This document shows positions 1 to 64,000 of a DNA stretch of 64,000 nucleotides, piece after piece (the stretch's first letter is position 1; each line of letters starts with the position of its first letter). Source of the stretch: Acholoe squamosa (lineage: Eukaryota; Annelida; Polychaeta; Phyllodocida; Polynoidae); assembly GCA_949317995.1 (NCBI GenBank), contig OX439039.1:75092002-75156001 (forward strand), read 5' to 3'. Made by a program: the position numbers and the translations under genes. The notes below the pieces were generated by a model. That model made no database searches and had not been told where the DNA came from. It saw only the letters and a program-made list of their open reading frames with translations.

Positions 1-1388
1 GCTGTGGGTTTTTTAATATTAATGCCCTTTATTAATTTTATCAGTTCTATATACGAAATATCATGCATAAGATTCTTATCAGCAAGCGGGGTCCCATAAG
101 GCGCAGCTGCTGCAACCTCCCCCTCACCAGGTGGGAGTGCTTTAGCTAATTCTTCACCAATGTTGACAAAAAAGCTGTTAATATATTCTGCACAATTCTC
201 GGGAGGTATAATGAGATTATTAGTATTATTCCTTAACTTGATGAGAGTATTACTGGTTTTATGAGGTAAAAGCTTATGTATTGCTTCCCAAAATTTTGTA
301 GGATCCGTCTTTCTAAATTCTAATAATGCCCCAATTTCATTCTTTTGATTATGGAAAAGTTCCCTCTTAACAATTAGCTTATAATGTTTCGCTGCAGCCC
401 AGTCACCTTCAGAGTTAGTTTGTCTAGCTTTCCTGTAAATTCTATCTCGTACTCTCATCAGCTCTAGAATTGGTTGTGTCAGCCAAGGAGGCGTGTACTC
501 CGGAATTACCAACTTTTTAATAGGACATATTGTATCTAATTTTGATAATATAACATTTATTATTCTATCCCACATTTCATTTGGGTCTTGTAGAAGTACA
601 ATATCTGCCCAATTATACTGTGTAAGCATATTCTTGAAATCCAAACAGTCATAGCGTCTGTAAGACCTAGCGCGTACAGTTTTCTTTTTTGTCTTAGCTC
701 TTTCACATTTCAAAATCATATAGATAGGTGTGTGGTCCGAAATATGCACATCAGCCAGGCCTGATATGGAAATATTATGAACATTTGTATATATATGGTC
801 TAGAAGAGTACCAGAGACAGGCCTGGTGATTTCATTTATGATTTGGAATAGTTTATTACCGGTACAAAAATCATTCACATTTGATTCCTCTATATCTTTT
901 TTACATAATAAATTCACATTGAAATCGCCCATTAATATCAGTTTTCTGTTTTTTGAAACATTTCTTAGCAGGGATGTTAATTTACTATATATAACACTCT
1001 TATCTTTGCTGTCAGGTGGTCGATAGCATACAAAGACCTTATATTTTATCACATTTACCAATACATCGACACATAGTATTTCATAATCATTATCAATAAA
1101 TGAACAGGTGAGATCAGGTGTCGCTACATAGTAATCCTTAAGATACACCATCAGACCTCCTGCATTTTTTTCTCTGCTTGGGAATCTATCTAGCCTTACA
1201 TATTGGTAGCCCGGTACATACATATCAGCATCCAATATAGACGGTTTTAACCAAGATTCCACGATACCAGTAATATCTGAAGATGAAATTAACCTGAATA
1301 CATCAGTTCTTTTTCCATGTATGGAGCGTGTATTTGTACAAAACACTTTTAGACCCTTCTTGAGGTCAATTTCACTTAATAATACCAT
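1..1388 (-). CDS. Non-LTR retrotransposon ORF2, N-terminal endonuclease part (runs off the window start)
   Basis: Reading the minus strand from the ATG at 1388 gives an uninterrupted frame of about 462 codons that leaves the window at position 1. It encodes an apurinic/apyrimidinic-type (EEP) endonuclease, which nicks target DNA to prime reverse transcription. Visible landmarks are the N-terminal CTNTRSI motif (Asn 19), VESWL (Glu 44), MGDFNVNL (Asp 155, Asn 157) and the catalytic HISDH (residues 216-219). A linker follows, with a PPWLT motif and a FWEAI region like those that precede the reverse transcriptase in CR1/L2/Jockey-type elements. The reverse transcriptase itself must lie to the left of the window. 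No stop or frameshift interrupts the visible part, so this is a fairly young copy. It is related to, but clearly a different family from, the element at 53061-55829. The start codon is inferred. The 5' end of the element is probably close to 1440, where unrelated palindromic DNA begins. Confidence 0.85.
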   Translation of the reverse strand, partial: MVLLSEIDLKKGLKVFCTNTRSIHGKRTDVFRLISSSDITGIVESWLKPSILDADMYVPGYQYVRLDRFPSREKNAGGLMVYLKDYYVATPDLTCSFIDNDYEILCVDVLVNVIKYKVFVCYRPPDSKDKSVIYSKLTSLLRNVSKNRKLILMGDFNVNLLCKKDIEESNVNDFCTGNKLFQIINEITRPVSGTLLDHIYTNVHNISISGLADVHISDHTPIYMILKCERAKTKKKTVRARSYRRYDCLDFKNMLTQYNWADIVLLQDPNEMWDRIINVILSKLDTICPIKKLVIPEYTPPWLTQPILELMRVRDRIYRKARQTNSEGDWAAAKHYKLIVKRELFHNQKNEIGALLEFRKTDPTKFWEAIHKLLPHKTSNTLIKLRNNTNNLIIPPENCAEYINSFFVNIGEELAKALPPGEGEVAAAAPYGTPLADKNLMHDISYIELIKLIKGINIKKPT

Positions 1389-1446
1389 CTTTATAACACA
1401 ATAAAGTACTAATGCCCATTATAGTCCTTTGAGGCACCATTGCCCT

Positions 1447-1553
1447 CCCACTTGGCAAGAAAACATCTTTTTAACGTTAAAAAACATATTTTTATTGGTT
1501 TCCTTATTGGTTTATTTGGTTGAAAATTGGTTGAAGTTTTTTTGCCAAGTGGG
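1447..1553. mobile_element. Short palindromic MITE, termini CCCACTTGGCAAG
   Basis: A 107-bp sequence opens with CCCACTTGGCAAG and closes with its complement CTTGCCAAGTGGG changed only near the inner edge. The interior is AT-rich, with repeated ATTGGTT-type words. There is no coding capacity. The structure fits a miniature inverted-repeat element or foldback. No clear target duplication was found, so the superfamily is unassigned. Confidence 0.6.
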
Positions 1554-1735
1554 CTTGCTTTAGTCCATCACCATGCAAGGATAGCTCACCAGAACTAACC
1601 CATGAATGGAGTGATATCAGTAGAGGATCAGTAGGCTACTGCATTCATACTGCAAATTCAGTTGAGAGTCATCATACTACTAAATCTGTACTAAAAGTAC
1701 TGCAGTGTAATGTCGGTTGTTTTGGGAGTATTTAA

Positions 1736-1790
1736 TCAGTGGCTACTCCCATATTCAGTGGTTGATCAGTATATTCTCAGTAGCCACTGA
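1736..1790. repeat. 12-bp inverted repeat (hairpin)
   Basis: TCAGTGGCTACT at 1736-1747 is matched by AGTAGCCACTGA at 1779-1790, a perfect 12-bp stem around a 31-base spacer. The surrounding 1554-1955 stretch holds no gene that I can see. Confidence 0.5.
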
Positions 1791-1954
1791 ATCTAGAAGT
1801 AGATACTACCTTCGGGTGTCATAGTATGTCTGCATTCATGGAACAAGAATGATTCAAAGGGTTAAATTGAAACTTGATCAGTAGGACAGGTAGTAGCTTC
1901 TAGAGCATTCAGCACACAGCATACCTCCTCCAGGGTGCCTGAGTACCTGCTGGT

Positions 1955-2050
1955 GGTTAATCCTTCCAGGACTGGCTGCATGATGCCTCCAGGTCCATGT
2001 CCCATGGACTTAATAATGATGCACCGATGTAGTACTGGAGGGGAAGGGTC
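1955..2050. mobile_element. Decayed piece of the TTAA/GATGCA element family
   Basis: The segment has the family words CTGCATGATGCCTCCAGG and AATGATGCACCGATG, in the order seen in better copies such as 2547-2758. Its ends cannot be set. It abuts the separate dispersed repeat at 2050-2310. Confidence 0.4.
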
Positions 2051-2310
2051 TAAGCGGGACTGGAGCTGGTTTCTGGCGACATGCACTGATAAGAGCTGAT
2101 AAGATGGAAATGGGTATTATCCAGGGACAAGGTACCTATCATACCATGTCGTATCTCAGTGTGTTTTGCCACTTTAAGAAGAACTTGCAAAATTCAAAAT
2201 GGTGGAACCACTGGCTATGGGTCTTTACTCCTATACTTGCCAGCGTCACATTTTGTTGCATCATGTCGAACCTACATGGGTGTAACAACTCTGTCAGGAT
2301 CTGGCGGAAT
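2050..2310 (-). repeat. Dispersed repeat 'X' (minus-strand copy)
   Basis: Read on the minus strand, this stretch matches 16540-16765 and 61160-61340. Shared blocks include CACCATTTTGAATTT, a TTGTCCCTGG-AACACCCA block and a CAGCTCCAGTCCCGCTT block, in the same order. Weaker relatives appear at 49800-49930 and 52150-52310. It has no coding frame and no visible termini. It may be an old retroposon or the body of a decayed DNA element. Confidence 0.5.
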
Positions 2311-2546
2311 AGATTTTAAACCAATGAAATTCTGATAGTGCAACTTTTCCCCTGGCATCATTGTAATTGCACTAGGTCCTTATCTCGCCAGTACCAGCTT
2401 CAGCAATGGATGAGACCACTGTACAATGCTGGAGAGGGTTAGCACCACCCATGAATCTAGCCCTAATGAATCACTTGCCAGGGTTGCATTTATCCATCAT
2501 GATATGGCAAATGAATATAAGAACATTAAATTGTGATATGAAGGTC

Positions 2547-2758
2547 TTAACACTTTGGAGGCCTCTAATGCAATAGTGCATCATGCCCATTGATAATCAT
2601 GATGCCCCAATGAAGTGCTGGCGAGACTACTCGCCAGTATTTCTTTGGCGCATCATGCTAACCTTCTGGGAGTGTATCAGCCTCATGAGGTAACTCGCCA
2701 GGGCTGCATTCAAGCATCATGCCGGCCACTGGGCATGATGCAGGTCTTAAGGGGTTAA
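2547..2758. mobile_element. TTAA/GATGCA palindromic element, good copy
   Basis: The element is bounded by TTAA at 2547-2550 and 2755-2758. Its outer arms carry CTAATGCAATAGTGCATCAT on the left and a complementary GGGCATGATGCA block on the right. Inside is one hairpin made by CCAATGAAGTGCTGGCGAG and CTCGCCAGTATTTCTTTGG, then an 'ACCTTCTGGGAGTGTATCA' linker, then the remains of a second hairpin built from CTCGCCAGGGCTGCATTC. TTAA ends with a CCCTTT-type tip resemble piggyBac-type elements. There is no transposase, so it must be non-autonomous. Confidence 0.75.
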
Positions 2759-3679
2759 ACTAAGAGGTGTCTGTGTGGTTAGGTAGGCTATGGATGAGGT
2801 CGGTGAGCTAGCTAAGTGATGCTGCTCCACAGCACGGACAGGTGGCTGAGGGGGCCCCCTGTAGAGCCACTGGTGTAACTATACTACTTACTACTAGAAG
2901 GAACTGCAGAGGTATGTACCTGCCAGGGTCTGTTAAGTGTATATGAAAGGTATTCACATCGTTCTGCAGATTTTTTTGTCCAGCATTTGTCTGACATACT
3001 AAATACTATTGATTCTTAGCGTAACATCGCATGAACTCCTTACCAAAAGACGGGGTCTGCCTTATAGGCGAGGTAAATTTACATTGGATTAGGCCTCGTA
3101 GTAAACTGCCAAAAACTTGCCTGTAGGTGCACCGTATAGGGCTTCTCTCAACTCGATGCGTCTTATATACGGGGGTCGCTTTAAGGGAGAATTAAAACGG
3201 GAAATAAGAAAGATTAGAACATTAGAAAAGACAAAGAGAGACACACAGAAATAAAGAGAAAATGATTGAAATATGAATTAGGAGAAAAAAAGGACAGAAC
3301 TAAAACTACCTTGTGTGATGGTCTGTCTGCAGGGCCGTGGGGCCAGACGTCATGTCATGGGTACTCTCAGCTGTGAGTGTGTGTGTGTGTGTTGGTGGGG
3401 GGAGCAGCTCACTTAGCAGATTTAACCCTGCCCCTACCGTCAGTCTGAGCTGCTCTCTGTCTGCATTTACTCCCTGTCACGATAGAGCATCATCTGAAGC
3501 TTCCAGATTCAGACTATACATAGCGATAGCACTGTAAATGATTCAGGGATTTTTTACTTCCAAGACGTACAGATTCCTATATATATAAAGCCATTTCAAT
3601 TTTCAAGTTTCAATTGAGGATTTCAGGGATTTTGGTCAGCTCAATCACTGTATTGGTCAAACCTGTCCCGCTTTCACTA
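2759..3679. other. No gene seen; remnants only
   Basis: This is mostly unique, AT-rich sequence. At 3030-3185 there are words such as GCCTTATAGGCGAGG and CGTCTTATATACGGG, which resemble the TACCGTAA element family in decayed form. A short (GT)n run lies near 3375-3392. The motif GAGCAGCTC occurs at 3402 and in complement at 3446. No splice-bounded coding frame was recognised. Confidence 0.5.
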
Positions 3680-3804
3680 TTTAAGAGCTACATGATGCCT
3701 CCAGGTACAGGTCCCTTGTTGGATATGAGGTATCAAGGCAATACTGGAGTCTACTCACCAGCACTGCCTTGGACATTTCGGGAGTGTTTCAGTCCCATAG
3801 GCTG

Positions 3805-4225
3805 CAATGTTGCCAAAATGACGTCAGCTTTTGCCGGCGTAGAAATGAAATGGCCAGCATACCCAGTCACCAAAAAACGTTATCTAACGTCAAAAAACGT
3901 TTTTAACGTTTTAAAATGTTTTGCCATGATAAGGAGCCATAGGGAAACGTTCTAAAACGTTTTGCAACGTTTTTTGTTGACTGGGTAGGCCTTAGCATGC
4001 GGGCCAGAATGGCCTGCCATTATCTCAGCTTTCTAATTGTGAAAGAATTTTTCAGATCGGTCAATTAGAAACAAAGTTGTGTATGAATGCAATTATTACG
4101 AATTTTATACCTGATGCCTGTAAATGTTAAGTCATTTGGCCTGTGTGAGGGGGAAATGGCCTGCGTAATATACAAAGATGCAGGCCAAAGTGGCCTGCAT
4201 CGAGAAAAAGTTTTCAGCAACACTG
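3805..4225. mobile_element. Element with CAGTGTTGCC-type ends, inside a TTAA/GATGCA copy
   Basis: The left end CAATGTTGCCAAAA is matched in complement by TTTTCAGCAACACTG on the right. The interior, including CTCAGCTTTCTAAT, TTCAGATC and several GGCCTGC words, is shared with a second copy at 10055-10441. The terminal CAGTG resembles hAT-type tips, but this assignment is inference. A smaller palindromic element (3860-3986) sits inside it. Confidence 0.55.
3860..3986. mobile_element. Palindromic MITE, termini TACCCAGTCA, rich in AACGTTTT
   Basis: TACCCAGTCACCAAAAAACG at the left end pairs with CGTTTTTTGTTGACTGGGTA at the right with one mismatch. Between them, AACGTT or its near variants recur about seven times. 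The element is 127 bp, non-coding, and inserted in the CAGTGTTGCC-type element. TA at both outer ends could be the target duplication. Confidence 0.7.
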
Positions 4226-4378
4226 AATCATAGGGTTGGTATGGTGCCTAGTCCTGGTGAGTTCCTTGCCAGGGCTGCATTCATATATATACACCATGAT
4301 GACTAATGGCCATGGTGCATGAATGCACCATGTTGTGTGAACACCTTGTAGCCTACAGTCTCAGGTGAAGCTCTTTTA

Positions 4379-4674
4379 GGCCACACCAAAAAAATAAGTT
4401 GGTCTACAGATTTCCCTCTCCATATTTTCGGAAATACAAATTATTTTTGTTGAAAAAAATCTCATCTACGGATTTCGCTCGCTTCACTTTCTACAAGTTT
4501 TCTCTTTGTGATGTTTGGCAATTTTTGTTTTAAATAAAATTTTTTCACTCGCCTCACTTTTCCAGCAAGGAATCCGTTGGACGCCAAAAAATTCTTAAAA
4601 AAAAAAAATTCGCTCGCTCGCACCATTTTTTCAAAACAAAAATCCGTAGACCAACTTATTTTTTTGGTGTGGCC
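4379..4674. mobile_element. PIF/Harbinger-like MITE with ~35-bp terminal repeats and TTA duplication
   Basis: The left end GGCCACACCAAAAAAATAAG and the right end CTTATTTTTTTGGTGTGGCC are exact complements. The match continues inward through GTTGGTCTAC and a near-match of the next ten bases. TTA flanks both sides (4376-4378 and 4675-4677), the target duplication typical of PIF/Harbinger elements. The 296-bp interior is AT-rich and contains CGCTCGCTC words but no transposase. A more decayed relative lies at 26093-26398. Confidence 0.75.
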
Positions 4675-6205
4675 TTATATTCAGCACAATGTGAATAACA
4701 CCAATGTATACAGTCAGACCTTTCAAGCTAAAGTAAAAGTACAGTGCAAAGCATCATGCAGCTATTCAGTGCCAACATGCAAAAGACTCTGCAACCACTG
4801 TCAAGAAACCCATTAGCAGCATCTATTTGTAGATTTACCAGTGCCCTGCATTATAGACCTACACAATATAATACTGTTCAGGTCCATATCTGCATTTGGT
4901 GAATTCTGACATCACAAACTTCACCAGAGACGCTTGCTTTCAATTTAAGACAAACAAAACAAATATCAAGTATAAGAGCTCTAGTGAACCAATGAGTCAA
5001 CTGGAGGGGTACTGAAGGAAGGGACAATAGCTTTAGGGACTACATATGTGCCACCAAGTTTGTACATTTTTTTAATTCAAAAAGAACACTATTAAAGATA
5101 GAAAAGAGATAAACATAGCATGGTCCTCTCTTTTAAAACCACGTACATAAGCCGCATCCTGCTTAAGAAACATCTTACGAGTATGAGCCATAGTGGGCCT
5201 TTTGGATGTATCTAAACCGCGGCATATACGTTTGTTTTTATGGTAGTTGTTTAGCATGTGTTTATGGTCACTTGGCGGCCAAGAATATGGCGTCTGTAGG
5301 AAACTTGTTTTGTGGACTCTGTCCCAGTGTGACAACATTATCAGACAATGGCTGCATAAATCTACGCCTATGTCACAATGACGGAGTCTTGGCAGACGCA
5401 GCGTCTCTCACCCCCTAAAGCCAACAGACACATCTACGTCTTACATGATGTAAAATGTATTTTTTTGTTGAGGCGCTGTTAGAAATGAGTAAGGTAAAGT
5501 CGCATTTAAGGGGCTGGTTTTGAAGAAGCACTGTGTCATTTCTTTTATGCGCGCCAAGGATAGGTGAGCACTAACTATAAATCTGTCCCTATCTGGGCGA
5601 TCCTCGTGAGTTTGATAATTGGTGGGGGGAAGAAAATGACCAAAATTTGACCAAAAAAAACAACAACTTTGCAGTACACCTTAATGCTTGGGGCTGCATA
5701 ATTGTACACCATTATAAAAGACCCTCTTAAAACAATAAGTTAGACGAATTGTTGTGTACCTGGGATTGATTTTTCGAAGAGTGTCGTAGAGTGATAATAC
5801 AAAGAGAGATTACCACCCTGTCCATCTTGTAGATCCTCTCTTGGGTTGAGTCTAAGATCTCCGAGTGGGCCCAAAAATATTGAATATTCTATTCCTGGAC
5901 TGAAAGCTAGAGCGGACATACATATTTCATCTTAAACAGGTGGAGATATATATTTCATGCAGTACATCAAAAACAGCAGGAGGAGATAAACGTCTGTAAA
6001 GTCTGGGCTGCGTAGGCTGAAGAAAAGTACAGTACATACATATTTAAATGTTGTACTGTAGACCCCAATGCCTAAAACACCGCTGCTTATAAACCGCACC
6101 TTGACTTGGAGAAAAAAGGTTTGCATAAGCTACACCCTATTTTTAGGGTGTGCTTGTTTCCTCCCTTGACCTTTTAGCGGGGGGGGGTTCAACCAAAATA
6201 TACTC
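4675..6205. other. No gene seen
   Basis: The sequence is unique, with several short chance ORFs on both strands but none with recognisable domains. One block (4928-5045) has a diverged partner at 11149-11272, listed separately. A poly-G run lies at about 6180-6187. Confidence 0.5.
4928..5045. repeat. Dispersed repeat pair, copy 1 (partner 11149-11272)
   Basis: CAAGTATAAGAGCTCTAGT and CTGGAGGGGTACT, followed by a GGGACAATAGCTTTAGGGAC block, recur in the same order at 11149-11272 with moderate divergence. The family and the termini are unknown. Confidence 0.5.
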
Positions 6206-6440
6206 CTTTTGATGGGAATCAGTTTTAAAAGTACCCCTTTTGCTGCTGTTAGAGTGCAAGAAGACAAACTCACAATTTGAGCACCCTTTCAACAGATTTT
6301 TCACATAAAGTGTACCCCTTTCCCGGCCATATTTTGAGATTTTTCGGAAAAAGATACCCCTTTCCCGGCCAAAATGTCAGAATTTCCTGGGAAAAGTACC
6401 CCTTTCCCAGCCTTATTATGAGGATTTGCCTGAAAAAAAG
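6206..6440. repeat. Diverged short tandem units with TACCCCTTTCCCGGCC core
   Basis: AGTACCCCTTTT, GTACCCCTTTCCCGGCC, ATACCCCTTTCCCGGCC and GTACCCCTTTCCCAGCC recur at intervals of about 50-90 bases. Each is followed by an AT-rich ...GAGATTTT/GAATTTCC..GGAAAA block. This is an old minisatellite of about four units. Confidence 0.5.
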
Positions 6441-6683
6441 GTTGAGATTTTAAGGAAAAAATATACCTTTTGATATCAAACTCTTAACTTTGGTTCTCAT
6501 TGGAATATTTGAAAAATTCTTTCGCCGTTGAAAAGTCATTTAAAAAAATTTCCCCACTTTGCCCAAATTAGGTCCAAAAGGACCCCTTACAACAGGGTTT
6601 AGGTGGGTCCGCTCCTAGGGTCCAAAAAGTACCCCCTTTCCTGTTCGTTTGTGTACGGGCATGGTTTTCACATATCCACAAGT

Positions 6684-6868
6684 GCCCCCCCCCCCCCCGG
6701 TTTTCCTGCCTGCATGGTCCTGAGCTACCCCCCCCCCCCCTCCCTGTACTGCTTGGTCATGGCTCAGCAGTCCCAGGTACCTCCCTTATACAATGCCATA
6801 ACGATGATAGCCCCACAGGTGCATCTGGGCCATCTGCACAGCTTGGTCACGGCTCAGTAGTCCCAGTT
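6684..6868. repeat. Poly-C tracts and a small direct repeat
   Basis: Two long C runs (about 6685-6699 and 6727-6740) are followed by a duplicated block. GCTTGGTCATGGCTCAG...AGTCCCAG (about 6750) recurs as GCTTGGTCACGGCTCAG...AGTCCCAG (about 6840). There is no gene here. Confidence 0.5.
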
Positions 6869-8455
6869 ACTAGTACCTATTCTTAACCCTTTAAAGGCTG
6901 CTAATGTTTTGGGGCCCTCAAATACCACACTTTGCCCCCCCCCCCAACCCTGATAATATAGCCACAGTATGCTATATTATGCTATGATTTCGAAATTCAC
7001 TGCCAATCTTCCCTAGAATAGCAGGCACACCCTTCCAGTAAAACATGTGTTACTCTTAACTACCATGTAGTATTGAAGTGTTGTATTTTTTTAAATGTCC
7101 CTCAAGTTGATAGAATCTTCCGGCTTATGTTATAAGCCATGGGATTTTACCCTTGGTGTCATGTACAAAAGAAATGATGCACGGGGATCCAAAGTGACTG
7201 AAGGATCATAATGCTCTCACTCTCACGCAAACGCCTGTCTGCAGGGTCAATTTTCATGAGTTGAACCCAAATCTGCCTTTCACTGTACATGTACACCTTT
7301 GATATGTCACTCTCTTTTTGTGAGAAATTTGGAATTTTTGGCTTTTCCTACTAAAATTGAGAAAATTATGATGATTTTTCAGTGATTAGTGAGTGACATT
7401 TCTCCATGACCGGTCCATGGAGAAATTGTTTTAAGTGTTAATTCCTCCAACTCTTTCTAAAAGGCTGTTCATAGTGTTCACTTCACCAACCTAAAGCATT
7501 GAAAATTCTCCAGTTTCCATCAAATGTTGGCCAAACTGACGAAAATCAACCAGAACTGTAGAACATGATAACGTGGGGCAGGGAAAACCTATTGCATATG
7601 GAGCATCAACGATTTATGATTTCCTCTTACAAGATTCATGAAAGATAGATGTGCCTATGGCATGTCTGTTAGGCCGTCTGTTACACAGTGGTCAGTTCTC
7701 AGTAATATAAAATGGGCCAGTGGGTCCACGTCCAGGCAAGAAGATATGCAGGAGCGTGCTATTCCCAAATAAAAAAAGTTTTGTGTTCAGGTAACATGTT
7801 AAAAAAGGCGTAGGTTTTAGATTTTTTTCATTTTTAACTTCTACCTTGTGGCAAACGGACAAGTAAATCGTCTACAATGTCACTCTTTTTTTAATTGTTA
7901 AGAATTTTAGATTGAAGAAGAACAGCTAGGATGGGCCAGGGTTACCGGAAGCACACACATTTTGTTAATCCCAACTACCATTGAATAAGGTGCCTCCCCC
8001 TACAAAAAAAAACAACCAACAAAAAACAACAAAAAGACCCCCAAAAAACTGATGTGTGAGAATGTGTGTTGATATGATCATTGATCATCATAGAAAATAA
8101 ATGATAAGGGTTGTGGCTGGCATGTATACGTAGAAGGTAGACGTCTATAACTGTATACTAAGAGTCCAGTGAGGTACAGGGGACTATTAAAGCAAGTTAC
8201 AGGGAAAGCTATATTGGGGGCTAGACTGGGTAGAGTGAGAGGTAAGTGACCATATAGATTAACTCACATATATAGTATTTATAAGGGTTACAGTCCCAGA
8301 CAGCCTGACATGGGATAAGGTCGCAGAGGGTACATGGCTGGCACTCACTTTACTTTGACTTCACTCTTTAAAAGCAGCATCTTGCATTTTTTCGTTGTGA
8401 TCAAGATGCATTTATATATGCAGGCCTACTGGGTAATGCCCGTGTGCAAAAAAGA
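6869..8455. other. No gene seen; two small repeat items inside
   Basis: A TTAACCCTTTAAAGGCTGCT start at about 6893 looks like one end of a TTAA/GATGCA element whose body is missing. A possible small element at 7304-7411 is listed separately. The rest is unique AT-rich sequence, with A-rich runs at about 8005-8045. Confidence 0.4.
7304..7411. mobile_element. Small element with ATGTCACTC ends (partner 56481-56602)
   Basis: ATGTCACTCTC near 7304 and GTGAGTGACAT ending near 7411 are near-complements. The interior has AATTTTTGG-type and GATGATTTTTCAGTGAT blocks. The segment at 56481-56602 has the same plan (ATGCCACT ... GATGATTTCC ... AGTGAGTGGCAT). Two copies with shared ends and spacing suggest a miniature element. 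Confidence 0.4.
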
Positions 8456-8457
8456 AA

Positions 8458-8489
8458 GAAGAGAGAGAGATATATATATATATAGAGAG

Positions 8490-8530
<41 letters not shown>

Positions 8531-8533
8531 TTG
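8458..8533. repeat. (GA)n microsatellite with a short (TA)n block
   Basis: Runs of GAGAGA interrupted by TATATATATA and occasional AAAG. The ORFs that cross it on both strands are low-complexity artefacts. The flanking 8534-8990 holds a TACCGTAA-family scrap (CGGCTTATGCATGGG ... GTATGGTA, about 8598-8652) and nothing else recognised. Confidence 0.9.
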
Positions 8534-8992
8534 AGAGAGAAAACTCAACTCAGAGCAAGAGAGAAAACAACTCAAACCCACAGCATAGCACTCTCCCAAA
8601 TTTAGAAGCGGCTTATGCATGGGATGTGGCTTATTATACGAAAGTGTATGGTAGTATCAGAGTAAACCAGTCAAAGTATCCATAAAGTCATACTGCTTTG
8701 ATAGAGACATAGCATCAGTAGTGAAATAAATGTGATTGCTACCACATGGCATCGGGCACTATCTCAGTATCTGTACTCTCCTGGTCTTACGTATTGATAC
8801 TCATGAGTTTGGCGCCGCCAAATACATATAGTTCAGAGCACGGCTTTACGCTTTCACTCTGGCCTTTCTAAAGTATGTGGATTTTGAAGTTTACACATTG
8901 TAGTTATTATTTGCCACAAAATTATAACAAGGTTATCAAGGATATATAGGTGTGACAGGTACTGATGAAAGGGCCATAAGCATTATGCTACC

Positions 8993-9130
8993 AGGCTCGG
9001 ATCCAGGATTTTGAAGGGGGGGGGGGGCGCCCCTCATTTAGCCCCTAATTTTGGCTAAATTCTAGGGTAAAAAAAAGCTAGGTAAACTCTTAAGTACAGG
9101 GGAAAGGGGGCCCCTCTAAATCCACCACTG
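8993..9130. mobile_element. hAT-like MITE, decayed, termini related to CAGTGGCGGATCCAGG
   Basis: The left end reads AGGCTCGGATCCAGGATTTT and the right end AAATCCACCACTG. Both match the CAGTGGCGGATCCAGG tip seen intact at 55860-56022 and 40337-40530. The interior shares GGGGGCGCCCCTC and CTTAAGTACAGG blocks with those copies. Confidence 0.6.
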
Positions 9131-9369
9131 GCTACGTTCTGAATATATCCCTTTTCACTGAGAGTGATCTTATAGACTGGTTGGATGATAGAGTGGTATG
9201 TGCTTATTTTCCAAATCTCTGAGAATCGACCCCATGATACAGTACATTTTTGTACCATAAAACCTTGCTTCAATGCCGCACCCACATTTATATAATAGAA
9301 ACTGCACCCCCAACTGTAGAATAGCTACGTAGGTAGTTTAAGCCACTCATGGAGGCTTGGAAATTGGAG

Positions 9370-9583
9370 GTTATTATTCCCTCGTATAAGCCACAACCTG
9401 AGTCAAGAAAAATGAAACATTAAGTCACATCTGTGGCTTGAAAATTGGCAGTTCAGTACTCCTCTATAATGTCAAATACCCCTATATAAGCCGCACACTG
9501 AGATAAGGACAATCCTATAAGCCACACATATAAGCTGGTTCTCTTATAACTAAGCAATGGCTTATACAAAGGGATTTATGGTA
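9370..9583. mobile_element. TACCGTAA-family element, decayed
   Basis: CCTCGTATAAGCC on the left, several ...TATAAGCC words inside and GGGATTTATGGTA on the right follow the layout of the better copies at 21658-21883 and 26929-27165. Confidence 0.45.
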
Positions 9584-10054
9584 TGCATGGTTTTAGGGTA
9601 AGATGTGTTCTTAATCTGTTAGGTATCCATACAGATGGAATGTGTGATCCCATACTGTACAAACAGTTTACGGTAATGCTTCTAGCATGGATAAACTATG
9701 GCATATGGAAACCAACACTCTATAATCACATTTGGTAGATGGTTCAGTCCAAACAGATTTAGTCCAGGTGTTACAGCACACACCTTCCCACACACGCATT
9801 TATCTTTTTCCCACCAGGACTTCTCTCTTTGTTCCTATATATCTACCATCAGAGCCCAAAAAAAGTGCCAATTTAAAACGCTTTACCAGAAGTCCCGGAG
9901 CCTTCTGTGTATCAATGCAAATGCTCCCTGGTTCCATTGGATATATGTTTTATTCATGCTATACATATAGCAGGATTTCTTAAATCTTGTCGACCTAGAA
10001 ATGTTGTGTACTGGTTTAACTAAGATACATCTGGCAGAGCCTGCCTCGCCTTAG
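9584..10054. other. No gene seen
   Basis: Unique sequence. The two overlapping 80-90 codon ORFs between 9698 and 9983 lack any recognisable domain or splice context and are treated as chance. Confidence 0.5.
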
Positions 10055-10441
10055 CAGTGTTGTCAAAATCACGCCGGCAAAAGTGGGCGTAGAATCTTAA
10101 TGTAGGGTTCAGACATACGCCAGAATGACCTGCAGTGACCTCAGCTTTCTAATGTTGAAGGAATGAAAGAATTTCTCAGATCCGCCTATTAAAAGCAAAG
10201 ATTTTTTTTAAGTTGTTTTATATTTAAAAAAAATCCTAGTTCTCTTTAGTTCGAATGGAGTTTATATGGGTTTATTTGAAAGATAAATGATCATATGGCC
10301 TGCCTGAGATGTAAATAGCCTGCATTAGGTGCCAAGACTCTTGATAAAAGGGCCATAAGCATTAGGCTAAGTAATAGATATCTCCAATGATTCCAGGAGA
10401 CCACTTTGGCATGCATTGATTAAAAGTTTTTGGCAACGCTG
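10055..10441. mobile_element. Element with CAGTGTTG ends, second copy (see 3805-4225)
   Basis: CAGTGTTGTCAAAA on the left is the complement of TTTTGGCAACGCTG on the right with one change. Interior blocks CTCAGCTTTCTAATG and CTCAGATCCGCC, and the GGCCTGCCTGAG and GCCTGCATTAG words, align with 3805-4225. No coding frame is present. Confidence 0.6.
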
Positions 10442-10713
10442 CATTAGTTTTATTAGGATGCGTAGACAGTGGCTGCCCCTTAAGCAGATAAACGTAGTCT
10501 CTGTATGATCTAGGCATATTATAAGTCTGTTTATGTTTTTTTCCTCTGTGTGTATGTACACAATACTTGAGTTGGTACTTTGGTCCTGCTTGGCAACCTT
10601 TAACCACACATATCCTTCCGCTATCGTCATGGACTGTATCCGGGTAAACATCAACAACTGTGGATCAATTACTCTATCTGACCTCTACTCAAGTCTCATA
10701 GCCTTTAAATACC

Positions 10714-10954
10714 TAAAACACTTTAAAGGCTCCTGATGCATTAATGCATCATACCCATTTGTCGCCATGATGCATGAATGCGGCCCTGGTGATTAATTTG
10801 CATAACACTGACCCTACAGGGTTGATACGCTTATGGAGGGTCGGCAAGATGCTCCAATGAAGTGCTGGCGGGCAATCTCGCCAGCACTTCATTGGTGCAT
10901 CATGAGACCGATTGGCATGATGCACTAATGCATCAGCGGCCCTTACAGGGTTAA
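10714..10954. mobile_element. TTAA/GATGCA palindromic element, good copy
   Basis: The left end TAAAACACTTTAAAGGCTCC and the right end CGGCCCTTACAGGGTTAA form the outer arms, continued by TGATGCATTAATGCATCAT and its mirror CATGATGCACTAATGCATCA. Two hairpins lie inside: a weak one starting ATGCATGAATGCGGCC, and a strong one (CCAATGAAGTGCTGGCGGG with CTCGCCAGCACTTCATTGG). They are separated by GACCCTACAGGGTTGATACG ... GGAGGGTCGG. Note that the two hairpins are in the opposite order to 2547-2758, so this copy is inserted in the other orientation. Confidence 0.75.
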
Positions 10955-11148
10955 GGGCCTCATGATAGCATAGATACCACAGTTCTGGTGAGTATACTGT
11001 AATTGCATTGATGCATCATGACAACAAGCAAACTTCACTTTGAAGCAACTTACAACACATAGAGGACTTATTACAAACCATGGCAGGGTCATCCAGGCCC
11101 GTCTAGGTTAGTTAAGATAGTTGGAGATAAATCCTTTATAGACTTGCT

Positions 11149-11272
11149 CAAGTCTCTTGCTTCTAATTCCAGAGAAACAAAATAATGTGTAAGACTTTCA
11201 AGTATAAGACCTCTAGTAAAGCTAAGCGGCCTGGAGGGGTACTAGGGGGAGGGGCCAGAGCTTAGGGACTGT
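11149..11272. repeat. Dispersed repeat pair, copy 2 (partner 4928-5045)
   Basis: CAAGTATAAGACCTCTAGT and CTGGAGGGGTACT, then a GGGGCCAGAGCTTAGGGACT block, align with the copy at 4928-5045. The rest of 10955-11756 is unique. It contains a two-unit direct repeat at about 11599-11652 (CATGTAAAACCACCCACACT twice). Confidence 0.5.
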
Positions 11273-11756
11273 AGCCAGTCTAAATCCTTTACAAAGTTCA
11301 CCCAAAGCAGGAATGCTAAGTGTAGGAGATAAACCCTATCTCCTAGCATTCTTCTGGCGCTGAAAAAAGGAGGAGAGGAGAGAGAAATATCTTTTCAACC
11401 AACATTGGATGAAAAGACAAGATGAACCCTGTTAAGATGGGGAGTTGGTGGTTTTATTTGTTTACTCTTTTTCAATTTCCTTTTTTTCTCAAACAAAAAA
11501 CAAACTTTTTACTAGAGTGTCTAATGCTTAACTAAATAGAACAAAAGAAACCTACAGGTAAAAAAAGAGTCAGATTTGTACCGTGTCATTACCTGAAAAA
11601 CATGTAAAACCACCCACACTTTTCACATGTAAAACCACCCACACTTTTCCCATGTTAATAGCAGTGTGTGACTGACCTGAAGGTGGAGGGTAGTGTTATG
11701 ATACCTGAGATGGGGCCCTGGAGGAGGGTGGTTAAGTGGTAGTGGTACTACACCAT

Positions 11757-12014
11757 TTAACCCTTTAATAACCATTACCGGTAAATGCCTTGAGCGTCAT
11801 GTTTGTGGTCGGCAATGTGTTAATGCAGCACCAGTGAGTTACTCGCCAAGACTGCAATGGTGCATCTTGTTGACCCTTTGGGACTGTATCAACCCCCACA
11901 GGGTCAGCATGATGCAAAAACTCCTGGTGAGTTACTCACCAGGGCATCATTCATGCATCATGCCGACCAATGGGCAGAGTGCATTATAGCAATACTCAGT
12001 CCATAGGGGTTTAA
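11757..12014. mobile_element. TTAA/GATGCA element, left of a head-to-tail pair
   Basis: TTAACCCTTTAATAACC on the left and ATAGGGGTTTAA on the right bound the copy. Inside are a hairpin around GAGTTACTCGCC, the GACCCTTTGGGACTGTATCA linker, and a second hairpin built on CTGGTGAGTTACTCACCAGG. The right TTAA (12011-12014) is shared with the next copy. Confidence 0.7.
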
Positions 12015-12239
12015 CCCTTTCATGGCCACAAATGCATTAATGCATCATACCCCTTTGTCGTCATGATGCATGGATGCAGCCCTGGTGAGTAACTCTCCAT
12101 TGCTACATCCATGCATCATGGTGACCCTACATGGTTGATAAACTGACACCCAGAGGGTCGGCGTGATATCCAATGAAGTGCTGGCGAGCACTTCATTGGT
12201 GCATGATGCCTCCTGCATCAGCAGCCCTTAAAGGTTTAA
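12011..12239. mobile_element. TTAA/GATGCA element, right of a head-to-tail pair
   Basis: It starts with the shared TTAA, then CCCTTTCATGGCC, and ends CAGCCCTTAAAGGTTTAA. It contains CATTAATGCATCATACC, the ATGCATGGATGCAGCCCTGG hairpin arm, the GACCCTACATGGTTGATAA linker and a perfect short hairpin from CCAATGAAGTGCTGGCGAG with CACTTCATTGG. Confidence 0.75.
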
Positions 12240-13074
12240 GTGGTTGAGGTACTATACGGCTTAACCTCCTCCCGTCCCTGTGGGACATGTTGTAAGGGGT
12301 TGGCAAGGTGCCCACTGCCTCGGCCCACACCCACATGGGCGCATTTCCAGACACCCCCTACCCTTATACTTATACCCAGTCCCACCATCTCACCCGTCTG
12401 TACTATACTTGACTACTCTCTACCCCGCAGGCCTATATTGAACCACAGCCAGTGCCAGGCCCTTCCATCAGTCATATGCCTTTTTATAAACTTTCACATA
12501 TCAGAGAAAATAATAACCAGTGCGCATCCCAACCCCCCCCCCCCAAAAAAAAAAAAAAAAAAAAAAGAAAAAAAGAAGGGGAGAAGGGGAATCTGGTTCA
12601 GGAGACACCCCAGGACCAAAAAGCTAGAATTGAGAGGTCATGAGATAGATAGTTTCTTTTTCCAAGGGATAGGATGTTGAAGTCAGGACAGAACAACTTC
12701 ATTCAAAGGTGGTGGTGTTTTTTTTGGCCTTTTTTTCGGGGGGGGGGGACTAGCTGTATAAACTTCTTATGCCCAACTCTTTCATCGGCACAGGGGTTGG
12801 AGGTAGTCCTCAGTGGACCCTGGACTTTCGAATTTTGAAAATATCATTGGTTAGAAAAAAGTCCTCAAACTCGCGGCTTTACACAGGTCTGGCTCATGCG
12901 CAGAGTTGAGCAAAATACAAACAATACAATCGGCAGAGTTAAAAGTTGAGGATTTAGCAATTAGGTAGAAAGTTCCATGTTAAATGTAACATTTTATTGG
13001 TAACTGTGATTCGATGAGGACATGGATCGGGGAAGCACACAAAAAAAAGAACAATTCCATTTGTGAAATGAGCC
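12240..13074. other. No gene seen; homopolymer tracts
   Basis: A C run followed by a long A run lies at about 12531-12575, and T and G runs at about 12718-12748. The 146-codon ORF from 12240 crosses the C/A tract and ends in a lysine run, so it is not treated as a gene. Confidence 0.5.
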
Positions 13075-13228
13075 TTATTCCTTTAAGGGCTAACCCCCAG
13101 GTTACTGTTCCTTGGTCGCCATGATACACCAATGCAGTGCTGGCAGATCACCTCTCCAGCACTGCATCGGTGCATCATGAGTATCCTTTGGGGCGTTTAA
13201 TCCCATAGGAGTCAGTATGATGCATGAT
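13075..13228. mobile_element. Part of a TTAA/GATGCA element
   Basis: The hairpin ACCAATGCAGTGCTGGCAGA with CTCTCCAGCACTGCATCGGT is well preserved, preceded by TTGGTCGCCATGATAC and followed by CATCATGAGTATCCTTTGGG. A more decayed stretch (13340-13450) continues with GGTTACTCGCGAGAGGTGCA and CAAATGGGCAAAATG. The outer TTAA ends are unclear. Confidence 0.5.
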
Positions 13229-13450
13229 TATGGCGACCTAGCGGGATTGATTATCAGGCGAAGAAATAATCTCAAGTATTCACTGCAGACTTCTCGGGTA
13301 CCCATTTGATAACTATCATCAGCGATAACTGCTGGTAACCAGCTTCAGAAATGGCTGCGCCCAATGGACATCCCACTAACTCGGTATAGCCATTGTGGGT
13401 TACTCGCGAGAGGTGCATCCCTGCATTATGACACCAAATGGGCAAAATGT

Positions 13451-14084
13451 AATAAAGCAGACATGTGACCCTTATATGGTTAGGAGATCAACAATCAACT
13501 AAAATGTGTGTTCATTTGAACAAGAGACATTATTTTAATTATTTTAACCACGATTTGAATCTCGGTATGGCGATTATTTTGCGTTCTTTTTTGATGTGAT
13601 GGTGTGGATTTTGGCTTTTTTTTTCTTTCTTCTTTTCATTCTGACAAGTTCACAAAAAAAGAAGAACAAGTTATTGCGGCATAATTAAAATTGTTGGTAG
13701 TTTCATTTTACAAAGTAATTCATATATTAAAAGATAAGGTTTTCATCTTTTTTCTTTTTCTTTTCAAAAAACAAGTTTATTTGTTTCTGGTTTAAAAGTC
13801 TCAGTCTATACTGTTCAACCACAAATCAGACCAGGGGGAAGTTGGTTTATTTCAGATCCTTGTTCAAATCAATAAGCACATACATAAAAGACCATGTTTT
13901 TGTGCAGACTTAGGTTTGACATTCATTGAAAGGTCACATCCATTGTCTGGAGTCATTCGGTGTAGATTCTATATATAACCACACCTTGTCTAGATTGAAC
14001 AGCAAGACTGAGTATCGCCTTCCAGGCTCCCGCCATGAGAATCCCCGGCAAGTCGAGCTTTACATATTAAGAAATGATAATAGT
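13451..14084. other. No gene seen; T-rich and A-rich sequence
   Basis: The stretch holds several TTTCTTTTT runs (13610-13770) and no recognised element or coding frame. Confidence 0.5.
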
Positions 14085-14215
14085 ACACTGATGCATCATG
14101 CCTTGGTCGTCATGATGCATGGATGCAACCCTGGTGGAGTAATTCGCATCATGCCAACTCAATTGTCTCAATACACTCCCGAAGGGTGGACTTGTGAGCA
14201 GTAGTCTCGTCGCGC
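14085..14215. mobile_element. TTAA/GATGCA element fragment leading into a tandem array
   Basis: TGATGCATCATGCCTTGGTC, GTCATGATGCATGGATGCA and CACTCCCGAAGGGTGGAC are family blocks. The last arm (CGCGCCAGCACTTCATTGG) is the start of the 44-bp array that follows. Confidence 0.55.
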
Positions 14216-14437
14216 CAGCACTTCATTGGAGTATCATGCCATTTTGGCAATACCCTCCTCAGCACTTCATTGGTACATCATGTTTTTTTTTACGCAATAC
14301 CCTCCTCAGCACTTCATTGGTGCATCATGCCATTTTGGCAATACCCTCCTCAGCACTTAATTGGTGCATCATGCCGTTTTGGCAATACTCTCGCCAGCAC
14401 TTCATTGGTGCATCATGCCATTTAGGAAATACTGGGG
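14216..14437. repeat. 44-bp tandem array made from one arm of the TTAA/GATGCA element
   Basis: CAGCACTTCATTGG (or one-base variants) starts at 14216, 14260, 14307, 14351 and 14395, giving spacings of 44, 47, 44 and 44 bases. Each unit continues with TGCATCATGCCATTTTGGCA and ATACCCTCCT. The unit is the right arm of the element's GAAGTGCTGG hairpin plus its neighbouring linker. The ORF at 14194-14529 is only the translation of this array. Confidence 0.8.
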
Positions 14438-14587
14438 CTATTGCATTCCATGGGAGGAATAAACAGAGCCAGAGTTTGCCAGCACAGGAAATAGTGTGTT
14501 TGTTGTTGTGGATAATAGTGAGACGCTGATATTTGTACAGCCGGATGTGAAAAACACCCTCTCACATGAAATATCCCAATACACAAG

Positions 14588-15081
14588 TGCTGTAATGCCT
14601 CGGGTATAAGGCGCAGCTTATACACGAGAAAGTGCACCTTATGTGATTAGGCCTAAATTAAGAAAAAAAGTGTGTTCAGGTAACAATGCCTACCCTATTG
14701 TTTTGGCCCTACCCTAACTTTTATTATGGGCATTTTGTGAAAGTTTTCAGAATTTCTGGCGCTTATTGAGAAAAATTGAAAATCTTTTGGATACAATTTT
14801 GGATCAGAAGGTACAGAAAATTTCAGTTGTCCTTAAAAGATTCTCTGAAATAAAAAAAAAAAATCCAACCAACGTTACCTGAATGCAACAGATTTTTTTT
14901 TTTATTTTAGGCCCTAATAGGAAAGATGAGCGGTGCGCCTAAATAGTGAGGTTATTATAGTATAGAACAGTATTAGGCCTAAACTGCTAAAATCAAGCCC
15001 CATGGTGCCTTGTTGCTTTCTCTCAAGTTGGGGTGCCCATCACATGTGGCATGCGCCTTATATGCAAGGTATTTATGGTAA
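14588..15081. mobile_element. TACCGTAA-family element carrying a nested element
   Basis: The left end TGCTGTAATGCCTCGGGTAT, continuing GGCGCAGCTTATACACGAG, and the right end TGCGCCTTATATGCAAGG, continuing TATTTATGGTA, follow the family's inverted termini. The interior has the family block TATAGAACAGTATTAGG. A separate element with GTTCAGGTAAC ends occupies 14674-14884. Confidence 0.55.
14674..14884. mobile_element. Nested MITE with GTTCAGGTAAC ends
   Basis: GTTCAGGTAAC at 14674-14684 is the complement of GTTACCTGAAT at 14874-14884 except for the last base. The interior is AT-rich and non-coding. A lone copy of one end (GTTCAGGTAACATG) occurs near 7791. Confidence 0.55.
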
Positions 15082-15541
15082 TAGCCTGTAACCAGGTCTC
15101 ACGGTACCAGCACGTCATTCTAGGCCAAGCTATGGACCACTGGGAAATGATAATGGCCTCTTTTCTTAACTACCCAGTAATGTATTGAGGCTAAGAATAA
15201 TATATAACATTTGTAGTGGTTATGGATCTATTGATGGAACCAACGCACTACACGGCCCTTAGAACTAAAAGGGTTCCATAGGCTCTTGTACATGCTACAC
15301 AGATTTCTTCCCACTGTTAGGCCACAAAAATATTGTGTGTTTTAGGGAGTCAGACCCTACCGAGCATTTCCTGTGCTGTCTTCATTTCAGTAAAATAATA
15401 ATAATGTAAAAAAGATCTCACCTACACTACAGTACCAAATATTTCCAGCATGTTCGCTGAAATACACATTGGTTTAGGCACTATCACTGCCTCCATGCTT
15501 TAACATTAAAGAATTAAGAATCTGGAGGCATCATGTGGTCC
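15082..15541. other. No gene seen
   Basis: Unique sequence. No coding frame, RNA gene or repeat was recognised. Confidence 0.5.
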
Positions 15542-15772
15542 TTAATCCTTCAAGGGCCCCTGATGCAGGAGTGCATCATGCCCATTGGTCATGATGCACC
15601 AATGAAGTGCTGGCGAGACATCATGCTGACCCTCTGGGAGCGTATCAAGCCTGTACGGTCGCTATGGTGGATGAAGGCATTCCTGGCGAGTTACTCGCCA
15701 GGGCTGTATTGATGCATCATGATGACCAATGGGCATGATGCATTAATACATTAGGAACCCTTAAAGGGATAA
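15542..15772. mobile_element. TTAA/GATGCA palindromic element, good copy
   Basis: TTAATCCTTCAAGGGCCCCT on the left pairs with GAACCCTTAAAGGGATAA on the right. Inside are GCAGGAGTGCATCATGCCC, the left arm CCAATGAAGTGCTGGCGAG (its partner arm deleted to ACATCATG), the GACCCTCTGGGAGCGTATCA linker, and an intact hairpin CCTGGCGAGTTACTCGCCAG. Confidence 0.75.
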
Positions 15773-16029
15773 TCAGGTTCCTCCAGTGTGTACGTGTTAC
15801 GCTTACTACCCTCTCCTTACCCACACCTCCTCTACCAGCCCATTCCTCCACGGTGTACACGCACATATGTTTGATCCCACCTTGTAGTCCTTGTATACCC
15901 CGCCCCCCAACCCCTCATCCCACCCATCTACTGCTTCAGCAGCACTATGATACATACCGTAAAATCTCATGTATCTGCTGCAGTGTATAGACCCATTTTA
16001 AAGGCCTACTGTGGCTTATAGGATGTTCC

Positions 16030-16183
16030 TTAACCTGATGTAGGAGTGCATCATGCCCATTGGTCGGTATGATGCACCAATGAAGTGCTGGCATGGCTGC
16101 TCACCAGCACTTCATTGGTGCATCATGCTAAACCTCTGGGGCTCTATCAACCCTGTAGGGTCGGCATGATAGATAAATGTACA
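16030..16183. mobile_element. TTAA/GATGCA element, left two thirds
   Basis: TTAA is followed by CCTGATGTAGGAGTGCATCA, the full hairpin CCAATGAAGTGCTGGCATGG with CTCACCAGCACTTCATTGG, then ACCTCTGGGGCTCTATCAAC and TGTAGGGTCGGCATGAT. The second hairpin and the right end are missing. The preceding 15773-16029 is C-rich unique sequence. Confidence 0.65.
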
Positions 16184-16539
16184 TCCCACTGAACAGGACT
16201 CGAGTTGGGAAACTAGGTGAATTTGGGGAGGTGACTAATTCTCAAAACAAACCTCAATAGTTTCTCAAGAATCTACCACATCAACTTCTACAAGAACAAA
16301 AACAAGTCCAGCGTGACTGGAGATATGCTCATATGAATATTGAGATCATCTTAGGATCTAGACAGAACTTTCTTGAGTACCTGGTACATATAAGATGTTT
16401 CGGGTGTCCACAATCAAATTCGCAATTCTTGTATTGTTCACAAGTCGGGGCTTAAGAAATTAAAAGAGTCTTTCTCAAGATCTTCAGTGGGATCTTATAG
16501 CCTTCAATTAAATCAGAGTGCGGCCTATGTGAGAGCGTG

Positions 16540-16765
16540 ACTTGTAGGAGTCTAGACCCATATCCAGTGGGTCCACCATTTTGAATTAAGCTGGTTCTGC
16601 TAAAAGTGGCAAAACACACTGATACGACATGTCATAATGGGTATTTGTCCCTGGATAACACCCACTTCCAGGGACAAGCTAGTTCCCATCTCCAGAAACC
16701 AGCTCCAGTCCTTCTTAGACTCAGTACGCCAGGGTTTACAGCATATAAGTCCCACCCAGCTTCCT
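16540..16765 (+). repeat. Dispersed repeat 'X' (plus-strand copy)
   Basis: CAGTGGGTCCACCATTTTGA, TTGTCCCTGGATAACACCCA and CAGAAACCAGCTCCAGTCC recur in the same order at 61160-61340 and, inverted, at 2050-2310. Confidence 0.55.
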
Positions 16766-18390
16766 ACATACTCCCATCTTACACCTGTTACGTTCCCTTA
16801 CCCCGGCCGTGTTAGAAATATGGCCAACTACCTCAGCTTGTAGTGGTACACTAGGAAATCTTTACTGGGCGAAGCTTGGTTCCGAAGGATGGATAAATGA
16901 AACTCATTACTGAATTATAAAATTCAGCAAAATTTCAAACATCTAAGCAGGACACCAATCCTCTTCCCTCAAAAAGCATAATGATAAGATATTTGATATA
17001 AAATGATATGGAGTTTCATTGAAACGTATTGAGTAAAAGCAATTAACCTATAAAGCATTGGTTCCACTGCCGTCGGTCGGCCAAATTCTTGCTAATCCGA
17101 CCAATTTTTGTCCACACTTTTACAATATAGTAAAGAGTTGGATCGGGAGTTGGATTAGTGCAATTCCTGCCGATTGTACGCCTGTGGAACCGGCACTTAA
17201 AAGCTACGGAACTTAATTTCTGAACTTGAAGTTAATAGAGGCGTGCCGAAAGAAGGGCATTTGGGCTTTTCAAGAGGCAGATAGGAACAATTCTCTGCCT
17301 TTAGGTAGAAGAACCTCGATGGATGTCAGGCTTCTTGTGTACTGAATAGGGTGCGGATATAGGTTGAAGGAGGCGGAAGCAATGCAGGTTAACCTATTAG
17401 CAGAGACATGAGATTACGCTTGTCTTCACCACCTAATGCTGTAGGCGGATCCCCGGGAGGCGGAACAGAAGTGCAGGGGGTGGCTTGAGGCCAGGCCTAA
17501 GGTACCGTATACTGTCATGTTTGAACGCTTGGATTTTACAAGAGCGCTCCTCATTTAGAATTGCCAGGAATAGAGAGATCTTCCAGAGATGTCACTTTCC
17601 TTAATTTTTTTAGGAATAGCTGCATTTCCGCAGGATATTCTGAATTGAATTTTGCTAGTTTGTTGTAAAGGTAGACAAAATAGAATAGATTTTCTTTTCC
17701 AATATTTGTAGACCCTGAAGTGACAACCCTTTCCTTTACATATTGCATTTTATAGACTCGGAAATTATTGGCATAGGGAGTCCCTGAATCAAGGCTGCCG
17801 GGTAGGCAGTGCCCATTTCAAATGCCAAGTCAAATTTTAGATCTTAATTTTTAGTAAGAAATCATAATGTTTTGTCTTAAAGATCACTTCACCTGATGGG
17901 AAAAAAATTTCAAAGGTTATGTTGGACAAAGTCCCACGAAAAATTGATGGCTGAATGTATGTTAAAATAAACTATAAAAATGAACTTTCAAAAACTCCTC
18001 ATTTTCAAACTTTCCAGTTCCCCATTGAAACCTATAAAATGCACAACACCCATTCATCATTGTACTCGCCTTACAATATTCTAACTGAGTGTGGTAAGCC
18101 CTTTAGATATATAAGCAGCATGGGGGTGGGGAGCTTAGGTGTAGCAGTATACGGTACGTTAAGAGTGGTTGTTGAGGGCAGGGGGAGATATGTAGGCGGC
18201 TGGAGGTGTAGGAATGAGAGAGCTTAACAAAGCCTGGAGGGTACAGGAGGAAGGGGAGCGCCTGGAGGAGTGTGTGTGTGGGAGATGGTGATGGTATCAG
18301 GCCCGGGAGCAGCTCCAGCAGCTGCTGCTCAAACCTGCTCAGCACCAACTTACCATACAGCCACTTAACGTTAATAATGGGTCATCAGTC
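16766..18390. other. No gene seen
   Basis: Unique sequence. It contains no recognisable domain, and the short ORFs show no family resemblance. GAGCAGCTC occurs at 18307. A decayed TTAA/GATGCA start (CTCAACCCTTTGAGGATTGC) lies at about 18393-18475, just before the satellite. Confidence 0.5.
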
Positions 18391-18544
18391 TCTCAACCCT
18401 TTGAGGATTGCATAGTATACTATGCTATTTTGTATGATGCATGGATATAGCTATGTTGAGTAACTCACTGGTCGTCCGCGGGGTACTCAAGATACTGCTT
18501 TAAATTTGGCTAAAAAGACAGATTTGAAAATTTGGGTATCATTG

Positions 18545-20170
18545 TACTAACACAGGGTGAGCAGCTCATGTAGTGGGTATCAGTGTTAACACAGGGTGAG
18601 CAGCTCATGGTGTGGGTATCAGTGTTAACACAGGGTGAGCAGCTCATGGTGTGGGTATCAGTGTTAACACAGGGTGAGCAGCTCATGTAGTGGTATCAGT
18701 GTTAACACAGGGTGAGCAGCTCATGTAGTGGTATCAGTGTTAACACAGGGTGAGCAGCTCATGTAGTGGTATCAGTGTTAACACAGGGTGAGCAGCTCAT
18801 GTAGTGGGTATCAGTGTTAACACAGGGTGAGCAGCTCATGTAGTGGGTATCAGTGTTAACACAGGGTGAGCAGCTCATGTAGTGGCATCAGTGTTAACAC
18901 AGGGTGAGCAGCTCATGTAGTGGTATCAGTGTTAACACAGGGTGAGCAGCTCATGTAGTGGTATCAGTGTTAACACAGGGTGAGCAGCTCATGTAGTGGT
19001 ATCAGTGTTAACACAGGGTGAGCAGCTCATGTAGTGGTATCAGTGTTAACACAGGGTGAGCAGTTCATGTAGTGGTATCAGTGTTAACACAGGGTGAGCA
19101 GCTCATGTAGTGGTATCAGTGTTAACACAGGGTGAGCAGCTCATGTAGTGGTATCAGTGTTAACACAGGGTGAGCAGTTCTTGTAGTGGGTATCAGTGTT
19201 AACACAGGGTGAGCAGCTCATGTAGTGGGTATCAGTGTTAACACAGGGTGAGCAGCTCATGTAGTGGTATCAGTGTTAACACAGGGTGAGCAGCTCATGT
19301 AGTGGTATCAGTGTTAACACAGGGTGAGCAGCTCATGTAGTGGTATCAGTATTAACACAGGATGAGCAGCTCATGTAGTGGGTATCAGTGTTAACACAGG
19401 GTGAGCAGCTCATGTAGTGGGTATCAGTGTTAACACAGGGTGAGCAGCTCATGTAGTGGGTATCAGTGTTAACACAGGGTGAGCAGCTCATGTAGTGGTA
19501 TCAGTGTTAACACAGGGTGAGCAGCTCATGTAGTGGGTATCAGTGTTAACACAGGGTGAGCAGCTCATGTAGTGGTATCAGTGTTAACACAGGGTGTGCA
19601 GCTCATGTAGTCGTATCAGTGTTAACACAGGGTGAGCAGTTCTTGTAGTGGGTATCAGTGTTAACACAGGGTGAGCAGCTCATGTAGTGGGTATCAGTGT
19701 TAACACAGGGTGTGCAGCTCATGTAGTCGTATCAGTGTTAACACAGGGTGAGCAGTTCTTGTAGTGGGTATCAGTGTTAACACAGGGTGAGCAGCTCATG
19801 TAGTGGTATCAGTGTTAACACAGGGTGAGCAGCTCATGTAGTGGCATCAGTGTTAACACAGGGTGAGCAGCTCATGTAGTGGTATCAGTGTTAACACAGG
19901 GTGAGCAGCTCATGTAGTGGTATCAGTGTTAACACAGGGTGAGCAGCTCATGTAGTCGTATCAGTGTTAACACATGGTGAGCAGCTCATGTAGTGGTATC
20001 AGTGTTAACACAGGGTGAGCAGCTCATGTAGTGGTATCAGTGTTAACACAGGGTGAGCAGCTCATGTAGTGGTATCAGTGTTAACACAGGGTGTGCAGCT
20101 CATGTAGTGGTATCAGTGTTAACACAGGGTGAGCAGCTCATGTAGTGGGTATCAGTGTTAACACAGGGTG
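18545..20170. repeat. 38/39-bp satellite array, about 42 copies
   Basis: The unit is TATCAGTGTTAACACAGG followed by GTGAGCAGCTCATGTAGTGG. It is repeated with 38-bp spacing, or 39 when an extra G is present. Copies are nearly identical. Rare variants (GTGTGCAGCTC with TAGTCG, and GAGCAGTTCTTG) occur as a linked pair at about 19590-19650 and again at about 19708-19770, three units apart, so blocks of several units have been copied together. There are no unique spacers. Each unit contains the palindromes GTTAAC and GAGCAGCTC. The first unit begins at TACTAACACAGG and the last breaks off after GTTAACACAGGGTG. Confidence 0.97.
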
Positions 20171-21315
20171 GCCAATGCTCATGAGTTTGACAAAAAATAA
20201 GTTTGCAGGAGCTCTGAATGCCTTGCCCTCTATAAATTTGTACATCATACATAGCATGTAGAAATAAGTTTGGAACACTTTCTACGGTGAAAGGCATACC
20301 TGAAATATGGGGCGAACCTTAAGTGTCTGCGCTAGGCCTATAAGGCATACCTGGATTCGTATTTTGATCAGTGTGATACTGTGCTATAGTATAAAATTCT
20401 CGCCCATAACGGACACTCTGACTTCAGACTGATCCTATAAGATGGCTATTTTGGTACTTGATTTATTGATGGTTTTCCTCTTTGAGAGTCCTGTCATAGA
20501 CTGATCCATGAATTTTTGCCAAACTCATGAGAGTGGTTGACCCTGTAATGAGACAGCTGTAGGCCTGGTAGATACCATTGCTAATCACCCAAATGTCAGG
20601 GTTAGGCTTGGTTTTGTAAGGCTGATTAATTACAGGCCTGAGGCTACAAGGAAATGTAATCTAAACCTTCACCCAGGTCCATAGTGCACATGTATACGGG
20701 GATTTGGCTGATACTGCACAGCGGTGATCAACTGTTAGAAAGATCTACCCTAGGATGCCTAGATATCGTATATAGATTGGGAATAGTCTATCCAGAGTTC
20801 CCACGTGCCCTGGAATATCCTGGAATTCCAGGAAATTCTATCATGAGTTGTGGAAGTTATGGAAAATGGGAAAACTGAATGTTTCATAGCAAAGTCCAAT
20901 GGTATGAACCACATCTCCCTGGATTAAAGAAATCTAAACAGGGGTTCAAAAATGATCGGCCAAATGATCATATCACGGGAACACTTTAATTACTGCCTTG
21001 GAACGTCATGGAGCGGCATAAAAAAAGAGAAGAAAAACATAACAGCAATCACCATAGTTGTCACTACACATAATCATAATCAATGTTCAATATACAAAGA
21101 TGATTGAAATTCAGCAAGTGCACAAATTCCCTTTGTCAAACAGGGAGTAGCATCTCTGGTCTCCCAGCAGGATCCTTAGTGCTGTTTCCCATTTGCTGTG
21201 CTGGGTGATACATCCTCTTGATGAGTGGTATGTTAAATAATGGGGACAGGAAAGCCTCCAGGGCCTGCAGCTCTGTCATTACATGGCTTATCATGCTTAC
21301 AGCCCTGGAGGTGGC
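20171..21315. other. No gene seen
   Basis: Unique sequence. The minus-strand frame at 21136-21339 (67 codons) has a protein-like composition but no domain that I recognise, and it overlaps the start of the next element. It is not called as a gene. Confidence 0.45.
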
Positions 21316-21527
21316 TACCATATTGGCATGTGTAAGCACCCGGCGCTTATTGATTTCAAGCAGGGCATACCCGGATGCCCATTCAAGACCGGCGCTTATT
21401 CAAGACTAGAATTATAGTGTATATAAAAGACTTAAAGTCCCTGTACCCCGGCATTTATTCAAGACCGGCACTTATTCAGAGAAAAATAATTTATTCGAGA
21501 CCCGCGCCAATACAGGCCAATACGGTA
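21316..21527. mobile_element. Palindromic MITE with TACCRTATTGGC ends and CGCTTATTCAAGAC units
   Basis: TACCATATTGGCATGTGTAA on the left is matched by the complement of CAGGCCAATACGGTA on the right. Inside, CCGGCGCTTATTCAAGAC recurs in slightly changed form near 21338, 21390, 21451 and 21465. The element is 212 bp and non-coding. Its tips resemble the TACCGTAA family but the body differs. Confidence 0.6.
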
Positions 21528-21632
21528 TGCTGAAGATAGCAGCCTAATCCTATACACGTGGTGTCTTTACTGGAAGAGTTAGAATAGTCACCCGACTTGT
21601 ACCTACTGAAGCCCTGCCCCAACCCTCAACCC

Positions 21633-22089
21633 TTAACCCCTGAAGGGCGGCATTGGTTACCGTAAATTCTCTCGTATAAGCCGTGGCTTATACTAGAACC
21701 CAATTCAAGGGGAGGCTTATAAAATTTGCCCCAAGTCAGGGTGCGGCTTATAGGGGGTATTTAATCTTATAGAACAGTAGAAAACCTTCATTGTTCAAGC
21801 CTTGCATGTGGCTTATAGCTCCTCCCAAAGTCGGGGGTATGGCTTATACAAGGGATGTGGCTTTTACGAGAGAATTTACGGTACCCTTGGGTCGTCAGGA
21901 TTTAGCTCTAGCGAGTACCCCGTCAGGGCTAAATTCATGCATCATGTCCACCCTGCAGGGTTCACATACTCTCTTTTATTGGGTCAGCATAATGTAACAA
22001 TTATACAGGTTGGTAAGAAGACATCCCTACATTGGTACATCACTATAACAGTGTAGCTCTGGAGTGCCATGCCACCCTTACAGGGTTAA
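21633..22089. mobile_element. TTAA/GATGCA element interrupted by a TACCGTAA element
   Basis: TTAACCCCTGAAGGGCGGCA opens the copy. After the insertion (21658-21883) it resumes with CCTTGGGTCGTCAGGATTTA, a hairpin around GAGTACCCCGTCAGGG, CATGCATCATGTCCACCCTG, then GCCACCCTTACAGGGTTAA. With the insert removed, the TTAA-to-TTAA length is about 231 bp, normal for the family. Confidence 0.7.
21658..21883. mobile_element. TACCGTAA-family element, good copy
   Basis: The left end TACCGTAAATTCTCTCGTAT and the right end TACGAGAGAATTTACGGTA are complementary, with the pairing continuing through AAGCC. The interior contains TTATAGAACAGTAG, a block shared by other copies. TA at both ends may be the target duplication. 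The element is 226 bp and non-coding. Confidence 0.75.
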
Positions 22090-22557
22090 CCCCTCTCCCC
22101 ATACACCTACAAAACACATGTGATGGCCTCACAATGCAACCTATACTACGCACCTAAGTTTATAAAATTTAAATTCTCGAGAGGGAATTAGTTCCAAAAT
22201 ACCCTTGTAACCAACTTCAGCACTTGCAAAGGTCACTTAACTATCAACTATTCAGATATCAAAATACTACTGGTGGGTAGGAAACATATGAAGATATAGA
22301 AAACTTGAAATATTTCCAATGAGGATGGGAGCTGGAGATGTTACCTGTAGTTCCTGTTTCTTGCCTTGACATCTCAGAAAGAACAAAACGGTCCTTCTGG
22401 GTGCACCTAAACTCTGTGCACTTTGAAGGATTGACGTTTGGAGTGACCTGACACTCCCTAGTATTAATAGAAATCTATGTCGAGACATAGTGCATAGGTA
22501 CCCTTTACATTGTACCATTTATTATTGAAATGCACTAGCTCGAAGGTCACATGTACT
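22090..22557. other. No gene seen
   Basis: Unique sequence with no recognised element. The chance ORFs here have no recognisable motif. Confidence 0.45.
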
Positions 22558-22797
22558 TACCGTAATCTCCCGCGTATAAGGGGCATGCCGCGTACAAAAT
22601 ACACCTCGAGTTCTACTGAATGGATTTTCAAAATTCAAAAAGCTTTGTGTAGCTATGGCTACCCCTATGAGCCCCTATGTCATATTTTGACTTATGGGAA
22701 GTGTAACATATCAAAAGAAAGCTCTTGGTATCCCCCTTGTGAATCCAAGGAGGACTAAAACACATATATGACGCGCTTTATACGCAAAATTATGGTA
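22558..22797. mobile_element. TACCGTAA-family element
   Basis: The left end TACCGTAATCTCCCGCGTAT continues AAGGGGCATGCC. The right end CTTTATACGC continues AAAATTATGGTA. The layout matches 26929-27165 and 39173-39467. Confidence 0.7.
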
Positions 22798-22805
22798 GTT
22801 TCATA

Positions 22806-22960
22806 ATACAGTAACGTGTCACTGGTAGGAAATTCACTGGTGCTAAAACGATGTATCATGGTGTTTCATTGGGAGCGTTTTAATTCTAAGGGTCTTCACG
22901 ATGCATGGATATAACACTTGCGAGTTGCTAAACAGGCTTGCTTTCATGTGTTATCGTGGG
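22806..22960. mobile_element. Decayed TTAA/GATGCA interior
   Basis: ACGATGTATCATGGTGTTTC, CATTGGGAGCG, TCACGATGCATGG and CACTTGCGAGTTGC are weak matches to the family's inner modules. No ends are preserved. Confidence 0.35.
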
Positions 22961-23398
22961 TTAAGCCAAAATGCATTCCATCACAGCCCTGCCAAGAGAG
23001 GATCGAGAGGATTACCATCTACATACCATACACCCCCATTCAAATGAAATTCAAAGCAAAACAAACTGGAAAGTCGAAGACAAAAACACTTCAGACCCAA
23101 TAACTGACTCTGCTGACATAGATGTCAGACCAGATGTCTGATGTCGACTCTTTGAAATTGTACAAACTCCATTGAGTTGGCATATCAAATGACTAGCGAT
23201 AGTGAGCTACTCATTTTGGCATTCAATCCTTATGGCAACCAATACAAAGGGTGCATCAGAGTGCCCCAAAGTAACACGGGCACATCAAAGATTAAAATTT
23301 ACCATTGAATTTCCCTTCCGATAATTCAAGAGAAATCGTAATAAAAAGATCGCTTCATGCACAGTAACTGACCAATGTCTATTTCCTTTCCCTTACAG

Positions 23399-23731
23399 AG
23401 CAGCTATGGCCGATCAGACGAGCAAGTGGCGGCCGAGGCGCTGGCCAATCACATGCGGTGTAACAACAGCTTTGTGTACGACCTCTTCCAGGCCCTATAC
23501 AGGTCGTCCCTCACCTGCCCGAACTGTAGAAGACAAAGTAACACCTTTGACCCCTTCCTGTCAGTCTCCCTGCCTATACCACAGAAGACACAGAGGCCTG
23601 TGTATGTAACTGTGTCTTATCTGGACGCCCAGCCTAAGCAGGTGAAGATAGGCTTACTGCTGAATCAATGTGACACTGTGAGAGAATTGAGGCAGACCTT
23701 GGCCTCCGACACCAAGATACCCGAGTCACAG
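23399..23731 (+). CDS. USP31/USP43: Internal exon of a ubiquitin-specific protease (USP31/USP43-like)
   Basis: This exon encodes 111 residues of a ubiquitin-specific cysteine protease, an enzyme that removes ubiquitin from proteins. A pyrimidine-rich TTTCCCTTACAG acceptor precedes codon AGC at 23399, and a CAG|GTTAGT donor follows at 23732. The exon is 333 bp and phase 0 at both ends. Residues 28-54 read FVYDLFQALYRSSLTCPNCR, followed by RQSNTFDPFLSVSLPIP. This is the USP 'fingers' segment with one zinc-type CxxC pair, and its wording is closest to USP31/USP43. The last ~45 residues (VYVTVSYLDAQPKQ ... VRELRQTLASD) resemble the ubiquitin-like insertion that follows this motif in several USPs. 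The catalytic Cys and His boxes are not in this exon. No neighbouring exon was recognised within the window, so the introns must be long. The ATG at 23375 lies upstream of the acceptor and is not a true start. A function beyond ubiquitin removal cannot be told from one exon. Confidence 0.92.
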
Positions 23732-24495
23732 GTTAGTGTTTTTTCTTTGTACATTTTTTTTTCTCTTTCAGAATCATAGATGGATTCTTGAGATTTCTCA
23801 TGGATATCAAGGTACTGAATCTTGAGTTATGCTGTAAATACCAGATACCATCATAGAATCTTGTGTAAATATAAGACATGGCTTATACGCGAGGCTTTAT
23901 ACATTGTATTAGCTTAAGACTCTATTCACACTCGCCCATTGGAATATTACACGTTTCTTTGAAGAAGCATTTCAGCATCCAGGGTTTTAGCAAGGTTCTG
24001 TGGAGGTTGGTCCTTATGACCAGGGGCCTGTGGTGTCTTCCATTTGGCCAACTGACGGCAGCCATTAGGCTCTGTGACAATGAGAGCCTCTGCTACTGCA
24101 GCTGCAGTCCTTGAAAATCCTTTCCTTTTGATGAAAAAATCAGTTCGATGTCATGTGTTGTGTGTAGTTGTGTCGTTTGGTAAGTGTGAGGGGCCGCTCG
24201 TGTCCCCTTATAAGCATTAGAGATGGCAGCTTGTGGCCCTCCTAGAAGAAGCGATATGGTCCTCCTGGTAGGCACTTGTATAGTGAGTGAATGTAGGAGT
24301 GCCAGAGCACGTGGTGAGCACTACATAGGTGGCGCTGTGGTATGGGTGTGTGCTTCTCAATGCCACAGAATTAACCTATAAGGTCAATTCCTTAGAAATT
24401 AGCCCTTTACTCTAGTAACTGAATCAAGCCCTGTCATCTGACAGCTTGGCAGCAGATCCACTCTTTATTAAGAACATGATTTACAGATATATAGC
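23732..24495. other. Probable intron sequence, no element resolved
   Basis: The segment starts with the GTTAGT donor and a T-rich stretch. A TACCGTAA-family scrap (ACATGGCTTATACGCGAGGC) lies near 23875. Nothing else was recognised. Confidence 0.5.
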
Positions 24496-24902
24496 ATGTC
24501 TTAAGATCTAAGTGACGGTGTGGCGCAGAAGGCAGCACGCTCGCCGACAGATCACCAGATCGCCGGTTCGAGTCCCGTCCGAGTGGACTCAGCTCTCCAT
24601 CCATATGTTGGTCGGTAAAGTGAGGAGCACCAGAGATTTATCTCACTGTGCGAAAGTAAGGAGGGTGCAGTGACAAAACATGGAGACAGAAATGTCAAAG
24701 TGAAGCGACCATAGGCTGCATCCATAAGCACTGTGTATGTATCCTAAAACCTATATAGCCCCATGGTACTTGTTTCTGTGAGGTACACCTCCTGAAAGCT
24801 GAATTGCCTCAAAGGGAGATCAGCACCCAGCTCCATGTGAATAAAGCACGGCCACTATACCAAGGGCAGGAGTAAAAACTTACTTTTTTATGTCTTAAGA
24901 TC
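24496..24902 (+). mobile_element. tRNA-derived SINE with a 13-bp target-site duplication
   Basis: ATGTCTTAAGATC occurs at 24496-24508 and again at 24890-24902, bracketing about 381 bases. The head contains RNA polymerase III promoter boxes: a TGGCGCAGAAGGC A box (24521) and a GGTTCGAGTCC B box (24565-24575). Both come from a tRNA-like sequence of about 72 bases starting GTGACGGTG. A non-tRNA body follows (about 24585-24880), ending TACTTTTTT. An intact tRNA is not the better reading, because the 3' half does not close the acceptor stem and the whole unit has a retroposition target duplication. The partner LINE is not identifiable here. The element sits downstream of the USP exon in the same orientation, presumably in an intron. 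Confidence 0.85.
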
Positions 24903-25089
24903 CGAGCTATGGAAAGAGAACCATATGCAATAAATCTACCGCTTCCCTGTATGGAAGCTACCGGGTATACTTTATTGGGCAGTAGTATATGAAGATGGGG
25001 GCATACAGGAGAATATTAATAGTATAGACTCTCTGATCTCGACTTTATTGAGCTACAAAGGAAATACTTATGGGAATTTACAGCCTCCC

Positions 25090-25235
25090 ATTTGTTCCCC
25101 TCAGTGTGTGCCAATGTCATATATAAGTAACCATTGCTGGCAGATTCCTTGTTCAGGACTATCAGGCCTGCCCCTCACCATTACTCTCATGGGTGGCAGA
25201 GTCGCTGTGGTTATGTTATATGTCAGTATAACATA
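25090..25235 (-). repeat. Diverged repeat pair, copy 1 (partner 26705-26850)
   Basis: Read on the minus strand, both copies contain ACAGC-ACTCTG/CCACCC, GGCAG(G/A)CCTG, TGCCA, TGGTTACT and further blocks in the same order. In the same frame they give similar peptides (TATLPPMRVMVRGRP here and TATLCPPWRMILEGRP in the partner, both followed later by WLLI). They could be an old dispersed repeat or a decayed exon duplication. Confidence 0.4.
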
Positions 25236-25247
25236 CCACATATAGCG

Positions 25248-25495
25248 TTTACCCTCTAAGGGTTACTAATGCATTAATGCATCATGCCGATTGGTCGTCA
25301 TGATACTTGAATGCAGCCATGGCGAGTCGCTAGCCAGGGTTATATGTATGAGTCAGGCAGACCCTACAGGGTTAATACACTCCCAAAGGGTCAGCATGAT
25401 GCACCACTGAATTCCTGCGAGCAGACCCACCAGCACTTCATTGGTGCATCATGCTGACCGAGGGCATGATGCACTCCTACATTAGGGGCTATTAA
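25248..25495. mobile_element. TTAA/GATGCA palindromic element, good copy
   Basis: TTTACCCTCTAAGGGTTACT begins the copy, and GGGGCTATTAAA closes it. It contains AATGCATTAATGCATCATGC, a hairpin around GGCGAGTCGCTAGCC, the GACCCTACAGGGTTAATACA linker, and a second hairpin whose right arm is CCAGCACTTCATTGGTGCA. Confidence 0.65.
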
Positions 25496-26092
25496 AGCAT
25501 CAAAGCAGCTCAATTGTTGTCATGAACTACACAAATGGGATGCTATGTTTCAAGAACGTAGCCATAACCTTATCGGCCTATAGTTCTGTTAAGTTTACAA
25601 ATTCTGATGAAATTATTTTCACATAGAATTTTCTTAATGAAATTGTTCTTGCAATAATTATCCTTATTGAAATCAGCACTGAAGAATCAACTCAGAGACA
25701 TTATTATAGTTTTATTATATTCATACAGAAAGATATAAAAGGACATAAACAGCACACTATGGGGTGGCCCACGTAAACTGGTACATTCGACTTTTGTTGT
25801 ACCAAGCGGCAGCCCCTTTACTTTGCTTCAGAATAATCATTTACGTGTAAAGGGTTAATTCACTACTTGATGTTGGTTTTTACGACAATTGTATGCACAA
25901 CTGTATTTCACCTTTGACAGATTTGGTTTGAGGATGATGTATGAATACATGCAGGCCGGGCAACTAGACTGGCAGCACTGCATTCAGGGATTGCGCTAAA
26001 CCTACATGATTGAGATACTCCTTAAGGATTGGCATGATCCACTGATGTAATGGGCACAATGCATTTAACGATACTTTAATACCTACATATAA
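25496..26092. other. No gene seen; decayed TTAA/GATGCA material
   Basis: The first half is unique AT-rich sequence. At about 25845-26080, words such as AAAGGGTTAATTCAC, GACTGGCAGCACTGCATTCA and GGATTGGCATGATCCAC look like a worn family copy. Ends are not determinable. Confidence 0.35.
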
Positions 26093-26398
26093 CTAAAAAA
26101 AACTGGTTTCTCATCACCAACCCCTGAAAAATATGATGAGGGCGATTTTTTTTTTGGTCGTTTCCTGTCTCCCGAATATTTGAGACCAAAAGTTTCAGTT
26201 TTAGTACTTAAGAGTTTACTGATTATAAAAAATTGTGAAAATGCACTCAATCTCTTTTTTTTTTTTTTTTGATTACGCGGTAGCTGTTTGAGGAGTACAG
26301 GTCTAGCATCGTCGAAACTTGATGTTTCTGACTAAAGAATTGTAACCCAATTTTTAGATCTGCGCGGTGATGAGAAACCACTTTTTTTTTGAGTGGCC
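26093..26398. mobile_element. PIF/Harbinger-like MITE, worn at the left tip
   Basis: Near the left end, ACTGGTTTCTCATCACC pairs with GGTGATGAGAAACCACT on the right. The right tip ends AGTGGCC, like the GGCC tip of 4379-4674. TAA borders both ends (26090-26092 and 26399-26401). About seven bases of the left tip seem lost. The interior carries long T runs and no coding frame. Confidence 0.55.
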
Positions 26399-26604
26399 TA
26401 AGCCATGTATATATAAGCGATGATGAACATTACGTGCGCCTTATGAAAGCACCTTAAACTAGAGGTGTGCCTTAAACATGAGGATTTACAACCATATAAA
26501 CGTACTAAATTGGCCGGCTGCAGATGTATCTTAAAACAGATCTGGCGTGAGCTCAGGGTGCGCCTTATATGCAGGGTGCGCCTTATACACAAGGTATTAC
26601 GGCA
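26399..26604. mobile_element. TACCGTAA-family element, decayed
   Basis: GCGCCTTATATGCAGGGTGC, continuing GCCTTATACACAAGGTATTA and CGGCA, gives a typical right end. The left end (CATGTATATATAAGCG) is poor and merges with the preceding element. Confidence 0.45.
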
Positions 26605-26704
26605 TATCACAGAGCTGCCGCTTTTCCTCGTTTACTAAGAATTCCTTGTTTTTAGTATAGGTTCCCCGGGAAAAAAGGGTGTCTAATATCGTTAAATTTC
26701 CTGG

Positions 26705-26850
26705 TCCTTGGCATCTCTGTATATGGCTTTCAGTGATGAGTAACCACCTTTGGCAGCTGCATTGTAGGGAGATACCAGGTCTGCCCTCCAGTATCATCCT
26801 CCAGGGTGGACAGAGGGTGGCTGTGGGCTCTACCCCCCTGTACAACCACT
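26705..26850 (-). repeat. Diverged repeat pair, copy 2 (partner 25090-25235)
   Basis: See the partner. The minus-strand frame is open from about 26845 to 26597, but without clear splice sites. It is kept as a repeat, not a gene. Confidence 0.4.
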
Positions 26851-26928
26851 ATCTGTGTAAATGACCACCATCTAAAGTACTACACATAGAGCCTGACCAT
26901 CCAACCACTATCTTCGCCAATTTAACAC

Positions 26929-27165
26929 TACCGTAATCTCTCGCGTATAAGACGCGTCCTCTTTGCCAAACAAATGCCTTGTGGGTCTTATAGGATTTTC
27001 TGAAGTTCGGGGTGCATCTTATACGAGGGGTAATTTTACTATAGAACAGTACTGGATTTACAAAATTGAGCCCTAAGAGGTGCGTCTTATACGCGAAAAT
27101 GCTTCTGCTGAGTTTGGGGTGCGTCCTATACGCGCGACGCGTCTTCTACGTGGGAGATTACGGTA
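26929..27165. mobile_element. TACCGTAA-family element, good copy
   Basis: TACCGTAATCTCTCGCGTAT continues AAGACGCGTCC, and the right end runs GACGCGTCTTCTACGTGGGA, GATTACGGTA. The interior holds TACTATAGAACAGTACTGG and two inner CGTCTTATACGCG-type words, so the arms are internally repeated. TA is found at both ends. The element is 237 bp and non-coding. Confidence 0.75.
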
Positions 27166-27261
27166 TCTGTAGTTCCTTTCCCATCAAAATGTTAAGGCAC
27201 ATAACCAAAGTTGATGTACTTAACATAAGGAGGAATCTATTGTGTTTTTGATGCAGATATC

Positions 27262-27510
27262 AAGTTTCAAGTCAAGTTTCAAAGGTTTTTTTTATTACCA
27301 GGGATGTGAATGGAGTCACCATCGCGGTGATCGCCCCGTATAACAACCCTGGGGGGGTGATTGTAAGGACTCACCCCACAGATCTACTGGCTATTGCATG
27401 TCAGCAATGTTCATATGAAAAATCCTTACATAATGTAGCAGCTCTATTATTAACACACAACACATGTAAAGCTTATCTACTTTTAGATTTTGATCTATGA
27501 GTGACTAAAG
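27262..27510 (-). mobile_element. Possible 3' end of another LINE copy
   Basis: On the minus strand the segment ends GGTAATAAAAAAAACC, then TTTGAAACTTGACTTGAAAC. This resembles the AATAAA plus TTCAAAGTTGTTC tail of the LINE at 53061-55829. The part upstream (27305-27510) shows no reverse transcriptase frame. The call is weak and rests on tail similarity only. Confidence 0.3.
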
Positions 27511-27538
27511 TACATATAAAAACACAAGACTATACAGG

Positions 27539-28014
27539 TGTGGTGGTCCCGAGTCATCCTCGAGGTACCTTCGTGGTCCTCGTGGGAGACATCGAGAGCA
27601 CCTCTCTTACCCGACGCCTGGGGGTGCTGGAGTCCAGCGCCACGTCACCACATGGTCACGTGGCCCTCGACTCTGGTGTATATAAGGCCGTTGTACGGCC
27701 TTCCTCAGGGTCAGTCTAGTCGTGACGGACCATCGTGAGTGATGGTCGGCGGCTGCCCGACTACCATGTTGTAATACTTCTCTGTGCTGTTGCACAGAGA
27801 AGGTATATGAGGCTTGTTAAACATAGACACTAGAAGGCTGTGCTAGTCGTCTAGTGTCAAAAGTGCTTAGTAGTTCAAACACTACTACCTGTGAACTGTC
27901 ATCGAGAACAGCTGATGCCTATGCGTTATTGACAAAGTTTTAACTGGAACCTGAATAGTTGTTCTTCGTTGTCTATCGAAAGATTTGATTAGCATCGAGG
28001 GGTAGAACACTACA
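27539..28014 (+). mobile_element. Probable solo LTR (476 bp)
   Basis: The segment starts TGTGGTGG and ends CACTACA, an imperfect inverted TG...CA pair. It is flanked by CAGG (27535-27538 and 28015-28018). It contains a polymerase II-like core promoter and is much more GC-rich in its first 250 bases than its surroundings. No internal gag/pol sequence is next to it, so it would be a recombined single LTR. It was inserted into a short tandem repeat: TACAGG-type 28-base blocks lie at 27512-27538 and 28049-28076. I see no clear AATAAA polyadenylation signal, so this call remains moderate. Confidence 0.5.
27679..27717 (+). promoter_or_regulatory. Candidate TATA box plus initiator inside the LTR
   Basis: TATATAAGG (27679-27687) is followed about 31 bases downstream by TCAGTCT (27711-27717), which fits a TATA-to-initiator spacing. 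This is inferred from motif and spacing only. Confidence 0.45.
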
Positions 28015-28076
28015 CAGGTTACAAACAGTAAACAAAAAGGGGCATTGTACATATAACAACACAAGAATATACAGGT

Positions 28077-29636
28077 TACAAAATCAGCTTTTGACACTTT
28101 AAATCTGATACACATAACGTTATTTTTACACAGATATTGGTTGGATGGTTAGCTTTTAACTGCAGTACTACAGATAGTGGTTCTTTACATAGACAGTGGT
28201 TGTACTCCCCCAGCCTCCTGGGACATGGGGAATTTTCTTGTATGGCACAGAGATGGGGGTTAGGTGCTCTCCCATTACCACCCAGACCTCTCTGCCAGCC
28301 AACTCCCTCATGATGTGTTAGCCTGTGATAAGGCAGCCAGCAGACAGGAGAGGTGGGTAGGGGTGGGGTAGAGGGGAGCAAGATTCTGAATACTTTTTAT
28401 ATGCATGCAAGGCTAAAGGTTTAGGAATAGAAGGTGTATGATTAGGTTAGAAATGGTGGTAGAAGTACACTGGGGTTGTGGATTAGCTCTGGTTGGAATA
28501 TGACTGAGGAAATTGCTTGAATAAAACAGTGAAACTGCTTTAATAAAGTAGTAAAAAGTCAATCTAAATCGTCATTAATCTCCATGTATAAAAAAGTGTC
28601 TATTCTATATTCGACATTCAAACCTATGGCATTGGTCGGTCAGCTGGATATTGAAAACAAAAGTCAGTCTTATAACAGGGAGAGAGCGGTGTGTCTGCAC
28701 CCTAGTGTACGCTACCACAAAGTGTCAGATTTGACTTTTTGCATCCACTATATAAACCATGGCAACCAATGAACTAGCCAATGAGGTGGCAGCAAATTGC
28801 TCATGTGACCCCAACAGTTTTTCAGAGAGAGGCTCCAACAAAAAGTGTGATTGGAGAGTGTGTCTCAACTGGAGGTGATCTCTAGCCAGATATTTAGAGA
28901 GATCCTCCAGGGTTGGGGGTGGGGAGTCACAGATTTAATAACCCGGTAGTTGGGTGGTGTAATGTGGTTTCAATCTATGTGTCTCATCAGGCGTGATAGA
29001 TTCATTCATTGGTCAGTATAGACAAGGATGACATAAATGACCGAAGGTTAATTGTAGCATTTAAGCTTCATTACAAACCCTGCAACTTCGAGAGAGGGTC
29101 AGCTTGAAAGGAACCAAGAGGAAAGACGATGGATGCATCGTTTATGCACCATCATACCTCAGGGGCTAAATGTTCTCGACTTAAGGATCAGAATGCCAAC
29201 CCAGTCACAAAGAACAGGGAACAAAAATGCAGTCTTATATACCTAAATACATACTGAGGGGAAAAGTTTGAAATATTCATCATAAACTGTGTCTAAAAAA
29301 AACCTTGTATAACTGTAAGGAATGGTCTATATAGTTTGTATAGGAAAACGATGGCCTGGGTGCTTAAATAAATACACTACATCCAATACAGGAGCTATTT
29401 AGAGTACCACCAGTGACAGGTGGTATATAACCAGGTGTGTGTCTTGTAGTATGGAGGATAGGGTTGAACTCTGAGTGAAGAACTACTGTAGCTTTGGAAG
29501 ATGTTCCCTTTGAACAGTGCTCAGCAACACAAACACATCCAGGTAACAACCTATCAAGACTGACAGAAACAGATACAGCTTTACACAAACATAACTCTTC
29601 AGTTTAACTGAGTAACTTAAAATGCTGTTAACTCTT
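28077..29636. other. No gene seen
   Basis: Unique sequence. The minus-strand frame at 28076-28381 and the other short frames show no recognisable domain, splice context or repetition. Confidence 0.5.
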
Positions 29637-29905
29637 GCATATTAGCCGCGGCTTGTAAGTTAGTCATACCCAGGTTGGAAGAGAGAGGTGGGGGAAGGGG
29701 ATAGCGCCAACCGATATGCAGTAGCACATGGGGTCGGGGGAGGGGTAGAGGGGACTAGCAACACATAGGTTTTTGAAGCCTTAGAATTCATTGAATAGAA
29801 CCACGGACCTGAAACACGTCCGTGATAGAACAAAAGTTCATTCTTTTAAAAAATCTTGGCCCAAGTCAAAGCCTCTAGGTTCGTCTTATGCGGGGGAGTT
29901 CTAGG
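29637..29905. mobile_element. Remnant resembling the TACCGTAA family
   Basis: TATTAGCCGCGGCTTGTAAG on the left and TAGGTTCGTCTTATGCGGGG on the right have the family's typical words, but the terminal TACCGTAA is missing on both sides. Confidence 0.3.
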
Positions 29906-30054
29906 CATGAACATATCCATTAAATCGGATCAATAATAAAACCAAGAGCTGTTCGGGAAATATGCTAAATGCCTGAGAGGAACTTTCTAATAGCCTGCAA
30001 CCATAGCTCTAAATAAAGCAAAAGGGCTGGGAGCAACAGGAGGATGAGGGGCAG

Positions 30055-30410
30055 GGAAGTAGGGGCGTAGGAAAAGGGGGGGGGGCTGGGCCCCCTCAAT
30101 CACAATTAAAGGAGGGGGGTGAGTATATCTGCCCCCCCAGAATTTGCCAGGAATTCATAATAAATTTGAAAAGAAGCTAAGACTTTGCATCTCAAATTAG
30201 ATTTTGATAGAAATGGAATTGGAAAAATGGGGGCCTGAGCCTAAAATCAGATCTAAAATTCAACAAAAAATACTTTTTTTAATACAAATTCTATATAGGT
30301 TTACGTAGGTATCATCGCGCTTGAGCCGACAGTTAAAGGTGGTTGTGGTGGGGCCCCTGCTGGGCCCTCAATGAAGATTTGCTTCCCCTGCCTCTGGGGA
30401 TTGGAGCCCC
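30055..30410. mobile_element. Possible hAT-like element with G/C-run ends
   Basis: AGGGGCGTAGGAAAAGGGG near 30060 and TTGCTTCCCCTGCCTCTGGG near 30390 are roughly complementary, and GGGCCC(C/T)CAAT occurs near both ends. This is suggestive but worn. The intervening sequence is AT-rich and non-coding. Confidence 0.3.
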
Positions 30411-30964
30411 AAGGTGGTAGGAGGAGCAGGAGACAGCGGTGAGTGATTCAGTGAGCAGCTTGTGGACCAGTCTTTAGTACACTGAGCAGCTCATAATTAA
30501 GACATCCATACCGCCTGCCTGGACCAGACAGGTCAAGGCCTGTCTTGTGCTGCTGTCGGCACTCCTTTACACGGCTATATACAGGCCTGCCCTACCACAA
30601 CCCATGACATATCTAGTGATAGTCCGGAGTAAACCAACCTGCCATGGAGAGGGCTAGGTCCTGTTGTTGCCTTTTCAGGGATGGAAGTCCTCAGAGCGTT
30701 CGCTTATTTCTAGGATTTTCAAATCACAAAGACCAATACTTTCCTTCATGTTTGCGAGGACCTATATACATTTAAGGGGGTCTAATTTGGAATTTCACCC
30801 CACCCCTTTACTCACCTATCCAGTATCATTGCACAAAGCAGTAAAAAACGTTTGTTGGGCAACTTTTAGTAATACATTTTGTACCGGGGTACTGAACATA
30901 AGATGCTCTATAGAAATGGGAGAAGCTTAAATTTGTTTCTAGTTTAAATCAAAGGAAAGAATTG

Positions 30965-31132
30965 TTAAGATTTCACGCGAATTTGCAAAATTTCTTTAAC
31001 ATCCTGGCTTGGGAGCTGATGAATTTTTTCGTGAACCCCGTGAATTATCTAATATTTGGTCAGGTAAAAGCCGATAAATGTCAGGTAATAAAAGTCAGTT
31101 AAAACCATGACCTGTAAATGATGGGAACCCTG
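30965..31132. mobile_element. Right-hand fragment of the CAGGGTTCCC element (see 39560-39869)
   Basis: From TTAAGATTTCACGCG to AAAACCATGACCTGTAAATG and GGGAACCCTG, the stretch aligns closely with 39700-39869. The left half of the element is absent. Confidence 0.65.
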
Positions 31133-31135
31133 ATA

Positions 31136-31485
31136 TTGGTACAGCATGCTGACAAAGGAAGGAGTGCCTGAATGGTGCCCTTGAAAATGTTAATAGATTT
31201 TAAGGACCTTTCAACCTTGTCCTAGCCTGCTAGATTCTTTATGAATGGTCTGCCCCACCCCACCCTAGCTAATCTACCACACTGGATTCCCTTTCCTTTG
31301 GGCTCAACTATAGCCCACATAACAGGGTCTATATCTTCTCTCAGCTATCCCCCTGTGTGTCTGGTGCACATATATATGCGCAGTCACCGATACATTCATC
31401 TGTGAAGTTGTGCAATATAGTTTTCTTGCCAGGAGTATGACCTTAGCTGTCAAAATGGCATTAAACATCTATTACTCACTCACTC
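31136..31485 (+). mobile_element. Retroposon with ACTC-type tail, copy 1 of a tandem pair
   Basis: The stretch runs from ATTGGTACAGCATGCTGAC to a CTATTACTCACTCACTC tail. Diagnostic blocks are GGGTCTATATCT, TGTGTCTGGTGCACATAT, CATTCATCTGTGAAGTTGTG, GTATGACCTTAGCTGTC and GGCATTAAACA. Relatives lie at 31651-32010, 48168-48258, 59225-59280, 62454-62699 and, inverted, at 50290-50480. Confidence 0.7.
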
Positions 31486-31650
31486 ACACACCAAGGCCCC
31501 TTAGTCATCAGTTGTCTTTAAAACATTTAAATGCTCGCTTAGCTCTGATTACAGTGGTGGATCTAGGACTTGTAAAAGGAGGGGTCAGTGTAGTCCTAGA
31601 GGGTCAGCCTGATGCACTTCTGCAGTGTTTTTTAATAAGTCGCCAGTGGT

Positions 31651-32010
31651 ATATTGGTACAGCATGCTGACAAATGAAGATACATAGATTTGAAGGATCT
31701 CCCTTTTCCTAGCCTGCTAGCATATGCAGGTATATATAGGTAATTCTTTACGAATGGTCTGCCCACCACCCCAATAACTCTAGCCTTTCTACTCCACTGG
31801 AGTCCCTTCCTCATATGGCTTCAATAATCCCACCTGAAGGAGTCTATATCTCCTGTTTTCTATCCCCTTTGTGTGTCTGGTGCATTTATATGCGCAGGCA
31901 CGGACACATTCATCTGTGAAGTTGTGTAATGTAGTTTTCTCGCTATGAGTATGACCTTAACTGTCGGCTTTAAGCAACTAATGTCTTTGAACATCTATAA
32001 CTCACTCCCA
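31651..32010 (+). mobile_element. Retroposon with ACTC-type tail, copy 2 of a tandem pair
   Basis: It begins with the same TATTGGTACAGCATGCTGAC as copy 1 and follows it block for block to TATAACTCACTCCC. The two starts are about 515 bp apart. Because the shared region begins upstream of the retroposon blocks, a local duplication is more likely than two independent insertions. Between them, GGTCAGCCTGATGCAC and AATAAGTCGCCAG suggest a TTAA/GATGCA scrap, and CAGTGGTGGATCTAGGA near 31553 suggests a hAT-like tip. Confidence 0.65.
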
Positions 32011-32157
32011 TCCTCATACCTGCCACATGTTAAGCAGGGCTGAACAGGGTAGGCGTGGTCTCAGCCCCATCCATCTCCAGTGAAGCACGCACCATATGAC
32101 AGCCACCCTCCTCTACATCAATATGACAATAAAAACAATGGCAGACAGGCATGAGCT

Positions 32158-32600
32158 ACTCACAGCTGCTCATAGGGACCTATCAACGCCTAAATCATAA
32201 ACCCTTTTAAGGGCTAAATATGAAAGCTGCTCATAGGGAACTATGGAGGCCTAAATCATAAACCCTTTAAATGACTAAAGATGAAAGCTCTTCATAGGGA
32301 CCTATTATGGTCTAAGTCTTTAATTCTTTAAAGGGCTAAAGATGATAGCTCCCGGTGATAGCTGCCCTTAGGGACCCTTCATGGCCTAAATTGTTAACCC
32401 TGAAAGGCCTTAAAATAATTGCAGCACATATAGGGAACTCATATGGTCTAAATCTTTGATCCTTAAAGAACTAAAAATGATAGGTTCTCAAAGGGACTCT
32501 CGGGCCTTAGATCCTTAATCATTTAAGGACCAAAGATAATAGGGACCTCTCGGGGGCTAGATCTTTAACCCATTGGAGGGCTAGATCTAAGGAGTTGACC
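32158..32600. repeat. Diverged tandem array, unit about 60 bp
   Basis: Seven or so units follow the plan: GCTGCTCATAGGGACCTAT, GGCCTAAATC, TTAACCCTTTAA, GGGCTAAAGATGATA. For example, they start near 32166, 32226, 32287, 32355, 32422 and 32481. Units differ by 15-30%, and the array fades out around 32600-32850. No coding frame spans it. Confidence 0.75.
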
Positions 32601-33825
32601 TCATGGGAACTTCTCAGGTTCTGCTGGATTTAAGCATTTAACCCTTAACCTGCTGAAGCGCTTACACATTTAACCTTGGGCAAAAGATCCCTTCTGCCTT
32701 TAGGAACCTAGCAGGCTTTAAGCCATTGAAGCTCACAGATGCCCAGAGGGATTTTTCAGTGCTTAGATATCTTAACCCCCTTAAAGCTTATAGCTCACTG
32801 CTGTTCATATGACCCTCTAAGGGCCCTCATCGTTAGGGATAGTTTGATAGGTTCGTGGTCATATATCACTATCAACACTTGATGAGAGCGAGAGGTCTGA
32901 TCCAGAATTTCGAAGAAGGGCTGAACTTAACATTCAGAACATTACTGCTGGTTGAAAGGTGGGTGGTACAGCAATGTTTTTAAGTGGCTTTAAGGAGGCA
33001 GGTAGTAGAATGTTTTGGGGTTCAGGGATGAGGTTCACAGTGTATGGTGGTGGGGCAGGAATTTGAAGTTTTCTGGGTTCAATGGTGATGCTGAGGGGCA
33101 TAGTCGTTAGTGAGCAAATATACCTTGTTTATGATATAGCAGAGGAAGCTGCAGGCAGTTCCTGGAACTAACAGGGTACCTGTCTTTATACACTGCTCCA
33201 CCTACATTCATAAGAATAAGGACGTAATGGCCGTAAGAAGGGGAAAGTATGGAGGCCTACTATTAAAAAGGCTACATGCATTAAAACCTAAACCACACTT
33301 CAGGGGACACCTTTGGGCGTTGCATATATGTAAACTATCTGCCATTTAATTTGTATGTATGTGGCCATGAACTTGAGAGGAAGTACCCCTCCAGGAAATG
33401 AGCTGAAAATAGATATACCTGTAATTATACCCATCACCAAGGTTATTGTCTATATGTCTATTCTATTAACATATAAAAAGTAAGCCCATGAGATGAAAAG
33501 CATGTAATAAATATGGATTTAAAATTAGAGGCTGTATTTATGATAGCGTCAGTTCATATAGATCGTGTCATTTGGCCGATATCACGAGATTGCTCATAGC
33601 CCCAGGAAAAACCCTGTACCTTTTGTACAGGTGTCTCTCATATCAGAAATACCGGTACCGTAAAACCATGTGTGTAAGACACAACTTGTATGCAAACCTA
33701 AGCCAAGGTCCGGCTTATCAAATTATCCCTGGCTTAGTTTTACTCCCTGTATCTATAGGACAGCACTAAATTGGTCATTTGAAAAGCTGATGTCTGGCCA
33801 ATAGCTCCCCCAAACCCATTGAGGG
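32601..33825. other. No gene seen
   Basis: Unique sequence after the fading repeat array. A TACCGTAA-family scrap (CCGGTACCGTAAAACCATGT, CTTATCAAATTATCCC) lies at about 33650-33740. Confidence 0.45.
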
Positions 33826-33881
33826 CTAGCATCGACTATAGTCGACACCATGGTAGGCCTAGCATCGACTATAGTCGACAC
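33826..33881. repeat. Two tandem copies of a perfect 14-bp palindrome
   Basis: TCGACTATAGTCGA occurs at 33832-33845 and 33865-33878. Each lies in the context CTAGCA-palindrome-CACC, with a period of 33 bases. It could be a protein-binding palindrome or a chance two-unit minisatellite. Confidence 0.7.
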
Positions 33882-34591
33882 CCATTATATAGGATTTGTA
33901 TAGGAATTGAAAATAGGCTTGTTCTCTAGGAACAATACTTTTTTCAGAGGCCGTCCCCATGGCCAGGGCAACAATTTTTGCTCTGCCCTCAAAGGGTTAA
34001 CTTAGGCTTTCTCGTTATGTTAGGTGTGGCATAGACATGGGGATTTACAATTGTGTAATTACAGTGCCTCCAGAAATAGAATAATGGTAGGGTTTTATTG
34101 GATCGGATGATGTATTATTTACACTATACTAAACTACCTAGTATCTATGTATGGTAATGAATTGATATAAAGTGAGTGGATAGATTCAACGGCAGAATAA
34201 ATTGCTTCCAGATGGTCAAATTATTTCTATCAGCTATGAAGGGAATGGGTATATAGAGATAGAATATGAGTTTCAAATCTTAGAAATCGCTGGTTATAGA
34301 GACCCATCACAGATTTGAAGGTGAGGAGAAAAGAACACCTTGGATATGAATACCCAGATTATGGCTTTATGATAAGACTGACACTGACTTTTCCTTTTTG
34401 ATAATGAAAGGTTTGATGACAATTTTACCCATCTCATGATATATGCATTAAAATGAAAGTCTTCCCCATAACCAGATTGCCCCCGCATCCAGGGTACAAG
34501 GTTTAATAACCCAGGTGTGTAGCCTACACTGGAGGGCCCTAGAAACAGATCAGGCTTCACCTTACAGTAGGCCGCTGGACAGCCCCTGGAG

Positions 34592-34820
34592 GTTCAACCC
34601 TTTAAGAGCGGCAGCTGCATTATGCTTTGAAAATAATCTTTGTATCCATGTGATCATAGTGAGTATATTATACATACACTTGCCAGCACTGCATTTGTGG
34701 TCCATGCCAACCCTACAGAAGTGTACCAACCCATGCTGCTCACATGATACATTACTGCAACCCATGTGAGCCAAATGCCAGGTCAACATTCATATACCAT
34801 AACAAGAGGGCATAATGTAT
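34592..34820. mobile_element. TTAA/GATGCA element, worn copy
   Basis: It starts TCAACCCTTTAAGAGCGGCA and has CTTGCCAGCACTGCATTTG, TGCCAACCCTACAG and AGGGCATAATGTATCATC in the expected order. The hairpin arms are degraded. Confidence 0.45.
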
Positions 34821-36157
34821 CATCATGTGCACTGTAAAGATGTTGTCAAAATAACTGTAAAATTCTTATCCCAGAGATCCAAAATTAGTTTCAAGGAGAT
34901 TGTACCACAAGGTGTACTGTACTGCTTCATCGTAGAAACTACACTGCTTCACTGCAATGCAATTACAGTGGTTCATTATTCAGTTTTATGAGGATCCCTG
35001 GTAGGTTCAACTGTATTTCTTATAGTGTGCCACTGACAGAGTTGAAAGTGTTACTCTGAGCTTCATCCAGGGCTCTATCTAGGCCCCTCAATAAACCACT
35101 GACCACTGGGCATTATCATAAGGGATACTCAGAAAGAGGCGTGTTTAATACCCGGATGTATAGGTATCCTACTCCGAGGTACATGTAAAGAAGTGTGAAT
35201 CCCTAAGGAGATATCAAGGAGGGTGCTGATTGATTGAAGGCCAGCTTGATCTTGGTCAAAAGCAGGAAGGTCCGCCCCATTTGGCTGTAGCCAGGTTTGA
35301 GCTAGAGGTAGACAGAAGCCTATTTTACACTTTTACCTTTTTCTTCAGATTAATGTTGGTCGAAGCCTCATTTCTCTCATAATGGCACGACATGTCTACC
35401 CCTGTGGACTGCTGTTTAATGATTGGTCGATTCATGAGAGTTTGGCCAACATTTGATGAGACAAAAAAGGTTTGGACTATGCTTTAATGCTTTGTGCTGT
35501 GTCAAGGGATTCTTATAAAACAGCTCCTGGACAGTCTAGAACACTGCCCACTTGAATAATGGTTACCTCCGTACACCACATTGTAGGATATTTACAGAGA
35601 TCAACCAATTACGTACCTTTAATTTTTTTTATCAAATTCATGAGAATCATCCAAGTGTCACAGTCTGTGACTAAAGGCCAATATCACAATCTTCCTTTCA
35701 AATAGAAATTTCTGAAAATGTTGCTTTTTCTCTATCATGGAAATATTTCCTTGTAAGAACAGATTCACTATAGTAACCAGAATAAAAGCAAAGTTGGGCA
35801 TGACCCTAAATAAAATTCATTTTGTCTCCCCACGTAATCTCTCGCTGTCAGTGGATCTATATTAGTTTGTATCAGCCACAACATTTAAGGTGGCCATATT
35901 GGTAGAAACGATTCATCAAACAGCAGTTTTCCCTTCAGTTAGCTGAAATCTAGTTAGTGTTTCAGCCATAATTTATTGACTAAGACTTGGGACTCACTAT
36001 TAACGTTCTGACAAGACCCATCAGTTTAAGTTACAGTTAAATACATAGCTCAAAAGGGCCCTGGTTATAAATGCTCAGCGCCTTCAACGAAAGGGATTTA
36101 TCTCAATCTGAAAACGATAGCTCCATAGGTTTCACCAAGAACCGCCACATCACACCC
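34821..36157. other. No gene seen
   Basis: Unique AT-rich sequence with no recognised element. The same holds for the preceding 33890-34591. Confidence 0.5.
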
Positions 36158-36347
36158 CAAGTGTGATAACCCTACTACGTATCACACTGCCTGGTAAAAC
36201 ATCACAAAAGTTTATCAAAAATGTATATTTTAAACTGATGATAAAATCATTTAAATTGCCAAGTAAATAGACTATCTGACTAAATTAACTTGAGATAAAT
36301 ACAAAGAAGCACTGGGGTTGGTCAACAGTGAAGGTTATCACACTCGG
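36158..36347. repeat. Inverted repeat with GTGTGATAACC arms
   Basis: AAGTGTGATAACC (36159-36171) and GGTTATCACACT (36333-36344) are complementary over 12 bases. GTATCACAC and TTGTGATAACTC occur as extra partial matches inside and beyond. It may be an old element or a chance structure. Confidence 0.4.
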
Positions 36348-37640
36348 CTTTGCATCTTGTGATAACTCTCGATGTTGGTCAATTCTCGTGCACCTTTTTC
36401 TATGTACCAGTATATATATCCATTCTCATAAGTTTAGGCATTGATAGATAGGGTATACTGTGGACTCATTTTTGTCATTCTTTGGCCAAACTCATGAAAA
36501 TCGATCAATAAGTTTAATAATGGGCACTCAATATCTCAGCCTAATAAGCAATGAGTCAAGATAAAGTAGCTCTCCCCAGACAACTTAATAGATCAGAAAT
36601 TAACCAAGGCCTGGTAACTTTAAAAGTCGAGCGAGATATGGAAGGATTGAAATTGATTTTGATGTCCCGATTGCAGTCAAACATGGCATACAAAAATGAA
36701 ATACCATTCGATCGAGTAAAGTTGATGCCACACAGCTATAGACGTTATGTAATATCATTTGGAAAACCTTAGTCTTATTAGGTAAGGCTTATTATTTTGA
36801 ACAATCTTTTATAACATGGCTGATACAAGCATCACTTATATAGAACAGTACTGGACATGCCATATTCAATGGGGGGCTGGAATACAATGTCCCTGTATTC
36901 AATGGCTAGCCATCACGTGACCTGCTGCAGCAAACAGAGCCAGATGGGACATTAAAAAATAAATTAAAGCAAATTAACCTTGTAGGGCCATGACATAAAT
37001 GCAAATGTTCACTCCAGTGGATAATTTTGAATCGTATTCCCCTTGGTGTAAATGTACCGCATTCAACTCTGCATATAAGGCATCGTTGAATACGGTACAT
37101 TAACGATGCAAAATTCTTCACTGGTCGTGGACATTTGGTTATTTATCAAATGTTTCTCTCGTCTTTTACATAAGTGTCAGTCTTGCTGATATTTGAATTA
37201 CATGTCTAGGAATAATGCCTGTAACTTTAAAAGGTCGTTTCGGCAACCTACTCTATCTCAATTCTAAAGGAGGAAAGGGTAGAACTAATGCCTCGAAAGT
37301 AGTCAAGACCGTTGTATTATGACTTAGCCCTTGGTGGTTGGTAATCAAATCCCTTTTCAATGCCTCACTGTTTTTACACTTGAATAACAGCAGAAATTTT
37401 AGAAATTGAAAAGTTAGAACCGATGGTTTGAAGGTAGACAAAACCATTTCAATATAACTAATCTCTTAGTGGCAGGTGATTAAACACACACTAATCGCAT
37501 ATACTTACATTAGAGGAAACTATCTATTAATATTGGCTCAGTAATTATCCTGCTTTCAGAGCCTCACTCAGTGTTACAATGCTATTAAGGCACTAGCCTT
37601 GTGCCCAGATTTACCACATTAACTAATCGAGTTACTCCCG
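36348..37640. other. No gene seen; TACCGTAA remnants
   Basis: TATATAGAACAGTACTGGAC near 36838 and GCATATAAGGCATCGTTGAA, ACGGTAC near 37070-37100 are family words of a decayed TACCGTAA copy (about 36775-37105). The rest is unique. Confidence 0.4.
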
Positions 37641-39022
37641 TGAGCAGCTCACTTTTAGCCTTTATAAGTGGGCATACTTGAGAGCAGCTCATCTAAGAAG
37701 ATGCACCCTTATTATGACCACAGAATGGGTATCGATCCCAAGCAGACGCTGTCACGAAGCCGTAGGGGATTTGTTTCATTTCTCCCCATCGCCCAGATTC
37801 CCCAAGCACCAAAGGGAGAGGAGGAAGTCGAGCAGCTCATGAGCGGTTCTCAAAGGCCTCATGCCTGACCTAAATAGTCGATATTCTATAGAGAACAGAG
37901 GGAAAATATGTGGTATTATCAGTTAATTGTGTGTTATGTGTTAATGGGAAATAAATAGAAATGAATTAGAGGAAATATGGAAATTTTCTATTACCCTCTA
38001 TATGTACTCAGACGCATTACGCTGGTGTGTTTCTGGTTGACATCCTTTAAAAACCTTACAGCGATATGAGAATTACATGTAATTCAGTTCAATTATCAAT
38101 TATTGGTGAGTTGAGAATTTGTACACAGGTAATTTGAACAAACGTCTAGCCCTTGTGCACAGTATTGTTGGACATGTTTAAAATGTTGTTATCTTAAAGG
38201 GGAAGCTCACAATGTGACGGTACAAACCACTTGCTCAGTTCCAGAGGAAAAAAGACACAGAGCCCAGTCCCTCATAATTTCACAACTGCAGAACGAAAAT
38301 TAGACTCACCCCAGTCATCATAGCTTCATAGCCAGACAGTTATAGAGCACCCACTCCAGCAGTTACACTGTTAAAAGAATTCCCTAAATTTAGCATGGAG
38401 TCTCCATAAAGTTTTTCGTTGATTCACCGTAATCTAAAGGAATGATGATTTCCCCTATAATAACAGTGTTTCACCCTACGGTTCACTGGACAGGGATTCT
38501 CCACTGTTTTTTTAAATGGAATTCACCGTATTTCTTTTACGGTGATTCGCTGGCAATGCGGGTACCAGTGAATCACTGTATTTTAAGGGCAGTTCTTTTA
38601 CTGTGTAGGCCAAAATTGACAGCCAGACAGGGAAAGAACATCTTCCCACAGTTAGGCAAATTTTTACAGCCAATTAGTGAAAGAGCATTCCCCCAAAAAC
38701 CCGTAAAGCATTTATTCCACATTTACTTCACCCCAGTCACATTATTACCCCATCCTCAACTGAAGATTCAGAAAGACGTGCAACTCACCCCTGCATTTGG
38801 AGAGTTAGCCACCCACCCCACAGTCACTGATAACTGCACAATATAGAATACATTCCATCACACAAGGTACACAGAGTGTATGTACATGTACTTGAGTCAA
38901 AAACGAGCTCACAGAGAGCACATCCTTCAGTCACAGGGCAGCTCAACCTCTCACACAGCATATTGTATGAGCAGCTCACTGCAGACTTCAGACCCCAATC
39001 ATTGACTCTTTATAAGCCTGCA
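37641..39022. other. No gene seen; clustered GAGCAGCTC motifs
   Basis: GAGCAGCTC, the palindromic core of the satellite, occurs at 37642, 37682, 37830 and 38969. No coding frame with recognisable features is present. The 134-codon ORF at 38442-38846 has no domain that I recognise and is probably chance. Confidence 0.5.
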
Positions 39023-39545
39023 TGATGCCCGCAGCTTCATGTTTCTTTGCCGGCATAATGCACCAATGCAGTGTTTGTGTCTACTCACTAGCTTTGTATT
39101 GATGCATCATGATAACACCTTTCGGAGTGTATCTACCCCTCAGGGTCGCCATGATACGTCAAATTACAACCCTACCGTAATCTCCCGCGTATAAGGCGCG
39201 TCTTATACGCGAGGTTTTAGTTCTCACTGGATCCGCAAGGGGGAGATGAAGACCTTCATTTTGATATATTAAACTTCCCCTAAGTAATAATATTACATAG
39301 GAGGCTCCAGGAGGTTCCATGTAGCTGTAGCTACATGTAGCTTTTTGAATTTTGAAAATCCATTTAGTAGAACAAAAGTTATGAATTTTTTAATTTTTTG
39401 AGCATATTCTTAAACTCTAGGTGCGTTTTATACACGAGGTGCGCCTTATACGCGAGATATTACGGTAGTAATGAGTACACCAACTACGACTGCTTTTATG
39501 CATTATGCTAACCAAGGACATACTCCCTTAACCCTTAAAGGGATG
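39023..39545. mobile_element. TTAA/GATGCA element interrupted by a TACCGTAA element
   Basis: The left part (39023-39172) has CCGGCATAATGCACCAATGC, CTCACTAGCTTTGTATTGA, TGCATCATGATAACACC, TTTCGGAGTGTATC and AGGGTCGCCATGATACG. The right part (39468-39545) has GAGTACACCAACTACG, TTATGCATTATGCTAACC and CCCTTAACCCTTAAAGGG. The insert lies between. Confidence 0.6.
39173..39467. mobile_element. TACCGTAA-family element, good copy
   Basis: TACCGTAATCTCCCGCGTAT continues AAGGCGCGTCTTATACGCG. The right end GCGCCTTATACGCGAGATAT continues TACGGTA. The element is 295 bp and flanked by TA. It is non-coding. Confidence 0.75.
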
Positions 39546-40050
39546 TGGTCATGCATTATCAGGGTTCCCACTGGTCAGTTTAAAGTCAGTTAACCCCATT
39601 TTTCTTTAAAGGTCAGTTAAAAGTCAGTTAAGAAGATATTTTGGGGAAAAGTCAGTTAAAGGTCAGTTAAAAATGATATTTTGACTATTTTCATGGTGTG
39701 ATTGTAAAGGTTTTTACACAAATTTGCAAAACTTCTTTAACATCCTTGCTTCGGAGCCGATTTTTTTTTCATAGACCCCATGAATTATCCAATATCTGGT
39801 CAGGTAAAAGCCGATAAATGTCAGGTAAAAGTCAGTTAAAACCATGACCTGTAAATCGTGGGAACCCTGATAATTCATGCCGAGCCTACAGGATCAATAC
39901 TCTCCTGAGGGGTTTGCATGATGCACCAATGAAGTTCTAACGAACCTACCAACCAGCATTGTATAGCTGCATGATGCCATCCTCAGGAATGATCATGATC
40001 ATGAAATGATGCATGAATGCACCCATGGAGAATTACTCACCAGAGCTGCA
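39532..40050. mobile_element. Second TTAA/GATGCA element, interrupted by a hAT-like element
   Basis: TTAACCCTTAAAGGGATG and GTGGTCATGCATT lie left of the insert (39560-39869). AATTCATGCCGAGCCTACAG, GATCAATACTCTCCTGAGGG, TTGCATGATGCACCAATGA and ATGAATGCACCCATGG lie right of it. It partly overlaps the end of the preceding family copy, as in the head-to-tail pair at 11757-12239. Confidence 0.5.
39560..39869. mobile_element. hAT-like MITE with CAGGGTTCCCAC ends
   Basis: CAGGGTTCCCAC at the left and GTGGGAACCCTG at the right are exact complements. Inside, GTCAGTTAA/GGTCAGTTAAAA recurs about seven times. A half copy is at 30965-31132. CAGGG tips are common in hAT elements. A clean 8-bp target duplication was not found. 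Confidence 0.65.
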
Positions 40051-40336
40051 TTCTCCCATATAGCATGGATATGATCCGTTGTTCTACCATATTGGTGTGG
40101 AGCTAAGCAGGGTGATCCCATTGAAGCCTTTCCTAACCAATGATGAAGTGGGCAGGTGATCTGCCATATCACTTGCCAAGTGGTAGAAATACTCTCAAAC
40201 CACAGTGCTCGACTCAATACTGTGCATAAAAACAGTGTTCAATATTCACTTTTTATAACTGAATAGGACCTAGAAACTATGGTAGAACACTGATCACTCC
40301 CTGTGTGTCGGGGTCAAGCTGTGGGACCACTGCTCA

Positions 40337-40530
40337 CAGTGGCGGATCCAGGATTGTCTAGAAGGGGCGGGGCAAGACTTGGTGAAAGTGATGAGGTACT
40401 ATGTGTGGTCCAAGCACCACAAGCCCCCTCTTTCTCCTTTTCCCCTCTCCCTTTTTTTTTTGTGTGTGTGTGTGTGTGGGGGGGGGGGGTGGGCCCAGAC
40501 CCCCTGGTCCACCCCCTGGATCTGCCCCTG
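40337..40530. mobile_element. hAT-like MITE with CAGTGGCGGATCCAGG ends
   Basis: CAGTGGCGGATCCAGGATT on the left is matched by CCCTGGATCTGCCCCTG on the right. The interior has GT, T and G runs and a GTGGGCCCAGACC block, and is non-coding. Flanking octamers ACTGCTCA and ACTCAAAC agree only partly. Confidence 0.6.
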
Positions 40531-41755
40531 ACTCAAACCATCCACAGTTAGCCCTTAAAGTGGTAAGTGTGGCCCACGCATCCTGTAGTGTGACTCAATT
40601 CTTCAGTTTATTTGAGAACCCGTCAGCGCGTTTAGTTTCTTGAGAATTTCTTCTAAAAGGAAGATTGATTACAATCAATCTCGTTTTGTTTATCATGCGG
40701 AGAAGTGGTTTTTACTTGTTCGGCTTTTTGGTATGGGCAGACGTGAAGGACTGATTGCTAGATTTATGATGGCTCTGTAACGGAATCCATTGAATCCTAA
40801 TTAAGACCCCATGTAGCGTTTCAGCTCGATGGTGCATCCAGCTTTTGTCCTAAAAGAAATTGATTTCAAATTATGTGACAATTCTATTCCAAATCCTTTG
40901 CAGAAAAAGGTGCAAATCCATTGTATTTTATATTCAACACACTCTTGTTCTGGTTTTCACCGAAATACCTTTTGAAAAAAAAGTAGATCCCTGAATGACT
41001 TATCACCGACTTATCATTTTACCTCAGCTTTTTCAAAGAAGATTCTAATTGGTGTATAGCAGATCTTTTGGCTCATGGAAAAAACCCCAGCAAATTCATG
41101 ACAACAGTGGTAGCAAGAGCTATGCTGACTACAACATAGAACTCTTCTAGTATACAAAGAAAGCCCTCAGGAATATAACTATGTTGAACTACAATTTTGT
41201 GAAGAGGTTGAGGCCTGTATGTAGGGTCTGTTTGCCCTTTTCACTAATCGTGAACATGTTCTGAGGGTTTTCCCCTCATATAACAAATGTTATATATCAC
41301 CATGTGGCCCACTCTCATGACATTGGCCAAAATTCTAAATCATGTTTAAAAATATATCATCATTCTATGTTAAAGAAATAAGCTAGGAGCGGCTAAAATG
41401 TGAGGTGGGGTTAATTCATGAAATGTCAAGGAATACTTACTCTTCATAGGCCTATAGTTATGCATGTCAGATTTTGGCTCCAGAGAATCGACCATGTACC
41501 TTACATGTAGACACATTTGTATTATGCCCACTCAGCGGGTATTAGTTGTGGTTTGGTAATACACTTGTTCTGCTTTTAACTTCACAAGATAAAAGAAAGA
41601 AAAAAAAGAAGAAATATGGAGGTATACTAGGCCACATGCCTCATTACCTTCACCGCCTGCCCCACCATCCATTCATCATCCTTGTCTGGCATAATAGTGG
41701 GAGGCAATTTTAGTTAGAAACAAGGCACCAGTGTGTAAAATATTATTTAACCCTC
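40531..41755. other. No gene seen
   Basis: Unique AT-rich sequence. Nothing recognised. Confidence 0.5.
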
Positions 41756-41870
41756 ACAGGATCACATCATGCTTTAATACATCTTGGGCGGGTCCTGCTC
41801 CTTGGTTTTGACGATGCATTTTAGCATGATACAGGTCCTGGAGGGTCGGCATGATGCACCAATACATAGA
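41756..41870. mobile_element. Worn TTAA/GATGCA fragment
   Basis: TCATGCTTTAATACATC, TTGACGATGCATTTTAGC, CTGGAGGGTCGGCATGATGC and ACCAATAC are family words without ends. A further worn stretch (42530-42870) has CATGCACCAATACAGTAC and CCCTGCATTATTGCATCATC. Confidence 0.35.
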
Positions 41871-41871
41871 T

Positions 41872-41960
41872 AGAACTAAACGACCGTGGTGTACGCCCTC
41901 GGGGGAGACAACTCCCGAGGGGTGGATCGTCCACCGAGGACACCAGGGGAGGTTAGTTCT
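41872..41960. mobile_element. Foldback element of 89 bp with AGAACTAA ends
   Basis: AGAACTAA and TTAGTTCT form the tips. Inside, TGGTGT and ACACCA, CCTCGG and CCGAGG, and CCCTCGGG and CCCGAGGG form further complementary pairs, so the whole sequence can fold back with small loops. No copy was found elsewhere in the window. Confidence 0.5.
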
Positions 41961-43017
41961 ATATTTATTTTATGTTTTTAGAGTGTCTAATTAACTGAAA
42001 ATTAGCAAAATCTGTTACCGTAGTTCCCCTTACGAGCGCTGGTCCGCCATTTTGAATGTTTACATGCACCCAGAACGAGGCTGCAGTAGTGGATCAGCCG
42101 CTGTGGTGGATCGAGACACGTTACGCCACTGGGGGTGTGGCGATCGGCTCCGCAATGCTATCTCTACGGGAAGAAGTTATTCACATAAAATAAAGCACCT
42201 GTGATTAACTTGCTAGCACTACATGCTTAAATAAAGCTTGTATGTGGAAACTGAACGTACTTATAGAACATGATTCTAGATACTCATGCTGATCGTGCTA
42301 ACAACAGAATTATGATTTTTTTTTCTGGAGAGCATCTAATTTCAGAGACCTTTGTCTGGCTAAACCCTGGGAGAAAGGGAAATGAATACCTATAGCAATA
42401 TAGTTGAGAAAGCTGAACGTGGTGTGTATACTCTGTACAATGCTAGCTAAAACATTCTATAGTAGAAATCTCAAGGCTGATTGCATAGAGGGTATTAGGT
42501 ACCACCTGCTTCTAGTTTGACGCTTTAAGGGCATCCTCATGCACCAATACAGTACTGGTACTTGACCATCACGTCATTGGTGGTTAATACCAAAGAGTTG
42601 TAAGTCCATATTGAATCAACACTGTAAAAAGAAAGCCATCAAAATAGGCCGGTTGTACTGCTTCAGTGGATCACCAATTAACTATCCAGTTTTAGGGATG
42701 CCTAGTAAATTCAACAATCATCTCTTAGACCCAAAACAACTTCTTGGCCCTGCATTATTGCATCATCCTGACCCATTTATTGGAACAGGCTATAGCAGTG
42801 CTGTTCCATTGCATTCACATGGGAGGTCGATAGCACACGGAATCGGACAGTCCAACTACCCTTGAGTCGACCATGCATTTGGTTTAGTTGAACATTTCCT
42901 TTGGTTGGGGCTGGCCTTAAGTGTAGCAGTCAACTAGAAATAACTTGTACACTGTCCAGTCCGCTTGCACCATTTTAACCCCCACCCCTCCCCACTCAAA
43001 TCTTGCCTGCAGCTAAC
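41961..43017. other. No gene seen
   Basis: The GC-richer stretch 42015-42175 (CGCTGGTCCGCCATTTTGAA; GTTACGCCACTGGGGGTG) has no open frame of note. The rest is unique, apart from the worn TTAA/GATGCA words near 42530-42870. Confidence 0.4.
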
Positions 43018-43228
43018 ACAGGTCGTCCTGGGACAGATTCATAGCTTCTACACCACTCCCGGTCGCCAACAAGTACCTCTAGGGAATTGTTGTTCTCACA
43101 GATCGTCATAGGGCTGGCTCCTATCTTTTACACCACTCCAAGTTGCCTCCAAATATCTTTAGTGAATTGTTATTGTCACAGGTCACTCTGGGGCTGGCTC
43201 ATAACTTATACACCACTCCTATATAACT
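43018..43228. repeat. 80-bp tandem repeat, 2.6 units
   Basis: ACAGGTCGTCCTGGGACAG starts at 43018, ACAGATCGTCATAGGGCTGG at 43098 and ACAGGTCACTCTGGGGCTGG at 43178. Each is followed by ACACCACTCC and GAATTGTT blocks. Units are about 75-80% alike. Confidence 0.8.
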
Positions 43229-43434
43229 ATAGTATCTACAGGTGTGTTATCATTGAATATGTTAGTGTAGTACCAGTTGCGACTTTTACTAAGCCCATTG
43301 ATGCCTCATGTTTTTTTGGGTTCATTGTCGTCATTGTCAAATAACACCCCCCCCCAAGCCAAGTCACCAGCTTTTAATTCAGTTTTTCATAGTATTTTTA
43401 GTTTAGGGCTCCGTCGATGTGATCTCTCTATCTC

Positions 43435-43631
43435 TTTATAGGCCCCAGATGCAGGATTGCATCGTCCATTGGTCGTCATGATACACCAATGAAGTGCTGG
43501 TGAGACTGCTCACCAGCACTTCATTGGAGCATCATGCTGACCCTATGGGGTTGATACATAAACTTCATTGGTGCATTATGATGAGCATGATACATGAATG
43601 CATCAGTGCTGGGCACCAAGTAAAACCTTAA
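43435..43631. mobile_element. TTAA/GATGCA element next to a derived minisatellite
   Basis: It starts TTATAGGCCCCAGATGCAGG and holds the perfect hairpin CCAATGAAGTGCTGGTGAG with CTCACCAGCACTTCATTGG. It continues GACCCTATGGGGTTGATACA and ends at TTAA (43628-43631), which is also the left boundary of the following array. Confidence 0.65.
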
Positions 43632-44056
43632 CCCTTCAAGGGCCAATAGTGCAATGAATGCACCGTTAGTTGGAAGGAGTACCATTAGCCTTAAGGGTGT
43701 CACGATGCACTCATGTACCATTAGCCTTAAGGGTGTCACGATGCACTAATGTACCATTAGCCTTAGGGGTGTCACGATGCAATAATGTACCATTAGCCCT
43801 TTAGGGGTGTCATGATGCATTAGTGTACCATTAGCCCTTTAGGGGTAGCATGATGCACTCATGTACCATTAGCCCTTTAGGGGTGTCACGATGCACTCAT
43901 GTACCATTAGCCTTTTAGGGGTGTCACGATGCAATAATGCACCATTAGCCCTTTAGGGGTGTCACGATGCAATAATGTACCATTAGCCCTTTAGGGGTGT
44001 CATGATGCATTAGTGTACCATTAGCCCTTTAGGGGTAGCATGATGCATTAATGTCA
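43632..44056. repeat. 38/39-bp minisatellite derived from the end of the TTAA/GATGCA element
   Basis: About ten units of ACCATTAGCCCTTTAGGGG followed by TGTCACGATGCAATAATGT. The first (CCCTTCAAGGGCCAATAGTG with CAATGAATGCACC) is still recognisable as the terminal module of the neighbouring element: CCCTTTAAGGG tip plus GATGCATTAATGCATC arm. The ends of the array fade into normal sequence near 44056. Confidence 0.85.
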
Positions 44057-44090
44057 TCATAGTAGACTATCATAGAACATGGTAGTAGCA

Positions 44091-44127
44091 CATTGAACAC
44101 AGAATATGATAATAGCTAATATCCTCA
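44091..44127. repeat. 37-bp exact duplicate of 48601-48637
   Basis: CATTGAACACAGAATATGAT and the following 17 bases (ending ATCCTCA) are identical in the two places, 4.5 kb apart. The flanks are unrelated. Confidence 0.85.
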
Positions 44128-44165
44128 GGTGTTGCACAAGCCTTAACCTTTTTTAGGCCCCACAC

Positions 44166-44340
44166 TTACTTACTATTTGTCACCAACTAGTCAATATATG
44201 TCAGTACTTACTCACAATTTGTCAGCAAGGAGTCAATATATGTCAGTACTTACTCACTAATTGTCAGCAATTAGTCAATATATGTCAGAACTTACTTACT
44301 ATTTGTCAGCAAGTAGTCAATATAATTTATGTCAGTGCTT
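44166..44340. repeat. About 42-bp tandem repeat, four units
   Basis: Units of CTTACTCACTATTTGTCAGC, AAGTAGTCAATATATGTCAG follow each other from 44166 to 44340 with small changes. Confidence 0.8.
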
Positions 44341-45319
44341 TGCTCACTATGGCTACAGAGTATAGTTAAACGCTTGACAGTTGTAATTTGACATTGAAGC
44401 CTGTTCCTTAGGACTGAGTCCTTCACATGTGACATTTTTTGCTATAGAAATATATGATAAATAGGACTACAGAGACTTGTACCAAACTGTATATTTCTCT
44501 CAGAATGTATTTCACTCGGCTCTGCATTAGGAAATCCAGCCTGAGGCTATATTTTGGAGAAATAATCAGTTTCTAGCAATTCTTGTGAACTTCTGACCAT
44601 GGATTCACTCCATCTTTACCATGTCTCATTTTGCTGCCCCAACAAGTCTCTTTTCACCAAGAGATTGCTTTCTTCCGATTTGGGAACAAAAAGCCAAGGT
44701 TCTTCACAACCGTTTCCAATATTGTCAGGAAAGGGGGGAAAACAACTGGCAACAAAGATTGTCATTAGTTGGAGGCGTGAAGTGAGGGTGCTGGACAGAC
44801 TTGGATAGTTGTAATCAGGGGCATTCTGAGGCCAATGGCCGGCCAGACGGCAAAGCCCTTCAGGGACCTTATTGTTCAAGGGGTAAGGAATGTCTATATA
44901 ACATTTTCTGGGCGTTTTCTGATGCCTCGCTTTGAAGAATATTTTGATTAATAACATTATATTGTATCTGGGTTTTGTGGACATTGTGTGAGAAATCAGA
45001 CATGTTCGGAAAACCAATTTATTTCAAGTTGAGAACGAGCATTACTATAGGCCCATTCTCCAGCCTCAATCCCATGTTAAAAAGTAATTTTCTGAAGCCC
45101 TTTAACACCAAGGCAACATGAAATAAATACAGAGATCCACTAGATTTAGGGAAGGTTCAAAAATGGGTATGGGCAATCCATGTTGGCCAACCCTGCGAGA
45201 ACCAACCAGTTTTGTACAGCTTGTTTTAGTCTGAGTTGTCTGTATGTCCCACATAGTGTACCACTTGTTGTGGACAGTCTGCTGCTGTCAATCGAGTTGG
45301 CTGAAATGTACGGCCGGTG
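44341..45319. other. No gene seen
   Basis: The minus-strand frame at 44616-45017 (133 codons) is open but has no recognisable domain, no splice context and ordinary base composition. I leave it uncalled. Confidence 0.4.
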
Positions 45320-45689
45320 CTAACCGTTTAAGGGCCGCTGATGCAGGAATGCATCATACCCATTGCTCGTCAAGATGCACCAATGAGGTGCTGGCGAGCA
45401 GACTCGCCAGCACTTCATTGGCGCATCCATACAGTCGACATGATGACCGAAGGGCATGATATTATATCAATGAATCAGCGGCCCTTCAACGGCTCCAATG
45501 AATTTCTGGCGAGTGTGCTCGCCAGCACTTCATTGGAGCATCAATCATGCCGACCCTCCAGGACAGTATCAAGCCATCAGCATGATGCATAAATGCAGCC
45601 CTGTCTAGTACTTACCAGGACTGCATTCATGCATCATGACGACCAATGGGCATGATGCATAAATGCATCAGCGGCCCTTCAAGGGCTAA
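45320..45689. mobile_element. TTAA/GATGCA element, composite of about 1.5 copies
   Basis: CTAACCGTTTAAGGGCCGCT opens and CGGCCCTTCAAGGGCTAA closes it, so the outer ends are CTAA rather than TTAA. Two complete hairpins made of GTGCTGGCGAG and CTCGCCAGCAC are present (45379-45424 and 45491-45540), each with CAATGA-type extensions. An inner CAGCGGCCCTTCAACGGCTC marks the junction of two copies. A worn hairpin and the mirror arm CATGCATCATGACGACCAAT follow. Confidence 0.75.
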
Positions 45690-46584
45690 GCATGAGCCAG
45701 GTGGTCCTTGAGTGACTGTGAGTGGATCAGCTGATTTTACCCTGGTAAGTGTAGGAGCTGCTCACACTCAAGACGAGCTGCTCAGTTACTCTGGACGAGC
45801 TGCTCATTGTGGGTGGATGTCTGGGGGAGGGGGTCAACTCAGGACAGGATAGTTTAGAATGGCTTCAGTCTCACTGACCAGAGCCTAAGGATGTACGAGC
45901 GAGTTTCGTGGTTTAAAACAATATTGGATAAAAATAGTATCCCTTACTGCTTAAAGTCTCACTGACCGACGTCTTATGGTGTTTAATTACTTGATTGACT
46001 AGACGTCAATCAAGTATTTACTTCTATCTAAACCTTACCATATTTTGCAGATACAGTGTCTTCATGAGCATTGCAAAGCTGTTACCTTATAGGACAGGGA
46101 CCCTGTATAAATCTATTGTGCTGACAAGGCATATTAAGAGGGCTACTAGCAGATTATTTACACATGGGAATAGATTATTGATGTTGTCACACCTCTGGTT
46201 AATCCTTAACCCTTTAACAGGCCACCTACATATATGTACAACCATACAAAGGCCTTATTACCCTAAGGTTGGTATGATGCACTAACACTCTGTGTCCCTT
46301 AAGGTACTCAACTAGTTCCGCTCTAGCCAATCTCAAAATGCCACTACAAGAGTGTTAGCCAGGCACCTCTCTAAAGGCATCACTGACTTTTAGCCCTTTA
46401 AGAACAGCATCACTTACACACTCTTATTATCTGATTGACTAGACATCAATTTCTAACATTGCAGCCCTGGTGAGTTATGACCATAGTACATGATAGTCAA
46501 TCATACTTGTGCCTGTGGCACAGCCTTAGACATTTTTATTGTAGTTGCTTCTTGTGATTATGGACTTCTTTCTATGGTTTCTAT

Positions 46585-46586
<2 letters not shown>
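45690..46586. other. No gene seen; clustered GAGCTGCTC motifs
   Basis: GAGCTGCTC (complement of GAGCAGCTC) occurs at 45755, 45775 and 45797. Two related blocks with TTGATTGACTAGACGTCAAT (about 45990) and CTGATTGACTAGACATCAAT (about 46430) are seen. A worn TTAA/GATGCA start (CCTTAACCCTTTAACAGGCC) lies at about 46205-46310. Confidence 0.45.

Positions 46587-46647
<61 letters not shown>
46587..46647. repeat. (TC)n microsatellite
   Basis: About 30 uninterrupted CT units between GTATGG-type and GTATAT-type unique sequence. Confidence 0.97.
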
Positions 46648-46651
<4 letters not shown>

Positions 46652-47049
46652 ATATCCACAAATTTGTAATCACCAACTTTAGGATGTAATCATTCAGTGA
46701 TATACTGTTAGTTTACACATTTTTCAAAAGCCAAAGGAAAGTTTCAAATCTCATCTATCAGACAACATTTTGTCCTTTATGGTGAGTGATATCTTTCTCC
46801 ACGAAAAAAGCTGCTGTACTTATGTCATGTTTTTGGGAGCTATACTGACTACAAGTTCTTTAACCATTGGGTCTATGGGTCAGATAGATTTTAGCGATGA
46901 AATTAGCACATGGAGTCCTATGGGTAATCACCAAATGAGACACTATTTTTCAGCCGGCAATGTTTACAGTGTCCAAGCTATACACATAACACATTGGGGA
47001 CTGAGCGATGAACTAAGCATGCTAAGGATAAAGTTTTCTGTGGGGGTTA

Positions 47050-47206
47050 GGTATCCAGGGGGCCAGGTTTCCAGGAGGCCAGGTGTCCAGGGGCTAGGTC
47101 TCCAGGTGTCCGGGGCCAAGTGTCCAGGGGGCCAGGTGTCCAGGGGCCAAGAGTCCGGGGGCCAGGTTTCCGGGGGGGCCAGCACACCAGGGGGCCAGCT
47201 GTCCAA
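47050..47206. repeat. GC-rich minisatellite with GGCCAGGTGTCCAGGG-type units
   Basis: Units of 12-20 bases built from CCAGGGGGCCAGGTGTCCAG and shorter variants. ORFs that cross it on both strands (for example 46770-47276) are products of the repeat. Confidence 0.85.
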
Positions 47207-47739
47207 GGGGTTTAGTAAGAGAAGATTATGCCAGACTGGTGTCAGTACATGTATAGATAATAGTCTCTATTTGTAAGTAATTAGTCAATATTTCGCAAGT
47301 GCTGATTCCTGTGACCCTACAGGGTTGATAGAGGGTTTTATGGTACCTACCCTGAGCCTTCTGTGCGTCAATGCACAACGCCCAATTTTTATATTGGGGG
47401 GGGGGGGGTAGTAGACCCTGGGCCATATGTGATATATATCACACGTTAAATCTTGAATTCTTTGGGGTGATAAAAGTAACTTGACACCACCAATAAGTAA
47501 AATCCAATATTCTAAGTTATAATAACCTGGATAGGATCTTTTCCTGCACGCACGACAAAGGGTACTTATTCGAGTCATTGTGTGTGGGCCTGAAGCAGTT
47601 TAAGGGGAATTGAAAAATCACAAAATACACAATTCAACCAATTGCCACAATCAGCACCAACTTACATGCGAAGATCTACATACAAAATACATGTACTAAC
47701 GATTTGTCCATAGATACATCTCCCTCCGGTCCACAGCGT
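47207..47739. other. No gene seen
   Basis: Unique sequence with a G run at about 47396-47409. Nothing recognised. Confidence 0.45.
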
Positions 47740-48085
47740 CTCTTACTGTTTCTTAACATGCAACATTAAACTTCCTTCGGGTTCACTTCGCGTTCGATCT
47801 CTTCTCCATTCTACAGCGCTAAGTGTATACACGTAAAACCTTTCCATTGATATATGGATCACTCTTCCTTCTCCAATTCAATTCCGGCCAGGCGTGGTTG
47901 AGGCTGGGTCCCCAATGTCGTCTACTTGTCTGGTTTGGGACGCGGAAAGCCTGTCTTGTCGTCGTTACGCGCGTCCCGCTGCCCGCCGCTGCGTCTGGCG
48001 GAAACGGAATGTCGTCTGCTATCGGGACGTAGTGTTTGGACTAGCGACAAGCTATGGGACGCTACGTCCTAAATCTCCCCCGCTG
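47740..48085. other. CpG-rich segment, function unknown
   Basis: The stretch has many CpG pairs (for example GTCGTCGTTACGCGCGTCCC and GCTGCCCGCCGCTGCGTC) in otherwise CpG-poor DNA. Two overlapping frames of 65-70 codons exist without recognisable domains. It lies just upstream of a retroposon fragment (48168-48258). It could be the GC-rich head of that retroposon, or an unmethylated region. Confidence 0.35.
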
Positions 48086-48167
48086 TCTCTATATTGAATC
48101 CTTGTGTCCGGGCCCTGTGCTGCCTTCTGTAGTCTGTGTTTGAAGAATGAAACCGTCTCTTCTTGAC

Positions 48168-48258
48168 ACATCGGGCTTCCCTAGCCCACTTAAAAGGGTC
48201 TATATGGGTCTATATATCCTCTTTCCTATCCCCTCGGATGTGTCTGGTGCACATATGC
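48168..48258 (+). mobile_element. Fragment of the ACTC-tail retroposon family
   Basis: GGGCTTCCCTAGCCCACTTA, AAAGGGTCTATATGGGTC and GTGTCTGGTGCACATATGC match 62454-62570 closely. The tail is missing. Confidence 0.6.
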
Positions 48259-49393
48259 CGAACGTGATTTGAATTTTCCTATGTTCCACTGAAATGTATT
48301 TGTTATTCAACATACATTGTCCTAGCCATTCTTCTCCAGTCGTTGATTTTATTTGAATGAGTTTTGTGATAAAAGGAGAAAAACCTTCAATATTGCAAGG
48401 GTGGGATGATTGATTAACTAACGAGCCGCATGAATAGTATACATTTGTATTCCGAAAGCTTCATACATGATACTGCCACACACCCTGAAATATGTATGGG
48501 CACCTGGCAAATAAGTGTATAGAATACTTTTCTACCTACATAGAATATGCACCGAATATATCATTTATTTGATAGTCATTCTTTGATATATTGATGCTTA
48601 CATTGAACACAGAATATGATAATAGCTAATATCCTCATTATTCATTTACAGACCATTTCAATGTGATTAGATGCCTTTGATAACATCTTATTCCATATTT
48701 ACCCATAGGAGGATGCAGTCAGATTAAATGAATTTGGCAGATTACAGTCAATTCCATAAGTCTAGGTGATGGACTAGGTAGACCGGAAGTGCTTTCTTGT
48801 CTGCTTTTGAGTAGTTGAGCAAAATCAAAGCCAGGCTAGTGTCTTTCCCGGTATCTTTTTTTCCATGGGATTAGATTATACCAAGAAGTACCAAGACAGT
48901 TATTTTTATAACCACTGATTTGATTGGAGAGTTGGATGGACCAATCAATGAAATGCATCAGTGAATAAGACATTAATTGTGAGATAGAAAAAAAGGAAGT
49001 GATTTCATGTTTTATAATCTACATGATTATCACACCAAGCAATAGAACATAATTAACCCTTTCTCGACTGCACGTTGTCTTAAAGCAGCACAGAACTTTG
49101 CCTAAATGGCTCATCATAACGATCAAGAAATACATAACATAAATTTCACGTCCATTTTTCCAGACCCCTTGCCAGCTTCTCGCCCTCTAAGCCACGTTGT
49201 GCCGTTGTGCTTTGACACCCTGAGGGAATAATGCAGCCTTGTTGGGTCTAGTTGCTAGAACTGCATTCATGCATCATACCTAACCCATGAGGTGTATATA
49301 TTAAAATACATGCCCTACAGGGTCGGTAGGTTGCACTGATGATGTGCTAGTGAATAGAGTTGCTAGTACTCCATAGGTACATGATGACAAATA
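48259..49393. other. No gene seen; worn TTAA/GATGCA material at the right
   Basis: The 37-bp exact duplicate lies at 48601-48637. From about 49055 to 49390, CTGCATTCATGCATCATACC, CCCTACAGGGTCGG and related words suggest a decayed TTAA/GATGCA copy. Confidence 0.4.
48601..48637. repeat. 37-bp exact duplicate of 44091-44127
   Basis: See 44091-44127. The two copies are identical over 37 bases and share nothing outside them. Confidence 0.85.
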
Positions 49394-50289
49394 TACATGA
49401 TCCTGGAGCTGGGGTACGCCCCTTTAACATTATAACATTCGCTGCAACTGTAATTATAGCGTCTCTATGTAAAGTCTGTCCCCTAGTGACATCTAATGGC
49501 AGACTCACTTTGTTGTGGACCTGAGACGCACGGTATCATGGGAATGGGGATACACGCCACAATGGCAGCGCCTCTATAGAAACAGAGAAGAAGTCACTTA
49601 CTACCTTCTACTTACTACCTACTACTAGTCTTTCACACACAAACCTCGAAACGAATTACAAAAGGGATATATCCCTAGCTTTGGGACAACCCATTCCCGT
49701 CTTCATGTTTGATTGGGTAAGACAGACAGTGCTCAATGGAGCTACCGTAAAACTGGCATTTAGGCAGCACCTCACCTATAGGCTACAAATTTGACTGAGT
49801 GCTAAATCTGGCGACATCCACTTAAAAGAGCTAATACGATGGGAAGCAGATTGTCACTGGAACAAGATACATGTCTTATTTGTGCATGTCAACCAGCGAA
49901 ATATCTATTGTGAGAATGCTACAGGCCACACCCGGTATTTGAAGTTATGCCACTCATATATCAAATCCCTCTAAATGATGTGGCAGCTCTTACATGGGGT
50001 TTTATGGTAGATGGCTGTAGTTGATCTACATTGTCCCTCTATGTTACTGTTGTTTGATAACAAGGACAGTTTTACATTTATAGTGTACTGCCTGTAGACC
50101 TATAAGGAGATGGGTATGTGTAATTGGGTTTTGACTAGCTGGTCTACCATGTAGATTAAAGGGTCTCCAAACTGCTTTGGAGAGAATTGTGAATAAATAT
50201 AACCTGACACAAACTAATCCAACACTGATATAAACTAGGTGTTAGTAATAATTGGAGTAATATTTGATGTTTAGACAGTTGAGGGGAGG

Positions 50290-50480
50290 GGGCAATGATT
50301 GATTGATTGATTTGTGTTTTACAGCACTTTAGCGGCACTAAGTGGCTATCCCGTGCTTCACAGGTTGATAATTTAACAGAGGAATGTGTCAGTGCCCGCG
50401 CATATGTGCACCACACACATCCTGAGGGGATAGGAAAGAGGAGATATAGACCCTTTTAAGTGGGGTAGGGAAGCCCGAGG
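50290..50480 (-). mobile_element. Retroposon with GATT-type tail, minus strand
   Basis: On the minus strand it reads GCTTCCCTACCCCACTTAAA, AGGGTCTATATCTCCTCTTT, GTGGTGCACATATGCGCGGG, CACTGACACATTCCTCTGT, then a different 3' part (CACTTAGTGCCGCTAAAGTG, CTGTAAAACACAAATC) ending in (AATC)n. The first part matches the ACTC-tail family, but the 3' end differs, so the two are subfamilies. The matching position in copy B lacks it. Confidence 0.75.
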
Positions 50481-50865
50481 GAAATTATCAAACTTTATGA
50501 AAACTATTCATGGCTCAAGGAAATCTAGGTATAAATCTGCATTCAAATGCATGTAGCAAGACTCCTAGTCACATTGTACCCCATCTCATTGCCCAGAATT
50601 AATGAGAAAAATGTATATCTATAAGAAAATATGATAGCTTAGCCCAGCAGAGCATGGGTACGATGCATGAATGCAGTCCTGGCAACTAGACCCATCAAGG
50701 CTGCATTATTGCATCAGGGCTTCAAATGCGCATCAAAGCACTAGGGCCAATTGCTGACAAGGGTTCTGGGGAAAAGGAGTGGACGTGAAATTCATGTTAA
50801 GAGCATACCCCGGCTACATAGGTCAAGAGTGAAAAATAGTCGGTGCACTGCAGTCTCAAGCAGTA

Positions 50866-50973
50866 GGGAGTTTAAGATCACGACTTGTACGGCAACGTGT
50901 ACGTCTAGAATGATAGGAAATGGTAGGCTAGACGTTGCCGTAGACGTTACAAGTAGGCAAATCTTAAACTCTC
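50866..50973. mobile_element. TA-flanked palindromic MITE, 108 bp
   Basis: GGGAGTTTAAGAT on the left matches the complement of ATCTTAAACTCTC on the right. Inner words CTTGTACGGCAACG and CGTTGCCGTAGACG pair as well. TA occurs on both sides (50864-50865 and 50974-50975). The corresponding position of the duplicated copy B (near 52970) does not contain it. Confidence 0.75.
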
Positions 50974-51537
50974 TATTATCATGACTAAAGAACACAATGC
51001 ATTATTTGACATTTAAAGGTCAATACATGTACACATATAGCTGTACCAAATATTCTTAAATGGATCAATAGGAGACTTGCATATAAAAATAAATGAATGG
51101 CCTTCAGTGACATTTCATGTCTACATTAAACATATCATGTTCCTTGGATGAAGGGGAAGGTGTTAGTATTCACCACTACTCCCTATCCTCATGTTTCCTT
51201 CTGATGTGTGAATTAAAAAAGGGCGATTAAGTGGTTTCCCATTTGATGTTTGAATTAAAAAGCAGTGAGAAAAGAAAACAATACCTCCATGTTCTCCCAC
51301 ACCTCCCTGTTTCCAATGCAAGCCGCCACCACTGTTGACATTGAAGTGAGATTCAATTATGGCTGTTCTATGCCGAGCTAATCTAATGGGAAGTCCATGC
51401 TTGGGCTGACACACCCTGAACACAATGGTGTGAGGGGAAGCTATTTGTGTTGTTGGTACCTATAGTCAGGGCAAAGTCTACCTGCTGATGGGGAACAATC
51501 ATAAATGATGGCACCACCAAGGGTTTCTGTGTGTGTA

Positions 51538-51785
51538 TGTGGGGGGATGGGGGGTATCTCTGTGTTTCAGTGATTTCAGACCCCCTGACGTTTGTTTATT
51601 TTCAGAGGTTCAGAGGTCCCTCAGGTTGAGACTTAAGTGCAGTTTCATATGTTGAGAAATGCCTCCACTTGAAAAATGTTCAAAGGCCCCAAAATTTTCA
51701 CTTTTACCAACACCCAACTAACCTCTCTGGTGATTTGTGGCATGAACCTGCACTTATTTAAAATTCATGACTCACTTCTCCTAGA
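51538..51785. other. Spacer between the two duplication copies
   Basis: About 250 bases of unique sequence with a G-rich start. Nothing recognised. Confidence 0.6.
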
Positions 51786-53060
51786 TACATGATCCTGGAG
51801 GCAGGATATGACCCTTTTCATGACTGTGATTCTAGCTTCTCTTTGTAAAAGCTGCCCCTTAGTGACCTCTAGTCGCAGCCTCACTTTGATGTGGACCTCA
51901 GATGCACGGCATCATGGGATGGCGTAGAGGTTGGTCACAATGACGGCATTGCTATAGAAACAGACAAGACATCACTTACTACCCAAAATCCTGCTATTCT
52001 TTCACACACAAACCTCAAAACGAATTACAAAAGAGATATGTCCTATCTTAGGGACAACCCATTCCCATCTTCATGTTTGATAGGGTAGGACAGACAGCAT
52101 TGGAGCTACAGTAAAACTGGCATTTAGACGGCACCTCACCTATAGGCTAGAAGCTTGACATGCATTTATAAGAGCTAATAAGATGGGGATAGCTTGTCTG
52201 GTTTTAACTGGGGACAAGGTGCCCATCTTGGTATGTCTTATTAGTGTATATTGACCAGCGAAATTCAAAATGGCAGACTCAGGCCTATTAGCCACCTCCA
52301 GATTTGTCACTTAATGAGAATGCCATAATTGCCCAATACTTGAAGATACGACACTTATTATCATGTTCTATATATCAAATCCCTATTAAAACTCTAAATG
52401 CCTCTCATGTTATAAGTGGCAGCTATTACGTGAGGTTTTATGGCAGATGGATATAGTTGATCTACATTGTCCTTGTATGTTATTGTTGTTAAATAGCAGA
52501 AAACATTGTACATTTACATTTTACTGCCTGTGGAGCTATGTAAGGATGATGTGTGTGTGATTGGGTTTTGCCTGTAGCTGGTCTACCATGCATATTCCAT
52601 GGTCTCCAAGCAGTTCGGGAGAGAATTGTATTGCATTGAATAAATATAACCAGACACCAACTAATCCAACATTGATATAAAATAAATATTAGTAATAATT
52701 TGGATAATATTTGATGTTTAGTTGAGGGGGTGCTAACTGTAAATTATAGAACTAATTGGAAACCATTCACGGCTCAAGGAAATGTAGGTATGTCCGCATT
52801 CAAGTGCATGTAGCAATATTCCTATCACCCAGAATTAATGGGGGGAAAAATGTGCATCTATAAGAAAATAACAGTGGCTAAACCCAACAGGGCACAGGAC
52901 CACCAGAGACAGAGTCTGGCACATAGGCTACATAGGCCTAGAGAGAAAAATAATTGGTGTGCTGCAGTTTCATGCATCATAATGACCAAAGGACATAAAG
53001 CATTAAAGCACTATTTGACATTTTAAAGGTACATGTACACAACGTCATAATAGGGCTGCC

Positions 53061-55829
53061 ATATTCTTTTTTTTTTGAACAACTTTGAACTTTATTGGTC
53101 ATAGACATATGAGTCAACGAGCAGACTATACAGTAGCTAATTATACACAAATATTCGTATATGAAGACCAATGGGTTCCTGGGTCGAGGCGTATCAAGAG
53201 ATATTATTATGCCTCTCCCCATGGTATGTAACGTCACAATGTAGATTCCCAGAAAAGTTTGACATTGAGTTTTGGTACATGGCGGTATATATAATTGTAT
53301 TTAAACAATAAATAGGTGTATTTAAAGAAAAAAATGTTATTTCTAATCACAGTCACAATGTTGCATCAAATATAATTGAACATTATTAAAGAGAAATATT
53401 AATTTTTCTTAATTATGGGATAGTATCCATTAAATCCTTTTTCATCAGGTTTTTGAAAGTGCCTATCTCTTTTATATTTCTCGTATTTGTGGGTAGGGTA
53501 TTCCAGAATTGTGCACATTTTACTTCTGGACTTTTTTCGTAAGCTTTACAATTAATATTACTATAGAAAAGTACAGGTGCATCATGTAGACGAGTCTGTC
53601 TATTTGCAGCTCTGACATTAATACCTAGTCTCACCATTTTATGAGCAAACATCTTACAATGGTATTGTCTTCTATAGATAAGTTTAGGAAGATTTGCTAC
53701 ATGATGAACCCTATCAGTTGATGTTAAGATGTTCAAACCAAGGCATATTTTAATACATTTGTTCTGCAGTCGTTGAAGTTCTTCGAGTAGGGTTCCATTA
53801 GCAGTATCATAAAAGATATCAGCATAATCAATAATTGGTAGTACATAGGTTTTATACACACGTAGGAGCACTGCATGTGATAGCATATGTCGTATTTTGT
53901 ACAATAAGAATGATTTGTAGCGAACATTTTTCATTAATGTCTTCACATGTAGATTAAAATTCATTTCCTGGTCTATCAGTACTCCTAAATATTTATAAGA
54001 GTTGACATTAAGTAGCATTTTTCCGTTTATTTCTATGTTAGGTTTACGTAGATTTTTGAGAGTTTGAGCTGAAGAAAAGGTCATAATTTTTGTTTTGCTC
54101 TCGTTGATGGTTAATTTGTTTTTGTTTGCCCAGGTTATGAATTTGTTTAAAGCATGCTGAAGAGTTGTCTCTAATATATCAATACTAGGTCCGGATACAT
54201 ATAATACACTATCATCAGCATATAACATAGTTTTGTGTATATCGTCCCTTTGAATGCAGTCATTAATATATAGTAAGAAAAATAATGGACCCAAAATTGA
54301 TCCTTGGGGTACTCCACAGGTCAAGGGTAATTCTGCTGACTTAATATTATTAGCCATGGTACATTGTTTTCTGTTAGTTAAGTAATTTCTAATTAATTCC
54401 AAGTTTTTTCTCCTTATACCATAACGTTCAAGTTTTTCTAATAATATCAAATAATTAACCGAGTCAAAAGCCTTTTTGATGTCGATAAATGCAGCCAAAG
54501 TAATATATCCTATGTTTCGATTTCTTAGTACATCATTTACAAAGAAGCTTATAGAGTCCGTTGTAGATTTGTCTTTCTGGTACCCTCCTTGGCGTTCAGT
54601 TAATATCAAGTTAGCAGTTAGGTGCTGGGAGATAGCATTGTGTATTAACCTTTCAAAAATTTTTCCTGGTACAGGAAGCACACTGATTGGACGATAGTTA
54701 GATACATTTGTATTGTCTCCACCTTTAGGTAAGGGGGTGACTACAGCAATTTTCCAACAGTTTGGAATTTTACTAGTTTCTATACATAGTTTGATTATTT
54801 TTTCAAATTTTTCAATCATGCACAGAGCAGCTTCTTTAAATATATTTGTAGGTATATAATTAAGACAAGAAGATTTTGATGTGTCGATATCATTCAAACA
54901 CTTGATAATTTCATCCCTATACACTTTTAGGTCAGGCATATCGGTTATACAAGTTGTGCCATCAAATGACCATGGGTCAGTGTGTTTGCTAGCTAGATTC
55001 GGACCTATATTGACAAAAAATTCATTTATAAATGAGGCAGTATCTGGTATTTCCACTGTGTCCTTATTTTCATTTAACAAATTTATTATACTATTGTTTG
55101 ATTGCTTTGATGGAATAACTTTCTTTATACTTCGCCAAAATGCTTTAGTTTCTTTGATATTATCATCGCATTCTTTTTTAAAGAAATTTTGCATTGCAGT
55201 CTCTTTTTCCATGTTGACTTGGTTACGAATGGTTCTAGCTCTGTGCCAGTCGAGTACAGATCCAGATTTTCTAGCTATAGTTAGCATTTCATTTTTATCA
55301 TTAATTCGTTCTAATAAGTAATTTGTCATCCAAGGCGAGCTTTTGTTCTTAATTCTAAATTCTCTGATAGGACACATGCTATCTAAGGTATCATATATAT
55401 TCTTTTCAAAAATATTCCAACAGGCCTCAGAGGTTTGTGAGTTTTCAAAGTCGGTCCAGTCTAAGTTCTTAATTTTGTCTAGAAAAGCAATACTGTTATA
55501 ATTTTTATAGGACCTTCCAGTGAAGTATCTATGACCAGCTTTAATTGTAGCATTTTTTCGTATAATATAGATAGGAAGATGGTCACTTAAATGAATATTA
55601 AGTGGACCATAAGATAAGACATTGTTACAGTTTGTGAAAATCAAATCTATACATGTATTATAGCCTGCAGTAGTGGTAACACAATTTATAAGTTGAGTAA
55701 GGTTGAAATTTTCCATCATTTCATATAGCATGGTTTTGTCGTTATCTTCTGTAAGTATATCGACATTGAAATCACCTATACAAATAATATCGAAGTCATC
55801 AAAATTTTCAATCTGTAGCAATATTCTTT
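53061..55829 (-). mobile_element. 5'-truncated LINE with poly-A tail and 9-bp target duplication
   Basis: ATATTCTTT occurs at 53061-53069 and 55821-55829. Read on the minus strand, the element begins inside the endonuclease domain, runs through reverse transcriptase and a short 3' UTR, and ends with AATAAA (53091-53096) and a run of about ten A. The missing 5' part, tail and target duplication are the marks of target-primed reverse transcription. The empty site is preserved in copy A of the surrounding duplication. Confidence 0.9.
53413..55827 (-). CDS. LINE ORF2 remnant: endonuclease C-terminus plus reverse transcriptase
   Basis: The frame is open for about 800 codons to the stop at 53413. 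An in-frame TAA sits directly upstream (55828-55830), so there is no native start; the element was truncated on insertion. Residue numbers count from the TTG at 55821. The endonuclease part shows IGDFNV (15-20) and IHLSDH (76-81). The reverse transcriptase follows with NYRPISVLP (375-383), AAFIDIKKAFDSV (443-455, catalytic Asp), GVPQGSILGPLFF (503-515) and LYADDSVLY (533-541, catalytic YADD). A C-terminal region with FWNTLP (772-777) is typical of CR1/L2/Jockey-type ORF2. With no frameshift or stop across this length, the copy is young. It cannot be autonomous, because about 135 residues of the endonuclease and any ORF1 are missing. Confidence 0.93.
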   Translation of the reverse strand, partial: RILLQIENFDDFDIICIGDFNVDILTEDNDKTMLYEMMENFNLTQLINCVTTTAGYNTCIDLIFTNCNNVLSYGPLNIHLSDHLPIYIIRKNATIKAGHRYFTGRSYKNYNSIAFLDKIKNLDWTDFENSQTSEACWNIFEKNIYDTLDSMCPIREFRIKNKSSPWMTNYLLERINDKNEMLTIARKSGSVLDWHRARTIRNQVNMEKETAMQNFFKKECDDNIKETKAFWRSIKKVIPSKQSNNSIINLLNENKDTVEIPDTASFINEFFVNIGPNLASKHTDPWSFDGTTCITDMPDLKVYRDEIIKCLNDIDTSKSSCLNYIPTNIFKEAALCMIEKFEKIIKLCIETSKIPNCWKIAVVTPLPKGGDNTNVSNYRPISVLPVPGKIFERLIHNAISQHLTANLILTERQGGYQKDKSTTDSISFFVNDVLRNRNIGYITLAAFIDIKKAFDSVNYLILLEKLERYGIRRKNLELIRNYLTNRKQCTMANNIKSAELPLTCGVPQGSILGPLFFLLYINDCIQRDDIHKTMLYADDSVLYVSGPSIDILETTLQHALNKFITWANKNKLTINESKTKIMTFSSAQTLKNLRKPNIEINGKMLLNVNSYKYLGVLIDQEMNFNLHVKTLMKNVRYKSFLLYKIRHMLSHAVLLRVYKTYVLPIIDYADIFYDTANGTLLEELQRLQNKCIKICLGLNILTSTDRVHHVANLPKLIYRRQYHCKMFAHKMVRLGINVRAANRQTRLHDAPVLFYSNINCKAYEKSPEVKCAQFWNTLPTNTRNIKEIGTFKNLMKKDLMDTIP

Positions 55830-55859
55830 AATGTATAGATAGGAGACTTTGAGTCACTG

Positions 55860-56022
55860 CAGTGGCGGATTTAGAGGGGGGGGCGGGGGCGCCCCCCCTT
55901 TTTCCCAGTACTTAAGAGTTTAATTAGAAATATTTGACCCCAAAATTTGCTCAAAAAGAGGGGGTGCGCCCCCTCCTTTAGGGCCGCGCCCCCTCCTTTT
56001 CCAGATCCTGGATCCACCACTG
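55860..56022. mobile_element. hAT-like MITE with CAGTGGYGGAT ends, inside duplication copy B
   Basis: CAGTGGCGGATTTAG at the left and GGATCCACCACTG at the right are near-complementary. TCACT occurs on both sides (55854-55858 and 56023-56027). The interior contains two inverted GGGGGCGCGCC-like blocks with CCCCCTCC runs, and CTTAAGAG. Copy A lacks it at the corresponding place near 51076. Confidence 0.75.
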
Positions 56023-56480
56023 TCACTTACATATATAAATAGATGCATGGCCTTAAGTGCCATTTCATGTCTACAATAAAACATATTATGTTCCTAGGAC
56101 GAAGGGGAAGATGTTAGCATGCACTACTACCCCCTATCCTCATGCTTCCTTCTGATGTGTGAATTAAAACAGAAATAAAAAGAACAGAGAAAAGAAAACA
56201 ATACTTCCTTGTTCTCCCACCCCCTCCTGTTTCCAATGCAAGCCGACACCACTGTTGACAGTGAAGTGAGATTCAATTATGGCTGTTCTATGCTGAGCTA
56301 ATCTAATGGGAAGGCCGTGCTTGGGCTGACACACCCTGAACACAATGGTGTAAGGGGAAGCTATCTGTGTTGTTGGTACCTATAGTCAGGGCAAGGTCAT
56401 GGATGCTACTCTACCTGCTGATGGGGAACGTTCATAAATGATGGCACCACCAAGGGTTTGTGTGTGTGCATTTTCAGAGA

Positions 56481-56602
56481 TGCCACTTTTTCTAACTTTT
56501 AGGAATTCCGAATTTTAGAATTTATTTCCTGTAGGCAGTTCCTATTAGCAGTCCAGAAAATTAGGATGATTTCCGAATTTTCAATGATCAGTGAGTGGCA
56601 TT
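56481..56602. mobile_element. Small element with ATGCCACT ends (partner 7304-7411)
   Basis: ATGCCACTTTTTCTAAC and GATGATTTCC ... AGTGAGTGGCAT reproduce the plan of the copy at 7304-7411 with different filler. Confidence 0.4.
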
Positions 56603-57059
56603 CCTAATTTTAGGGGGGGGCATCTTTTTCTATATTGTTTTGATTCGTTTTTTAGGTTATAATAACATTGTATAGGAAGCTAAAGCATTGGCTTCCTACA
56701 CTCGGGGACATGCAAATGCCAGGGGAATAGGAGAAGTCTCAAATTAGTAACAGGAGGTAGGGATGTTGAAGGAGGAATCAGAATCGGTAAACATCCTTTC
56801 TATATGTTCCCCAATGCATGTAAAAACTGCTGAGTGGAGGGGGAGGGCTATGTTTGCTGTGAATGGAACATGATCTATTTTTTCCTACTCCTACTCCCCA
56901 TGGCGGGGTAATGGCGATAAGGAAGAAAACAAAAAAGGTGTGGGACCCATTAGGGACAGAAAGGTATGATGATAAGGCTTAATGAAATGTGTGTTTTAGG
57001 TACTATGCTTGAAAAAAATGAAATTGCTTGAAAAAAATGAAATAAATAAGTATTGTAAT
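56603..57059. other. No gene seen
   Basis: Unique sequence. Nothing recognised. Confidence 0.5.
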
Positions 57060-57293
57060 ATCTTGTAGTAATACTTTGTATGTAAGTTGCGGCTTAAACG
57101 TGAGGACGGACCACTGCTGTGCCTCACAGGAGCGAAAAAGTTGTGGATGTTATAGACAGGAAAAATTACATTAGATTGGTACTAAAGTGTTCAAGATTTA
57201 GGCACAGGGGCGCCTTATAGGACTTTCCTGAACTCAGGGTCTGTCTGATTTGCGGAGTGTACCCAGGTACCTCATACCAACGGTATTACGGTA
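57060..57293. mobile_element. TACCGTAA-family element, decayed
   Basis: GTAAGTTGCGGCTTAAACGT on the left and GGTATTACGGTA on the right. Inside, GGGGCGCCTTATAGGACTTT, then CCTGAACTCAGGGT, matches the family's interior wording. Confidence 0.5.
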
Positions 57294-57317
57294 GGGTCTA
57301 TTTCGTTAGTGTCTGAC

Positions 57318-57632
57318 CAGGGTTCTCCACACATAGGAAGTACACGGGTGGGACTATCGTGTACTTTTCACTGCCGTGTACTGGAATTAAAAACCATCGC
57401 CTGTGTGGTTTTCAGCTCTCTATAAGCTATCCATGCTTTTTTGAATTTTGTAAATCAGCCTATTAGAAAAGAAGTTAGACCTAAAAGAATATTTTTTCTT
57501 AAAAATCCCATTCAAACCTTGTTTAACGGCACAATTACCATCAACTTTTCAAAAATTATCTTTACCATTTGACAGCTGTGCTCTTGTGTTCGGAAAGCAC
57601 CTGTATGCTTTTTGGTCCTGTGGAGAACCCTG
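57318..57632. mobile_element. hAT-like MITE with CAGGGTTCTCCACA ends
   Basis: CAGGGTTCTCCACA and TGTGGAGAACCCTG are exact complements. The octamers outside (TGTCTGAC at 57310-57317, TGTCAGAA at 57633-57640) agree at six of eight positions, in line with the 8-bp target duplication of hAT elements. The interior contains GTGTACTT-type repeats and no transposase. Confidence 0.7.
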
Positions 57633-59224
57633 TGTCAGAATTGTGATTTATAATCCATTAAGTGACTAAAATATTACCCAAAAGCATGTTTTTGTTTCAA
57701 AATTAAAGAAAAAAATATAAGTGAAGTCAGGTTATCTGAAAATGAAACTCGCGTTTTATAGGCCTTACGTGTATATCATGGTTTATATCTCACAGTGTTT
57801 ACTGTAATCTGGACTGACAGCACTCCTGAGTTTGAAGCTCGCTTTTGCAACCCTGATTAGACAATATTGAAATTGGGAGAAGAGAGAAAACAGCTTGTGG
57901 ATTAATTGGATGACAGTCAATAGGGCAGAAGCAGGATGTATTATCAACAAATCGGATAATTCCCTCTAATCAGTGCAGAATGTTTTGAGCACATTTACAT
58001 AAGAACTTGTCCCCAACTGGCTAGCTGTTGTCAGTACTTATCGCTCCAGGTACCAGATCAAGCAAATGGCTGCCCCACCAAGAGTCCATAATAAGGTCTA
58101 TAGCACTATCAGCAGTAATCAAACAACACCCCCGGTACCTGTATCCTGCTCACCCCCCCCCCCCCCATCCCTTGTACCTGTCTTCTCCTGTTTGCAGCAT
58201 CCTTATAAATGGAGGTGATCCCCACACTATTCTTAGCTTTGAGGGACTTGCCTTATTAGAAGAGGTTTTACATCCGCCCACACACGTGATAAGCCACTAA
58301 GTACCTCTTACTAGAGTGTTAAATAGGGCCAACCCTCCAGCCCCTCCTGCACACTGTAAAAAAACATCTTTTGTATCTACCAGGGATCCTTGTAAAACTG
58401 AAAAGTGAACCACCATAATTATACAACAGGGAGGCAGTGCAGTGGTACAAGGAATCTCTGTGAAAATAACGACGGATCTCTGGCAAATTTGGGACGAGGA
58501 ATCCTTTGTTATTTCGATGACATTTTCTTACAGTGCATATAAAGCACAGGGTAGTCACATCAAAATCATAGCACTTGAATTTGCACATAAAAGGGGATGT
58601 TGATAATGGGTAATAATTATCGACCTTTACAATATGGCCTAGATATAGGACACTTAAGATGAGAGTACAATTAATTGTACCTGAAGTTTGGCTGCCATAA
58701 TTAATTATAGAACAGGATAGGGGTGTTCCGATGACGATGATTTGCTTATTGTTAGCAGCCTGGCTTGTTAGGTTTGTGTCAGAATGTAGTCAGAGTGGAG
58801 AATGGCCATGTAAAATGTCAGTCTGCGGCTCCAGTGTCTCACGAGTAGCTCTGGGAGTTTGGAATATGAGTAGGGAGCAGCTCACAGGGTGAAATTGGCC
58901 AGAAGTTGGACATCTTAACATGGCTTAGATCAAAAAGGACATAACACTACCTATATCACCCCACGTATCCCCGGTGACCATTTCATACTCTACTCATACA
59001 CATCTGATGCCTCCCACTGCCCACTCTTAAATACTATATACACCCACAGAGGTGTAGGAAGAAGATTTACATCTGTTTATTGGTATTGGAGGAGGGGCTG
59101 GATGTCTTGGTCAGGGGATGCACCTCCACACAAGTTAGATCCATAGATCTTAGTGAAAATAAGCAGCATTCATAGAGCTCATTCCGAACACATTCCCAGC
59201 TGCTCCATCACTGCTGATAATTAA
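57633..59224. other. No gene seen
   Basis: Unique sequence with a C run at about 58146-58160. GAGCAGCTC occurs at 58875. Two short frames (58028-58300 and, minus, 58319-58588) have no recognisable domain. Confidence 0.5.
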
Positions 59225-59280
59225 TATGAATATAACCTTAGCAGTCGAAACATAGATCTATTACTCACTCACTCATTCTT
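59225..59280 (+). mobile_element. Tail fragment of the ACTC-tail retroposon family
   Basis: AATATAACCTTAGCAGTCGA and TCTATTACTCACTCACTCA match the last 50-60 bases of the family. Confidence 0.55.
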
Positions 59281-59355
59281 AGATGAGAGACAATTTTATA
59301 GTGGGGATTGTGTCTCTAGGTCTATCTCGGGTCATCGCCAACTAAATAAATAATT

Positions 59356-59425
59356 GTGGATCAACACGGTAAAAGGTACACCCGCGCATCCCCTCACGGG
59401 CGTACCTTTTACCGTGTTGATCCAC
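59356..59425. repeat. Near-perfect 70-bp hairpin (29-bp arms, 12-base loop)
   Basis: GTGGATCAACACGGTAAAAG and GTACACCCG (59356-59384) are complementary to 59397-59425 with one mismatch (A-C on one strand, a G-T wobble on the other). The loop is CGCATCCCCTCA. No related copy was noticed in the window. It might be a very young foldback element, a hairpin RNA source or a sequence that promotes cruciform formation. Confidence 0.85.
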
Positions 59426-60410
59426 TAATATGAAAATTTACCCAGTGAAAACAAAACCAAAATAACACAACAATAACTTTAGCCTGACTTCAGTAACAAT
59501 TCTTCTCTGACTTCACATCATGATATAGATAAACGGGTAACTCCCTCACAAAGAAAGACTCAGAGACACACTCAAGTCTAGTTAATAAAAACCAGAGTTA
59601 CTTGGGTGATTCCATACTTTAACGGGGACAAAGAGATAAAGAAAATGTTTTGATGTGTCACATACACAATGCAGATTAAATGACCGTGCAATCATGGATT
59701 AAGGCGGAGAGAGTACAATGTATAGTGCACCGAGTATTGGATAGCCTACTTGAGGTAGTCATTATAGCCGTATCATGTTGATTTGATTCTTTAATTGAAT
59801 TCAGTGGTGGCAGGGCAGCCGAAATGTGTGGGGGATAGGAGTGTTAATCTTGGTTATTTTCTACATGATTTATAGGGCCATCCTAAAAAAAGTGTGGGCT
59901 CCGCCGACACTGTAACACTTTTAATCATATTCCTGTAATTACAGATTAATCCTATTACCATGTAACCATATATAATAAAGTATCCATGACCACTCCCATT
60001 ACTACAACCATGTCCATAAAAAGACTATTCTTTACTGCAACTAATGTATACTAAATGTACAAAAGTATAATACTTCATGTACAATATAGTTAAGTCAGTC
60101 TGGTCGTTATATGGCCTGGAGACCTGTGAGTAGTATAAGGAAATGTGAGTATAGCTGCGGCAACACTAGCCTGCCTGGGGAACGCCGACAGTGCTTACAA
60201 ACTAAATAATAAATCAGAATCGATAGCTTGCTCACAGTAGTAAATGTACTCGGTGTTAAAAGGTGGAGAGCTGTAAAATTATTAATATCCATGGGGAGGT
60301 GAATAAGACATGGACTTCTAGTTGTGGCTGTTAGATCAGCCCCTCCCCACTGGTATGCACACCTAACTATACACCTGATGTAAGACTCCGGCACTAGGAG
60401 GTCCCGGGTG
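59426..60410. other. No gene seen
   Basis: Unique AT-rich sequence. The minus-strand frame at 60107-60394 shows no recognisable domain. Confidence 0.5.
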
Positions 60411-60968
60411 TTAACACTGTATGGATGACATAAGGCCTCAATGCTTTATGTTAATTTGTTGCACTGAAACATAATGGTGAATACCCTATTGGTATGCATC
60501 ATGCTCACCCTGTAGGTTGATATTATACATGAATGCAGCTCTGGTGAATTACTTGCCTGTGATGCATTATGTACATTGGTCTCCTTGATATATTATACAG
60601 CATTTATAAGTACATCATCATATAGTGCTGCGTTGATATATTGCGCCACCAACTTTGGGAGTGCATCAACCATATAGGGTCTGCATGATGCATGAATGCT
60701 AACTCACCAGGGCTGCATTCATGCATCATGACAGCCAAAAGACAGGAGTGATACCAGTGGCGGATCCAGTATTTCAAGAAGTAAGGGGCGCACCCCTCTT
60801 TTAGTTAACAGTAGGGCACATCTGGTATTTTAGGTAATATTTGGGTTTGAGGGACGCTCATAAACTCACCTAAGTACAGGCAAAAACGAGAGGGTGCGAG
60901 CCCCTGCGTCCCCGTCTAAAGCCATCAATGCAATGCATTAACACACTATGCGGCCCTTAAGGGGTTAA
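60411..60968. mobile_element. TTAA/GATGCA element, lengthened and interrupted by a hAT-like MITE
   Basis: TTAACACTGTATGGATGACA begins a worn left part. From 60480 the blocks TATGCATCATGCTCACCC, GCATCAACCATATAGGGTC, TGCATGATGCATGAATGC and CTCACCAGGGCTGCATTC are family modules. The right end is CGGCCCTTAAGGGGTTAA (60965-60968). A CAGTGGCGGATCCAG element occupies 60755-60930. The left half is longer than usual and may be two overlapping copies. Confidence 0.55.
60755..60930. mobile_element. hAT-like MITE with CAGTGGCGGATCCAG left end
   Basis: The left tip CAGTGGCGGATCCAGTATTT is intact. The right tip (TCTAAAGCCATCAATG) has decayed from the same sequence. The interior has GGGGCGCACCCCTC and ACTCACCTAAGTACAGG, as in 8993-9130 and 55860-56022. 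Confidence 0.6.
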
Positions 60969-61159
60969 AGTGGATAAGGATGGCTGACAATGCATCACCT
61001 TCTGACATATTGATCACGTCTTCCGATCCCCATAATCGGATTAACATTGGCTAGTAACGTGTTCACACCAGGCTGCACGTCTATGGGGCGCCAAGTATGA
61101 TTTACACCTAACCCTAAAAGTGCCACATAATAATTGAAAGTATTAGGCATTTAGACCTT

Positions 61160-61340
61160 AGTGTGAATGCCCAGTGGGTCCACCATTTTGAATTTCTCTG
61201 ACTGAAGTAAAACCCAATGATAAGAAAAACCACGATGGTACCTTGTCCCTGGGTAACACCCACCTCATGCTGGTCCCATCTTATCAGTTCTCATCAGTGT
61301 ATGTCACCAGATCCAGTTCTAGTCCCGCTTCCAGCCAATA
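61160..61340 (+). repeat. Dispersed repeat 'X' (plus-strand copy)
   Basis: CAGTGGGTCCACCATTTTGA, TTGTCCCTGGGTAACACCCA, CTTATCAGTTCTCATCAGTG and CAGTTCTAGTCCCGCTTCCA match 16540-16765 and the complement of 2050-2310. The preceding 60969-61159 is unique. Confidence 0.55.
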
Positions 61341-61344
61341 TAAT

Positions 61345-61512
61345 GGTACTTGGTTGCCATGATCGATGAATGCAGCCCTGGCGAGTCCACACGTCAGCAT
61401 TCGCGCATCATACAGACCCTAGCACCCTGGTGAGTATAGTTGCCAGGATAATATTGAAATGTATCATAACCACAATGGATGATAATGTATTTGGCCCTTA
61501 AGGGGTAACAGT
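61345..61512. mobile_element. TTAA/GATGCA element, right two thirds
   Basis: GGTTGCCATGATCGATGAAT, GCAGCCCTGGCGAGTCCAC, GCGCATCATACAGACCC, then worn arms, and the right end TTTGGCCCTTAAGGGGTAAC. Confidence 0.55.
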
Positions 61513-61736
61513 TTTAGCCAGCTACAGTCAGGCTTAACTGTCGTAATGGCAGTGGATATGCGATATGTTGCGTAACTACAAGCAGCCTTACAAGAAAGAT
61601 ACTCCATGATGGAGTGCAGACTATCCTTTCCCCTTGGATGCTCTGCAGACGAGGTCTGTATCTGAAGATCGCTTTTAATATTTGCATTATGCTTGCTATG
61701 CCATTGTTTTCGAATGGACTGCCCCATATGAATGTT

Positions 61737-61738
<2 letters not shown>

Positions 61739-61808
<70 letters not shown>
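61739..61808. repeat. (TA)n microsatellite
   Basis: About 34 uninterrupted TA units. Reading frames across it are artefacts. Confidence 0.98.
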
Positions 61809-61811
<3 letters not shown>

Positions 61812-61855
61812 ATAAAATAATACATATCACTCTGCCAGCGTTCAGAGTTATGCCT

Positions 61856-61930
61856 GCATGATGCATAAATGCCTCCCCAGCGAGTAACTCGCCAGTGCTG
61901 TATTCAAACTTAATGGCGACCCTTCGAGGT
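61856..61930. mobile_element. TTAA/GATGCA fragment
   Basis: TGCATGATGCATAAATGC and the hairpin CCCAGCGAGTAACTCGCCAG are present, then GGCGACCCTTCGAGG. Ends are missing. Confidence 0.45.
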
Positions 61931-62204
61931 TATGAGACAAACAGGGACAGCATTTGCAAAACATGAATGTCAAGCCATTGCACAGTCCTTTAAATGAATA
62001 ATTAAAACCTTAATATTCTCTGTTTGTAATAAAATGATTGGTCGAATATTTTGTAAACACGTAATACGTAGAATCTGGTAAAATGCCATCAACAATCCCA
62101 TCTCCCAGAATCTGATCAGGCCACAAACAATAACAAACTCTTCTTGGTTTTGGCGACCGACTGCTTTTAAAAAAAGGATCACAAATAACATGTTTGTGGC
62201 TGGC
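61931..62204. other. No gene seen
   Basis: Unique sequence. A minus-strand frame (61970-62242) overlaps it but shows no recognisable domain. Confidence 0.45.
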
Positions 62205-62440
62205 CTACATCCGGTCCTGCGCAGAGGTGACGCCCGATCCATTCCCGGTACTCAGAGACGCCACTGGGTTCATGCTGTTCCTGTAACTGCGGTCAAGCTG
62301 CGTCACAGAGGAAGGTACCAGCGAAAAGAAGAGGAAGACTGATGTGTCTGGGGAACCAGCAGCCGGGAACAGAGCCTCGATCTGGGATAGCCCAGCCGGA
62401 AGTGCTTCCTTGTGTATCTTTATGGCATATGCTCTGTGGC
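62205..62440 (-). CDS. Candidate coding exon or exon remnant, minus strand
   Basis: The minus-strand frame from about 62440 to the stop at 62205 reads HRAYAIKIHKEALPAGLSQI ... PSSVTQLDRSYRNSMNPVAS, then LSTGNGSGVTSAQDRM. It is clearly richer in G+C than its surroundings and has a protein-like, non-repetitive composition. On the minus strand the right flank (62441-62700) is occupied by a retroposon, so any original acceptor site may lie beyond it or be destroyed. I do not recognise a family. It could be a terminal exon, an exon relic, or chance. Confidence 0.3.
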
Positions 62441-62453
62441 CCTGGCTTGTGTC

Positions 62454-62699
62454 TGGGTTTCCCAAGCCCACTTAAAAGGGTCTATTTCTCCTCTTTCCTA
62501 TGCCTCTCAGGATGTGTGTGGTGCACATATGCGTGGGCACTGACACATTCCTCTGTGAAATTGTGTAATGTAGTTCTCGCCATGAATATGACCTTAGCTG
62601 TCTAAATGGCGTTAAACAACTATTACTTACTCACTCACTCACTCACTCACTCACTCACTCACTCACTCACTCACTCACTCACTCACTCACTCACTCACA
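62454..62699 (+). mobile_element. Retroposon with ACTC tail and 13-bp target duplication
   Basis: CCTGGCTTGTGTC lies at 62441-62453 and 62700-62712. Between them is a copy of the ACTC-tail family: TGGGTTTCCCAAGCCCACTT, AAAAGGGTCTATTTCTCC, GTGTGGTGCACATATGCGTG, ACATTCCTCTGTGAAATTGT, GACCTTAGCTGTC, GGCGTTAAACAACTATTAC and then a long (ACTC)n run. The unit starts at the same internal point as the 48168 fragment. It may be a true 5' end or a repeated truncation point. The long simple repeat has grown from the tail. Confidence 0.85.
62628..62698. repeat. (ACTC)n microsatellite at the retroposon tail
   Basis: About 17 units follow CTATTACTTACTCACTC, the normal 3' end of the retroposon. The older copies near 31470 and 59265 have only two or three units. 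Confidence 0.97.
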
Positions 62700-62819
62700 C
62701 CTGGCTTGTGTCAGAGGTGTTAGTCCCAAAATAGCTACTCTTTAGGAGCTCCAGCATGAGCTTGTGATGTAGCTGCTGCTTATTCTTTATACATGTGTAT
62801 AAACATTTAAGGGATGTAT

Positions 62820-62905
62820 GACGCCTCCATTTCTGTTAGTAGCTCGAATTGATGCATCGATGCAGTACTGGCGAGGATAGTTGGCTGCACTTCATTGCTG
62901 CATCC
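62820..62905. mobile_element. Worn TTAA/GATGCA fragment
   Basis: GACGCCTCC, AATTGATGCATCGATGCAGT, ACTGGCGAGGATAG and CTTCATTGCTGCATCC follow the family order. Confidence 0.35.
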
Positions 62906-63639
62906 GGGGTAGACTGCTTCGGCGATTTTCGAGAGCCAAAGATTGATCCGTTCCTATACAAAACGTATTTAAGTGAGATTTTGTGGTCGGTCACTTTCAT
63001 CCCTGCACTTCCTTCGGTACAGAGCTGTCAAAAATGTAATTCCTCTCCAAGTTCCGATAAAATAATACCTTTTTGACCTTTTGGAAGCCAGTGAGGTGCA
63101 TTATTAATGAATAAGGAGAAATTCCCTCTATTCACTATGATTTTTTTCTTGTGCAGCTGGTATCCATCATCATAGCAGTTATCAGCCCTTATCTCAACAG
63201 TACAGAGCAAGTCATGCAAACATAGAACCTGTTGGATATTCCACTGAAAGTGACTGATTTTCCTCTCTTTGCCGAGGTTGAAGTCTTCTGGTTTTTACCT
63301 GATTTCAAGGATTTTCAGATTCCTATACCGTCCTATATGAAACCTACATCTAGGAGGACAAATTGGAGGGTTTCAGTGATTTTCGTCCTCAGTCACTTTC
63401 CTTCCTGTCTTTGAAATGATAGAGCACTATCAGAAGTTATCTTAACCTCTCTCACTAACTGGTTAACTGCTTTCCAAATGGACAAATTGTCGCCAATTCT
63501 CTTGGCCACTCCCGCAGCTACTCAAAACCCATCATTTCTCCCTCCATCAGCCGTTGACGTTCAGCAATGGCGCACATTTAGCGGACACTTTTGATTACTC
63601 AACTTTGAACTGGCCTGCCTTTGGTGGGTAAATTGCCTG
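62906..63639. other. No gene seen
   Basis: Unique sequence. Two near-parallel blocks (GATTTTCGAGAGCCAAAGAT ... AGTGAGATTTTGTGG near 62920-62985 and TGATTTCAAGGATTTTCAGA ... near 63300) hint at an old duplication also echoed near 3550-3625, but nothing firm can be stated. Confidence 0.35.
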
Positions 63640-63860
63640 GACACGCCACATTGCCCCTGCGGCCTCGGCGTGATAATAGCGGATTTGTGGCGCACGGAGA
63701 CGAGGCGGAAAGCCGCGAGCTGCTCGCGAGCTTCTCGCCCAGAGACTAATGCGGCATGAGCGACTCGCGGCCACGGCCCGGCGGCCATGGACAAAGCCCT
63801 GGTCAGTGGACAGGGTGAGGGGACATTGTCCAACTCTCCCCACTCCAGCTCTACCCTTCT
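63640..63860 (+). promoter_or_regulatory. CpG-rich segment with a strong start context (candidate first exon)
   Basis: Base composition shifts to strongly CpG-rich (GGCCTCGGCGTG, GGCGGAAAGCCGCGAGC, CACGGCCCGGCGGCCATGG). GCGGCCATGG at 63781-63790 is a near-ideal vertebrate-style start context. The frame begins MDKALVSGQ and meets possible donors CTG|GTCAGT (63801) and AGG|GTGAGG (63814). A promoter with a short first exon on the plus strand would explain this. There is no protein match that I can recognise, so it is only a candidate. Confidence 0.3.
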
Positions 63861-63887
63861 TCATCCCTTTAACCAGTTAGACCTTAA

Positions 63888-64000
63888 CCCTTTAAGGCCG
63901 CTAATGCAGGAGTGCATCATGCCTATTTCAAGGGCCGCTAATGCAGGAGTGCATCATGCCTTTTTCAAGGGCCGCTAATGCAGGAGTGCATCATGCCTAT
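63888..64000. repeat. 37-bp tandem array made from the end of the TTAA/GATGCA element (continues past the window)
   Basis: TTAACCCTTTAAGGCCGCTA begins a normal element tip. The block TTCAAGGGCCGCTAATGCAG, GAGTGCATCATGCCTAT then repeats with 37-bp spacing (63928, 63965 and on to the window edge). This is the outer-arm module of the family repeated head to tail. Confidence 0.8.

Follow-up and report, generated by a model that had tools for sequence, protein, structure and literature searches.

The 64,000-nucleotide stretch of Acholoe squamosa DNA analyzed here (the window) is populated by a short, almost wholly palindromic element. We consider it very probable that this element is a high-copy, non-autonomous piggyBac-type MITE composed of inverted duplications, in which folding is not kept and copies decay neutrally.

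Abundance of the family and its copies in the window

The element measures ∼220–260 bases, which is too short for a transposase gene. It has inverted terminal repeats of ∼60 bp whose outermost letters are TTAA|CCCTTTAAGGG, and the end sequence reads TTAACCCTTTAAGGGCCGCTGATGC. Each half contains one inner hairpin, with a small central hairpin between them. The element is thus short, non-coding and present in high copy, with inverted repeats and a target duplication, the attributes by which MITEs are recognized. Throughout the 1.48 Gb genome the exact 15-base tip is present at 8047 places (4126+3921) compared with 2 for a reversed-pattern control, exact inverted tip pairs spaced 220–250 bp apart are present at 46 places (control 0), and the 66-base left end, allowing at most 2 mismatches, is present at 459 places (control 0). 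Because all three counts lie far above their controls, a chance origin of the family is ruled out. Arithmetic on tips and pairs gives ∼3.6 × 10^5 copies genome-wide, which we treat as a ceiling because satellites and broken copies contain tips as well. Well-kept copies are concentrated near chromosome ends (93 of 100 among the matches listed). As assembled, 99.8% of the genome resides in 18 contigs. A text search of the partially accessible literature for the tip word CCCTTTAAGGG returned no match on a related subject, as judged by title, and no earlier description of the family was found in the literature searched.

A profile and a 258 bp majority sequence were built from 35 complete genome copies (220–250 bp each). 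Within the window this profile matches 41 non-overlapping pieces totaling 6037 bases (9.4%), including every place at which a sequence-only reading of the window had named copies. Near-complete elements are located at 2547..2758 (+ strand, profile 1–258, 150.6 bits, TTAA at both ends), 10714/10717..10954 (− strand, 209.5 bits, with the left hairpin on the − strand and a decayed TTAA at 10714), 15542..15772 (+, 197.4 bits) and 25248..25497 (−, 207.4 bits). The region 11757–12239, which had been read as one copy, is indeed MITE sequence but comprises an abutting pair joined at one TTAA (12011–12014): a less complete first element at 11757..12014 (+, 116.4 bits to 11992, and by sequence) and a near-full-length second element at 12011..12239 (−, 177.9 bits). 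Similarly, 45320..45689 (+, three profile pieces, and by sequence) had been named as a copy and is composed of MITE sequence, but it is a rearranged composite in which a short element consisting of the left hairpin between two terminal repeats (45320 to ∼45490) is combined with an element that starts within the left hairpin.

The remaining copies are less intact. The left part of an element is present at 13080..13245 (+, 84.3 bits), partial elements at 14080..14241 (−, 78.0 bits) and 39033..39163 (+, 64.3 bits), two overlapping partial matches at 39864..40080 (60.0 and 65.9 bits), an element without tips at 16035..16200 (+, 139.4 bits), and a shortened one at 43432..43607 (+, 124.9 bits, profile 5–241 over 176 bases). 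Decayed elements are found at 21882..22089 (−, 68.1 bits), 34596..34822 (+, 56.2 bits) and 49214..49403 (−, 68.0 bits), with one or more at 60460..60748 (+, 63.6 and 28.7 bits). TRF detected three tandem arrays built of MITE-like units: a 44-base unit containing the 3′ arm of the left hairpin (14215..14432, also by sequence), a 38-base unit with the tip-like TTAGCCCTTTAGGGG (43679..44054, 10.1 copies, also by tip scan), and a 37-base unit resembling the terminal repeat that runs past the window end (63896..64000). Ten element ends in the window were reached by a tip-less profile and read by eye; TTAA is exact at four of these, carries one change at three and two changes at one, and is absent from two.

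Insertion at TTAA and the piggyBac transposons of the same genome

Direct evidence for target duplication comes from one MITE copy, L105, which is inserted in another repeat with TTAA duplicated. Its joined flanks match 38 unoccupied places in the genome straight across the junction, and a single TTAA is present in 8 of 8 unoccupied paralogues that were read. Beside this result, L053 reads TTAA and L058 reads TGAA. The termini are CCC...GGG, and the CCCT tips fit the piggyBac terminal motif CC[C/T]T given in the portion seen of PMC2872659. The genome also contains piggyBac transposons whose ends read TTAACCC, and it yields 90 matches to the piggyBac transposase family PF13843 (best E 1e-88). 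One transposase-bearing element, L044, has the ends TTAACCC...GGGTTAA, and L095 provides an unoccupied counterpart of its site in which TTAA occurs once; the L044 transposase is related to the piggyBat transposase 9c0f (E 1.2e-58). Mobilization at TTAA by piggyBac-type enzymes is therefore most likely, as the sequence-only reading had proposed from TTAA and the CCC tips; the duplication seen at L105 is of TTAA and of no other word, which agrees with that proposal for this one copy.

The same reading suggested looking for an autonomous piggyBac-like element with the same ends. No transposase element carrying the MITE terminal repeat was found in 30 loci of the 90 PF13843 matches and six flank pieces at three sites. 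The MITE profile does match 8 of the 30 transposase loci (L046, L047, L059, L060, L062, L063, L066 and L070, with L047 and L060 being the same place), and these matches are nearby or embedded pieces and arrays as judged from coordinates and, for L059, also from sequence. The common TTAACCC is a weaker link than a matched pair of MITE and transposase element. We also folded the terminal 160 bases of nine piggyBac ends from six loci, the right ends of L046 and L048 being homologous copies and the end of L054 being excluded as it points away from its own transposase. These ends are hairpin-rich: their folding z averages −3.1, and for 6 of the 9 it is lower than in any of 33 interior stretches (mean 0.04, sd 1.24).

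Two other routes of spread were weighed against piggyBac-type mobilization. Kolobok elements likewise duplicate TTAA and have given rise to abundant MITEs in Xenopus (PMC6004289, PMC9587614), where T2-MITEs resemble the present family in their TTAA duplication and high copy number and where an internal segment of one member became a repeat family, Xstir (PMC6004289). In the parts of these papers available to us, Kolobok ends are described as 5′-RR...YY-3′ (PMC9587614) and T2-MITE termini as AGGRR/RR (PMC6004289), as opposed to 5′-CCC here, and on this distinction of termini we hold Kolobok-type mobilization to be extremely unlikely. Alternatively, satellite amplification or template switching might account for most of the spread, in which case TTAA would be left over from the tip sequence. 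MITE modules do occur in tandem arrays both within the window and elsewhere (L075), and one of the 46 exact inverted tip pairs is a tandem satellite. Against this, the complete copies read are dispersed with TTAA on both sides, although copies were selected for TTAA bounds, and at the well-kept copy L105 the unoccupied paralogues that were read carry TTAA once. We judge spread chiefly as satellites to be very improbable.

Two forms, one fold and the question of covariation

The MITE exists in an asymmetric form with two different hairpins and in a symmetric form whose right half is the left half inverted. Typing of 85 copies (16 of which were untyped) showed that the centre of the asymmetric form is forward in 37, inverted in 3 and unclear in 6 copies (n = 46), and that of the symmetric form forward in 9, inverted in 8 and unclear in 6 (n = 23). 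Inversion as the source of the two centre orientations was considered and dropped because a symmetric element has no other mark of orientation.

As one strand, the majority sequence forms a four-way junction in which 90% of the bases are paired (−224.5 kcal/mol, RNA parameters), so the cloverleaf-like plan that had been noticed from the letters is present in the consensus. Single copies also fold lower than their dinucleotide shuffles in 35 of 35 cases (median z −14.5, range −24.2 to −3.3). ARAGORN reported 0 genes for tRNA-like sequence within the window.

Such extensive pairing is what would be expected if the four-stem fold, whether as a single strand, cruciform or transcript, were functional and selected, perhaps serving as an intermediate of transposition or as a structured RNA. 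The two hairpin types also favor a selected fold, since the five arm positions that distinguish them have matching differences on the opposite arm, one only in part (pair 203/236). Further support comes from the whole alignment of mixed subtypes, which contains 69 double-change cells versus 41.2 expected (0/500 shuffles as high). All of this excess is held by the centre and right hairpin (52 versus 22.8, 0/500). No excess is seen in the 74 pairs that make up the outer stem and left hairpin (17 versus 18.4, 347/500 shuffles as high), and in one subtype comprising 23 of 39 copies the centre (9 versus 8.1) and right hairpin (3 versus 2.0) are at chance level. Covariation as read from the whole alignment was thus rejected. 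Among 30 R-typed copies, whatever their centre, the right hairpin retains 10 double changes versus 3.4 (3/1000 as high). This excess, which favors a selected fold, may reflect a sub-subtype or rows assigned to the wrong type. Given the small size of the right-hairpin sets, weak covariation there may have escaped notice.

Arm likeness within copies also fails to exceed that between copies. The respective values are 0.855 and 0.851 for the left hairpin (n = 69, 180/2000 as high), 0.803 and 0.801 for the right-R hairpin (n = 20), 0.851 and 0.851 for the right-L hairpin (n = 11), and 0.744 and 0.745 for the terminal repeats (n = 40). Additionally, the left hairpin commonly carries an A-A mismatch (A on the 5′ arm in 65/69, the 3′ arm read as T in 47/69), and 23/40 unselected elements retain a block of 4 mismatched bases in the outer stem. 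In the left hairpin and outer stem, then, a change on one arm is not answered on the other as copies decay. The data do not support a fold that is maintained as such, and we regard a selected fold as unlikely. Given arms that lack within-type covariation and an excess that is lost once one subtype is taken by itself, we think it most likely that the stems persist by descent from a palindromic ancestor without pair-by-pair mending. The folding idea of the sequence-only reading therefore survives as a real plan in the consensus and not as covarying inner stems: the left hairpin has no covariation, the centre and right hairpin have none in the 23-copy subtype, and the 30 R-typed copies have some.

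A model for palindromic ends and its relation to known elements

In the reading of a neutrally decaying piggyBac-type MITE, a piggyBac-type transposase encoded at another genomic locus would bind the MITE ends as double-stranded DNA, cut at TTAA and reinsert the element at a different TTAA. Inverted duplication would have produced the palindromes, and the cloverleaf would be a by-product of inverted duplication in master copies and not a working fold. Cysteine-rich domains of piggyBac transposase bind palindromes, and the palindromes of the MITE may represent multiplied putative binding sites for these domains. A piggyBat inner site restrains its own transposon. By analogy, the MITE could be a decoy palindrome array that soaks up and restrains piggyBac transposases while still being mobile at TTAA, which we think unlikely. 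If true, the enrichment at chromosome ends would shape where piggyBac activity is tolerated.

From the portions of the literature available to us, the closest likeness is with the CMITE families of Acropora corals. These are piggyBac-type, duplicate TTAA, carry CCCTTT tips (family II tip CCCTTTAAGCCCTA) and form tandem arrays; piggyBac elements reside in the same genome, and cross-mobilization has been suggested (PMC2872659). Unlike the present family, CMITE is ∼100 bp with terminal repeats of 13–14 bases and a conserved 75-base inner part, and a multi-hairpin plan is not described in the part of that paper seen; letters were compared at the tips only (PMC2872659). The Pokey MITEs mPok1 and mPok2 of Daphnia are likewise reported to be piggyBac-type and non-autonomous. 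As far as the part seen of PMC11707139 describes them, piggyBac and piggyBat ends share the TTAA target, TIRs and subterminal palindromes bound by transposase, but these elements are autonomous and have a few short palindromes per end instead of being palindromic throughout.

A piggyBac-type MITE that is nearly all palindrome provides a natural test case for whether the subterminal palindromes of piggyBac ends help, restrain or do nothing. It also carries a caution for structure scans: a near-perfect multi-stem fold kept through divergence can be neutral palindromic inheritance, and pooling of subtypes can look like compensatory change, as seen in the mixed-alignment excess versus the chance level of a single subtype. 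A repeat that makes up 9% of the window can be masked with its 15-base tip and the majority sequence of 258 bases.

TTAA-bounded elements and their place in the genome

The sequence-only reading had described a family of TTAA-bounded elements in the window, and this observation was confirmed well above chance. In the genome (1481 Mb in 63 contigs, with 99.8% of the sequence in 18 of them) the tip TTAACCCTTTAAGGG occurs 8047 times, as compared with 2 occurrences of the reversed control. Exact inverted tips paired at a spacing of 220-250 bp were found at 46 places and at none in the control; one of these places proved to be a tandem satellite and the other 45 are complete elements, 35 of which were read. 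Allowing up to 2 mismatches, a 66-base left end has 459 genome places, including 16 exact matches, and its right-hand counterpart has 130, some of which begin a left-type hairpin within 2 mismatches; both controls gave 0. A profile built from the 35 copies identified 41 non-overlapping pieces that make up 9.4% of the window sequence.

The window spans C5:75.09-75.16 Mb. The outermost 15 Mb at the chromosome ends, in which 36.5% would be expected, contain 34 of the 45 complete elements, 93 of the best 100 of the 459 left ends (those with fewest mismatches) and 86 among the 100 listed of the 130 right ends, both lists of ends being biased to well-kept copies. The same zone holds 17 of 38 places of an unrelated repeat (the family matched by the flanks of element copy L105) and 7 of 33 piggyBac transposase clusters, which were merged by hand from 90 PF13843 matches. 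The crowding near chromosome ends may reflect recent insertion, reduced decay or gene conversion in these regions.

Four-way junction and a test of arm covariation

A majority sequence derived from the 35 copies has a length of 258 bp. It begins with the terminal repeat TTAACCCTTTAAGGGCCGCTGATGCA..ATGCATCATGCCCATTGGTCGTCATGATGCA, which is followed by a left hairpin whose arms are CATGATGCACCAATGAAGTGCTGGCGAG, then a central hairpin (GACCCT..AGGGTC), a right hairpin with arms CATGATGCATGAATGCAGCCCTGGCGAG, in which position 16 of the 5' arm is often T, and the inverted terminal repeat that ends the element. The multi-stem plan proposed from the sequence alone proved right, as this majority sequence forms, on folding, a four-way junction in which 90% of its bases pair. 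Two forms of the element exist, an asymmetric one whose right hairpin is unlike the left (type R) and a symmetric one whose right hairpin is the left one inverted (type L). Both terminal repeats could be read in 40 unselected elements: in 23 of these, GGAG in the left repeat faces TTAA in the right one as a mismatch block, and another 11 carry TTAA in each repeat.

If the fold matters, changes in one arm are expected to be matched on the other. We compared arms in 85 elements (35 complete copies, 40 picked by a good left end and 10 window copies), which gave 104 hairpins with both arms recognisable, 4 of them mixed in type. Arm likeness within and between copies was 0.855 and 0.851 for the left hairpin (n=69; 180 of 2000 shuffles as high), 0.803 and 0.801 for right hairpins of type R (n=20), and 0.851 in both cases for those of type L (n=11). 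Pooling all hairpin types gave 0.837 within versus 0.794 between copies, with 0 of 2000 shuffles as high, an excess that arises because two types are mixed. Terminal repeats behaved similarly, with 0.744 within and 0.745 between copies in the 40 unselected elements, and 0.823 and 0.822 when the mismatch block was left out (69 of the 85 elements, those with both repeats). Copies differ from the consensus of the inner terminal repeat by a median of 12% (40 elements).

Paired changes were counted in an alignment of 39 copies, made up of 34 from the complete set of 35 and 5 from the window; the complete copy L015 was excluded for its ambiguous orientation. The whole structure showed 69 double-change cells versus 41.2 in shuffles (0 of 500 as high), and neither the count of doubly changed pairs nor that of pair types rose above shuffles. 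The outer stem and left hairpin contributed 17 cells versus 18.4 in shuffles, and the centre and right hairpin 52 versus 22.8. Within a single subtype (right hairpin R, forward centre; 23 copies) these fell to 9 versus 8.1 for the centre and 3 versus 2.0 for the right hairpin, the latter with a slightly high percentage paired (46 of 1000 shuffles). Over most of the structure, these helix-by-helix counts thus reveal no indication of mending. In the 30 R-typed copies with any centre the right hairpin retained 10 cells versus 3.4 (3 of 1000), a weak signal that mixing of types may explain. Taken together, the suggestion that the folding is a kept structure is not supported, with a reservation for the right hairpin. 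The two hairpin types show five differences, which a one-time inverted duplication and selection on a master would account for equally well.

TTAA insertion and probable relation to piggyBac

L105 is inserted inside another repeat. When its flanks were joined with one TTAA, they matched 38 other genome places straight across the junction (40 of 180 candidates scored, 2 of the 40 being L105 itself). All eight unoccupied places read contain a single TTAA, preceded by GGT and followed by CCAAGG, which shows that TTAA was duplicated on insertion of this copy.

piggyBac transposons are present in the genome, and among its 90 matches to the PF13843 transposase, 2 cover nearly the whole domain without stops. 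Two piggyBac loci, L044 and L045, have the ends TTAACCCATT...AATGGGTTAA, and a third, L048, has TTAACCCTCT...AGAGGGTTAA. L044 has an unoccupied counterpart in the locus L095, where TTAA is present once, and of two PDB matches to the L044 transposase, piggyBat is the nearest. Folding was better than in shuffles for nine piggyBac ends (mean z -3.1), which come from six loci and include two homologous copies; for 33 interior stretches the mean z was 0.04 (sd 1.24). Hairpin-rich ends are therefore common among the piggyBac elements read here.

The piggyBac-type mobilisation proposed earlier stood as regards the TTAA duplication and the tips, which support a piggyBac-type MITE built of palindromes; a transposase-bearing partner with the same terminal repeat was not found in 30 loci of the 90 matches and 6 flank pieces. 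This partner may be unread, extinct or diverged, or the element may be cross-mobilised, by analogy with what is proposed for CMITEs in PMC2872659. The literature searched gave no named family for the element. As described in PMC11707139, cysteine-rich domains of the piggyBac transposase bind palindromes in the transposon ends, and piggyBat is restrained by an extra inner site. By analogy, the palindromes of our element would be transposase-binding sites or descendants of such sites.

We also noted the palindromic word GAGCWGCTC, which occurs 48 times in the window (0.26 expected), 13 of these outside the satellite at 18535-20170 (e.g. 3402, 37642, 45755), and 9 times in the 30 piggyBac loci (0.42 expected), two of the nine being one site where L047 and L060 overlap. 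It may be a binding word common to several TTAA families.

Tandem arrays and open frames

Modules of the element recur in tandem arrays in the window, which reuse a hairpin arm at 14215-14432, the terminal repeat at 63896-64000 and a tip-like unit at 43679-44054. CMITEs likewise form tandem arrays (PMC2872659). Arrays of 38 bases similar to those of the window adjoin the piggyBac copies L046 and L047. The satellite at 18535-20170 comprises ~43 copies, 96% alike, of the 38-base unit GGTATCAGTGTTAACACAGGGTGAGCAGCTCATGTAGT. At 32164-32350 a 61-base tandem unit contains AAACCCTTTAAAGGGCTAAAG and AGCTGCTCA and is perhaps another TTAA-type end turned satellite. Self-matches further revealed tandem arrays of about 150-163 bases in or beside the piggyBac copies L072, L073 and L047.

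Two open frames were observed in the window. The 804-codon frame at 53413-55827 (-) matches a reverse transcriptase (PF00078, E 8.9e-37) and is probably a non-LTR retrotransposon. The 135-codon open stretch at 23372-23779 (+), for which Pfam returned only a sub-threshold RA-like match, presumably resembles a ubiquitin-specific protease exon.
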